Below, piece by piece: positions 1 to 64,000 of a stretch of 64,000 nt of DNA. Under the pieces are notes generated by a model that saw nothing but the letters and a program-made list of their open reading frames with translations, was not told where the DNA came from and did no database searches. The stretch is from Mugil cephalus (Eukaryota; Chordata; Actinopteri; Mugiliformes; Mugilidae). Location of the stretch: assembly GCF_022458985.1 (NCBI RefSeq), contig NC_061774.1, positions 11,398,616 to 11,462,615 of the forward strand, read 5' to 3'. Positions within the stretch are counted from its first letter, which is position 1. The number at the start of each line of letters is the position of its first letter. A program made the position numbers and the translations under genes.

Positions 1-1430
1 TTAACAATAAATGAGCAAACAATCAAAAAAAAATCAAATCTGCCTTACAATTTTTTTTCAGAAAAGTGTAAAAAATAAAAACACGCTTGCTTCACTAAGA
101 ATAGTCTCAAGGCAAAAACCAATCAAGAGTCTACCATTGCAAATCAGTCCCTCATTAATCTATTTAGTGGCATTTACACTTTCATTTATACTTTTTTTTT
201 CAATAAAAAATATTCATACTTCCTCTTCTTTTTAAAAAAAAAAAAAAAAAAAAACTTACATAATAGGAACAGAGACTGGTTTGAAATCGTTTCCAGAGCT
301 ACAAGGTTGTTTTGTCTGGTGAAATAAATAAGCCCTTCCCTCGCTGCCCCTATTTTGGCTGGCCATCCGTTAAAGGTATAAGGTTGCTAGCATCTTGACT
401 GACTGACTGACAAGACAAAACATTACAGAAAAGAAGGAAGAAAAAAAAAAATAAACACCAAAAGACGCACTATGATCTTAAAGCTACGAACAGATTTTGC
501 ATAATGTCTCTAGCATTAACATTACAAGCGTACATTCCACAAAGATGCTTGTGCTGCGATTGTGAGGATCAAAAATTTCTTTGTGGCTTTTCAGAAATTA
601 AGCTCGATAAATTTGCGACTTAAAGTTGTCCAAAAGATCATCATTCTCTCTGGATGATGAACTGTTTTCCAGTAAGAGCTCGTTGAGTGGCTGATGCAGC
701 CATCAATTCAAAACAGGCAACTGATTTGAAATCGCTTTCATGAATAATTACATACAGTACATCTGCCACCCTCATCAATAATCTTCTATACCTGACAATT
801 TGACCCAATAATAATCTGTAAGATTTTTATACATTTATATAAAACAATATTTAAAAAAAGATTTATAAAACTAAAAGGATACTGTGTTTATAGGTCGGAC
901 TCTTCCCTCCATGATTCTTCGTCAACATACAGGCTGTGTGGTCCGTTCAAACGTTTCTATTGGTCAGCAGTCCTAAATCCTCACTCATCCACTGGATCAA
1001 GTCCATCCGTTCCTCAACACCGTTGTCAATACTCTATGTGCTAATGTACCAAAAGTAAAATAGCAAATCATTGAATAGCTATGCTTATAGACACATCAGT
1101 ACCCAACCGTGATGATACAGTCACATCAGTCTATGGCTCACAAAGTGGATAAATGGAGACAGTTGATCCTTGTTTAAACTGAACCAGCGTCCCTCACTCA
1201 CTCTTTGTTCATGTCTGAAAGGCTGGCAGAGAAGAACGGCCAGTGGCGTTACAAAGATAACAAAGTGGGTACCAGACAGGTCGGCTCCTTGAGTCCATTG
1301 CAGCAGAAAACAGTCATTTTTTTCAGGAGCCTGCAGTCGTGAATAATATCCAGCTCAGGTAAGAGAACAGTGGAAGGTGTCCAGTGACTTCGTCCCGTCC
1401 TTGTGACAGACCGTGTGGGATGTTTGTCGC
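1..1430 (-). other. zdhhc5: 3' UTR of zdhhc5 (runs off the left edge)
   Basis: This stretch follows the zdhhc5 stop codon on the minus strand. It is AT-rich and has long A/T homopolymers near 170-255 and 430-455. I see no open frame with protein character and no convincing AATAAA on the minus strand, so the cleavage site probably lies left of the window. Its role as UTR is inferred from position only. Confidence 0.55.
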
Positions 1431-4400
1431 TCAAACCGAAATCTCATAGGTGGTCCCTCCGACACCGGTCACCTTCTTCACTCCACCCCCAGGTTTGGAT
1501 GTGGTGTGATTGGCCAAGACTGGGCGAGAGGTGGATCTGGTTGGACAGCCATTCGGAAGGGGAGGAAATGGGGAGCAGGAGAGGAGACACATTAGGAATG
1601 AGGAGAGAGGAGAGAGGAGAGAGGGGAGGCGGCGGTGAGTGGTTCTACTTCAAAAAAAACGACAAACAGCAAACGTTTCTCTACCTTGGATCTTGTAAGG
1701 CATTTAAGGAAAGGAGGTTAACAAAAAAAGGCCCTAGGGCACAAGTAAACAGCAGCACCGTGACTCATGCTGTCCCAGAGCTTAACACACAAAGGCATGC
1801 ATTAAATGTAAAAACAGATTCAAATGACTCGAGTGCACACGTGCATACACAACTCTTGAATATTGAACAAGGCCGTAAACTGGAAGAGGAAAAGGAAGAC
1901 TCACACAGATCAGGGAAGAAGAAGAAGAGGGCTGACACAAACCGGGAGGGAAGAAGAGGAGGAAAGGGAGAAGGAGGCTGACGGACCGGGCGACGGATCA
2001 CTACTCACTGTGGAGCCTGGTGCCCTCCTCCGACTCCTCCCCCTCCCAGCACAGCGCCTCCTCCTGCGGGCCGAGGCTTGTGCTGAGGCCCCGCCTCCCC
2101 AGCGTAAGACGGGGACTTGCCCAGAGACAGGCCGCGGGGCGGCGGGGAGACAGGGGGCTCTAGCGAGCGCGCCCCAGGGGAAGAGGACGAGGAGGAAAGG
2201 TTGCGAGGAGGTCGGGAAGAGAAGTCCTGATTATGCTGGAGCAAGTGCTCGGGAAGCTTAGCGGAGGAGTGGGGGGGCGGGCTGACGGCACGCAGGTAGG
2301 CCCTATGGGGGGAGGAGAAAGTGGCAGAGCCCTGGAGCAGCTGCCCCTCCCTCTGCTGGGCGATCTGAGCCGAGAGGAAGGGCGACGTGTAGCCCTGCAG
2401 CGGGGTGCTGGGTGACACCATCTCGGGGCGGCCCGTCATGATCGCCGACGGAAACGGAGCGCGGGGCTTCTGCGGCGACAGCTCGTGGGCGGCCGACTCA
2501 AACTCGGGGCTCTCGGACGGCGTCAGCAGGCTGTCGTAGGACAGGCTGCCGTTCCGAGGCGTCTGATTGGCCAGGCTTTTGTAGCTGGTGTCTGTGGTGC
2601 CCTCCGACTGGAGCGTGGCCAGCGGGTTGTGTGCAGTGTGTGCTGAGCGAAGGCTGGAGGAGCGTGAGCCGCCAGTGGACAGGACCAGAGAGGACGGGTA
2701 GGAGGTGTAGGAGCGCCCAGTCAGGGAGTAACCCGACATGCCCCCTGACATCCCCCCAGCAGTCCCGCCAGGGCCCCCGGGGCCCTCACCCCTCTCCCCT
2801 CCCCCTCTGCGCACCCCTACACCTCCCCCCACCACTGTGGCCCCATCCAGGCTGCTCGGCTCCGAGCGATAGCTAGGCTGACGGCTAGACTGGAGGATGG
2901 AGGAAGACGGAGAGTCAAGACTCTCCCCACGCATCATCTGAGGAGAGGAAAGGTGAGACACAAGAGCAGAGACGGGCCAAAGAGTAGAGAGGCGAGAGGA
3001 TAAGGGAAAGTATGATGAAAGATGAGAGCAGGAGTGAAGTGGAAAGAAGACGCAAATTACAATCTTACCTCGGGAACAGAAAACGTAACACAGAAAGCTG
3101 AACAGATTCTGACATAAAAAAAGAAGTGGTGGGGAGAATTGGATGCTTGACCAGTGCTCTACTCCATCATCACACTACTGGACTGGAAACACGGACTGGT
3201 TCGAACAAGCACTGACACTGCATGTCAAAGACCGTGTGTGTCGACACATGAATGGAAATACACGTAAGGTACATACACATTCCAGTCAATGCAGTCTCAG
3301 GGGGAAGGACAGACCCACTCAGACGCACAAAAACAGCCAAAGAGGGACACACACACACACACACACATCCTAACACACACACACACACACTGAGACTTAC
3401 TGATCAACCGATGGCCACTGAATGATCAATTTAAAGTGAAAACAAAAAAAAGAGGGGCATGTATTAACCACAAAGTAAATTAGAAATGGGAGCCACCAGT
3501 CCACCTGTCACAGTAACCAACAGGACATTCTTTGTTCTGCTTTCATTGCTCCTTTTCGTGCTGTTAAGTTAACCACATCTGTCTGTTCTGCTCTAAAATA
3601 TTTCTAACTACTAAACATTTTCTTGCGTTTCAAGCGATAAACTTCACTAACCCCTCAGTATTACGTCGATACACAGTATGTATGTCATGCCCAGTACACT
3701 TCAGCGTGTGCAGCTGTGAGGGGACACGTACCTTGTTGGGATGCGTGAGGGCAGTGTGGTTCCTTCCTGGACTGTTGTATGCTGGTCTGTACTTGTACAT
3801 TGAAGGTGTGGGCGGAGCCTCGGTCAACAAGCTGCTCTCTGAGTAACAGAAACCAAAAGTGACATTTGAACAAGGTGTGTTTGTGATTAGAAAACAAACA
3901 CTCATCTGAAGGCGGTAAAAACACTCCACGGCCGTAACGGTTAACGCTCCTGTCAGGTGATATACCTGTGTACATAGATTCACTTGAAACCGCGTATTTG
4001 TGTGTGTGTCTTACCCTCCGTGTCAGCACGGGGCAGGCCAGGGTAACGAAGCTCTGGCTTTGGAGGCGGTGGAGGCTCTGCATCAGCTGACTGGCTCTCC
4101 ATCTGGTCTAGACTGCTCTTGGACTGGGAAAATAAAAATGCGATGTTTTTTTGTTTTGTTTTTTTGAAAAAGAAGAAGAGCAGAACTGGGGATTTAATGC
4201 ATCTCTATTAACTTAATGGTTCACAGAATTACAACTGGCACCCGTATCCATGGCAACAGCTGCGACACAAAGTTTATCAGCCGATTCAAACGTGAAAGTT
4301 TTTCAGTGTAATTTCGTGATTTATGCGTTACTGCTCTCCATCATCTGTTGAATGGTCGAAACAGAAAACTCTTCTACTCATAGACAACTGTGTGTGAGTG

Positions 4401-7400
4401 TATGATTTCATCTCAGAGTAATAATATATAAAGTCAAACAAGCGGTATATACCAGTAGGCTTCAAAATGCCTAAGTATGATGAGTTCGTCTCTTTACGAA
4501 TCCATGTTTCCTCATGTTTTTTTTTTTTTTTTTTTTATTTCATTTCACTCACTCTGGTGCTGTGCCGGTCATTCTGGATGCCGTTGTCCAGGATCTTGGC
4601 TTCTAGCTGGGCCTCAGTCAGAGCTGGTCTAAGAAACGGCGGCTGCACTTCCACCGCCTGACGGCTCCGCCACCGGCCCATGTACCTAGAAAGCATCCAT
4701 AGATTTAAAATTTAAAAAATGATGCAAGCAAACAAAATCTTGCACCAGAATGCACAGGGCCCGCACTCACACATTCCATTAACTGAGAAAAGACAAGTGA
4801 GAACAATAAAAAAAGGAAGTTGGAAAAGTGAACAAGAAGAGGGCGCCGTGGAAAGAAAGAGGCAGTGGAAAAAGATTGCGGAGCAGAGTCTTAAAGGTGG
4901 AGAGTAAACAGATGAGTGCAGAGAGGAGAGAGAGAGAGGCTGACCTCGGGGCCTGGGAGCTGCAGAGCACGTGTGAAATATTCCTCAGGCAGCCGTTGGT
5001 GAAAGGGTTAACGCCTCCCCGAAACTTCCCTGTCACCTACAGTGGGAAGGAGGGAAAAACAAAAACAACCACGCTTAATTATACATACCTCTCGACCCAT
5101 ATGGACGCCAATGTAACCAACACAGGGGAGTAAAATGTGTCTAAACTGATTCAGTGATGCAAGATGTGACGCATGCAAACAGCTCTTGTTACATACCTGT
5201 TCATTTGTGGTCCTACCACGGGCCACTAGCACTATGTGGAACCCAGTCAGTCCGGCTACTGGGACAAAGAACAGACCAGCCACGCACATCACAGCCATAC
5301 TGAGGAGAGGGGGTCAAGGCGATCAAATAAAAACCCTCAGGTACGTGTAATAATGTGATTAAGACTGGAACAGACAAGACAGAGCGGCAGGCGAAGGATA
5401 CGTAACGGCGGCGTGTGGCGTGTCCAGCTGCTGCCGGTGGTGCAGCACATAGACCAAGCCGAAGCCGAACACGTCTATGATGTGGGTGGTTAGGGAGAGT
5501 AAGAAGAGGAAGAAATATCGATAGTTCCTACGACCAATGCAGTTGTTCACCCACGGACAATGGTGGTCGAAATCCTGAGAGGGAAAAGGACAAGAGGGTA
5601 TGAGATTTGGCGGAGACGGGAGAGAGGACGACGAGCAGCGATTACTACGGAGCAAATCAGATGTCCGCACAGTTTCCACCTCCCACGTTCACACATGGAA
5701 AACTAAGAATAGGCCAGAACTGGGCTGAGCAGTCAAGCCACACAGGAGTTTACAGAGGATCACTGTGAAATCTAAAGCACATCACACAGACAGATGTAAC
5801 ATCCGTTTAAGTGGTGCCAAGCCCAGGACTTTCACATATACACTCATATGCCAATTCATTAGGTACACTAGTGTAAAAATAAATAAATAAATAAATAAAA
5901 GTGCATTCAATGTAACAGTTTAGCACTAAATCTTACCCTCGTTAAGGTTATGGTATCCAGCATTTGTTTCAAATAACTGAGAGAGCTGTTGATTCAACAG
6001 CGTTTTCATTTTTAGGGCTAGAGTTTGCAGTTCTACAGAATTTATTTTGACGCCCCCATGTTAGTCAGTGGGCTAGAGTCCACAGACTACATCCTCCAAA
6101 ATGAACACACGATTGAATTACCACCTTCCTGGTGTTCTTTAAACATAAACTGAGCACTATAACAATCGTGAAGGAGGGTTTAGTGCAGGACTGGTTTATC
6201 AGAACGCTTTCATTTTCATTATCGTACCTAATGTTTTGGTAAACAGGTTACAAAGACAAGATTGAGTTCTGCTCACATTAAATAAATTATCAAAAAACAT
6301 AGCTACAGTAATATCAAGAACAATCCGGGAAAAATGACTTTTATTTACATTTTATATATATATATATCAATTTCTAATCTGGAGACACAGTCCACCTAGT
6401 CCACCACTACATTGTGTCTGTATGTGTGTGTGTGTGTTTACCTCCACACAGTTGTCGCAGACTGAGCAGTGCGAGCAGCGCGGAGGGCGGTAGAAGCGGC
6501 AGGTCGAGCACCACTTCATGCGCACCTGGATGCCTTTGATCTCCACTGTCTTATAGAGTGGAGCGCGGAAATCATCCTCTTTATCCTCGTCCTCCTCAGC
6601 TGAACACACGCACAGATAAGAAAACTAAGAATGTGTCCGCGACACAACAGCCGATTACGCTGCCCGACTGTAAAATCCAAAGCAGCGAGTGCGCGGGGCG
6701 AAGTCTCGCACCAACCGACACGTGTGCTCACCTCTGGGGAAGACTCCGGGGTCCATGAAAGTGGCCATGCAGAAGTTGGCGAGGGTGAAGAGGAAGATCA
6801 CGGCATTGTAGATGGGAATGACACAGGAGAAATACTCCGATAACCACGGACACCTGGAGAGCATTAAACGAGGAGGGAACGACATTACAACGCACACAAG
6901 CGTGGTCACTTCTCGCCGGCGAGACACGCATGGAAAAATTATCACTCCACACCCCATGAACAAATGCTGATAAGCATTTGTTCAAGACTCCACTGAAGCT
7001 AATCGCGGCCAGAATGGAAGAGTGTGATTGTAAATGAGCAGCTCACAGGTGCGATTGTGAGAAACTGTGGGCAAGTGTTCCTGAAAGAAGAGCTCTGCAT
7101 TCAGATAAAATTATCTGAAAGTTAGAGAAACAACAGTAAAATTGCGTTTCTTCAAACAGAATATAAATTATGTGGACACTTAAACAGGCATTTAGCTAAT
7201 ACATATTAGCACGAATATTATCGGTGCACATTGCGGATATGCGGGCAATTGTGCGCGAGTGTGTTTGTGTATTTGATGTAGACCACTCACGTGAAGCAGA
7301 AGAACAGAGTCGTGGATCCCACAAGGAAAGTAGTGGCTGCAGACACCGGGACATATCGGCTGGGTCGAAACGGACGGGGAGGAGCAGAAGCAGGGCCACC

Positions 7401-7439
7401 TACTCCCCCCCCAACCCCCCCACCACTGAAGCCCGGCAT
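1431..7439 (-). CDS. zdhhc5: Palmitoyltransferase ZDHHC5 (DHHC-type S-acyltransferase), 11 coding exons
   Basis: This enzyme moves palmitate from acyl-CoA to cysteines of membrane-associated proteins, mainly at the plasma membrane. Coding exons are 7291-7439, 6732-6853, 6442-6599, 5402-5574, 5197-5299, 4945-5036, 4553-4685, 4015-4123, 3732-3838, 2009-2937 and 1431-1536. They total 2181 nt, giving 726 residues (human 715). Four membrane segments flank a cysteine-rich domain ([21 protein letters not shown]) and the catalytic DHHC at residues 146-149. A long Ser/Pro-rich cytosolic tail ends in TYEISV, the PDZ-binding end shared by ZDHHC5 and ZDHHC8. Residues such as [22 protein letters not shown] and [15 protein letters not shown] favour ZDHHC5 over ZDHHC8, and the neighbours agree. 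The start at 7439 adds a Gly-rich N-terminus ([15 protein letters not shown]), about 15 residues longer than human. It is in frame with no splice acceptor between it and the conserved RYVPVSAA. Confidence 0.97.
5835..6245. mobile_element. Non-autonomous DNA transposon remnant in a zdhhc5 intron
   Basis: A roughly 400 bp AT-rich block in the intron between the exons ending at 6442 and starting at 5574. The left end carries caattcattaggtacact and the right end carries gtacctaatgttttggtaa, so the termini are inverted (attaggtac / gtacctaat). The word 'ttcattaggtacac' is familiar from teleost MITE-like repeats. It contains a short (taaa)n run at 5878-5898 and no coding sequence. The exact ends are uncertain. 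Confidence 0.45.
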
Positions 7440-8348
7440 CAGAGACGGAGAAAGAGGGGAGGAAGACAGAGAGAGAGGTAGAAATCTACTGTCTACCTAC
7501 AGTTCAGCGGACTCTCACAGGTCAAAATGGTGAAAAAGGTGTTTAGGAGGAGGTGCCATGACTACGGACTGGAAAAGAAAACCAACACTATGCAAAGCAG
7601 CAGCTGAATGGAAACATGAGGGACGCCCTGTATCCCGACAGCGAATATCTCCGGGCACTAATTAAATCACTAAAAAACAAACAAACAGAGGATGTTTTTA
7701 TATCGTAATATATAGCTCTACTTACATGTGCACGGCTTGTTTAGTTTGTGTGCATAATCTTACAAAAGCAAAAACTGTGCAAGAGCAATATGATACAAAA
7801 ATATGTGTAGTTAATTCATAAATATTTTTGTATGGCTTAAATGTAAGTGTATTTGGTGCAACAAATATACATAAATAGATCTAATCTCAGGCTGCTCCCT
7901 GGCACCAGTACTTTTCTACCACTCCTGCGCATATACACAATACCACAGACACTCGCACGCACGCATGCACGACACCGAAGCAATCTAGGTTACTCTACAC
8001 TCGGAAAACTCTGTGTTTATACTAAAGTGTATCACTGTGCTCGAGTTCTGATTGTCCTTCCCAGGGAAAATTAATATAAAAAGAAAAGAGCAGAAAATTA
8101 AAGAGGTAGTGGGTGGAAAGCCAGCAGGCTGAAAGCAGAAGCACATGGAGGAGAACAGGCAGAGGATTGAGTGCAGCAGCTGCTGATGACTTCTGTGATA
8201 GTCCCAAGAGAGCTTATTTAGGCACTGGGTGGGTGGAAGAAACTGAGGATGGCGGCAGGAGGGACAGTTCCAGCATTTCAAAACGAAGCCAGTGGGGGGG
8301 GGGGGCAACTAAACAAACAAATTCACTTTTAAAACTGTTGGTAGAAAG

Positions 8349-9794
8349 CTGTGGGTCTGTTTTTAGGAGACATGCGTGAACAAAGTCCAGGTGGAATTTA
8401 TTTTTAAAAAGTTTCTTTAAAAAAAAAAAAAAAAAAGAAAGAAAGAAAAGATGCTCAGCCTTGCCTTTGCAAGTAAAATAGTTCAAATAGGTCCCCTGGA
8501 TCTTTTCTCTTGAATCCCGTCTTCAGTCCTTGTGACGACGCAGGGACAAAATCAGCTCATTCCATAGAGAAGCCCTGTGTTTGTCACAGAAGTGTCACTG
8601 CACTTGGCTGAGTCTGGATGTAGCGACCTCTCCCATCTCCAAATTCTCTGCAGATAGACCTCCCTTCCCATTTTGCATCTTGTAAAGAAATCCATGTACA
8701 GCATAGGTGCTATGTAGTCTGATACATTTTAGTCCTTGTTCTTTGGCTCCTTGTCTTCTTTCACCCACCGAGTCCGTGGGTAAGGTGCTGGATGGCCCTG
8801 TTAAAAAAAAGAAAAAAAGAAAAATACATCACAGTAGAGGAAAAAAATGATGTTTCAAAATTGATTATAGCTGAAATTAGTACTAGACAAATACCAAATA
8901 CGACCTTGTAGTTTGTTCGTGAAATAGTGAAATAGAAACATAAAGCATTTTGCTGTTGTTTAGTATATTTTATCAGCAGCAGCATTTCCACATAAAAAGC
9001 TGTTGCTTCACGTACAGTGACATGATGAAGAACACAAGGATATACAATCATACTACACTACGCCGGAGATGTTTCACATTACAGGTACAGTCTTAGTCCA
9101 CAGTCAATTTCCGTGTCATGCTTGAGGGCAGAGTTATCTGACAAAGGCAAAGGTTTCACACCGATTTCACAACAATCACACTGACTTCTTGCATTACTCT
9201 GTATGAGCACGCACTTGTCACCATTACTCATGAGTGGAGTTGTTCAACTGCTCTCCGTCGTTTAACGAGCAGCTGTCACCTCATTGCCCTCAGGTGGTAA
9301 AACGAAACACCTCCCACTACCTGATATTCAAAACACCGCGGAGACAACGATCGGTGACGAGGCTGGACGCCTTTGACACACTCAACATGTGAAATCCCCC
9401 CTCCTCCTTATCTCCAGATGAACAACTAGTCCGTGCGTCGTGAAAACAGATCCTGACTAACAGTGTAATCTGATAGTTTGGACACACCCCTCTCTCTTCA
9501 ACAATCACCCATACTGTCAAATAAAGACATGTAGCCGCCGAGACAGAGCGTCACACGGCCGGTTGTTAATCATCTCATCTGCCCCACAACAAATCCCCCC
9601 CCCCCCCCACCGACTATAATGGATGTTAATCCCCAAATCTCCGTGTCGAGCCTTGCCTGTCATGTCACCGCAACAATCTGCACCTAGCAAGCTGCGCCGT
9701 TAAGTGGCAGGTCGGGTCACATTAATCAATTCTCCGAGCAATCGTGACACATAACAATCGCTTTCACGCATGTCTCCTAAAAACAGACCCACAG
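8349..9794. repeat. Perfect 32-bp inverted repeat, arms 1.4 kb apart
   Basis: Positions 8349-8380 and 9763-9794 are exact reverse complements over 32 nt, with a core of tctgtttttaggagacatgc. One arm falls in the presumed 3' UTR of the small candidate gene and the other in its intron. The flanks diverge abruptly on both sides. No transposon-like terminus is visible. Confidence 0.85.
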
Positions 9795-10088
9795 ATCGAC
9801 GACCATTTCATTTCTTAAATAATAAGGTAAAAACAGACCGAGCCTAAGACAGCAGGCCAGGGCAGTGCTAGGTTTAGTCAAGACAAGTAACGTTACCAGT
9901 ATATTCTCACACCACCACCATCACCATCACCATCGATAAAATACACACCACTGTTTCAAAGTATCAGACACTGGCATGCTTTAGTTTAAGCGAGAAGCAG
10001 CGTGTGATTTAAACGCGATTCATACTCATACATCAGGCGGCGAGCTTTCTCCTGGCTTGGAAAGTTTTTGCGACACTGCTCGGTCCAT
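8729..10088 (-). CDS. Possible very small protein gene, 41 codons in two coding exons; not recognised
   Basis: Three exon-like blocks lie on the minus strand between clp1 and zdhhc5. A leader exon ends at 10237 with donor AG|GTACGT. A middle exon 10032-10096 has acceptor TTTTAG and donor GTATGAG. A last exon starts at 8797 after a very strong T-rich acceptor (TTTTTTTTAACAG). Joining the last two in matching phase 0 gives a 41-residue frame from ATG 10088 to TAA 8729-8731. It begins MDRAVSQKLSKPGES and ends in a basic, proline-containing tail (YPRTRWVKEDKEPKNKD). A minus-strand AATAAA at 8397-8402 could end the transcript. I do not recognise the protein. The alternatives are that some blocks are 5' UTR exons of zdhhc5, or that an internal exon was missed. 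What is seen is the splice signals and the frame; that it is translated is inference. Confidence 0.3.
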
Positions 10089-10236
10089 TTCCACAGCTAA
10101 AATAGTTAGCTAGCGTTAGTTACCTGGCTAACAGAGAAGCTTTACACTAACGGGCTGGCTTTCCTTGATAACTGGTGAGACAACTGTAACTAGTTTCGGC
10201 TAAATATTCGCTACGAAAAACGGGCAGAATACGTAC

Positions 10237-10390
10237 CTAATATTGAACGTGCGAGCCGTCTTGTCAGAAGGGTGTGGATACTTTCGGTCCTCCTTGAGTT
10301 AGCCGCTAGCAGCAAACTCCTTAGCTTGCTGCTAGGCCGACATCGGAATCCCGGAAGTAGTCCGTTGCGTCTCAGGTGGGACGAATAGCC
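10237..10390 (-). promoter_or_regulatory. Leader exon and probable promoter of zdhhc5 and/or the small candidate gene
   Basis: A locally GC- and CpG-richer block (10240-10390) sits in AT-rich surroundings and ends in a consensus donor, TTAG|GTACGT, at 10237. It has no usable ATG frame. It is the best candidate for a first non-coding exon of zdhhc5, whose coding start is 2.8 kb downstream. The transcription start itself cannot be seen. Confidence 0.4.
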
Positions 10391-11400
10391 AATCAGAGAC
10401 CGAGGGGGTGTGGTCTATTCGAACGGCACAAACATTGCGTACGATGATCAAATATTGAAACTAATTGTGTTGACCCCTTAGGCAACACACGTATTACCGT
10501 GGAAACACTTACATATAAAGTTAACATTTTCCTCGAATTGCTAATTTTGCAACAGGTAATATGAGGAAGAACATATAACATTTATTTTTTTAAGTGCTTT
10601 TATTGTGCAACTAAAAGCAGCAATAAGCGAGGCCAGTGTTTGAGCAATGACATCATCGTGGCAAGTGGACGAGGTGGTTATTAATAAACCATTAAAGGTG
10701 TAATTTATTTAATTACCCATCTATCATTTTTAAGTGCATTATATTGCTTAGACACACTGCTTGCTAAACATTTCAAAAAGAACATCAGATTTGATTTAGT
10801 GTTTTCCTGTTTATATATTTTATACGAGGATTATCAGTTATCAGACGTATAAAAACCATTAATCATTTATTATTGGTGTCTCAGACGGTTTCTTCGTTGT
10901 GAAGCTTTCACCACAGAACCCAGATGGTCATTTCAAACCCCCATAGCAGATCCGCCCACAGGGAGACCACACGCTGCTGATTAAAAATAGTGTTTAGAGC
11001 AGATAATGGGAGTAATGAAAACACAGTTAATGTGTCAACTGGGACACAGAAGAGTGACATCTTTTAATAAAGCAGCCTTTAAGGCCCAAGAATAATAGAA
11101 ACTAAAAGTTCAAAATAATCTAGAACTGAAAGAAATGTGTACAGAAATGTACTGTATGTTGCAATAAAGTTGTGTCATACCTCTTTGGAAGATATGTGCG
11201 TGTTAATGATGTGCAAAACACTGTGTAAGGGTACTCACTGAGCTCTAGTGTGAGATGCCAAGTGTTTACATAACAGACATTAAATGAGCTCCCATTGTAG
11301 TGCTCCTAAACAGCCATCCTGACACTGGGAAAACCCACCTAAAACTATTTTTTGATCCAAAACTATACCGACTGTGGACTCACTATAATTAAAACAAACA
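10391..11400. other. Intergenic spacer, nothing recognised
   Basis: AT-rich sequence between the presumed zdhhc5 promoter and the clp1 3' end. I find no protein-like frame, RNA gene or recognisable repeat. Confidence 0.5.
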
Positions 11401-11682
11401 CACATTTTCCATTTAAACATTTATTGCCCAAGAAAAGAAAAACATTAATTATAAAAACAAAATAGCATGAAAATCCTTCCAGTACTGATAAAACATCCCT
11501 TACTACAAATGACTGTACACAGTGGTCTATAAAATGGAAAATAGTTACAACTGCCACCAGAACTTGAATCATTTATCTGTAGACCTTGCTAATATCAAAT
11601 AGGAGAGCTCAGAGACAGTCTGCAAAAGGACATGTCCTGAACATGACCTCCACTTCTGAGTCCTCTTCCCCGAGGTGTTGAT

Positions 11683-13777
11683 TCATTTCATATCCATGAA
11701 GCGAATGTCCATGATAAGCAGAGTATGTCTGGGCAATGGTCTGGGTGCTGGCGACAGCACTTTCATAACCTGTGTCTGAGTGTCCACGTACGTTACCACG
11801 ATAAAGCCACACACGGGGCTCTCCACTATGCCTTTTCTAGCTCCCTCGTCGCCATCTTCGACACTGCTCACGCTCAGTACATGATACGTGAGGTCCCTCC
11901 CAGGTGTCACGGGCACCAGTTTTAGCTGTGTGTCGTCCTGAGACATTCCCAGTGGCAAGCACGAGTCCGGGATAGATGGAGCCCCGATCTTGTAGATGCG
12001 GACGTCTGAGAAGCGGACTTCAAAAGAAAAAGGGTAGTAGGAGACTCCGCGGAAACCATAGAAATACTCGCGGATCTTCTCATCCCGTGTGTCCCGCCGA
12101 CACTCCTTGGAACGCTCCACCACTCCCCCGGACTTGGGTAGGAGCACAACCCGCACAAAGTGAGGGAGGTCTCGTTTGAGTTCATTGTATAGCCTTTCAT
12201 GGTCCAACACTAGCACGACATCCACCTGAAAGGTAGAGGCACAGTGGACCAGAGCCTGGTATCCAGAGCCCTTCACCCAGCCACAAGTGTTGATGATACA
12301 GCCTCCCACACTGGCCTTCCTGTTGACTTCACAACGCTGGGAAAACACTTCGGCCAGGCATGACGTCAGCTACACAAGAGAAGAAGATTAAAGTGTGCAC
12401 AGGAAAACAAAGTCACTAACGTCAACACAGTTTATACTGTTTCTAGACATGGCCCAGAAGTTTTCTTTGCACCTTGTTGTAAAGTTTGATGTTGGTCCCT
12501 GGAGTTGTGGAGCCAAAGTGGTAGACCAAAGGAGCCTGGACTGAGAAACCCTCCTCCACATCTGCTGGACGCTCAATGCACAGTGCTGACACTGTCCCGG
12601 GTACAGACACCTGAAGGACCACAATGTTCTTTAGCACCTTTTATTTTTAAGAATAGCATAATCAATGTGTGCAGAGCTACTCTGAAAGCAAAAAAAATGA
12701 ACAGTAGAGCCCAACACTGTTGCTCCGCATAAACTTCGTCTGTGTCCAATTATAACTGACAATTATAATTCAGTGCGGGACCAAAAGGAAATTTCTGTCT
12801 GCAGTAATCACATTCTTTACCAGCAGTCAAGAGGATAATAAAAATGTGGGCTGTAACTTGGCAAGGGCATGATGTGGTATAGCTTTGCATAACTCCAAGA
12901 TAATTCAGGCCACAGGCAGCGATGCTAATGATTTAAATGTCAGCTTGTGCTACTCTCCTAATTTCTGTAGTCTAGTAAAAATGTTCATAATGACAGAGCC
13001 AGTTCATCTTACCCCACTCTGTCCGACATCCAGTTCCACCAGTGTGGGCCTCCTGCCAACCCTCACAGCATAGCTAAGGAGCAGCCGGCACACTGTTGAC
13101 TTTCCCACATCTGTCGGTCCTACTACCATCACCTAAGGGGGCAAGTAATCGCTCAGTTTTCATTTAAATTGCTTTTACTGGGATATGACAACTGTAACAC
13201 ATCTTGGCGCCTGAAAGAAGTTTTTCCTTATTAAAACATACCCTCGGCCCCCTCTCGTTGTCCCGTTCTGCCTGTTTTCTCATCTGTTCCAGGGCAGCGT
13301 GTGTGTTCAGGTAGAGCAGCATGGGAGTATCCTTTGACACGTAAGCCACCTGTGGTGATGCCAGAGGTGTTGGTTATTTGAGCCTTTTATCAATTATGCA
13401 AAACTCTCAAAAGCACAGTTTTAAATCTGATAAGCATATACTTTCTAACAGAAAAAAACATTCAGAAAAAGCGTATTTAAATTTTCAGTAAGGTGCTTGC
13501 TCACCTCTGGCTTCCCGTAAAGATTCACACTGCAACCCTGCCAGGTGAAGACTGCAATCTTGGAGCCCGGTCCAAATGTGTACTTCTTGTTGCGGTTCAG
13601 CTCCGATCCAAACACCTCTGCCATTCCCGTGAGAAGCTCCAACTCAACCTGCTCTGCTGCCTCCCCTGCCTCCACCTCAAACCGAAGCTCAGTCTCCTTT
13701 TCCAGGTCGAACCTGGTGCTGACCTTTCCAGTTGCTGGAGCATCTTCACTTGTCTTTTCCACAACCTCTGTTGCCAT
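11683..13777 (-). CDS. clp1: CLP1, polyribonucleotide 5'-hydroxyl kinase and pre-mRNA cleavage factor II subunit
   Basis: CLP1 is a nuclear RNA 5'-kinase that works in mRNA 3'-end cleavage (CF IIm) and with the tRNA splicing endonuclease. Coding exons are 13505-13777, 13242-13349, 13013-13132, 12473-12610 and 11683-12369, totalling 1326 nt and 441 residues (human 425). The N-terminal beta-rich domain is in exon 1. The P-loop GPTDVGKST lies at about residues 132-140 in the third exon, followed by [10 protein letters not shown]. The C-terminal domain ends with [12 protein letters not shown], the normal CLP1 end. Identity to vertebrate CLP1 is high throughout and all phases join. The first exon has an acceptor two bases before the ATG (CAG|TCATGG), so the 5' UTR is split, with a leader exon near 14500-14590. 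A minus-strand AATAAA at 11420-11425 fits the 3' end. The N-terminus is somewhat longer than human, with an acidic [13 protein letters not shown] stretch. Confidence 0.98.
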
Positions 13778-14499
13778 GACTGAAAAGAAAAACTCCAGGT
13801 CACAAATAATTGGCATGATCAGCAGCAGCACACTTAACAGTTACAGATTCAATAATAAACCACTATAGTGCAACAAGAACACACTAAACATGATCACAAT
13901 GCATCAAACACTACTAATGATATAATGTAGTTTATAAAGTGCAATTGCATGTAAAACATCCAGCAAGTCCTATATTCAACCACCGTGCCAGTACGTTGGA
14001 GTAAACAGACAGCTAAATAAACATAATTTCAACATTAAGATGAAACAAAATAACATATAGAGTGCTTCGCATTATACAGTTAAACACCAGATTTGTAAGT
14101 GGTATTTGGATGTTGTTTACGAACTTAAATTTTACTCAATCGCACCCAAAGAACCACGAGTATTAAATGTGATCAGGACTGTTCCCTCCAGTGTTTCTCA
14201 ACCTCTACAGTTAGGATTATGTGTAAAACAGAAAACAAGACACCGACGTAAACAACGGGTTGGAGATATGGCCAGATTTGGGCAAATGATGCTTCCATGA
14301 CAAACACATCCAAGTGGGAAACTGACTTCGGCACACCGCGGTCTAACAGCCCAGCGAAACGTTACCAGGCCGCGGCTAATCGAGCCTTACTAATATACGG
14401 CGGAATAACTGTATACAAAGACCCCAGACGGTACTAGATGCATATCATTACGTCAGACTAATGTTAACGAACTGATTCCTTTATGTGTTTAATACTCAC

Positions 14500-14600
14500 A
14501 TGCTTATTTCAAGCCCTTTTTGTAGAATGAAAATAAGTTTAATATTCAAGCACGGGTTCCCAGCCCGTCGCGCAAAAATGACGTCACTTCCCTCAAATCC
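14500..14600 (-). promoter_or_regulatory. clp1: clp1 leader exon and core promoter with CRE palindrome
   Basis: On the minus strand a non-coding exon ends in donor GCAT|GTGAGTATT at 14500. About 80 bp upstream is a full CRE-type palindrome, tgacgtca, at 14579-14586. The same block recurs, diverged, at 17490-17600, which supports it as a functional unit captured in a duplication. Transcription start not determined. Confidence 0.5.
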
Positions 14601-14942
14601 AATGGTATTCAACGTGTGCTTCAGCTTGACCACCGTGAAATTAAATGTCTGTAAGATCATGAGCAAATTGAACCATATTAAAATACAGTTATATCTGTAT
14701 CAAGTCATGCACTTACATATGTAAAGCAAAACGTATTGGTTTGACTTAAACATCATTCCCTAAACTACAGAACAAAATAAGCAAGTAAACAACGTCCACA
14801 TATTAACGTTAAAAGTCTTTATTTAAAAAAACAAAACAAACAAACAAAAAACAGATAAAGCCATAAACGAGTTTGAGAAATACAGGAAGAACTAACAACT
14901 TGGCCAGACTGTGCATCGGAGACATGTATTATCTTAAAGATG

Positions 14943-15080
14943 GTCCACTAGGGGGCGGCACAGTGGTGTAGTGGTTGGTACTGATCTCTCAGCAAGAAGG
15001 TTCTGGTCCAAAGACATGCTCATTAGGATTAGATGGGGATTATAAATTTGCCATAGGTGAGAATGAATAGTTGTCTCTAG
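14943..15080 (+). repeat. Dispersed teleost repeat fragment (gggcggcacagtggtgtagtgg type)
   Basis: It begins ctagggggcggcacagtggt and continues through the 'agcaagaaggttctgg' and 'tccaaagacatgct' words to 'gccataggtgagaatgaatagttgtc'. These words occur in this order in a very common fish interspersed repeat; the middle part is missing here. It is absent from the second selenoh unit, so it inserted after the duplication or was lost from the other copy. Confidence 0.6.
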
Positions 15081-15110
15081 AAGATCTAGAAGATGTCAGC
15101 AGCTGAAGCC

Positions 15111-15170
15111 TGGCTCATCAGAGGAGGGACTGAAAACTTGTCTCCTTGGTCTCTCCTCACCATTCTGCGT
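15111..15170 (-). ncRNA. Decayed SECIS element in the Cys paralog
   Basis: This is the counterpart of the hairpin at 18003-18072. On the minus strand the helix arms (15149-15158 and 15121-15130) and the unpaired AA are unchanged. The 5' quartet reads TGGU instead of TGAU because plus-strand position 15160 is c where the other copy has t. That replaces one of the two tandem sheared G.A pairs that define a SECIS core. The basal helix also has a mismatch (GACGC for GAAGC opposite GCTTC). The gene's redox codon is Cys, so no SECIS is needed. Confidence 0.8.
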
Positions 15171-15402
15171 CCAGTAACCACATCTCCTGAAAGCCCAGCT
15201 GCACAGAAGACAGGAAGAAAAGTTCTGTTCAATTACACATTTCATAGCATGCTTATGCAACTTTTAAAATATTTGGCAACGTGTGCACTGTCAGCTATAT
15301 TATCACCTTCTGCATTCAAGTCACAAAATAGTTTAGAAACTGCTGAATAAGGATGATTAGAATATGCATCACATGACATTCACATTCACATGCCATTTTG
15401 AG

Positions 15403-15467
<65 letters not shown>
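15403..15467. repeat. (CTAT)n tetranucleotide microsatellite
   Basis: About 16 uninterrupted CTAT units in the 3' UTR of the Cys-type selenoh paralog. It is absent from the equivalent place in the other copy. Confidence 0.97.
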
Positions 15468-15844
15468 AAACATGTCCAAAGACATAATCTTGACACAGTG
15501 TAATAAGCTCAGCACTGTAACACATCGTTCATGGTAAATGTGAGAGTATATATGCAGTAAAGGTAAGATAATTTCAGTCAAATATTTAACAGTATTAGCA
15601 CTTTACATTGTATATTTAGGGATTCTTTTAAAAATAACCCGTGGGCACAGATTAAATGTGTTATGACTAGGTTTTAATGTGGTTATATGATACTGAATTT
15701 TACTTGTAATACCATCCATTTTAGCAAAAAGCAGAAATGTTTTATTTTACAGTTTAATTCTAATTTTTATTACATGGATCGCTTATTTCAAGACTGCACA
15801 ACCCTTGCTTTAATTAATTAATTAATTCCAGCTTTGACAAACCT

Positions 15845-16877
15845 TCACTGGGTCTTCACCTCCATAGTCTCTTGAAGAACCTCAACTACAACCTTTGGTT
15901 CAGGAAACTTCAGCCGAGCAGGTGGACCCTTCTTTATTCCAGTCCACAGGGATGTTTCTTAAGGGATTAGATATAAGAGAACCATGTCGTTCAAAGGAAT
16001 GTATAGGGTGTGGGGTTGCATTCCTGTGCTAGCTTTGCATTCTTGAGACAGCAACACTTTGGTAAGTATGATGGCGATTCCCTAGAAACATTAAATGGTC
16101 AGGCTATTCTCGGATTTGCCATTTCCTCCTTCTCACCTTTGCCTCCATCCAGCAGAGTAACCTCAAAGCTTTTCTTGCGTGGTTTCTCAGGGTTAAGGAC
16201 CACGGTCAGTCCAGGGCGGGCTGCCAGGAGGGCTGACTTCACCCCCTCGGCATGACACCTATACACTCGGCAGCTTTTACTGCAATGGGAATTTGATCAA
16301 AATCCACCACTATATCGTGCTCATTAAAATAATTACTTCTAAAGACAGTCATTATAAGGGTTTGATGACTTGTGACTTATTATTTTTTAATTACACCACA
16401 ACATTTAGTGAACTAACAGCCTCTAAATGCTTCCTTTGGTGTTTTGATGTGATAACAGGGCTCACCAGTGTTCAATAACCACCCTTGGACCTTCCTGGCC
16501 GGTCTCCTCCTCTCCTGCTCGGTCCTTCTTCTCCTCTACGGATGGTTGCTCCTCCTCTGCAGCTTTGCGCTTCGTCCCCCGACGACCTGAACGACACACG
16601 CGTGGTTGTGTGGATTAGAAAGTGGATGATATAAATCTACTAGTTAGTTTTTTCATTCCTTCAGGGTTGGATGCTTTGTTCCACTGTTGCTTGCTAACTT
16701 TACACCGTCTAACCCAGACACAGCGACACGACAGCCAAGAAACAAGTACTACGACAGACTGGATTTTGTTTTATCGACAGTAAAATAAAATAAAAGTACA
16801 TCTTTAAAATTCATGTGTTGAGTCCAGCCGTGTGGATCCTATGCCACCACAACACACCCACCTGCTTTGGGCGCCAT
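15845..16877 (-). CDS. Selenoprotein H paralog with cysteine in place of selenocysteine
   Basis: Four coding exons, 16862-16877, 16466-16586, 16137-16279 and 15845-15957, total 393 nt and 130 residues (human SELENOH 122). Family features include a basic nuclear-type N-terminus (MAPKAGRRGTKRK), an acidic linker, VVIEHC, the redox motif, LNPEKPRKKSFEVTLL, and WTGIKKGPP near the end. The redox motif reads C-K-S-C at residues 46-49; the codon at 16270-16272 is TGC where the neighbour copy and human have TGA (Sec). After it, RVYRCHAEGVKS replaces RVYGRNAEEVKS, so the normally conserved GRN is altered. No stop, frameshift or broken splice site is visible, and the introns are retained, so this is not a processed pseudogene. 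Function is expected to be nuclear thiol redox activity with Cys chemistry; expression is untested. The start is the ATG at 16877, the same position as in the sister copy. Confidence 0.93.
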
Positions 16878-17470
16878 TGTAGTTATAAAACTTTTGGGCG
16901 TACCGTACCATTATTTTTGTTGAAGGGGTTTTCAGGTGCACGGACGAAACCATTAATAAGAAAGACTTCTGAAATTTCACCACCTGACAACAACTTCCTG
17001 GGATATTAACATTTTGGGACACTATGCGTAACAACATAAAAGTATAATTTTAATAAATTCAAAACATAAATCAGTTTCTCTATGGTAATTGTAATTACCA
17101 TGCAGTCATTATAGAAAACAAATAACTTTGCTAGTACGACAGAACTGTGACACTACAGGCGTTTATTATCCTGTAATATATTTATCTCGGAACAATCAGC
17201 GACTGTAAATTCTGTGCGTTTTTCATTTTGGTTTGTTGCAACATTTCAATGTGAATGGCAGTCTGATTTTTAAAGAAAATATTCATGTATATTTCGCGTC
17301 CTCGACTTGGGACTTACTTGATACGAATAAATGGGTAGTCATCACAATACAACTGTAATTACTAAGTTTTTATAACAATGTTTTCAAATTATTTTGTTTT
17401 TGTGGAGACAAACATTTTACAAAATCAGTCTTTGGACGCTTATTTTTACGTTAGATGGACATTTACGAAG
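16878..17470 (-). promoter_or_regulatory. Upstream flank of the Cys-type selenoh copy
   Basis: This is the first duplicated flank. The part close to the ATG (taccgtacc on plus, a few tens of bp upstream) has a counterpart upstream of the second copy. The part from about 16970 to 17400 matches 32000-32400 rather than the sequence adjoining copy two. No TATA box is obvious. Confidence 0.4.
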
Positions 17471-17489
17471 CGATTATTTTAAATGTTTA

Positions 17490-17600
17490 ATACTTACATA
17501 GTTTTTTCAAGCTTTTTTTGTAGAATGAAAATAAATTCAACGTTAAAGAACGGTTGTCGGGGCTCGTCGCTCAAATATGACGTCACATCCAAAGGAAACA
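17490..17600 (-). promoter_or_regulatory. Duplicated clp1 leader/promoter block between the two selenoh genes
   Basis: This block aligns with 14485-14600: ttttgtagaatgaaaata, the gctcgtcgc context, and the CRE palindrome tgacgtca at 17578-17585 are all kept. The donor is preserved and even improved (ATGTAAGTATT on minus). No clp1 coding sequence follows it; the downstream sequence is the intergenic end of the first selenoh unit. It marks the junction between the two duplicated units and could be an orphan promoter. Confidence 0.75.
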
Positions 17601-17826
17601 GTTGTAGCAACGTGCGCTTCAGTGGTAAATCTGATCTGATTGATGGATAAGTTTAATAATGGTGTTAAACATTAAACAAACGCGTGTAAGTTCTTCATCA
17701 ATTTGAGACGTGTCATTACAATACAGTAGTGGCTGTATCAAGTCATGCATTCAAAGCAAAATGTTTTGGTTGGACTACAGCCCAAAAAAGCAAAAACACA
17801 ACATCCACACAAAAACTTTCAATGTC

Positions 17827-18668
17827 TTTATTGAACAAATCAGTGATAATATCACAAACAAAACAAAACAAAAAAAAAAAAAGAGAGAGAGAAACCGAGG
17901 AAAAAACAAATGAAACGAAGACGCAAGACTGTGCATCTGAGGAATGTATATCAGAGATGCTCCACCAGGTGGCGCCGTGTATCCAGAAGATGTCAGCACT
18001 TGAAGCCTGGCTCATCAGAGGAGGGACTGAGAACTTGTCTCCTTGGTCTCTCCTCATCATTCTGCTTCGACTGGCCACATCTCCTGAAAGCTCAGCTGCA
18101 TACAAGACAGGAGGAAAGGCTCTGTTCTATTACACAATTCATAACCTATGAGAACAGATTAAATATGTCGAGGTCACTTAATTTTAGGTTTTAAAATATG
18201 TACATCCAACAATGCAATTACAGAATGATATGATCATTTCAAGGATGCTACAAAATCAGAGAATATACATATGAAGACAAGCTGTAAAGGATTTTATGAA
18301 TCAGTAGAAAAAAAATTAAAGTACAGTTCTGGTGTACAGTATCTTATTTTTAGGTTAATTCATATGTAAAAAGCAGGAAGGCAGAGTTATATACTGAATG
18401 AATACTGAATTTTACTTGTAATACAATCCATTTCAGCACATACTTCTATCAACTACACATTTCCAAACAGTGGCACTTTGAAAACAAGATCAGCATAAAC
18501 TGTATTTATCATGTCTTTATTCCATGTATGGTGTAAGGGGGGAAAAATAGCAGAAATCTTTTATTTTACAGTTCTAATTTTTGTTACATGGATTACTCAT
18601 TTTGAGACTGTACAACCCTTGCTTTCATTTATTTTTGTACTATTCTGTCAAACAGCTTAGACAAACCT
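17827..18668 (-). other. selenoh: 3' UTR of the Sec-type selenoh gene
   Basis: It runs from the stop at 18669 to a minus-strand AATAAA at 17827-17832. It contains the SECIS and otherwise AT-rich sequence, with patches that align to the 3' UTR of the other copy. Confidence 0.7.
18003..18072 (-). ncRNA. selenoh: SECIS element (probable form 2) of selenoh
   Basis: The hairpin recruits SBP2 and the Sec-specific elongation factor so that UGA is read as Sec. On minus, in order: basal helix strand GAAGC; internal loop; quartet strand A-TGAT (18056-18060); helix arm GAGGAGAGAC (18046-18055); apical AA (18043-18044); a small inner hairpin; helix arm GTCCCTCCTC (18018-18027); quartet strand TGAT (18014-18017); and GCTTC closing the basal helix. 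The long helix has 9 of 10 pairs, with one A.C mismatch. TGAT facing TGAT gives U.U, G.A, A.G, U.U, the canonical core. AA lies 12 nt after ATGA, the usual spacing. Confidence 0.92.
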
Positions 18669-20568
18669 TCACTTGGTCTCCACCTCCACAGCCTCTTGCA
18701 GGGCAGCAACTACAACATCTGGTTGAGGAAACTTCAGTTTACGAGGTGGACCCTTCTTTATTCCAGTCCACAGGGATGTTTCTTAAGGTATTAGATATAC
18801 GAGATCTGTGTCATTCATCAGGATGTATTGGGTGTGGGGGTGGCATTCACGTGTCAGCTTTGCATTCCTGGTGCACACAGCTCTCTGTTGACTGTGCAAG
18901 CAGGATTCAATCAAACTGGGCTCAAGCAGATTACAACTTTGAGGCATGGTTTCTCTGAACGGCAAGATGAAATGTGCTCAATTCTATTTTGAGTAATCCT
19001 CAACATTTCAATCAAAATGGTGTAACTGGGACATTGTTTCCTTCCACCAAAAGCCTTAGAGGTGAATATCTCATAACATTTGCTAATATTACATGCATAA
19101 CAGGCAGTGGTTTTAAACATACGAGGTTTGATGCCAAGAAATTTAAGTAGCCACTTCGGTTGGTAAAACCACAAAAAGTGAGACAGCAACATTTATAAGT
19201 ATGATGGTGATTCCCTAGAAACATTAAATGGTTGAGTTACTTTTGGATTTGCCATTTCCTCCTTCTCACCTTTGCCTCCATCCAGCAGAGTAACCTCAAA
19301 GCTGTTCCTGCGTGGTTTCTCAGGGTTGAGGACCACAGTCAGTCCAGGGCGGGCTGCCAGGAGGGCTGACTTCACCTCCTCAGCATTACGCCCATACACT
19401 CGTCAGCTTTTACTGCGATGGAAAATTGATGAAAGTCATCAAGGCTGGTAATTAAGATACATACACATATACATTAACCCTAGCTGTGAAAAAATAAGAA
19501 TAAGAACTAATTTCATTTTATATATCTGCTACCAAACGTTTAAATATTTGAACAGGTACGGTAGAGTGGACTGTGTATTTAATTAAAAAAAAAAGATATC
19601 TAAGTCAGATAACAGTTTAATGATTGACTAGCATGATGAGTTATGTCATTTTTTTTAAAATTAAAAGCACTGCTCATTGTCTGGTTCTAGTGGATGTGTG
19701 GAAATATTTCCTTTCAATATTGTAATGTGAGTTTATCTGATCAATAATAAAAATGTTAACTGCATAAAAAACATGATCTGGTTATAAAATGTTAAGAAGT
19801 AGTTAGAATCAACTCCACAATTACTGCCTGTATTTAGTTAAATGAATAATACTTGATTTAGTAACAATGTATGGACACATGTGGCCCCTTTTCATCATTA
19901 AAATAATTACTTTTAATACATAAGACACTCATAAGGGTTTGATGACTTGTGCCTTATTATTTTTAATTACACCACAACATTTAGTGAACTAAAAGCCTCT
20001 AAATGCTTCCTTTGGTGTTTTGATGTGATAACAGGGCTCACCAGTGTTCAATAACCACCCTTGGACCTTCCTGGCCGGTCTCCTCCTCTCCTGCTCGGTC
20101 CTTCTTCTCTTCTGTGGATGGTTGCTCCACCTCCGCAGCTTTGCGCTTCGTCCCTCGACGACCTGAGCGATACACGTGTTGTTGTGTTGTTTCATAACAG
20201 ACCTGATTCAATAACTACTCGTTGGTGTGTAAAATATAACGTTGCACACGACAGCAAGTCATTCAGTCGACCATGCAGTGCTACTTTTTTAATTAGGTGG
20301 ATGTAATTAGAAAGTGGATGATATAAATCTAGTTGTTTCTTCATTCCTTCAGGGTTGGATGCTCTGCTCCACTGTTGCTTGCTAACTTTACACCGTCTAA
20401 CCCGGACGCAGCGACATAACAACCGTGAAACAAGTGCTATGTCGGCCTCTATTTGGTTTTATCAACGGGGGAAAAAAGTACATCTTTAAAATTCATCTAT
20501 TTAATACAGTTGTGTGGTGATTATTTCCACCACAACACACTAACACACCCACCTGCTTTGGACGCCAT
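18669..20568 (-). CDS. selenoh: Selenoprotein H, selenocysteine-containing
   Basis: SELENOH is a small nuclear/nucleolar thioredoxin-like redox protein linked to genome stability and oxidative stress defence. Coding exons 20553-20568, 20042-20162, 19270-19412 and 18669-18781 total 393 nt including the internal TGA, giving 130 residues. The order is MASKAGRRGTKRK (basic, AT-hook/NLS-like), an acidic linker, RVVIEHC, the C-K-S-U motif at residues 46-49, RVYGRNAEEVKSALLAA, LNPEKPRRNSFEVTLL, then WTGIKKGPPRKLKFPQPD. TGA at 19403-19405 sits exactly where human SELENOH has Sec, and a canonical SECIS lies about 0.65 kb downstream in the UTR. Introns two and three are about 300-450 bp longer than in the sister gene because of insertions. 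A conventional gene finder would truncate or split this gene at the TGA. Confidence 0.95.
19403..19405 (-). other. selenoh: UGA selenocysteine codon of selenoh (residue 49)
   Basis: On minus the reading is T|AAA AGC TGA CGA GTG TAT, i.e. (C)-K-S-U-R-V-Y. The frame stays open on both sides and is conserved with the paralog, where the same codon is TGC at 16270-16272. Confidence 0.95.
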
Positions 20569-21899
20569 TGCAGTTACAAAACTTTCGCGCGTGCGTACGT
20601 CGACCGTACCATTATGTTGTTGAAAGGGTTTCCATATGGACGGACGAAACCATTAATAAGAAAGATTTCTGTATGTCTATGAGTTTACAGGACAGACATG
20701 CCACATTCATTATGGCGGACGCGTTGACGTATCGCAGCAACGGATCCACCTCAATGCGGCGTCTACGTATATATGTATATGATTGTAACATCTTACCCTG
20801 TGTATTAATGAGTGTCCTCCTGACTAACAGTAGCCATGTCGCCCGTATTCCGGCCGACAAATCCTCACTTTTATCATATTACTGACTTCTTACTAACAAA
20901 TCAAAACATCTTCTCACTTGTGAAATGGTATTCCCTTGGTTTTGGTGTTTCATTCACGGGAACATCCGTAAACAACACAAAAGTCTGTCAGCGGTCAGAC
21001 TGATCACAGAACCCCTGCCCAAGATGGCGGCCGCGATGACGTGTCTGACCAGCCAGAATGCGGCATCTAGTGCCTATGCTAACTGACTATACTACTGTGA
21101 CCTGTAGATGACGTCACAGCCAACGTAACGGAGTGGGTGGGGTCTGTTCCTAGGCAACGTTGCTGAGTTTGGCTAAGATCAAAGCCAAATTATGATCAAA
21201 GCCAGTATTAGAGTTCATAGTCCTCTGGGTTTTATATCCCGATTTTACAGTATTCTGTAGAATCGTCTCACACATCAGTAAGCAAGTATTTAGTAGTAAG
21301 TATGTAAGTAGTGATATTGTGCCAGGAACAAACGCTTGTTATAAAGTGATATTGCAGCTACAACAAAAACACAGGCCTATCACAAAGCAGGATTACGGAT
21401 TTAGCGAGGTAACTAAAGGGTTAACCCTGGATTTCCGGTACCACAAAATTGGATTCATTCTTATCGAGGTAGTTTACTCTGAACAGCAAACCTGCGTCGG
21501 GCCAGATTAACTATCAGGATTGATCTGATTCCGATAAAAGGCTCCACCCATCGGCCAATCAGATGGCAAAAAATGGCAAAAAAGCAATATTTTCCTTTGG
21601 TCATGCAGTAGGCACTTTGTCTGTTTTTACAACTAATGATGTAAACTAGGGCCACTTCTACCCCAATGCATTTGAGAACCGAAATGCCACATGCTCACAA
21701 GCTAAACAGAGGAGGCGGACAAAGTGACACCGGCCAGGCTTGTATTTTTAAAATGGTCCTTTGTCAACTATTGTTTTAAAACCAACAATGGAAATACCCC
21801 ACAGATAAATTCTTCCTTTAGAATCCCCAGTCACTAGATTGGTTTCCTTCATATCCGTGACCATGGATGTAATAAAGGTATCATTCCTGTCCACTGCCT
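20569..21899. other. Upstream flank of selenoh, no gene seen
   Basis: Positions 20700-20770 (cgttgacgtatcgcagcaac... cgtctacgtatatatg) are shared with 31925-31995 on the far side of the minisatellite array. Other parts are single-copy with no protein-like frame. A short CpG-containing stretch around 21020-21130 (gatggcggccgcgatgacgt) may be promoter-related. Confidence 0.5.
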
Positions 21900-24689
21900 T
21901 GAACTCAGAGGTGGATGTGGTGTGGGCTGAACCTTAGGGATTGGTTGCAGGTGTACATGTTTAGATTCCTGTTTGTCTGTACTATCTTTCAGTATTTTAC
22001 CACTAGACTGGCCTGGGATGGATGGGGTCAGACATGTGAGCTGGCCTTTAGCTGGGGTGTGGGGAGTCAGAGGTGTATGTGGTGTTAGCTGAAATTTGTC
22101 AGGGATTGGTGGCAGGTGTAAATGTTTAGATCTATTGGTAAAATACGTCTTTCAGTATTTTACCAGTAGACTGGCCTGGGATGGGTGGGGTCAGATGTGT
22201 GACATGACCTTTAGCTGTGGTGGTGAGGAGGTGTACTTGTCTTGATATTTGTTTGGATCCCCTCTTGACTGAACTATCCTGGCCTGTGGTGGTGGGGAGT
22301 CAGGGGTGGATGTAATGTGGGCTGATCGTTATCAGGGATTTGTGGCAGGTGTACTTCTTAAGTTTCCTGTTTGTCTGTACTGTCTTTCAGTATTTTACCA
22401 CTAGACTGGCCTGGGATGGGTGGGGTCAGATATGTGTGCTGGCCTTTAGCTGTGGTGGTGGGAGTCAGGGGTGGATGTGGTGTGGGCTGAAACTTATCGG
22501 GAATTGGTGGCAGGTGCATGTTTCAGATTCCTGTTTGCCTGTACTGTCTCTCAGTATTTTACCAGTAGACTGGCCTGGAATGGGTGGGCTCAGATGTCTG
22601 ACATGACCTTTAGCTGTGGTGGGAAGAGGTGTACTTGTCTTGATATTAGTTTAGGTCCCTGCTTGACTGTACTATCTTGACTTGTGGTGAGGGGAGTCAG
22701 GGTGGATGCGGTGTGGGCTGACCATTATCAGGGATTGGTGGCAGGTGTATGTTTAGATTCCTCTTTGTCTATACTGTCTTGCAGTATTTTACCACTAGAC
22801 TGGCCTGGGATGGGTGGGGTCAGATGTGTGAGCTGACTTTTAGGTGGAGAGACGTAGTTGTCTTGATATTAGTTCAGATCCCTGCTTGACTGTACTATCC
22901 TGACCTGGGGTGTGGGGAGTCATGGTGGATTCGGTGTGGGCTGACACTTCCCAGTGATTTGTGGCAGGTGTACATGTTTAGATTCCTGTTTGTCTGTACC
23001 ATCTTTCAGTCTTTTACCACTAGACTGGCCTGGGATGGGTGGAGTGAGATGTGTGAACTGACCTTTAGCTGCAATGGTTGGGAGTCGTACTTGTCTCGAT
23101 CTTTCTTTAGATTCCTGTCTAACTGTACTATCCTGGCCTATGGTGCAGGGAGTCAGGGGTAGATGTGGTGTGGGCTACTACTGACCCTTAACAGGGATTG
23201 GTGGCAGGTGTATGTGTTTACATTCCTATTTGTCTGTACTGTCTATCAGTATTTTATCACTAGATTGGTCTGGGATGGATGGGGTCAGAGGCAGATGTGT
23301 GAGTTGACCTTTAGCTGTGGTGGTGGGGAGGTGTACTTGTCTTGATATTTGTTTAGGTCCCTGCTTGACTGTACTATCCTGACCTGTGGTGTGGGGAGTC
23401 AGGGTGGATGTGGTGTGGGCTGACCATTACCAGGGATTGGTGGCGGGCGTGTGTTTAGATTCCTCTTTGTTTGTACTGTCTTTCAGTATTTTACCACTAG
23501 ACTAGCCTGGGATGGGTGACGTCAGATGTGTGAGCGACTTTTAGGTGGAGAGACGTAGTTGTCTTGAATTCTGTTTAGATCCCTGCTTGACTGTACTATC
23601 CTGACCTGTGGTGTGGGGAGTCAGGGGTGGGTGTGGTGTGGGCTGACCCCTACCAGAGATTGATCGTGGGTGTACATGTTTAGATTCCTGTTTGTACTGT
23701 CTTTCATTCTTACCACTAGACTGACCTGGGATGGGTTTGGTCAGATGTGTGAGCTGACCTTTACCTGTGGTGGTGGGGAGTCAGGGGTGGATGTGGTGTG
23801 GGCTGACCATTACCAGTGATTGGTGGCAGGTGTTTGTGTATAGATTGCTGTTTGTCTGTACTGTCTTTCAGTATTTTACCAGTAGACTGGCCTGGGATGG
23901 GTGGGGTCAGATGTGTGAGGTGACTTTTAGCTGTGGTGGTTGGGAGGTGTACTTGTCTTGAACTTTATTTAGATCCCTGCTTGACTGTACTATCCTGGCC
24001 TGTGGTGGTGGGGAGTCAAGGGTGGATGTGGTGTGGGCTGAAACTTATCAGTGATTGGTGGCAGGTGTAAATGTTTAGATTCCTGTTGTCTGTACTGTCT
24101 TTCTGCATTTTAACCCCTAGACTGGCCCGGGATAGGTGGGGTCAGATGTGTGAGCTGACCTTTACCTGTGGTGGTGGGGAGTCAGGGGTGGATATGGTGT
24201 GGGCTGAAACTTATCAGGGATTGGTGGCAGGTGTATGTGTTTACATTCCTATTTGTCTGTACTGTCTATCAGTATTTTATCACTAGATTGGTCTGGGATG
24301 GATGGGGTCAGAGGCAGATGTGTGAGTTGACCTTTAGCTGTGGTGGTGGGGAGGTGTACTTGTCTTGATATTTGTTTAGGTCCCTGCTTGACTGTACTAT
24401 CCTGGCCTGTGGTGTTGGGGAGTCAACGGTGGATGTGGTGTGGGCTGACCATTACCAGGGACTGGTAGCAGGTGTTTGTGTATAGATTGCTGTTTGTCTG
24501 TACTGTCTTTCAGTATTTTACCAGTAGACTGGTCCGGGATAGGTGGGGTCAGATGTGTGAGCTGACCTTTACCTGTGGTGGTGGGGAGTCAGGGGTGGAT
24601 GTGGTGTGGGCTGAAACTTATCAGGGATTGGTGGCAGGTGTACATGTTTAGATTCCTGTTGTCTGTACTGGCCGTGGTGGTAGGGAGCC

Positions 24690-26275
24690 ATACTTGTCTC
24701 GGACTTTGTTTAGATCCCTGCTTGACTGTACTATCCTGACCTGTGGTGTGGGGAGTCAGTGGTTGGTGTGGTGTGGGCTGACCTTTACCAGGAATTGTTG
24801 GTGGGTGTACATGTTTAGATTCCTGTTTGTACTGTCTTTCATTCCTACCACTAGACTGGCCTGGGATGGGTTTGGTCAGATGTGTGAGCTGACCTTTACC
24901 TGTGGTGGTGGGGAGGTATTCTTGTCTTGATATTTGTTTGGATCCCTGCTTGACTGTACTATCCTGACCTGTGGTGGTGGGGAGTCAGGGGTGGATGTAG
25001 TGTGGGCTGACCCTTACCAGGGATTGGTGATGGGTGTACATGTTTAGATTCCTGTTTGTGCTGTCTTTCATTCTTACCACTAGACTGGCCTGGGATGGGT
25101 TTGGTCAGATGTGTGAGCTGACCTTTAGCTGTGGTGGTGGGGAGGTATCCTTGTCTTGATATTTGTTTGGATCCCTGCTTGACTGTACTATCCTGGCCTG
25201 TGGTGGTGGGGAGTCAGGGGTGGATGTGGTGTGGGCTGACCATTACCAGTGATTGGTGGCAGGTGTTTGTGTATAGATTGCTGTTTGTTTGTACTGTCTT
25301 TCAGTATTTTACCAGTAGACTGGCCTTTGGATTCCTGTTTGTCTGTACCGTGTCAGTCTTTTACAACTATGGCCTGGGATGGGTGTGGTCAGATGTGTGA
25401 GATGACTTTTAGTTGTGGTGGTGGGGAGGTGCTCTTGTATTGATATTTGTTTAGAGCCCTGCTTGACTACTACCCTGATCTGTGGTGTGGGAAGTCAGAG
25501 GTGGATGTGGTGTGGGCTGAACCTAAGAAATTGGTAGTAGGTGTGGTGGTGGGGAGTCAGGGGTGGATGTCTTTCAATATTTTATCACTTGACTAGCCAG
25601 GGATGGGTGGGGTCTGAGGCAGATGTGTGAGCTGACGTTTAGCTGTGGTGGTGGGGAGTCAGGGATGGATGTGGTGTGGGCTGACCCTTATCATGGATTT
25701 TTGGCAGGTGTGCCAATTTTAGATTGCTGTTTGTCTGTACTGTCTTTCCTGCACCACAGGCCAGGGTAGTACAGTAAAGCAGGGATCTAAACAAATATCA
25801 AGACAAGTACGCCTCCCCACCACCACAGCTAAAAGTCAGCTCACACATCTGACCCCACCCATCCCAGGCCAGTCTAGTGGTAAGAATGAAAGACAGCACA
25901 AACAGGAATCTAAACATGTACACCCATCACCAATCCCTGGTAAGGGTCAGCCCACACTACATCCACCCGTGACTCCCCACCACCACAGGTCAGGATAGTA
26001 CAGTCAAGCAGGGATCCAAACAAATATCAAGACAAGAATACCTCCCCACCACCACGGGTAAAGGTCAGCTCACACATCTGACCAAACCCATCCCAGGCCA
26101 GTCTAGTGGTAAGAATGAAAGACAGTACAAACAGGAATTTAAACATGTACACCCACCAACAATTCCTGGTAAAGGTCAGCCCACACCACACCCACCGCTG
26201 ACTCCCCACACCACAGATCAAGATAGTACAGTCAAGCAGGGATCTAAACAAAGTTCGAGACAAGTAACCATGGTA
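24690..26275. repeat. Inverted duplication of about 500 bp inside the array
   Basis: The stretch 24690-25190 reads, as reverse complement and nearly base for base, again at about 25770-26275. That includes the rare variants ggaattgttggtgggtgtac, gatgggtttggtcagatg and ggaggtattcttgtcttgat. About 580 bp separate the arms and contain the first orientation switch. The left part of the minus arm (aattcctggtaaaggtcagc block) is repeated at 26649-26768 and 26875-26990. Confidence 0.8.
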
Positions 26276-26650
26276 AAACACACATGACTCACCATCCAGA
26301 ATTGGGGTAAATACTGAAAACAAACAGGAAGGATCTTGTATATCACCCCACACCAACCAAGGTAGTCAGTAAAGGATCTAAAAAATATAACATACGCCCC
26401 CCCCACCGCTAAGTCGCCACCATCTACCCCACCATCCGCCGTTAGTGTAATGAAAGACAGCACACAGGATCTAACTTACACCACAATCCTGGTAACAGCC
26501 ACACACATCACCGTGACTCCCCACCCAGGTAGGAAGTACAGTCAAGCAGGGCCAACAAATATAGCAAGATACCCCCCACAGAAAGGTCGCTAATGACCAA
26601 ACCCATCCCGGCAGTCATGTAATGAAAGACAGTCAAACAGGAATTAACAG
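26275..26650. repeat. Abnormally eroded repeat units, possible assembly damage
   Basis: Here the array consensus is still followed but with many 1-6 base deletions clustered together (for example accccaccatccgccgttag and agatacccccca where units elsewhere are intact). Flanking units on both sides are well preserved. The pattern looks like uncorrected sequencing or gap-fill error more than evolution. Confidence 0.55.
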
Positions 26651-29600
26651 ACCCACCAACAATTCCTGGTAAAGGTCAGCCCACACCACACCCACCGCTG
26701 ACTCCCCACACCACAGATCAAGATAGTACAGTCAAGCAGGGATCTAAACAAAGTTCGAGACAAGTATACCTCCTCACACACAGTAAAGTCAGCTCACACA
26801 TCTGACCCACCCATCCAAGGCAGTCTAGGGTAAAAGCTGAAAGACAGTACAGACAACAGGAATTAAACATTTACACCCACCAACAATTCCTGGTAAAGGT
26901 CAGCCCACACCACACCCACCGCTGACTCCCCACACCACAGATCAAGATAGTACAGTCAAGCAGGGATCTAAACAAAGTTCGAGACAAGTATGGGTCTCAA
27001 CCATTGCAGCTAAACGTCAGCTCACACATCTGACCTCACCCATCCAAGGCAAGTCTAGGGGTTAAAATACTGAAAGACAGAACAGAGTATTAGGAATCTT
27101 GTGATATACACCCCACACCAATCCCTAAGGTTTGACCCACACCACATCCACCTGCCACTCTCCACACCACAGGTCAGGATAGTACAGTCAAGCAGGGATC
27201 TAAACAAATATCAGGACAAGTGCGACTCCCAATCACCACAGCTAAAAGTCAGCTCACACATCTGACCCCACCCATCCCAAGCAAGTCTTGTGGTAAAAGA
27301 CAGTCAGGAGTCAGGGGTGACTGTGGTGTGGGATGAACCTTAGGGATTGCTGTGGGGTGTATATCTTAAGATTCCTATTTCTCTGTTCTGTCTTTCAGTA
27401 TTTTACCACTAGACTGGCCTGGGATGGGTAGGGTCAAATGTGTGAGATGACCTTTACCTGTGGTGGTGTGAGTCAGGGGTGGATGTGGTGTGGGCTGACC
27501 GTTACCAGGGATTGGTAGCAGGGGTTTCTGTATAGATTGCTGTTAGTTTGTACTGTCTTTCAGTATTGTACCAGTAGACTGGCCTAGGATAGGTGGGGTC
27601 AGATGTGTGAGCTGACATTTAACTGTGGTGGTGGGGAGACAGAGCTGGATGTGGTGTGGGCTGAACCTTAGGGATTGGTTGCAGGTGTACATGTTTAGAT
27701 TCCAGTTTGTCTGTACTGTCTTTCAGTATTTTACCAGTAGACTGGCCTGGGATGGGTAGGGTCAGATGTGTAAGATGACCTTTAGCTGTGGTGGTGGAGA
27801 GGTGTACTTGTCTTGTTCTGTGAGTCAGGGGTGGATGTGGTGTGGTCAGATGTGTGAGCTGAGCTTTAGCTGTGGTGGTGGGGAGGTATCCTTATTTTGA
27901 TATTTGTTTGGATCCCTGCTTGACTGTTCTATCCTGGCCTGTGGTGGTGGGGAGTCAGGGGTGGATGCAGTGTTGGGTGACTCTTACCAGGGATTGGTGG
28001 CAGGTGTGCATGTTTAGATTCCAGTTTGTCTGTACTGTCTTTCAGTATTTTACCACTACATTGGCCTGGGATGGGTGGGGTCAGATGCGTGAGCTGACCT
28101 TTAGCTGTGGTGGTGGGGAGGTGTAGTTGTCTTGATATTTGTCTGGATCTCTGCTTGACTGTACTATCCTGTCCTGTGGTGTGGGCAGTCAGAGGTGAAT
28201 ATGGTGTGGGCTAACCCTCACCAAGGATTGGTGGCAGTTGTATATGTTTAGATCCCTGTTTGTCTGTACTGTGTCAGTCTTTTACAACTATGGCCTTGGA
28301 TGGGTGTGGTCAGATGTGTGAGATGACTTTTAGTTGTGGTGGTGGGGAGGTGCTCTTGTTGATATTTGTTTAGAGTCAGAGGTTGATGTGGTGTGCGCTG
28401 AACCTGAGGAATTGGTAGAAGTTGTGGTGGTGGGGAGTCAGGAGTGGATGTGGTGTGGCCTGAAACTTATCAGGGATTGGTGGCAGGTGTAAATGTTTAG
28501 ATTCCTGTTTGTCTGTACTGTCTTTCAATATTTTATCACTTGACTAGCCTGGGATGGGTGGGGTCAGTGGCAGATGTGTGAGCTGACATTTAGCTGAGGT
28601 GGTGGGGAGTCAGGGATGGATGTGGTGTGGGCTGACCCTTATCATGGATTTTTTGCAGGTGTGCCAATTTTAGATTGCTGTTTGTCTGTACTGTCTTTCA
28701 GTCTTTTATTACTAGACTGTCACTTTTCAAAAATTGGAGTTCTGGTGTGAGTTCTTGTGACTTACTAAACAGGAATCTCAACACATACACTTATCACCGA
28801 TCCCTGTTAAGGATCAGCCCAGAAAACATCCACCTGTGACTCCCCTCACCATAGGTCAGGGTAGTAGTTAGGCAGGGATCTAAACAAATATCAAGACAAG
28901 TACACCTCTCCACCACCACAGCTAAAAGTCAGCTCACACATCTGACCTGACCCATCCCAGGCCAGTCTAGTGGTAAAATACTGAAAGACAGTACAGACAA
29001 ACTGGAATCTAAACATGTACACTTGCCACCAATCCCTGGTAAGAGTCAGCCCACACCGCATCCACCCCTGACTCCCCACCACCACAGCTAAAAGTCAGTT
29101 CACACATCTGACCCCACCTATCCCAGGCCAGTCTAGTGGTAAAATACTGTAAGACAGTACAGACAAACAGGAATCTAAACATGTACACCTGCAACCAGTC
29201 CCTAAGCTTCAGCCCACACCACATCTAGCTGTGTCTCCCCACACCACAGGTCAGGATAGTACAGTCAATCAGGGATCCAAACAAATATCAAGACAAGGAT
29301 ACCTCCCCACCACCTCAGCTAAAGGTCATCTTACACATCTGACCTCACCCATCCCAGGCTAGTTTTATGGTGAAATACTGAAAGACAGTGCAAACAAACA
29401 GGAATCTAAACATGAACACCTGCCACCAATCCCTGGTAAGGGTCAGCCCAGACAACACAAACCTCAAACTTACTGTACCACAGGTCAGGATAGTACAGTT
29501 AGGCAGGGACCTAAACAAATATCAAGACAAGTACACCTCCCCATCCATGCAGCTAAAAGTCAGCTCACACATCTCACTCCACCCATCCCAGACCAGTCTA

Positions 29601-31879
29601 GTGTTAAAATACTGAAAAACAGTACAAACAAACTGGAATCTAAACATGTATACCTGCTACAAATCCCTGGTAAGAGTCAGCCCACACTGCATCCACCCCT
29701 GACTCCCCACCACCACAGCTAAAAGTCAGCTCACACATCTGACCCCACCCATCCCAGGCTAGTGTAGTGGTAAAATACTGAAAGACAGTACAGACTAACA
29801 GGAATCTAAACATGTACACCTACAACAAGTCCCTAAGGTTCAGCCCACACCACATCCAGCTCTATCTCCCCACACCAAAGGTCAGGATAGTACAGTCAAT
29901 CAGGCATTTATCTCACACATCTGACCTCACCCATCCCAGGCTAGTTTTGTGGTGAAATACTGAAAGATAGTATAGACAAACAGGAATCTAAATACCTACC
30001 AATCCCTGGTAAGGGTCAGCCCAGACAACATCCACCTCTTACTTCCTGCACAACAGGCCAGGATAGTACAATCAAGCAGATTTCTAAACAAATATCAAGA
30101 TAAGTACGCCTCCCCACCACCACAGTTAAAAGTCAGCTCACATATCTGATGTCACCCATCCCAGGTCAGTCTAGTGACAAAATACTGAAAGACGGTACAG
30201 ACCAACTAGAATCTAAACATGTTCACCTGTCTCCCCACACCACAGGTCAGGATAGTACAGTCAATCAGGGATCTAAACAAATATCAAGACAAGTAACCTT
30301 CCCGCCACCACAGCTAAAGTTCATCTCACACATCTGACCTCACCCATCCCAAGCCAGTCTAGTGGTAAAATACTGAGAGACAGTACAGACAAACTGGAAT
30401 CTCAACACCTGCCACCAATCCCTGGTAAGGGTCAGCCCAGACAACATCCACCTCTGACTTCCTGCACAACAGGCCAGGATAATACAATCAAGCAGATTTC
30501 TAAACAAATATCAAGACAAGTACCCCTCCCAACCACCACAGCTAAAAGTCAGCTCACACATGTGCCTCTGACCCCACCTATCCCAGGCCTGTCTGGTGAT
30601 AAAATACTGAAAGACAGTACAGACAAACAGGAATCTAAACACCTGCCACCAATCCCTAGTAAGGTTCAGCCCACACCACATCCAACTCTGACTCCCCACA
30701 TCATAGGTCAGGGTAGTACAGTCAATTAAGGTTGTAAACAAATATCAGGAGAAGTACACCTCCCCACCACCACAGCTAAAGGTCATCTTACACATCTGAC
30801 CCTACCCATCCAGGGCCAGTCAAGTGGTAAAATACTGAAAGACAGTACAGACAAACAGGAACCTAAACATGTACACCTGCAACCAGTCCCTAAGTATCAG
30901 CCCACACCACATCCAGCTCTGTCTCCCCACACCAAAGGTCAGAATAGTACAGTCAATTAGGGATCTAAACAAATATCAAGACAAGTAACCTTCCTGACTG
31001 TACAGCTAAAGGTCAGCTCACACGTGTGACCTCACCCATCCCAGGCCGGTCTACTGGTAAAAAACTGAAAGACGGTGCAGACACACAGGAATCTAAACAT
31101 TTACACCTGCCACCAATCCCTGATAAGTTTCAGCCCACACCACATCCACCCCTGACTCCCAGCCACCACAGCTTAATGTCAGCTCACACATCTGACCCTA
31201 CCTATCCCAGGCCAGTCTACTGGTACAATACTGAAAGTCAGTACAGACAAACAGCAATCTATACACAAACCCCTGCTACCAATCCCTGGTAACGGTCAGC
31301 CCACACCACATCCACCCTTGACTCCCCACCACCACAGCTAAAGGTCAGCTCACACATCTGACCCTACCCATCCCAGGCCAGTCAAGTGGTAAAATACTGA
31401 AAGACAGAACAGAGAAATAGGAATCTTAAGATATACACCCCACACCAATCCCTAAAGTTCAGCCCACACCACATCCAGCCCTGTCTCCTGACTGTCTTTT
31501 ACCACTAGACTTGTGTGACATCAAATGTGTGAGCTGACTTTTAGCTGTGGTGATTGGGAGGTGCACTTGTCTTGATATTTGTATATTTTTAGATCCCTGC
31601 TTGACTGTACTACCCCGGCCTATGGTGTGGTAATTCAGAGGTGGATGTTGTCTGGGCTGACCCTTACCAGGGATTGGTGGCAGGTGTTTAGAGTCCTGTT
31701 TGTCAGTACTGTCTTTCAGTATTTACCACAAGACTAGCCTGGAATGGGTGAGGTCAGATGTGTGAGATAACCTTTAGCTGTGGTGGCGGGAAGGTTACTT
31801 GTCTTGATATTTGTTTAGATCCCTGATTGACTGTACTATCCTGACCTGTGGTGTGGGGAGATGATTTATGAAGTTCAGT

Positions 31880-32420
31880 CCATTTCCTCTTATTATTTTA
31901 CGGTGCAGATCTGCCACATCCAATATGGCGACGTGTTGACATATCGCAGCAATGGACCAACCTGCTCAATGCGGCATCTACGTATATATGTCTATAGATA
32001 TTACCAGCTGACAACAAACAACTTTCCGAGATACTAACATTTCTACATATTAGACATAACAACACCGATGTATATTTTTAATAAATTCTAAACATACATA
32101 AGTTTATGCATTATAAAAAAATAAACAAAACAAAACAGTGATTTAGGTGTGATTACAATGTAATATGTGTTTATTATTCTGGAAACATTCAGTTTTGCGT
32201 TTTTGTTTTCATTTTGGCGTGTTGCAATATTTCAGTGTGAATCACATTTGCGCTTTAATGAAAGTATTCATGTATATTTTGACAAGTAAGATTAATATGA
32301 TAAATTTGCCAGAATAAATAAAATAAAGGGGTAGTCTAGAGTAGAACTATAATTACTGTTGTTTTTTAAAAACAATGTGTTCTAGTAATTTTGGATCTGT
32401 TAACTAAATATTTTTATTTG
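31880..32420. repeat. Displaced selenoh upstream flank beyond the array
   Basis: The left part (31925-31995) matches 20705-20770. The right part matches the flank of the Cys copy: ctgacaacaa... atattaacatt... ataacaac at about 16980-17035, and cattttggtttgttgcaaca... gtattcatgtatatttcg at 17225-17300. No selenoh exon is present. It is best explained as the continuation of the second unit's flank, cut off from its gene by the array. Confidence 0.7.
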
Positions 32421-32502
32421 TATGTATTTTGGGTCACTTCAGGAAAAGTCATCAAATTTCAGGCTAAAAGAATGATGTTTAGGGTATTTTTTACTTCTGT
32501 AA

Positions 32503-32601
32503 CGGGTCAAATTTGACCCGAACAGTATGCAAGGGTTTATACTTTTATATAGGTGCTACACATTTTTGCACACTGAGGCTGTTATGGGTCAGATTTGACC
32601 C
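32503..32601. repeat. Perfect 18-bp palindrome plus imperfect second copy
   Basis: cgggtcaaatttgacccg (32503-32520) is a perfect palindrome. About 65 bp on, at 32584-32604, atgggtcagatttgacccgt is a near copy. Such 'gggtcaaatttgaccc' palindromes recall termini of DNA transposons in fish, but I cannot delimit an element. Confidence 0.6.
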
Positions 32602-32619
32602 GTATCTATCCAGATGGAT

Positions 32620-35300
32620 TGTAGGTCTGCCAGTGTGGGTCAAATAAGGGAAAATTGTTGTTTTATGGAATCTTCAAACTGTGAGAATGTGCATGTCATG
32701 TTTGTGTGCATTTTATATGTGAAAGAGGTGACAGAGTTCAAGGGAAGGGGACCTCACCACAGTCACGAGAACTGTCTGTGTTCCCGAAACATTTCTCAGG
32801 TTCCCCCAGACACAGACACATGCTGGTCTTTGTGGGGACAGGGGAATCCCAAAATATTGAAATACCAACAAACAACATGGGAGTGATCATATATGGGAAC
32901 AGAAGAGGACAGAAGGCCTCCAGAGGTCAGACAGTGCCTTCACACAGACGCAAGATGTGCACCTGCTAATAAAGTAGCAGGTTTGAGTTTTACATCCATC
33001 CTTCCTCCACATTCTTGAATTCGAATGTTTTTCCATTGTAAATTAAACAAAAAGAAAAAAAACAGTACTTTGTTCTCTAGATTTTATTTCTCTTTCACAT
33101 CTCAACTCATTATATTTCCATTCTTAGTTATTGTAAACATTGCTGTGATCCCATTTCCACTGTTGCACATACAGCTGACGAATCTATTTCTATTGCATTT
33201 TCACATGGTGATTTTTAAAACTGCCTTGATTTTGTATTATTATTTGTCTATTTTATACTTTATACTGTATTCATTGTGGACAGCAAACAACGAGTTGTAC
33301 AGGAAAACATGATTCCACATTGTGCATGTGACAAAAAACACTTTGAATTTTGAATATGAATCAAACATCTAATGTCTGATTTAAATAGAAGTTAAAGGTG
33401 CTTTTGTTTTGATTTGAGTTTTTCAATATACAGATTTGTTTTGTTGGTTGACTAATTTATTAAGATAGTCTTGTACAATATCTTGTATAATATATCAGAC
33501 TGAAGAGATGCTTGATTGTTGATAGATTATATTATTATAATTACTATTATAATAACTATTTAATAACTATTATTAATAACTATTATTTATTAAACAGTTC
33601 CACGGCTACAACTTCTAGTGAGAATTTTATGGAAATTCCATCTACAGTACATGGACAGCTGGGACAGATTAATAATAGATCCTACTTGATCCTGAGCTGG
33701 GTTTTCATCAGAGCGTCTTTTATGGAAAGTCAGGCCAGCTGCTGTTCCAACATGGAGCTGAAGACAGCAGATGTGACACCCACAGGTTGAGGTGTTGAAT
33801 GGATGTGAGCTTCAGCCAACCAACAGATTTTTTGTTGTTGTCGTTGTTGTTGTTGTTTTTATTTATATATTTGTATTGAATGAATAGGGTCACAACCTTC
33901 ACAAATGCTGCACATACTGAACATACTGAAGACATGCATTTGGGACATCTGACAGACTTTTGGTCTCATATGTGCGTCATCCTACTTATAGATGAATCCT
34001 TCCTTCTGGCACTTCCAAAAAAGGACCTGTCTATTGTCCTCAGCAAACAGTGGGACAGATGAATGCAGCTCCCGTATTCTCTAATGGTTTACATAATCCC
34101 CGGCTGAAAGATAGCATCCGAAAACAAACAAGAAGAAAGTGAGAGAAAACCCTGTAGAGTGACAGACGGATGTTCTCGAGTAATCCAAAGTTAAGCGCAA
34201 ATATGGTGTTACCAAAATAGCCACAATAATCTTGTCTGTCAGTGTTTATGTGGAAGTCATATTTTTGGGCACTCAAAGTATACTAATTGTCAAGAGAACG
34301 TCACAAGTTGCGTCTGTGCCAAAAAAGACGGCCAACACAGCCTCCCAGAGCGAGGCGTGTGTGTGAGTGACTGACTCACAATCGCCCATCTAATCACTGT
34401 GCTTTTGTTCTCACGTTAGCAACAAACTTCTTGGTCGTCACTTTTACTCTCGTCGTCTTTGTTGCATGATTAAATCTTTTACCCTTTCTGAATCAGACCA
34501 AGCACAAAGATACATCAAATCTCTAGTGTTTCTTTGGCTGCTAGTCTGTCTATGCAGTCTGTTGCAGAGTATTTTTAGCTGTGTGCGTAAACCTCCAACG
34601 AGCAGATGGGCCGTTGGACAGATGTGCCCCGTTTTCACCCCACTCTCCAGTTTTGCTTCTTTGTGACTCAAGGCCGGAAGCACGGAGCGACTGCCTCCAC
34701 ACATTACAAATGTGGATATTTCTGTGCATGCATACATATGGAGAGAAGAGGAGGATCACCACAACACAGATACTTCATTCATAAATCCAGTTTGTTGTTT
34801 TTTTTTTGTTTTTTTTTCTGAATTCTTACTGTTTACTGCAATTTATCCTTTGGGTAATGAGTCAGCTAATGACGGTATACTGTGAGTTTTTTTTTTTTTT
34901 TTTAAATTTACTATTACTTTTTTTAGTATTACTTTTACATTACAGTCCATAACTAATGAATACGACATGCGACACATTAATGAAAAAACAAACCAACTGC
35001 AACTGCAAAAATCAGAATATTATCTCCATGTAAACACAACATACAGGCTACATGTACCTACATGCATACATACAAAAAGATAGAGTAGGGAAAAAAAATT
35101 AACCAGCCTGAATCTCCCCTCGGAGCAACCAAGAAACACGAAAACTAGACCTTCCACCTGTACATCATAAACTTTGCTATACCATGAACTAAAAAGTTGC
35201 TCTTGATCACAGTGGCCAACTAGCATGCAGCGGCAATCCTAGATTGTCTGTGGCCCCAAGTAAAGACAAGTAAAGACGTGGCCCCAAGTAAAGACATTCA
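32620..35300. other. Gene-poor AT-rich spacer
   Basis: I see only simple sequence: an (att)-like tract at 33525-33600, a (ttg)n run at 33828-33858 and poly-T at 34798-34820 and 34888-34905. Open frames of 60-100 codons are short and have no recognisable protein character. No splice-linked exons were found. Confidence 0.5.
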
Positions 35301-35309
35301 CGTGGTATC

Positions 35310-35525
35310 CACCAAGTCCAAAACATAAAGATAGCCAGTCAATCGCAGAGCTAATACAGAGACCGTTAGCACTCACACCTAGGGTCAATTTTGAATCACT
35401 AATTAACCTAATGAGCATGTCTTTAAAATAGTCGGAAAAAACACACAGAAAGGCCAGAGGCGGACTCAAACCCGGACATTCTCGCTGGGAAGCATCACTG
35501 CTAACCACAGAGCTCGTAGCAGGCT
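35310..35525 (-). repeat. Dispersed teleost repeat fragment, same family as 14943-15080
   Basis: In minus orientation relative to the 14.9 kb copy. Recognisable words are tcacacctagggtcaatttt, attaacctaatgagcatgtc, cacacagaaaggccagaggc, and tcactgctaaccac near the end. A short local duplication (ggccccaagtaaagac) precedes it at 35250-35296. Confidence 0.65.
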
Positions 35526-35529
35526 GAGA

Positions 35530-37360
35530 GCTATGAGTCAATCACCGTGATCTCCCTAAAGGATGCACTCTTCCACTGGTTCAACTGATTCAATTGAAGG
35601 GGCCAAACTACTGTCTCTCTTATTACTCTGCTCACTTGACTTTGCTTACGTTTCGTTGTTCCTACAGGAGCCACTTATGTACCAGGATTAGGACGAAGAG
35701 GCTCTTCACATATTTTATGTATCAACAAGTCAGCAAACTTGCAATCAGCAAGTTTCCATGCTGTCTGCCATCAAACACAACAAGAGTCTCTGTAGAGGTT
35801 TAACAACTTAGTCTGCTTATTGTACTTCTACAGAGAGTAAGATTTGATGAAACTCTTCAGTGTAATGTTCAAATAATCAATAAAATCATTTTAGAAACTA
35901 TAAATTTTAAGTTTATGTAGTTTAATGCTACATTCTTTGTGTGCTCCCCCAGAGCCTCTACAATTTCTCCTATAAAAAAAGATTTCAAAGCCAAGTTGTA
36001 TGAAAAATTGCCCAATAAACATCTCTTTTTGACATTTAGTAATTATTTGGGAGATTTCCCTCTGATGCCCATCTCACCATTTTGGTAGCGCTTCAACTAC
36101 TGACAGTCTTACAAGCAATAGGGGCATTGCTTCTCATCTCAAAGTCTCACTGTTTCCTTGGATAGTCAGTGTTTCCACACTGAATGATTTATTCAGATAG
36201 TGCAAGGATCGCCTCATCTCTCTGTTTGGCCTTTCTCTTCCCTTTGGTGAGTTATCAAAAGCAGAGGTTCGCTGCCCCCGGGGCTCAGGTTTTCTCATGC
36301 TGGACAATGGATGCCGGCCAGTGCAACGGTGCTGCAAATGACGTTCATCAATTATGAATGTGATAGGTCAGTTGTCACACTGACTGCACCACTACACTGT
36401 CCGTTACTCTATTCTGTTCTCCCTCTTCCTTCAGCATGCTCTGGCAGGGAATATATCCATTTCATCCCTTTTAAAATCTCTCTGCCTTTTTATTTCCTTT
36501 CTGGGCTCTCTGACGTAAGGGTGTGAGTCTCGGTTCATCCCTTTTCAAACAACACGTGTCTGGTGAACGTCAGTAAACACGCCAACGACACGCAGACATC
36601 GAAGCACGCCAACTCATAGCTAACACGCAGGCTTGGCCAAGACAAGCATAAGCATGTGGGGGAGACTGTGATCGGGAGAGAGACGTGCTGCAGTGGTAGG
36701 GGATCAGACAAAGACTTAGTGACAGCAAATAAAAGACGAGCGAACACATAAAAGAGAAGAAGAGGGAACTAAAACAAGGCAGAGAGTTGTGGGAGAATGC
36801 GTGGGTTATGCATTATCAAAGTGTGACGGCTTCAGAGAAATACTTTCTGCTAATGGCTTGGTTGTGTTCCTGCACCGGAAAAGGACTGAATATGTCCCAT
36901 GACCACCCAGGCTGCTACATTCAGACACGGAGGGCAAACGCCTACAGTTCCGCCACAGAAAAGGAGCTCAGAAACGTGGGAAGGGGTAACCAAAATTGGT
37001 CACGATAAAAGTTTTTGATGTGCATTTCAGCAGGTGGCATGAAAAACTGAGCGGGGATGCCCAATGCCATTATCTCCACAACTCAGTGAAAGTATGAGTC
37101 ACTGTTAATATAATTTTACATAACATAAGCTTAAAAATGTTTGTAAAATATGTATGTACTATTCTTTGACTAGGCCAATGTCTATATGCACAGTTGAAAA
37201 GTACATATGTTGTAATTGCCTGTAGGTAAATTTCTGACTGGGGATTTTTTTCATTAATTATAGCATTAAGGGAAACATGAAAGTTTCAGAAACCAATGAA
37301 TTGAGTTATTGAGCTACACATAGACATAGACGGTAGAAATGTTGCGGGGAAAAAAGCATA
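35530..37360. other. Spacer, nothing recognised
   Basis: Unique-looking AT-rich sequence. Frames are short and show no family resemblance. No RNA gene was recognised. Confidence 0.45.
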
Positions 37361-39745
37361 TATCTCACAGCACCCTAATCTTGAATCAAGGCTTTCATTC
37401 ATATTTAACATTTTCACATTAAAATCACAGTGAATTAATAAATTCATATGACCCTAACCAATAGACCCGTTTACGGTTTGTAAACAATGTGATGTTTTTT
37501 GAGGGGCGATGCTTAACTGATTGAAGACTTCTCAAATACTGTAGCTTGTGGTTAGCATATTTCAATGGACTGTATTGGCAAGAATGGGCGAGGGAAACGC
37601 ATATTTTAGAGAATATACTAATAGACTCACTCCTTCAGACCGTGAGTGTCATTTTAAAAAGTTGACTATAATGGGACTACTAATGGGACTGTATTTCTAC
37701 ACTCTCACTCACCGGATTTGATCAAAGGAGGACACCAAGGGGATGAAGTCTGGTCTGTCTTTATCAATTGAGGCCTCTCTAACAAAGATATTACAAGAGG
37801 TAAGTTGAAAAACTGTGGAGGGTAACGTAGCAAATGTAACTTCTGCTTCAACTAACGTTGCGTTACCTAGCGGTTAGTATTAGAATTAACATGTAACAAG
37901 AATCCTAAATAAGCATTAATTTAAGTAATTTCAGTCATGATTTAGTCTAACCTTTAACATTTTGTTAGATCCCCGAACAGGTAACAGGTAAAACAGCTTC
38001 TCCGTTTATATAGGGTTATGGCTTCAGGTCAGCAGAGTATTACTCCAACCGAACTCAGTGATAGCACTACTCAAGCTGTAGGCCATCTGTATCCTGTTTT
38101 TCTTACTCTGCTCCTGATTTCACGACCATTGGTTACATTGTTTCAACTAGCATTCGTCTTACATTCTGTGTATAATAATCACTTCACTGAAAATCAACAG
38201 GTTTAATCAGAATCATTCTTCAATCATAGTATTATATTCTTATTCGAAGTCCCGATCATACACTTAGTACCGTGTTCTTAAGCTGTTGGTCGGCTGAGAT
38301 CTCAACTCACTTGACAATTTCCAGACTGAAACTGATAATGCATTACATATTAACCTGACGTGTGTGCACGTTGCTGATTGTCTCACTCCAATCCTTTCTT
38401 TTAAAACTTCAAGTTAGTATTTTTGATTTTTTGGTTTTGGCACCAAAAAATACAGCAATGGTTCATGGTTGAAAGTGACAGTGTTTGTCTCAAGCTTCCC
38501 TCTGTTTTGCCTCCAGTTAACATTGTGACGTCACAGTAACGTAGGTCATAAAGGGATCTATAAGGCTTTCATTCATATTTTTCATTTCCACACTAAATTA
38601 ACCAATTCGTATGAACATAACTAATGGCAGGATTGTAGGTAGGTAAATACAGTAAATACACAGCCCAATTACTTGACTTTGCAAACTTTTGACATCTGTT
38701 TCTCAAAATTTAAACCAAGTAATTAAACATTATCAAATAACATGTTGTGTGTTTAATCAGCATATACAATGTGTAAAAGTTGATTTTTTTTTTTTTTATT
38801 AAGATGTGTTTCAGGCTTTTTCTTGGCCCAGAACTGTTGCCAGGCAACCAGCTCCAGGAAAAGACTGGACCTGGCCAAAGCAGTCGTATAAGCCTTTAAT
38901 TTTTCACACTTCTGTGTTTGTATTTATCGCTCTGGTAAAAAAACAAAAAAAAGAAAGAAAGAAGAGAAAAGTGTTGAGTAGTGAGCATAAAATGTGCTCT
39001 TTCTTGTTTCTTCTGAACTGAACCAGGCTGACTATTCCTATTTTTCATCCTTGAGCTAAGCTATGCTAAATTGCTATCTCCGCACTGAGAGTCATATGAG
39101 AGTAGTGTTAATCTTTCTACACTCTGTGCAAGCCGCCCAATTGAACCTCCCCAAGGTTTACAGTTTGTGTGTTTTGTTAGCATGTGCATGTGTCCCGTGC
39201 ACTTGCAAACAGAAGCATAAGTGTGTGCATCATTGTCGACATTATCATTAACACGGTGAGAATTAATCTGTTGAGGGGGTGTGTGCTGATTCCGGGACAC
39301 ATCGTCACATTTTCATCCTGGTGTGCTCCCCATTCTGCCTCCTCCCTGAATCACACCCCAGCATCCCCCTCCCCTTCGGACCCTTTGAACCCACGCATAC
39401 ACACAAATGTCTCGACAGATTGTGCATTCATCTCACTGCATAAGATGGCCCAATATAGCTGCTTTCTGCACATGGCGAGAGTGGGGGGTGTTGGGGGGTG
39501 AGTAGTTGAGGTGAATGACCTCCAGCTCACACATAGTCACAGTATTACTTCAACCACACACATTTGGACATGCACACTCACAGACAGGCAACAAAAATAA
39601 TCTCTCCAGTCAGTGTGTGTATGTCCTTCAAGTAGTTATGTTCATATGAGTTTATAAATTCAGTGTGACAATGAAAAATATGAATGAAAGCCTTGTTGAT
39701 TTGAGATTAGGTGTGAGATTTTTGCTTGGCTACAAAGTTTGTGCT
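37340..39745. repeat. Composite repeat bounded by ~100 bp inverted segments
   Basis: The segment 37365-37465 (ctcacagcaccctaatcttg... aaggctttcattcatatt... aattcatatga) returns as its reverse complement at about 39643-39745 (tcatatgagtttataaattc... tatgaatgaaagccttg... gagattaggtgtgag). A third, direct copy lies at 38565-38630. The bounded interval is 2.3 kb and includes the dispersed element at 37480-38560. It has no coding capacity. Confidence 0.6.
37480..38560 (+). repeat. Dispersed ~1 kb element, copy A
   Basis: It shares its full length with 55775-56655: starts near gatgttttttgaggggcg, passes acgcatattttagagaatat and gtaacgtagcaaatgtaact, and ends with ccctctgttttgcctccag and gtgacgtcac. 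Non-coding. It contains the CRE-like palindrome gtgacgtcac at the right end. Confidence 0.75.
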
Positions 39746-39859
39746 TATGTGCTGTGAGGTAACTCACTAACTTTTGAGTCTTTCGTATTTTCTTTCGTGT
39801 CATAATTAATGAATAAATTCACCAGCAAAACAACAAAGACATTCTCAGTCACTTCTGTT

Positions 39860-41549
39860 TGATATTTTCTTTTATTAATTTAATAAATTCAAAACACTTT
39901 TCTAACATTCGTTTTTCATTGAAAAATACAGAATCTAACAACATCACAGTATCGCTCATGTTCTGTTCAGAAACTCACAGTCATGGTTGGTGTTGGGTTC
40001 AGTTTTAACATATGGGACACATGGCCTCCATGAATAACCAATGATATTTAGGTTGGATTGACATTGTGTTGATCAGATTGCTGAGTAACATCCTAACATT
40101 TTGCACACATCTGAGTTACAGCCACAATATGGGAGACATTTTATGACCATAAAAATACAGATATCATTGACACCAGATAAAATAAATCCAAAGCACTTAC
40201 AACTAATAGAGCGTAGACACAGTATCGGGTCTTTGAGACATGCAACTTCATTCCTGCACAAAGGACTTTTTCAACTTTCACTCTAGTTTAGAAAAAGACA
40301 ACACTTCATAGTGCACAGGCATTCACACACATGCACACACACTAAGATCTGGCCACAACAGCAGGTCTTAGTGTAATGAAACGTGAACCAACAGGAGGCT
40401 TTAAACAACACAAAGAGCTGTGTAGGACTCGAGCCCGGTGTTATTTTATACCTTGTTCTGTATCCATTCGTACAGCCAGACTAACTGTTTAGCTTTGTAA
40501 GTAAAAGAGGCAAACACACTTGCACAGGTACAGGTCGTGTCTTCTGGATTAGGATCCGCGACAGTTAACTTGTGCTCACGGCAAAAAAAAAAAGGAAAAC
40601 AAACAAAAATATCTGTATCTGGAGAAATTTCCATTTTTACTCCAAAGAGTAAAAGAAAAAGAGCTTTGATATGTTGGATCTCATCAATATGTTCTGATTT
40701 TTATTTTTGGGGTCTGCCTGAGTTGGGAAGGGACAAGAGTGGAAGAAGTAAAAAGAAGCTCCCACATTTAATTAGTTTGCCTTCTATTTACGACCTAAAT
40801 AACTCTATCACCACAAGCAGCATCGTACTAAAAGTAAAAGTACAAATCCAACTAGTCTAAAATACAGTGTGCATTAGGTCTATATACAGGTGTGTGGTAT
40901 GTACATGATGGTGGTGTTGCTGGCGTTTCTGGGCTCACGTGAGACGGTCTTCTTCCTTTATGCCTTTAGACTAACGTCTAAGAATATATTGTTACTATTC
41001 CTCCCTCATCTCTCTTCATGCGTCTTGATCCACATTATTCTCCCATTATTCTAGTACCAAATAGCCATTAATCACGAGTTTTATCAATGATGAAGCTGAA
41101 AAATATTGTTGGATAATGTCAGTGGTGGTGTTTGAATGAATGGTGATCACTAGTTTATATAGAAAATAGCTGTAGATGAAACACAACGCCTGCGTTGGTT
41201 ACACCTGTCTTATTTAAAAACAAGTAAACTCATCTGAAGATCCCGCCAGCTAAATTGGCAGGTTTCTGCCTTTGTATTGTTTCTGTCAGCGCTCCCATGA
41301 TGTGTTCACTGCTCTTTAAAAAGCCTGAACAACTAACAGCGGCCACTCCAACATTAAGACCTTGTTCTGCCCAACTCAACTGACAGTTCCCTGCTGCCTC
41401 ACCTGTCTCCTGTGTCAGTGTAGCGCCCCCTGCATTTTGAGGAGGAGACTGAAAGACTGAAAAATCAAGATCCAGGTTTTTGTTAGGATTGGAAAGAGCA
41501 GGAGGAGAAATCAGAGGTGGAGGTTGGAGGTTGGGGAGGAGAAAGGAGT
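39860..41549 (-). other. rtn4rl2: Presumed 3' UTR of rtn4rl2
   Basis: It lies downstream of the rtn4rl2 stop and contains no protein-like frame. Minus-strand AATAAA signals occur at 40700-40705 and 39871-39876. Which one is used cannot be told, so the extent is inference. Confidence 0.4.
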
Positions 41550-44500
41550 TCAGCTAAAAAGGAAGTGGAGGCAGAATGTGACTATGGAGAGGAAGAGGGG
41601 GAGGAGACGGGATGGGGTGATGGTTAAGGAGGACGAGGGGAAGGCAGAGTTGTCATAGTTTGGAGGACACTCGGGCTCAAAGCAGAGGATGGAGGAGTCT
41701 TCATTGCCGTAGTTGGCCCAGTATTCTTCTGGCTCCAGCTTAGGCAGCGCCGCCTCATCCGCAGACAGTTCATACTTGGTTTCAGCGGGGGCTTTGGGGA
41801 GGTACTGAGGCTTGACGGCAGTGAAGGGGAAGGCCTTCACTGTCTCTGAGCTCTTCTGGTATGAGGCCTTGGATGAAGATGCGGGCTTGTGCTTGGAGAA
41901 CCACCAGCGGGTCTTGGTGCTGAAGGTGGTTGTGGTGGTACCAGCCAGGGAGCCGGGGTCAGGAAGAGGGCAGAGAGCGAAGTCCATTTCCCGGAGGAAT
42001 CTGAGGTCCTGGCCGCGACGCTGGGATGGGGACGTGCACACGAGCTCTGAAGAGGAGATACGGGCTTTGCGGAACCACTCCCACAGGGGAAGGGCCTCAC
42101 AGCCGCAGGACCAGGGGTTACCATTGAGACGGAGGAACTGGATGCCCTGGGTGTCTTTCATGGCCTGGCCTGGCAGCTCGGACAGGGAGTTGTTGAACAG
42201 GTAAAGGATGGTCAGGCGGCCCAGATCGCGGAAAGCCCGACGGTTGACCTGCTTGATGCGGTTGTCATGGAGAAGGAGGCGGTCCAGGTTGACCAGGCCT
42301 CTGAACACATTCTCAGACAGGGCACGGATCCGATTTCCATGCAGGAACAGATGGGTGAGGTTGACCAGATCTGAGAACAGGTCATCCTGCAGGAAGTGGA
42401 GTTGATTTTCCTGCAACAAAGTCAAAATACAAGATTTAGTGCTATGAGGGAGGAACAGAGCTCAGCAGTGAACTGCGTTGCTCAGAGCTGCAATAACTGT
42501 GGGATCTGTTTACTTCCATTCACTGAAAAGGCATCTTGGCAGGGGGGTTGTTGTCTGACTCATTTTGGCCGCTGACAGTACCTAGTTTTTGTGGCAATAC
42601 CGAAAAACTACATAAACATTATATTACTCTGCACTAAACTTTCTCATTTGGCTGAAGGTCTAGTTAATGAGAAGACACTGAAACCTCTTCTTGGTCTTCT
42701 TTTATAGTTCGTGCTATGCTTGCTGCTTGGTTTTATTTTGATTCATTTAGTTTGCAGTCAGAATAGCTGTCAGGGTCTGTGTGGGTGCACATATTATACA
42801 CTCACTTACGTGTGCATAGAGAATTTTGCAACCACTCACATTGCCAACACTATTCTGTGAAGCTATTTCCCTTGTTTTTGTGTAATAAAATGAGGGTTAC
42901 ACAAATTTTGGTTTTGAATATTGGCATTCTGCAGAGGAGTTGCTACTTGTTTTCTCGGTGTATGACGCGTTGATGAGGAACTCCCTGAACGTCCTTATAT
43001 GTACTTTCTTCAACATGAGCAGCACGAGTACAAATCAAGTGTGTGTGTGGGTGTCCAGCCTGGATGTGGGCAATAGTTAAATCATGGATGTGTCAAAATG
43101 TGTATGCTGCAGCAGGCATCATGTATAAATTCATGACTAGTCTACGTCTATCTGCGCATTTACTGTGAATCTTTAAGCTGTGTGCGTGGATGTACCTGCA
43201 GGTAGAGAAATTGCAGGCTGTACAGCTTGTGGAAGAGGTCATGGGGGAGAGCGGCCAGCTTGCAACGATGCATGTGCAGGCTCTGCAGTTTCTCCAAGCC
43301 CCTGAAGGCCCCACCTTCCAGGTGCCGCAGCGAGGGATTATCACCTAGATCCAGCTCCTCCAGTATCCTGAGGTTACTGAAGGCTCCAGCCTCAATCCAT
43401 GTGATATTGTTGCCATACAGCCACAGCACCTGAGAAGGCATTCAAAGAAACAGAAATAGGGGAAAATTATAAAGAGAAATAAAGATGTAATGTACATTTT
43501 CAAATACTGTTAAGAAACTGAACTGAGACCCCCCCCCCCCACACACACAGAGATACTGTCATTCTCACCTGTGTTTCAAAGCCAAAAGAGTCTGCGCGAA
43601 GCTCTGTGATACGGTTGTTCTGAAGGAAAACACGTTGTGAGTCATAGGGTACACCGGCCGGCACTATGGTCAGGTTCTGAGACTGGCAGCTGACCGTCAT
43701 GGGCGTAGGGTAACACACACACAGTCTAGGGCACGCTGTCACCCCGCCTGGCTTCACCACCACCAGCCAAAGAATCAGCCACAGAGATAATCCACCTGCA
43801 GAGAGGGAGAGGGAAAGAAAAGGTTGATTACTTTTCCTGAATAGAAACAGACCACTGACCCCTTAAGTTCAGATTAGCAGCAGTTGGTCCTGCTTTGGAA
43901 ACTGTGCACATTGTGTAAGAGGGATAGACAAAGAAAGAGTGGCCAAGTTCAGCCCGAGACACGCTCTGCTCTTCTTTTCTGTCCGTCAAACCTGTTGCTA
44001 TTGTCTGTGATTCTTTTTAGCACTGCTCTGCTCTCACCCGAGACTTGTTGATGGCCCCCTGAAATTGGGCCTCATATATGATTCACCAGCTTACATTTAA
44101 AAAAAATCATTCACCCATTCGTTTCCACCAGATCACCTTACATAGGTATCAGCAGCTGTTGTGACATGCTTACCTAACGCTGGATTTCAGAAGTTTAGAA
44201 CAGAAACATCCCCACAGATCAAAAATACAGACAAAAAACAGAAACCACGCGTGGCTAATTGCATTACATTGACCCCATTTCCTAATTCTCGGGATCGTTA
44301 CAACAAAAGGATGTTTCCGCTGAGAGGTTTTAAAGGCAGAGGGCACGCGTAAAACCAGTGACCTGACCCGGATCAGTTTCAGTTCTCATCAATAATTCCT
44401 GGGCTTCTTGGCAAAGCTCGGATGACGGTACACAAAAGTGGCCACCGCGGGAAAAGTACATGCATTAAATAATCATGACGTTCCCATTCATCACTTGTGC

Positions 44501-45263
44501 GCAAGATTTTCCAGCCTCTCACCCTCTGACCTTTTAACAGGTTGGTCTATTAGCTGTGCTCGACGCTGGGGAACTGTCGTAGTTAAGACTTTAATTAAGA
44601 CTTTTCTGGAGTCTCATTTAACCCTAAATGCGATGCAGGGTAAAACAATAAAGTTAAAAAAGTCGGTGTGTGCACAAGTCATGTCTATGACCCCCCACGG
44701 GGAAAGGGTACATTGTGAGATTTAAATAAGCAAGTTCTGTTAAACTTTAAGTCCGTGGCAAAACATATACCCCTACACTGATCACGTGTTGTAAATTGCC
44801 TTTTTTATACAGATACTATCTCGTAAATTCACATTTAAATTAAATTTCTTATTCAACTGTCACAGTGAAATGTAGACTATCCAAAATGTGCTCACTTCTG
44901 ACATCTACCTGATACGAGGCCAACCTATTAACTTTTAACTTAAAACAGATACACACATTAAACATTTAAATTCAAGTGGAACAATCTTCGTCAGGAGTTG
45001 TAAGTTAATTAAAATGCTGCCAAACCACGTCTGCGTAAAAGCGTAATAAAATACAACCTTTTTTCAAAGACGCAGAAGGCTGCTAAAATACAGAAAAAAA
45101 ATAAAATTTTGAACGAGACTTGATTATTAAATCTGAGCAATTTGTAAGTTTAGCGAGTTACAAACTGATGCAAGGAAACTAAAATCAAACACATGCATTC
45201 GAGCAGCAGGTGCACGACGGCGAAGAACTTACCCTTAAAGTTGCGGGCTCCGGAGCCCCTCAT
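41550..45263 (-). CDS. rtn4rl2: Reticulon-4 receptor-like 2 (Nogo receptor family, GPI-anchored LRR protein)
   Basis: This is a neuronal cell-surface LRR receptor; in mammals RTN4RL2 (NgR2) binds myelin-associated glycoprotein. Coding exons 45233-45263, 43569-43795, 43196-43429 and 41550-42410 total 1353 nt and 450 residues (human RTN4RL2 420). Exon one codes only MRGSGARNFK; the signal peptide core (LSLWLILWLVVV) begins exon two. Then come a Cys-rich LRR N-cap (CPRLCVCYPTPMTVSC), about eight LRRs (LEELDLGDN, LTHLFLHGN, LDRLLLHDN, LTILYLFNN), a C-cap starting NPWSCGC, a Lys/Ser-rich linker, EEYWANYGNED, and a hydrophobic tail ending LFS, as expected for GPI attachment. The EEYWxxYGxED segment and adjacency to slc43a3 favour RTN4RL2 over RTN4R and RTN4RL1, although CYPTPMTVSC is NgR3-like. 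The 1.4 kb first intron separates the start from the rest. Confidence 0.92.
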
Positions 45264-48200
45264 GGTACAACGAGTCTGCATCTCGAACCAAAGCCGAAAG
45301 CGAGTTAGCCTGCGCGGCGTGGAAGTGCCTGCTTGCTGCTATCTCTGCTGGGATTCAGCTCTGGTGTGACCGAGTCGCTGCTGCTTCAGGCAGTGACGCT
45401 CTGGATTCCCGGGGACCTGTTTATACTCGCGGCCGGTCTTCGCCCACATCGTGGGCAGCGGAGGATCTTCTCCACGTCAGCCCGAGAGGAGGGGTGAGAG
45501 TCACCGGAGGAAGCGACAAGAAAGGCAGAGCGGGCTTTGTCATTGTCCTCTCGGTGGTTACGCACCACTGTCTGTCAAAAGAAACTATTTTGGATTATTA
45601 CATATCTTACTGAGGTAATTAAAGACGCAGTAAGAACATCACATTTATTTTTTTGTTAAAATATTGTTGAACTTGTGTAAAGTAACCAAAACCTTGCCAC
45701 TCTTTTAAGATAAATTTGGTCCAACTAATACCATGACACTGTCCATCATTTAAGATGTGGGAGGAATGCAGATGATGAAAGATAGAGGTAGGGTAGGTGA
45801 AAGTTTTTTTGGTGACAACAAACTAATTAACCCCTCGTGGGGGTGGATTGGGGATATTTTACTGCAGGATTCTTGCTTATTAGAAGTGTTTGTGTTTGTG
45901 TGACCCAAGGGCACCCGTGGCACATGCGCTCACGGGGGGGTCGGAGGAGGACAGGAGGTGGGAAAACTCATTTGGCATTAAAGCCAAAATATCATTTCTG
46001 TACATCAGCGTGGGACAGTTTGGGCAGAAGCCGAGAGCCGCCCACGGTGCAGAACAGAGCAGATGAAGTTGAAAGGGAAACCCAGCGGTGGAGCGAAATG
46101 ATTTAGCACAGCATATGGACCGGCTAGATTGGCGTGATAGAGAAAAAAAAATGACATAACACTGACAAATTTTAGAGGCACAGCGCATTCTGCACACGAA
46201 GTTACATTTGTCACAAAACAACCCCTCCTTTTAATGGCACTCTGAGTAAAGCTGCAGCCAGTTATTCATGCTCTGTTAGACAGGATGAACACAACCTTTC
46301 CTTTGTGGTGTCATCTCGCTATATCATCGTCGAGGACGTCGGGTGCCGATCTGGCTAAATAAGCCAATTTGGCTGCAATCCAAATTATTATTATTATTAT
46401 TATTATTTTGGAGAATGTGGTGCAGCATGTGGGCGGGACGAGTGGGATGAGACGGGACACAGAGGCCTTATGCATATGAAATAAAAACGTGTCAGGGCAG
46501 GGGTGGGTCGGCTTTACTCACTAGTGAGTCCTGCCTTCAGGACACGGGTCAACGCCAGGTCCAACATGATGCACATCATCTGTTCCCAAGAGAACACACA
46601 CACTCATCAAAAGCTGCTCCGGGTCATCTGTAACTCCAAGCTGTGAGCGCGGCGCAGGGAGAAAAAAGAAAAAGTTACGGGTCTGGTATCACACTATTTC
46701 TTGGCTGCGGTGAAGTGACTGGGGGAGGCAGACAGCTCACCACCAAGCAGGCATCAGTGGCCTCCGTGGGGGGCTGTGGAACAGATAAGGTTGGTGTGGC
46801 GTGTGCTGTTGTCTGTACAGCCATCTTTCTGAGGACCAGTTTGAGTTTTACACCCTCGGGATTAGGGCATTGAGGTTCTCACTTCTTTATAAGGATGTTT
46901 GAGGGCTAAGACTTGGTTTCAGCCTAAAGGTTACAGTTGGGTTGAGGTTAGGCACTTAGATGAGATGGGGTGAAGGAATGGCCTCACAAAGGTTGCCATA
47001 CAAATGTGTGTCCACAAGACTATTAATCAGGATGGCACCGCTCCTCCTGTTTGTGATTGCACTAGGCCCTGCGCTTACCCTCCACATCTTACGCCACAAA
47101 CACAACGCATCTAATAAGCAAAAACAAATGAAATGTATAAACGTATGTAACAACAACATACACACATACACATCTCCCCTCCCTGGTCTCCTCCCATACA
47201 TCCTCTCACTTACCGGCTGTGTCCTAGTGAATCATGAATACACTGGCATTTGAACTGGTGTAAACACAGCATGTTCAAAGGATTTGTTCTGATCCTAAAA
47301 AAAAAAACGTGTTGCTGACTCCATCCATAACCCCCACTCACAAACACAAATACACACGCAAGACCTTGCGTGCAGATAGAGTGTGTGTCTCTGTCCACAC
47401 GGTCAAAAATCCGACGGGATGATCTGATGAGCGACAGTGTCTCGAATCCGCTCTCTCACAGCTTTATCGTTCTTTTATGGGTTTCAGGTTTGTTTTGTGA
47501 GAGTTTTATTGTGCAAGTGATCCTTTTAATGTGATACAGGGCGATGAAAGCGAGGTCATCACGTGTGAGATTCTTTTCAAATGCGAGCTATGAAATGCGG
47601 TGTGAAGTAGATATAAAACGTATGAATCAGACAAAATGTGGGTGTCTTCTGGGACAGTAAAGGCCTGACGAGACTTTGTTAACAAGACAATGAATCATCT
47701 GGTATTTAGTTGTAGTGTCAGGAGAGAGGTTTCTGTGTGTAAAGTTCATCACGTGTGCAGCTAATTTGCATGTACGCCTGCTCGGGATCTCAAAAGGCCA
47801 GTGAAGTTCAGCTGTGGGTTACGCAAAAAGTTGGAATCATGCATGTGAAACTCTGTGTGCCTTCTTAAAAAATAATTACATAAACTGCAGATGTGCAGCT
47901 TGTTTGCTGAATCCAGAAAAAAAGGGTAGAAAAATACACCCTATACAAGCAAAAGTATATGGACATTATGTCATTGAATGAGTCAAGTTTATTTTCGAAA
48001 AACCTCAACCATATCTCAGGAGCCTTTGCAGTCTGCACACAACATCTTATGTGTTTGGACAGCACTCACGGCTGGCGAGCGCCCCCCATTCATCCCGAAG
48101 GAGCTGGACAGGCCTGAGGTCGCTGCTCTGCGTGTAGGCTAGGTCACTCCACGCGTCACACTGGATAAATAATTTATTTTTCTGCCTTGGTTTTGTGCAC

Positions 48201-48380
48201 GACGAAATCTTTATTTTAAAGCAAGGCAAGCATAGACTGTGACACACAATATGATTCTTTCACGGCAGACATCCTGGCGTATCACAGCAGGACAAGACCA
48301 GGTGTTACTAAAATCTTTGGCAATGACACGTCACGGCGAGACAGTGCGAACGAAACGTCCCTGGAACTGGAGCAGCGAAA
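45264..48380. other. rtn4rl2 promoter side and intergenic spacer
   Basis: The first 200 bp (45264-45500) are GC- and CpG-richer and presumably hold the rtn4rl2 5' UTR and promoter. The rest holds an (att)n run at 46387-46408 and no recognisable gene. Short frames at 45837-46873 do not resemble proteins. Confidence 0.45.
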
Positions 48381-48384
48381 TCAT

Positions 48385-48605
48385 CCATTCATTATCTAGC
48401 ACTGCGTCTCCTGTAGAGGGTCGCGGAGTGCCGGAGCCTACCCCAGCTGCAGTCTGGGTAGAGGCAGACATGTCGCCAGTCTATCACAGGCGGGACTGAT
48501 ACAAAGAAGACACAATTTTGAAACCTGCATGTTTTTGGACTGGGGCGAGGAAGATGGATAATCTGGAGACACTCGGCACAGGAAGGCCACCACTGCACCA
48601 CTAAT
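48385..48605 (-). repeat. Dispersed teleost repeat fragment, related to 14943 and 35310
   Basis: Words typical of this family: attcattatctagcactgcg, agggtcgcggagtgccggag, cctaccccagctgcagtctg, gtcgccagtctatcacaggc, ending in accactgcaccac. It includes the part of the repeat missing from the other two fragments. Confidence 0.65.
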
Positions 48606-49919
48606 ATAAATATCATCTACAAAATAATTATAATAATTATCATGTCATCAAGAATAAGTTTTAACATCGTTCATAAAAACTGTACCTGAGCAGCCCAACA
48701 TTAACTATGAGAAATATTAGAGTATGTCAAACTGGGAGCCCACGTACTTTTGTCCACGTATCACAAACCTGTCACAGTTCAGAGTCTCATGAACGCCACT
48801 CTGTTCACCAAACCTGAGCTACTTTAGCTCAAAACTGAGCATCAACAAGTTCACTATAGGAGCTGCGGCCCACTCAGACGTTCATTCATTTAGAGATGAT
48901 TTGTTTTCTATTAGCTGTCCACAGCAGATGGAAAATAGCGCATGAAAGCTGACATGTGGGACCTTTATGTTCTTTTTCTGTCTCACTGCAACTGTCAAAG
49001 AGAACAGACAACTCAGCTGGCACTGTCTGAGGAAGCCTGTTAAATCTGTGTCATGAAGACAGTCTCTGCAACAGATTCACTTCAGTCAGAAAAAAAACAA
49101 CAAAAAAGAAAAAAAAACTGAAGAAATCACCTCATTAATAGAGTGGCTTATTTTTATCCGTCACTCCTCCCGCCGTCACTTCTATTTGGGTCTTATATTT
49201 ATGCAACTCTGCTGTGTATTTTTGAACTGGCGAGGAATAACTGAGGCTGTGATCATCGATGACGCAGGTTCAAGGGAAGAACCTGTCACCGTGCACATGT
49301 TCCCTGCCCGTGCACACTGGCGCTCGAGTGACAGACTTGTGTGGAGTTGCATTGAGTCGTTTTCAGCTCGCGGCGTTGGGGCACAGCAGGTGTTGTGGGG
49401 GAGTGTCTGTGGTATTTCTGTACATTTTCCCCAAGTCCGTTTTGCCCCATGTGAGATTTCCACACAACCTTTCAGCAAAGACATGGAAACTGGCACGCTG
49501 ACTGCCAACGGAGAAGCCAGCTCTGGGGCTGCAGATTTAAACTTCTTTGTGTTCTTTTCCCTGAAGAAGTACTAAGTTAACTTAACTTAAATAATAATCA
49601 GTTATGTGATATTTTCTTTTTCATTACATGGTGACACAAAAGTGGCAACTACTTTAGCCACACTGCAACTGGAACCAGAGATCATGCACAACCTCACAGT
49701 GGTCAACTGCTATATGTTTACTTCTTTTAAATGCATTATAGATTTTGTGTAAAGTTCTTTTTTGACAAGGTTACTAATACCTTGCAAAATGAGTTTGAGG
49801 TTAAATCAAAGGGGAATAATAGGAATCTGGTTCCAAGGTTCCTACTTTATAATCCAAAATAACAGAAACATACAGACAGACACTGCTGGATTTGTGGAAT
49901 CACCCTTTAATTAACACTT
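48606..49919. other. Spacer, nothing recognised
   Basis: No repeats with identity and no supported gene. A 129-codon plus-strand frame at 49186-49575 was examined and not accepted. Confidence 0.45.
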
Positions 49920-51925
49920 CAGTGTTTATTCCAATACTGTCGGCTGTTTGCATGTACAGCGCCTCCATTCACAAGACCTGTTTAATTTATAGTTCTTCTG
50001 CTTGATAGGTTGCACTTTTTATTCCAACTGTACATGCAACACATACAGGACAGTATGCAACTGTCTCACATGAAAGGAAACAGCATTGTTTGGGGAGACT
50101 AATGTACATTTCCAGAACATGAATCCCTTCATCACATTACTAAAGTTAGTATAGAAAATACACATTTCACTGTCTCTGCAGTTTGTATATTTATAATTAC
50201 ATTTTAAAAGCATTACAATCATGTATGTTTTGGCACTTAAGAATAAAACTGTCAGCCTGAAACAGAAATACTGTGTTTCCCTTTATAATCCTTTACAATC
50301 CACCAGCATCAGCTACAATATGCCGTACATTTTCAGGAACAAAATCCTTCATGGCTCAAAGTCCCGTTTCACACCTGAGACTTTGGACCCAAACAAAGCT
50401 GCACTGTTTCACTGTTGGTTTCAGTCGTAGTGTCTGACAGGTCCACCGTGAAGCCAGCAGATGGCGGAGACGTGACCTGAACTGAGCTGCTGTCAGGATC
50501 TTTATCCTAACAAAGAGACTTCACACTTTTATAGATCATAGACTGATTACGAACATCCCTTAAGTTGCCACTGTACTTAACAGTGTTGGTTCATTACTCA
50601 CTTTTGAGGCTATAATTGTAAAAAATATATATATATATACGTTTTTTACAATTATATGTGTCCTTTAGTACCCTCCATCCATAATAACGGGAAGCTAGTA
50701 TTACAAACGACATAAAAATTTCAATAGATATTTCAAATAATAAGCATAATAAAGGCACAAGTCTTGGCACAGTTACAGAAATATAGGCTAGGCAATAAGG
50801 TGGGTTTTCAAAAAGCACATCAGCACCATGTGTTAGATGCTACAGAGAACAGCCAAGAATTGGCTGAACTTTAAAACTGAAATAAATAAAAAAAATATCT
50901 AAAAAATATCTTCAGCTGATTGTTGAATGTAAACAAAAATGGTGATTGGATAAAAATTATGTCTGGGAAAAGTCAAAGGAGGTAAAAGGTTAGACACACC
51001 AGAATGCCTGTAAATATTAAAGATGCATTCAGTTTAGCAGTGAGCACGCTCACATACTATAATGCTATGCTACAACCTTAAATGCATCTGTTAGAACTCA
51101 TTTTGACAATAAACAACAACAAATATTTCGGTCCGTAGGGACCTTTCCTTCATTAGTTCAATAAAAAACAGATACTACAATAAAGTTCCTTAATCAAGGC
51201 TTTCCTCGACTACATATGAGGTTTTGATACATAACATCAAAAATGAAAGAACTGTGTGAGAATTCAGTGTTTGTAATGCACAGAATTACAACTGCAAGTA
51301 TTCAAAAGTAATTCGACACCACTACGTGTTGGTTCTTGGAGCTCGGAGCTATATTTGCTATTTAGACTAAGAAGGAGTTATCTGTCAACACAAAGAGTAA
51401 AGACTGACCATGTAAGGTTTTTACGCTAAAAAAAATGTGTGCAAAGAAAAGTAAAAAAGAAAAGAAAGAGAGAGAGAGAGAAAATGGCCTGGAAGACCTG
51501 AGGAGAAGTCTTCGAAAAATCTTGTGCGTGGGAAAGAACAAAAAAAAAAAACATCTCTGCACACAGGTTCAACCGACCAAATGTACAAGCAGATAAGCTT
51601 GTCAGGTTGAGAAGCAACATTCCTGTTGAAAACCTGAAGAACCAGCAGAGACCCCCCCCAAGCAAAAGTTGAGCTGCTGCAGTGAAGACCGGGGAGAGCA
51701 GGGAACATACAAAACCGTCCAATTATTTATGAACTCCTTTTTTTTTCTGTGAATCTTTTCATTTGGCACTTGTGTGTAGTATCTATTGTTTTCTTTCCAA
51801 CAGAGCCTGGAGAAAAACAATACTCAAGGTCTCTTTTGTTCAAATCTCTGCTCAGCCATGTGAGCGCTAAAAACAAAACTGAAGAGTTGATTTAAGCGCT
51901 AGACATTGCTGTGATTTTACAACCT
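49920..51925 (-). other. slc43a3: Presumed 3' UTR of slc43a3
   Basis: Downstream of the slc43a3 stop, with minus-strand AATAAA at 50018-50023 and 49925-49930 and no plausible coding frame. A UTR of about 2 kb would fit, but the extent is inferred from position and signals only. Confidence 0.45.
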
Positions 51926-54900
51926 TTAAGAGGAGACACTGTCGGGTTTGCTCTGGGTTCGCTGGGAGGAGGCCTTTCGACAGTGCAGGTACACAGAGAG
52001 GGGATGGATGAAGGCCAGCAGGCTGAGCAGCGTCAGGCCGATGTTCATCTGCCGAAGCGTGAAGGGAGAGGGGAGAAACAGCGTGAGGAGGCTTCACAGA
52101 TAAGACGATAAGGTGACGCACAGTCCAGCTTGAGAACTATACAGCGTACTCACGTATAAAGGATCTCCGTTCAGAGCTCCTTTCACCAGAGCGAAGCAGG
52201 GATACTGCAGCAGGGAAAACACGGCAGACAGAGCCATGACCAGGCCGTACAGCTTCCCAAAGTGGCATGACGGGAAACTAGAGAAGAGGAAAAGGATTAA
52301 AACCTTAAGAAAATATATGTTTTACTTTAATTAACTCCCCATTTCAAACGGCTTTACTTCCAAAAATGAAAAAGATCAAAAAGATAAATTGATCGACACT
52401 CACGCCACACTGAGGAAGGCTGCATTGCCGCCGTAGAGGAAGGAGCGGTTGAGGACCTGCAGGATGAAGGTGAGGTACTGAAGCGGCAGGAACGGGGTGG
52501 AGGCACAAACGGAAAACAGCACACACTGCAGCGCTGTCAGGAAGAGGGAAAGGATGGAGGCCCGCAAGTCTGTCTCCTGCTCGGTCTCTCCTGTGAACGT
52601 AAAAACAGGCGTGCGTGAGTTAAAAACGCGCAAAGTAAAGATGGAAAGTCAATAAAGCGGCTTACACGTGGTTTATTCCAACCAAACGCTGCACCTAATT
52701 TAGTCTTGCAAATAAGAAACCATGGCTCAGCCAGGACCTCAGTGCCCAAAACATTGTCTGCTGAATCACAATGAATCCTGTTACTAACATCTAAGACTTA
52801 CCACCAGAATTTGTTCAGCTTACACAGAAACATTAAGCTGCCTCTCGAGTGGCATAAATCCAAAAACAATTAATAAAACTCCAACTGGTCTTTTAATACC
52901 GATGTGGGAACGTGATTCATTTCAAAGCCGTTACGCTTGTGGCCAAGGGGTTTAAGAATTGATTTTGAGATCCTATTCGCCCGTTCAAAGCACTTCACTT
53001 AGAGTGCATGTCAGAGAGACTGTCCTCGTATAAACCTGCGCTCATTTGGTAATCCCGAGGTGACAACATCAGACGAGGCCGAGGTTCTTTTATATAAGGG
53101 CTTTTTTGCTCCTAAAAACAGGTCTACACTGATTTTATGATCTTATAACATTTCAATTTGCCAGCCCTAAGCAAATATGTATGCAGACATTTTGTCAGTT
53201 CTATCAATATCATTTAGTTTTTAAAATGTAAAATCTCTTTAGTTTGTGTGAACAACACTAGTGTAGGGAACGAAATAATGACTTTGGATGTGTGTAAATC
53301 TTGATGATGATATATGTTATCATCCCTTTTGCTTGGGTTTACAGTTCTCTGCGCCGAAACAAGCAGGACAAGCAGGCCCATCACATTCAAAATGAACACA
53401 AGGTTCATTCTTTGCGTTGCCAGGCTGCTGTTTAGAGTCTGCTCTACGTGCCGTCTCCTTGACAGCTCCCCCAGGAATCCCCGGTGGCAGGTCTGCTACA
53501 GATATTTTCCATTTTATTAAGTGCAAGACCAGGCTTATCTCTTAAATGTTGGTGTTTCAGATAATTTGCCCTTTCCAGTGGTTTTGGGTCATGACTCGTC
53601 AGCCATATTTCTGCGTTTGTTAAAACCCGGACAAAGTTGCTATGTGCCAGTTATCAGGGTGCAGACAAGCAGAAGCAGAGCCCTCAGCCCCAAGTGCCCC
53701 CAAGCTTGAAACAAAGCCCTGTTACGTAAGCCCCGTAGCCAAAGGAAGCAAGAAAAATTCACTTCTTGCAGGTCTGTAAGAGTTTGTTTCAGGTCTGTTT
53801 TGTTTCATTTTTCAGTTATAGCCTGAGTTGGTTTTGTTAATTCAACCTCTTTTATGCACCCAGGAACTCATTTCTGTGTTGTAAATGACTTCTTTTGAAT
53901 TTTTGATTGCATAAAATCCCTTTTCCTCATAACACTCGAGTATCCTCACGCTCTGGCCAGCTCAGCCTCTCACACTATTCATCTCAGTCGCCGCTAGTGT
54001 GTTACCTGCAGCACGAGGTTTCTTCTTGAATCTGTCCATGATGAGGCCGTTCCACGGAGCACACAGCACGCCACACAGCTGGGTGATGGCAAAGGCGTTG
54101 GTGTACTGGCTCACTGCAGGGACAAACAGTCCGGTGAGTTGCAACAACAAGTCGGACAAGCGTGCACAAATGCGAGATCACTGGCGACAGAAAAGCTTCA
54201 CAAAACAGGGAAAGAGTTTTTAAAGTTAAGCTGTTTTTACCACTGGGATTTAAAGAAAGGGAAGTTTAGATTTGTAGTAGAATTCATGCATCGAGACAGC
54301 TAAAAAGTGCTTTGTATATAGAGTGAGCTACTCGATCAACGGAATGTGTTAGCATAAGATGAAGCATTTGATGCTTTTTAGTGCTTTCCATGAAATAAGT
54401 AAAAGAGAAACTGCAGTTGAGTAAATGTTTATAAAAATATATTCTGGTCATTTACACAAATCATAATTACTACATGTTTCATCGGGAAGCAATGATGTAC
54501 ATTAGTGTGATGTTGAAAAGCTTCAGAAATCATAAATGTAGAATTAGAGTGTGCATTATCTAACTGGATAATCTAGCTAATTGCATATTTTTGCTCATTT
54601 TTGTCCGGATTACGAGGCCCTGCATGTGTTTACCCAGCGTGGACTCTCCGGCTGTCAGCCTCTGCAGCATGGGGTTGAGGGTGCCGATGAACAGGTAATG
54701 TCTGAGCTGCATCACCGACAACCAGACCAGGTGCCACATGAAGAACCTGGACGTCAAACACTCACGGAAGCTCCTCTCTGGAGGAGGACGGGACAGATCA
54801 CACAGAAGACGGAGGACAAAGAGGACACAGAAAGAGGACGCAGAAATTATACCAAAGAAATAAGATTATAATATATATTTTTTGCTCTCATATTTCTATG

Positions 54901-57900
54901 TGCAGACCTTGCTTTGCCGGGACGGCCTTGTTGAGTGGCGTTTCCTCGGTCGCCTTCTGTACACTTCCATTTGCTGCCACCTCTAAGTTCAGACTCTCGG
55001 TTTTTCCACAGGTTATCCTGCCAGAGGTCGAAGGTCAAAGTGTGATTATGCACAAACTGAAGACTTTATTTATAAATTAGATTTCCAGTTATAGATTCTA
55101 TAATCACACGACAGAAAATGCAGCACGATGTTCAATAATAGGTGGGATCATAAAGGAAATGAATGTTTTCTTTTATATTTGAAACTTATAATCCAAAAAC
55201 GTTTAAAATGTTAAAATACGTATGCATATGTTAAAATAAGACAACAAAACTTCTTAATAAGTTTCAATATCCTGCTCCACGCAAAGAATATGTGATGATG
55301 TTTTTACTTGATCATGTTCAGCTGTAGCATACAGAATATGCAACCATGTGATCTCCATGTGTGATCTGGATTCGTACCCGTATGTGTAATGATCAGGCAC
55401 CGGGTAGGGAATGAAGTTTTTGGGCAGCAAGAAGAAAGTCCTGAAAAGGTGAATGACGCTGCAAGCGGAGAGGAAGAGGAAAGAGGCACGGAGAGAGATG
55501 CCTGACTCGTGTAACAACTACGGGGGAAGAAATAGTGGAGATGATCATTAGTACATTTAGGCCGTATCGATATATTTTTAATGTGAGAGTTGTTGCCTTA
55601 CCTTGATGACAAGGAAGAGTGCTGAGGAAGAATCAAAGGCCCCGTTATAAAGAGTGATGATCGTGGAGCGATGTGAGCCGAACAGGTTTCCCACCTTTAG
55701 GAGAGAAATATTTAATTCATTATAAATGAGTGTCTGTGAAGATCTGAAATCATGGCTGGGCATCGTCCTATAGACCATGTGACGTTTTTTGAGGGGCGGG
55801 GCTTAACTGGATGCCAAACATCTCAAACACTATAGCCTGTAAACAGCAGTTAGCATATTTTAGTGGACTGTTTTGGCAGGAACGGACGAAAAAACGCATA
55901 TTTTAGAGAATATACTAATACACATAAGTGGAACCGCTGTGGAGGGTAACGTAGTAAATACAACTTTGGCTTGGACACCGCTGAAACATGCAACTAACGT
56001 GGTGTTACCTAGTGGTTAGCATTACATTAACTTGTAATGAGAATACCCTAAATAATGATTAACTTCACATAATTTGTCAAATTTGACAGGACCATCCACC
56101 GTACAATGGGCAGACATTTACATGGACCTAACTGAGAAATTCAGAAAAGTTGGATGGACGGGCAAGATTTGCAACAGAAGAATTTAAATAATGACTTGTG
56201 TCAATACAAACACGGAGGGGCTGTCATAATCAACTGAAGCCTTCCCAGCAAAGATATTGTTAGAAGTAGGCGGAAAGTAGGGGAGGGTAACATAGTAAAT
56301 ACAACTTCTGCTTGGACACCTGTGAAACACTCAACTAACGTAGCGTTACCTAGCGGTTAGCATTAGCATTAAATCCCCTAAAAAGCATAAACTTAATGTA
56401 ATTTCAGTCACAGTTTATTCCAACCCATGACATTAAACATGCTGAAACTTTTGATGCATAAAAAGTGTGTGTGTTGTTTATCGTCTCACTCCAATCCTTT
56501 CTTTTAATCGCCGAAGCCAAACCAAAGTTATATACGACTGGGAGTAGTTGGTATGTGACAAAACTTGAAAAAAGTGACAGCGTTCACCTCAAGCTTCCCT
56601 CTGTTTTGCCTCCAGCTAACATAGTGACGTCACAGTGACATAAGCCATGAAGGAGTCTATATGCATCCAGCCTTCTGTCTTTTAGTGTGAAACAAACTCT
56701 TCTCCAGAGATGGAGGATGTGGTTTAAGACACTACTACACAGTTCAGTTTCATGAAAAGTCACGGTTCCCTTTAAATATAAAATAAATGATTTTCTTCCC
56801 ACAACATCATGAGTTAGAAAGTGGATTCAACACAAAACACACTGAGGACAGGCTCTGACTCTTGTCTTTTGTTATTAAATCTCAGGTCTAAAAAGATAGC
56901 TTCAACCATGTTTCTCAGCCTGTTTTCCTAAAATGAAAAATGTTGCAGACAAATAGTTCTTGGTCCAGACAGAGCTCAGAAATATTTAGCATGCAGGCTC
57001 AAGAGCTTTATCGTCAGATTTGTCAGGATGTAACAGAAGCCTAGAGATTTAGTCCAGCTGCTTGCAATTGATAAGAGACATCCACTTTCATGTTTCATTT
57101 AATTTGCTATAAATTACTATTTTGATTTGATTAAACATTTTCAGTTAATTGTTTTATATTTGAGGTTTTTACCACGTAGGTTGAAGAAGCAATTTAATTC
57201 GGCAGCTTGAAGGTCATCGCAGTTTAATTAGCAGCATGATCAACTGAACAGTGAAGCAAATCATCAGAAGACTGATTCAATCTGACAGTAATATTTATTC
57301 TAAGAAAATGTTCCAGTACCTGCATGTTGGTGATCAGGAACAAGATGCCGCCCACAGCCAGGAATGAGAGAGCTGGGAACAGCAGGTTGGGCAGAGCTGA
57401 TGGAAAAATAAGAAGAATTATTTGCAACCCCTTTGCTCTTCCTGGTATTTACTGACAGGCATGTGAGAGGGCACAGAACGGACAGACAAGCATTTTTCAC
57501 CTGTAGTTGAGAAGGCCACCATCAAGGTACCGATGGTGTAGAGACATCTAGTGAGAGGGAGAGACAATGTTTAAGAGGATTAAAACTCGTTAACTACAGG
57601 TTGGTCTGCTCCTGGCTCTGTTTGGAGAACCTTTGGCCGACATTAATTTCATTATCTTTGGCCGTCCTGAGCAAAAAATCTGTTCTCGTCTCCACCTGCT
57701 GTCACTAGTCCAACTATTTGCATTCCATGGCTCTTTATTTTCATTCCACCCTCTTTTAGTGGAAACATCTGAGTGTTTGCTTTGATGGATTTAGTTATAT
57801 CTGGGTTACCAAAACAGGCATGTGTTAATGTATGAACTTTGAGCAGAATGGGAGGATAGCTTAGTCACGGAATCTGAACATCTGAGCGTCTTGAGTCCCG

Positions 57901-60498
57901 TCATTGCTGACAAATGGTCTTGACCTTTGTTTTTCTTTATTTTTTTCTCACTTTTCATTTTTCCAGTTCCACATACTTAAGCAGCTGACATTTGATTGAA
58001 CTTCACTGCTTGTTTTGAACTCCTATCTGGAGACCTCAGATACTTTACATCCCCCAAGATACTTTCCACATTTGCTTCTTCCTTTCTCTGTTCACTATCT
58101 GTTTAATCTGTCCCTTTAACTTCACAGGATCCCACACTGTGTATATATCTAAATGCAAAGAATGGAAACTTAAACAATACCATTTCCTCGCCACTGTTTG
58201 ACCAAAGTCCTCCCTCCTTGAGTCTACAGATAGTACTGAAATCTAAAAGATTTTAAACCGCTGGAGAAAAATAGAGAATCACAGCAGCATCAGATTAGTC
58301 TGAACATGCAGACAGAGTTACAGCCATGCAGGAAAGGGGAAGAGGGAGAAGGACCCTTTGACTGTAATGAAAATATGCTTGGTTTTGTAAAAACAGAAGA
58401 TTTTGAAAGCCCCACTACTTCACAATCAAAAGACTGAATCTTATAGCAAAAGTAATCTGCTACAAACACAAAACACATAAAGGAGTTACTCTATTTTTTG
58501 GTACGAAAACTATTCATGCAAAACACTATAAAGAGAAAAAAGTAAATTGGTATTTAAGTTCATCTCTGTTTTATTGATACGTCATTTAATCTGAGCCATA
58601 TGTCAGCAGCAAGCATGTAAAACAGAACACCCTCGAAGACAGACAGACTGAAAATGAACTGTATAAATTAGGAAAATCTAAACTGAATAAAATGAGTTTT
58701 GTTTTAATTGAAACACTATGTTGTGATGCTGCTCTGGTGTCCTCAAAGAATTTGAAATTGTTGTTGTAGAGCGAATCAAAATGAATCAGATCCACCTTAA
58801 ATCAGTGTGAATTGTGGGCAAATTGTGATGTCTAATAGCACAGAATTAAATGATGCTTTCAATCTCGTCTTAAAGAAATCCCATTAAATCATCATTTGGA
58901 TTAAATCTTCACTCCCCTACTAGGTCCCTGTGCATTTCACAAAAAGCTACTTGTTACACCCGCCACCGATAGCTCATAGTAATGAACAACCACTTGTTGT
59001 TATTGTTGTTTACTAGTCAGTGTCATTTCATTTCCAGGTGGGCTTTAAGTCCTCTATCCACTTTATAGGGAGTTTGACCTCCTCCCCCTCTGGCCACTGC
59101 TACAGGATGGAAAAAAAAACAAGGTCTCTTTCATCCCAACTTTCTGGGCTAGGCTCGTCTGTACTCCCCATGCTAGTTCTTTCATGCTATGCACTTATTT
59201 GTACATATTTTAAACATTGTTTTTACTTCTCATTTCTCAGTGCTATGCAATTCATGCATTGTTTGCGCTTCTATCTTGCACTTTAATGTGTCACGTTTTA
59301 TTAATAGCATTTTTATTAGTAGTATTTTATTAATTTTATTGTGGTTATTGTGTTCTGTTGATGCCATCTGATGTTGTCTTTGTCCACTGTGTCTTTGATG
59401 CCGGCTGCAAAATGAATTTCCTTCGGGATATCAATAAATCTGAACTGAACTCTACCCGGAATGTGCATAAAGATTCCTTCAACTAATTGCTCCAAATTCA
59501 TTAAGAAAATGGACTCACATTCCGAAGAGCCGAGACACAGTAGTGCCGAAGCGGTCGAAGAGGAAACCGTTGGGCAGCGTCAGGAAGTTATTCATAAAGG
59601 AGGCGATGGTGAAAATGAGTGAGAACTGTTCATCTTGTCCACTGCAGTCTGTAGGTAAATAAAAATAGATAATGACAGAATCAGTGTTCAGAAACAAGCG
59701 GTTAAACATGAGACAGTGAAGTGAGAGGTCTGATGTTATACATATACACATATCTACACCGATCAGGCATAACATTAAAACCACTGACAGGAGAAGTAAA
59801 TAACACCGACCATTTTGTAACAATATGTCCTGATGGGAAACTTTTGGATCCGTCATTCATGTGGATGTTACTTAGACACCCCCACTCCATGGCAATGACA
59901 TCCCCGGCAGGATGACACACACACACAAAAAGTGTTCAGAAACAAATCAAAAAACATGAAGAGCAGTACAAGGTCTTGACCTGGCTCCAAATTCACTAGA
60001 TCTCAAACTCATCAAGTATCTGTGGGATGATCCACAGATCCCACAGATGATCCCCTCAACCCATAGGACCCAAAGGCAACCACTAATAATATTGTGTTAC
60101 CAGACAAGACAGGACACCCTCAGAAGACCCATGATCACTCACAAGGCACAAGGGAGACCAACACAATATTAGGTCATAATGTTATGCCTGATCAGAATAT
60201 ATATTTAATTAGAAATATATATTCAAACCCCGGTGCTTAAAAGGACAGTATGACATTACATTTAAGAGATTATTAGATATAAAGGAACAAAGATGGGGAC
60301 ATCAAACTTACCTAGAGTGTGGGTTGAGTTGACTGTGGTGGTGTTGACACACAGGGAGCTGAAGTAGCCCTCTTTCTTCAGGACAAAAACAAGGGAAGCC
60401 CATCCAAACACGGCCCCGGCAAAACACAGACACTCCACCAGACCCGTAGCAAAGGTGAGGTAGCGTCGCACCATCAAGCTCTTCTCTGATCCCGGCAT
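51926..60498 (-). CDS. slc43a3: SLC43A3, equilibrative nucleobase transporter (major facilitator family)
   Basis: SLC43A3 (ENBT1) carries purine nucleobases across the plasma membrane. Coding exons are 60312-60498, 59519-59648, 57501-57547, 57320-57396, 55602-55694, 55378-55517, 54908-55017, 54634-54777, 54006-54113, 52404-52590, 52154-52277 and 51926-52048, totalling 1470 nt and 489 residues (human 491). Hallmarks are [20 protein letters not shown] (first helix), N-glycosylation sites NTTTVNST in the first loop, [34 protein letters not shown], a hydrophilic central loop, [31 protein letters not shown], and FLYGGNAAF. The start is ATG 60498; the in-frame codon four residues upstream is GTG. 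An acceptor at 60558 (GATAG|GTGCAG) shows a split 5' UTR. Motifs point to A3 rather than A1/A2. The donor GCAAG|GTCTGC at 54908 is weak; the frame still joins. Confidence 0.95.
55775..56655 (+). repeat. Dispersed ~0.9 kb element, copy B, in an slc43a3 intron
   Basis: Direct-orientation relative of 37480-38560. It has an internal direct duplication: the gtggagggtaacgtagtaaat... ctaacgt... gttacctagtggttagcatt segment occurs at 55935-56030 and again at 56280-56370. It ends in gtgacgtcac. Non-coding. Confidence 0.75.
59755..60197 (+). mobile_element. Internally deleted Tc1-like transposon in slc43a3 intron 1
   Basis: Terminal inverted repeats are visible: taccgatcaggcataaca-type left end (59755-59777) and ataatgttatgcctgatca at the right (60176-60195). 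Inside are remnants in transposase order: a segment like 'GPAIHVDVT' (tccgtcattcatgtggatgt) and one like 'SPDLxxIxxLWD' (ctagatctcaaactcatcaa then gtatctgtgggatga). Everything between is deleted, so it is a dead 0.44 kb copy. Confidence 0.85.
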
Positions 60499-60557
60499 GG
60501 TCCAACACACTCACACACAAACGCACACAGCTGAACAAGCGGCTCTGGTCACTGCAC

Positions 60558-61250
60558 CTATCAAAGAAGAAAATAAAAATGAGAAATGTTTTGGGTTCTT
60601 TCTTTGAGCTTTAGGTCATGACGTCAGTCAGCAAGAGTAACTGCTAATGTACATCTGAAAGAGCCCGTCCCAGAGGCCATCGGACTAAATGGAAAATGGA
60701 AAAGTTAAACAAGCAACACATGAGCTATAACTGGAAACGACCGGGAATGAAACATCCTGTTTGAATCCAGACCACTGGGTCACGCCTCCTTCAAAAACAG
60801 ACAAGGACTGGAAAAATTCAGAAGCCGATATGTAGCGTCTGATCACGAAACCCCGGGTTCAAAAACAGACTGAAACAATTAAAGCAGGCAAATAAACAGT
60901 GTTGCAATATCCTGCGCTGCACTAGCACTCACAGTTAGGCCTCCGAGAGTGTCCCCACACGCTCTGACAGACCACAGCCTCACTCTCTTGCATTAAATAG
61001 AGCCCTTCCTTCCTCTTTCTCATAGTACCCTCCTCTTCCCTCCCAAATGTTTTCCTCTGTCTCAATCACCCTCTGCCGTGCAGCACAGAAAATCCCTCTC
61101 CTCAGGGAGCTAGCGGCGGCAGAAAGTAAACACTCCTGCACTCCCAGGCAGGCCGTAAAGCTGTGCCACACAAGCTTTGAGACATACTCCAGATGTGGAT
61201 GCTGGGAGCGCTGGCCAGGCCCGCGCAGTCATAAAGTCATGTGACCTGTC
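60558..61250 (-). promoter_or_regulatory. slc43a3: 5' side of slc43a3
   Basis: An acceptor at 60558 implies at least one non-coding exon upstream. I could not place it; the region 60900-61250 is locally GC-richer (tagcggcggcagaaag, gcgctggccaggcccgcgc) and is the likeliest first exon or promoter. Confidence 0.35.
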
Positions 61251-64000
61251 CCTGTGCGTTATAACTAGGTCCATATGAACAAACCATCGTTGAGCCCTAT
61301 CCCTCCTCGACAGGCTGTAGAAAGATGCTGCAGTGAACACATGACTTCCCACAAATGCTTCTGGCTACACAGTTCACAATTAGTGGTCACCTCCTGCAAA
61401 GTAATCTATAGTTTTTACACTGAGACAAAAATAATAATTAAAGAGAAAATTTAAAAATCTCTTGGTTGTTGTGGTTCGCTTAAGGCCAACAGTCAACCTG
61501 GAAGTAAACATACCTGACAGTTACAGTTACTTCTGCAGAGAAAAAACGAGGAAGCGTCTTTGTCTGTCAAAAATAAGCTTCTCTGGAAGTGTTATTTTTT
61601 TCCCGCATGAACCCCTGAGAGTTAAAGGTCGACAGTTTGCAAACAACAACAAGACAGGAGCTTTAAACACTGATACAGAACATTTCATATGATAGAACTG
61701 CCAGGAATTACACTGACACTTCTGTTTATATGTAATGGTTGAGCATCAATTAATCATTTTATCCTGTTTGACATTTGTGTGGAATTTTGTGCTCATTTGA
61801 TTTTTGATTGGTCGAGTCGTGAGGTCGTTGACCGACGGCTGAGTACATGTGGTCACTTCATTTTTGACTCCAAGTGGATGTTTGGGGCACAACACGTTGC
61901 CTACGTTCCTAATATTTAACACAATGCACTTATTTATGATCATTTTGTTGTGGTGTTTGGTTCAATACATATATCTCATTATATATTTGTATTCATTTTA
62001 AGAGCAATACTCCTATTAAAGTGTGTCATTACTGTACATATGTGCATTCAGCCTGCACCACCTTTTTTCCATTTAACTACCATTTAACTCTACCAGATTA
62101 ACGTTGACTGGTTTTTCACCAAACAGTAGTTACTTAACCTTAATACAGTGAATGTAAATACATTTTGTTAATATATTTACTCTCACAGAGCCTTTTTATC
62201 TCTGACCTTACTCTCTTGTGTATCTAGTTTGTATTTTACTGTCTTGTTGCTGCTGGCGGGCTGATGCTGTGTCACCGTTGCCATGGCAGCAGTCAGAGCA
62301 CACACGCTTACATAATGTTCATTAGCAGGCCCAGATACTCTGCATATTGTCCAGCTCTCGTTCACTTTGATGTGTGTCTTTTTGTCTCAGGAGGATCCAG
62401 CAGCTGGTTTACGGTGAACAGGGGGTTGAGTGTGGTTAGTGAAACCCTGCTATACAACCTCAAGATGTATAGTTGACCAATATCATCATCTCGTCACAAG
62501 ACACAGATCTATTTACACACACATACAGAGTGTGGCACGCAACCACAGTGTGCGCACTTCCTTAAACCAGTGATGAACTGCCAACAGGCATCACTCCCTT
62601 ATATGTGGGTGTAGCTTTAGCCTCGAGACACTAACCCCAAAGACCAGCGCAGGTCTTGAAACACATGACTTCTCTCTAAGCACAAGCAACTATAGGTTAA
62701 CGGACAAAGATGTCGTTATGTGATATTTTCATAAAAACAGCAATGATTGAGTCTTTGTCACATGTGTTTGAAGCAATGTGGAAACATAAAGGCCATACTG
62801 TTGATCTCCTTTATGGAGATATCATGTGGAGTGCATCACTTTGACCTCCAAAATATAGTCACTTCATCCAGGGGTCCGAGAGAACTTAAGCCAAATTTGA
62901 GGATATTCTATCAAGACGTTATTGAAACATCCCATTCATTGGTACTGTTGGTATGTCACTAATATTACTCGGTGTTGGTAGAATATTTTCTAGAATATTT
63001 TATTCACCTCACCTCATATCATAGGGAAGGTCCACCAATTTGGCTCTGTTGGATTTCTGAAAGTCTAGCGTACCTTAGCATGCAGGCTGTAAGCAGACGA
63101 GGAACACCAGCTTTAGTTCTATAAACATACTAAAATAATTAGTCATTAAATATTTTATTAAATCAGTGTGAAACAAACGTGTAAACTAAGGTTGGTTCAC
63201 TGGGGTCGTGGCAGCAGATTATTTCTGTTGGTCGTCTTTCGATTGTCCCACAAATAAAATAGTGAATCACTGATTTTAATGTTCGCCTTTTGTAATGGTT
63301 AAGTGGGTTTCGTTATCTTTAAACAGACAGGCTCTTTCAAATTCTGTGATAAGTTAAGGCTTGAGGCCGTGGCTTAATATTTCTAAGACAGAAATTGTCT
63401 CATCTTACAGTGCAACAGTAAAAACAGGCTCATTTATTTCTTTTCTTTTTTTAGTTTGACACCACATTTGGATGCAAGAGCTCACCCCAAGATCAGGATC
63501 AATGTAAATTAATTAGCATTAATACTATGCTGGAGACTGAAGGTTTGGGTATTCAGACGGTTCAGTTTAGGTCACGAGTGAGTGTTTGAGTAGTTTTCCA
63601 GAAAGTGTCTATCTAAACTGATTTCATGTTCTCTGAAGTGATGTAAACATACGCGTTTCTGTATTTGCGTAACCGTCAGTCAAAGACTCAACATTCATGC
63701 CATCGGGGAAAGTGCCAACATCAGCAAGTTCTTGGGCAGTGAATGATCAGATGTCTTCATTTTCATGCTTTTTAAAAAATGAAGCCAAAATAGAGACAGA
63801 CCACGGGATCTCTTTCTCCATATCACTTCTTCTTTCTGAAAACTTTCTGAAAGAGAACGCTAGAGATGAGGCGCTACATATGACTTATGAGATCATTTGG
63901 TGACACCATCCCAAATAATGGGAGTGATTTTCCTAATAACAGGGTTCTGGTGATTATGTGTGGAATCCCTCAGAGACAAAACGGATTTGTGTAAAATTTA
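61251..64000. other. Intergenic sequence to the right edge, nothing recognised
   Basis: Mostly AT-rich. No protein-like frame longer than about 70 codons, no repeat that I can name, and no RNA gene recognised on either strand. Confidence 0.45.

Follow-up and report, generated by a model that had tools for sequence, protein, structure and literature searches.

A standing question about selenoproteins is why some retain selenocysteine (Sec) and others swap it for cysteine (Cys). We followed this question at a locus of Mugil cephalus (NC_061774.1) at which two selenoprotein H genes, one of each kind, lie side by side. All positions refer to the window, the whole 64,000-nucleotide stretch of DNA that was analysed.

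Sec and Cys at the same codon of two selenoprotein H genes

The window holds two complete selenoprotein H genes, both on the minus strand and in head-to-tail order. Both have coding exons of 16, 121, 143 and 113 nt, a CDS of 393 nt including the stop codon, and GT-AG boundaries at all three coding introns, and the Cys copy combines an open frame with intact coding-intron splice sites. The coding exons and splice sites thus confirmed two complete genes with identical exon sizes, as a preliminary description had it; its four-exon gene model stands for the coding exons and gains an inferred fifth, non-coding exon.

16862..16877, minus strand: Cys copy (left), exon 1, coding portion; ATG starts at 16877
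16466..16586, minus strand: Cys copy, coding exon 2
16137..16279, minus strand: Cys copy, coding exon 3; TGC at 16270-16272, RCH codons shortly after
15845..15957, minus strand: Cys copy, exon 4, coding portion including the stop codon
20553..20568, minus strand: Sec copy (right), exon 1, coding portion; ATG starts at 20568
20042..20162, minus strand: Sec copy, coding exon 2
19270..19412, minus strand: Sec copy, coding exon 3; TGA at 19403-19405
18669..18781, minus strand: Sec copy, exon 4, coding portion including the stop codon

Both products fit the family models for selenoprotein H (SELENOH) and contain the Rdx / SelT-SelW-SelH domain, with CxxU or, in the Cys copy, CxxC at the domain start. 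Scores for the left (Cys) and right (Sec) product were 47.1 and 51.8 bits with TIGR02174 CXXU_selWTH (cut-off 34.2) and 27.3 and 32.0 bits with Pfam Rdx (cut-off 22.6), the Sec product being entered with Cys substituted for Sec. The Cys copy is the lower one in both models, which speaks against the explanation proposed below. CLP1 was the sole neighbouring gene confirmed by Pfam, and no solved structure matched at E up to 1.

The TGC of the left copy and the TGA of the right copy fall on codon 49, in a C-K-S-x-R-V-Y context that is aligned in both copies, as first described. The in-frame TGA is the U of CxxU in the Sec copy (C46-K-S-U49), and TGC forms a CxxC motif in the left copy. The reported change after the motif was likewise borne out, with RCH in the Cys copy versus GRN in the Sec copy at residues 53-55. 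Over the CDS, 34 of 393 nt differ (91% identity). Of the 130 codons, 20 specify something else in the other copy; one of these is codon 49, and 19 further residues are different. Six changes fall in codons 49-58 (30 nt), an unexceptional cluster; the densest 30 nt, with eight differences, lie in exon 4 and are themselves unremarkable (p 0.12). Special clustering around the Sec site was therefore rejected.

A SECIS-like core with a quartet adenosine altered in the best-folding register

Beyond the coding exons, both genes seem to possess one more exon, non-coding and carrying a SECIS-like element, which we delimited by splice consensus and homology between the copies.

14818..15198, minus strand: Cys copy, inferred non-coding exon 5, from acceptor CAG to AATAAA (14818-14823); splice consensus and homology to the Sec copy
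17827..18095, minus strand: Sec copy, inferred non-coding exon 5, from acceptor CAG to AATAAA (17827-17832); splice consensus and homology
15117..15163, minus strand: Cys copy, SECIS-like core; AUGG replaces AUGA, AA and UGAU retained
18014..18060, minus strand: Sec copy, SECIS core; AUGA..AA..UGAU with a six-pair helix adjoining the quartet

A SECIS in an inferred separate last exon is in line with known SelH, whose 3' UTR is spread over two exons, the last of which carries the SECIS, according to the available portion of a survey of 44 vertebrate genomes (PMC3316567; later citations refer to that portion). Of the ten pattern matches listed for the window with energies no higher than -8 kcal/mol, the Sec-copy SECIS had the lowest (-14.2 kcal/mol). 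Between the copies, the 47-nt core differs at two positions, one of them the quartet adenosine that gives AUGG in the Cys copy, and the quartet-adjacent helix is unchanged (-14.2 kcal/mol in the Sec copy and -13.5 kcal/mol in the Cys copy). In the pattern scan the Cys-copy element reached -10.2 kcal/mol and did not stand out, four unrelated window matches being lower. No SECIS reached the Rfam gathering score within the 64-kb window, and the five Rfam matches to 14400-20700 with E values up to 10 included none.

With AUGG, the GA..GA quartet is lacking in the Sec-copy register; a weaker register of the Cys-copy element reads GUGA. We set GUGA aside as the main register, since the better-folding one reads AUGG. 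Because its quartet adenosine is altered, the Cys-copy SECIS is probably weakened or broken; because the weaker register offers GUGA, it may still work in that form and may not be dead. The GUGA form is used by sponges and some algae, according to the available part of a second study (PMC3473315).

The 120-nt SECIS stretch (15084-15203) is 90.8% identical between the copies, intron 4 53.9% and the remaining 3' UTR 67.1%. In a constraint test of the Cys-copy element, using a 44-nt register with two differences and only the left lineage assumed neutral, P was 0.33 at the rate of introns 1-3, 0.056 at that of the 14437-14624 flank (gap columns counted as differences) and 0.002 at that of intron 4 plus 3' UTR, which are poorly aligned. 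The answer therefore hinges on the local clock.

Extent, integrity and upkeep of the duplication

The duplication extends from the proximal promoter to the poly(A) signal. It is wider than the span 15845..20568 first described, outside which the putative exon 5 of the left copy falls.

14437..16971, minus strand: duplicated unit of the Cys copy, running from the downstream flank up to the proximal promoter
17435..20671, minus strand: duplicated unit, Sec copy
16974..17418, no strand assigned: upstream flank of the Cys copy, 64% homologous to 31998-32414
31998..32414, no strand assigned: displaced ancestral upstream flank of the Sec copy
20672..31997, no strand assigned: repeat-rich insertion between the Sec-copy proximal promoter and its former upstream flank

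The 11.3-kb insertion, which bears direct repeats of ~120 bp at its ends and a possible 9-bp target duplication, separates the Sec copy from its former upstream flank at 104 bp from the Sec-copy ATG.

Tandem near-copies are a recognised assembly error, and the assembler might have set two haplotypes of one locus side by side, a concern already raised in the preliminary description. We consider this highly improbable. Introns 1-3 are 82-88% identical between the copies, with 97 of 627 aligned sites different and 11 indel events beside them; identity is lower outside and the flanks differ more. The insertion splits the flank of one copy only, and the window contains no N. Two haplotypes would not be so diverged, and an assembly artefact was rejected on this divergence and the indels.

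A protein search of the species' own assembly (635 Mb, 24 contigs; eight candidates, all scored) gave six matches, all to exons 2, 3 and 4 of these two genes, and a 163-nt stretch around the SECIS matched twice (100% and 89%). Accordingly, no third selenoprotein H copy was found in the 635-Mb assembly, either by protein or by SECIS-exon DNA (two matches from two candidates). Relatives were confirmed for 0 of 275 pattern stretches in viral contigs and 0 of 497 in prokaryote contigs, in collections that hold no animals. The assembly has one tRNA-Sec locus, at 78.1 bits (cut-off 47 bits) and with anticodon tca by ARAGORN. The underlying search is unspecific when used alone, with matches in 14/14 control genomes and 5 above the cut-off; in the assembly it gave 23 matches, three of them above the cut-off, which ARAGORN resolved into one tRNA-Sec and two tRNA-Ser.

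Part of the genes' 5' half was probably homogenised by gene conversion that halted before the Sec/Cys codon, as suggested by a deficit of silent-site mismatches.

16354..16715 (Cys-copy coordinates), minus strand: putative gene-conversion tract

This tract has 14 mismatches at 256 silent sites versus 105 at 699 overall, a deficit reached in 1 of 5000 shuffles, and stops 82 nt short of the Cys codon. Conversion from the Sec copy could likewise keep the Cys copy intact.

The dN/dS comparison proposed earlier, run between the two copies, gave a pairwise omega of 0.74 (NG86; bootstrap 0.38-1.85), and about 0.7 to 1.2 across four methods, a spread too broad to indicate purifying selection. With this value, and with the unexceptional changes in codons 49-58, the suggestion that the Cys copy is diverging in function gains no clear support. 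An intact frame alone is a weak sign, because 54% of simulations with 17 random substitutions stayed free of stops. The CDS has no indels between the copies where 3.4 would be expected for one neutral lineage (P 0.03). We lean slightly towards a Cys copy that is maintained by selection rather than drifting.

Probable loss of Sec in one copy and its alternatives

Vertebrate selenoprotein H has the motif U-R-V-Y-G-R-N, including the conserved GRN stretch; the string RVYGRN did not occur in the paper texts searched. It is this motif, together with Sec in the SelH of all surveyed vertebrates, that indicates which copy changed. SelH has Sec in all vertebrates of the 44-genome survey and is absent from its list of families duplicated in bony fishes (PMC3316567). 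The ancestral vertebrate state would thus be a selenoprotein H with Sec, and the left copy therefore the one that lost it.

As read from the sequence, the Sec design survives in the right copy, which pairs TGA in CxxU with a 3' SECIS core. In the left copy TGC makes CxxC, and the best-folding register of its SECIS-like element has the 5' quartet adenosine altered. We regard as probable an origin by tandem duplication of the whole gene, SECIS exon included, after which the left copy lost Sec and its then unneeded SECIS would have begun to decay. The Cys-copy protein would be a thioredoxin-like CxxC paralogue that comes from ordinary translation whatever the selenium supply, and Sec is predicted to be inserted at the TGA of the right copy.

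That the Cys copy is a decaying duplicate, with TGC, RCH and the SECIS change all neutral and the frame open through youth and gene conversion, is a possibility we take seriously without expecting it to hold. It agrees with an omega indistinguishable from 1, the altered GRN stretch, the lower family-model scores, the altered SECIS quartet and the putative conversion tract. It sits less well with a copy that has neither a stop nor a coding indel and retains every coding-intron GT-AG, versus 11 indel events in the introns, that has kept its poly(A) signal and proximal promoter, and in which the Sec codon turned into Cys, the usual substitute, instead of suffering a disabling change. Alternatively, the SECIS may have mutated first, ending Sec insertion in the left copy, so that its TGA acted as a premature stop until selection favoured TGC as a rescue. 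As such a course would have it, the left copy carries the two changes together, and only one nucleotide is altered in each; one genome, however, cannot give their order, a truncated stage would have had to survive, and the GUGA register might have kept some Sec insertion. We think this course unlikely.

It is conceivable, though doubtful, that two Sec genes stood side by side for long and that the Cys swap came late, followed by the first hit to the SECIS; the Cys copy would then be a selenium-independent version with an active-site neighbourhood of its own (C46, C49, C54).

The tandem pair is real, and the novelty first claimed for Sec and Cys side by side is limited by a precedent: mammalian GPX5 (Cys) and GPX6 (Sec) arose by tandem duplication of GPX3, one product keeping Sec and the other having exchanged it for Cys (PMC3316567). 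GPX5/GPX6 belong to another protein family, and their Cys is placed very early after duplication, unlike the Cys copy here with its near-complete SECIS (PMC3316567). An early swap is also inferred for medaka GPx4b2 and for Rdx12, which are likewise Cys paralogues from selenoprotein-gene duplication but different genes (PMC3316567). Zebrafish SelW2a/SelW2b are tandem duplicates within the SelT/SelW/SelH family, but both keep Sec (PMC3316567). Selenoprotein H as otherwise described differs from the present locus, with its two tandem copies, one with Cys. Our literature search, which covered search listings and excerpts of papers, came across no account of a selenoprotein H in tandem or with Cys; the survey of ray-finned fishes by Tico and Mariotti (2025) may describe the pair. 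One invertebrate, abbreviated Ta and presumably Trichoplax, also has more than one SelH. Its column tabulates two SelH selenoproteins, in the available part of that study (PMC3473315).

The pair is a neat natural comparison of Sec and Cys, yet GPX5/GPX6 came before, so it is not the first such. Nor is it the near-controlled comparison once proposed, because the copies also differ at 19 residues besides codon 49, in their upstream DNA (the 11.3-kb insertion) and in the SECIS. The copies have in common their gene structure, proximal promoter and neighbourhood, in a genome with a tRNA-Sec gene, which allows the two forms to be set against each other within a single cell. The Cys copy may show SECIS decay at an early step, and a late swap, if true, would capture a duplicate that lost its Sec late, contrary to the early swap inferred for GPx5, GPx4b2 and Rdx12.

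The selenoprotein H gene pair and its neighbours

Two minus-strand genes with starts 3.7 kb apart each encode a product of 130 residues, and family-model matches place both in SelT/SelW/SelH. The preliminary description of tandem genes with four coding exons of 16, 121, 143 and 113 nt was right: these sizes are shared by both copies, all coding introns are GT-AG, and codon 49 is an in-frame TGA in the right gene (Sec copy) and TGC in the left gene (Cys copy), in the contexts C-K-S-U-R-V-Y-G-R-N and C-K-S-C-R-V-Y-R-C-H, respectively.

11683-13840, minus strand: CLP1 (Pfam CLP1_N, CLP1_P, Clp1), immediately downstream of the Cys copy
15845-16877, minus strand: coding exons of the Cys copy, TGC at 16270-16272
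18669-20568, minus strand: coding exons of the Sec copy, TGA at 19403-19405
20672-31997: insertion of 11.3 kb, starting 104 bp upstream of the Sec-copy ATG and made up of repeat pieces scattered across the genome

The ORFs at 2005-3174, 41550-43862 and 59515-59856 resemble ZDHHC5, a gene of the RTN4R type and a member of SLC43, respectively, all of which lie near SELENOH in human. Pfam identified leucine-rich repeats in the second ORF and gave no match for the other two.

The putative non-coding last exon and SECIS element

Judging from sequence signals, both copies appear to have a further non-coding last exon, matching the published SelH layout, in which the 3' UTR spans two exons and the last of them holds the SECIS (as described in PMC3316567). 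In both, a splice donor (AAG|GTTTGT) immediately follows the stop codon, and an AATAAA signal lies beyond a pyrimidine-rich acceptor ending at 18096 (Sec copy) or 15199 (Cys copy). Within the inferred Cys-copy intron 4 lies a perfect CTAT microsatellite (15403-15467, 16.2 units). The inferred Cys-copy 3' UTR contains a repeat-like stretch (14950-15080), perhaps a SINE, between the SECIS and the poly(A) signal. Part of this stretch, 15010-15078, is 75% identical to 35358-35424 on the opposite strand.

The Sec-copy SECIS core runs from AUGA through a six-pair helix (GAGGAG/CUCCUC) and unpaired AA with a mini-stem above to UGAU. Scanning both window strands for the SECIS pattern at -8 kcal/mol or below returned ten rows: two registers of the Sec-copy element, one Cys-copy element and seven unrelated. 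The Sec-copy element had the lowest energy (-14.2 kcal/mol; the runner-up, at -12.1, is unrelated), and four unrelated rows were lower than the Cys-copy element (-10.2 kcal/mol). An Rfam search of the window reported neither copy's SECIS element. In the Sec-copy register, the helix is preserved in the Cys copy (-13.5), but the quartet site there reads AUGG; a three-base shift gives GUGA with a weaker fold (-10.2 in the scan, Sec copy -10.9; with a shorter core, -6.5 and -7.2, respectively). According to PMC3473315, the GUGA form occurs in sponges and some algae, and PMC11227280 describes it as rare among eukaryotes. Because the Cys copy reads AUGG in the Sec-copy register and the GUGA alternative is rare but used, the Cys-copy SECIS is probably weakened or broken, and not certainly dead.

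Divergence between the copies and the upstream insertion

Homology between the copies spans 14437-16971 (Cys) and 17435-20671 (Sec). Identity is 95.0, 93.0 and 85.0% in exons 2, 3 and 4, 82.3, 87.6 and 84.7% in introns 1, 2 and 3, and 90.8% in the SECIS stretch (15084-15203); intron 4 (53.9%), the remaining 3' UTR (67.1%) and the downstream sequence (65.8%) all include poorly aligned parts. Coding sequences differ at 34 of 393 nt, and 20 of 130 codons, counting codon 49, differ in meaning. NG86 gave dN 0.083 and dS 0.112 between copies; pairwise dN/dS by four methods was about 0.7 to 1.2, with an NG86 codon bootstrap (400 draws) of 0.38 to 1.85. The CDS has no indels versus 11 events in introns 1-3 (P 0.03 for one neutral lineage), but a stop-free frame arose by chance in 54% of simulations at 17 substitutions and 37% at 28.

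Silent sites in tract 16715-16354 are mismatched at 14 of 256 positions versus 105 of 699 overall, as extreme in 1 of 5000 shuffles at the single penalty tried, and the longest mismatch-free run covers 60 silent sites (p 0.003). This pattern suggests gene conversion, but constraint or mutation rates that vary along the sequence could look the same; the tract stops 82 nt short of the Cys codon.

The 445 bp past the Cys-copy promoter (16974-17418) align with 31998-32414 (64%, E 7e-31); therefore, the Sec copy's former upstream flank now lies 11.3 kb off, beyond the insertion at 20672-31997. This insertion holds tandem arrays in both orientations (units of ~160-230 bp), carries direct repeats of ~120 bp at its two ends and has a possible 9-bp target duplication, TATGTCTAT. 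Its first 1229 bases have at least 47 genome matches, self counted, with 40 of 410 candidates scored.

Likely working and timing of the exchange

The Sec copy would act as other selenoprotein H do, as a CxxU redox protein; the species' own assembly contains a tRNA-Sec gene (anticodon tca). One report (PMC8985259) describes selenoprotein H as a thioredoxin-like protein that has glutathione peroxidase activity, and its title calls the protein nucleolar. Since serine at both redox residues is reported to lower enzyme activity and leave the PPAR-alpha coactivator role unaffected (PMC13088273), the Cys copy could retain some roles, whatever its redox power.

This tandem Cys/Sec pair is not the first of its kind, as GPX5/GPX6 is another such pair born of tandem duplication (as given in PMC3316567). 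For GPx5, GPx4b2 and Rdx12, the authors of that study inferred an early post-duplication swap. Here, the Cys copy is clearly diverged and its SECIS is almost complete, a hint that Sec gave way to Cys later, with support that varies with the local clock: in a constraint test on the Cys-copy SECIS (44-nt register, two differences, only the left lineage neutral), P was 0.33, 0.056 or 0.002 at the rates of introns 1-3, the 14437-14624 flank, or intron 4 plus 3' UTR, respectively. For the flank, gap columns were treated as differences, and the third rate derives from stretches that align poorly. What the pair adds to the known cases is the anatomy of whole genes together with a SECIS carrying one quartet change.
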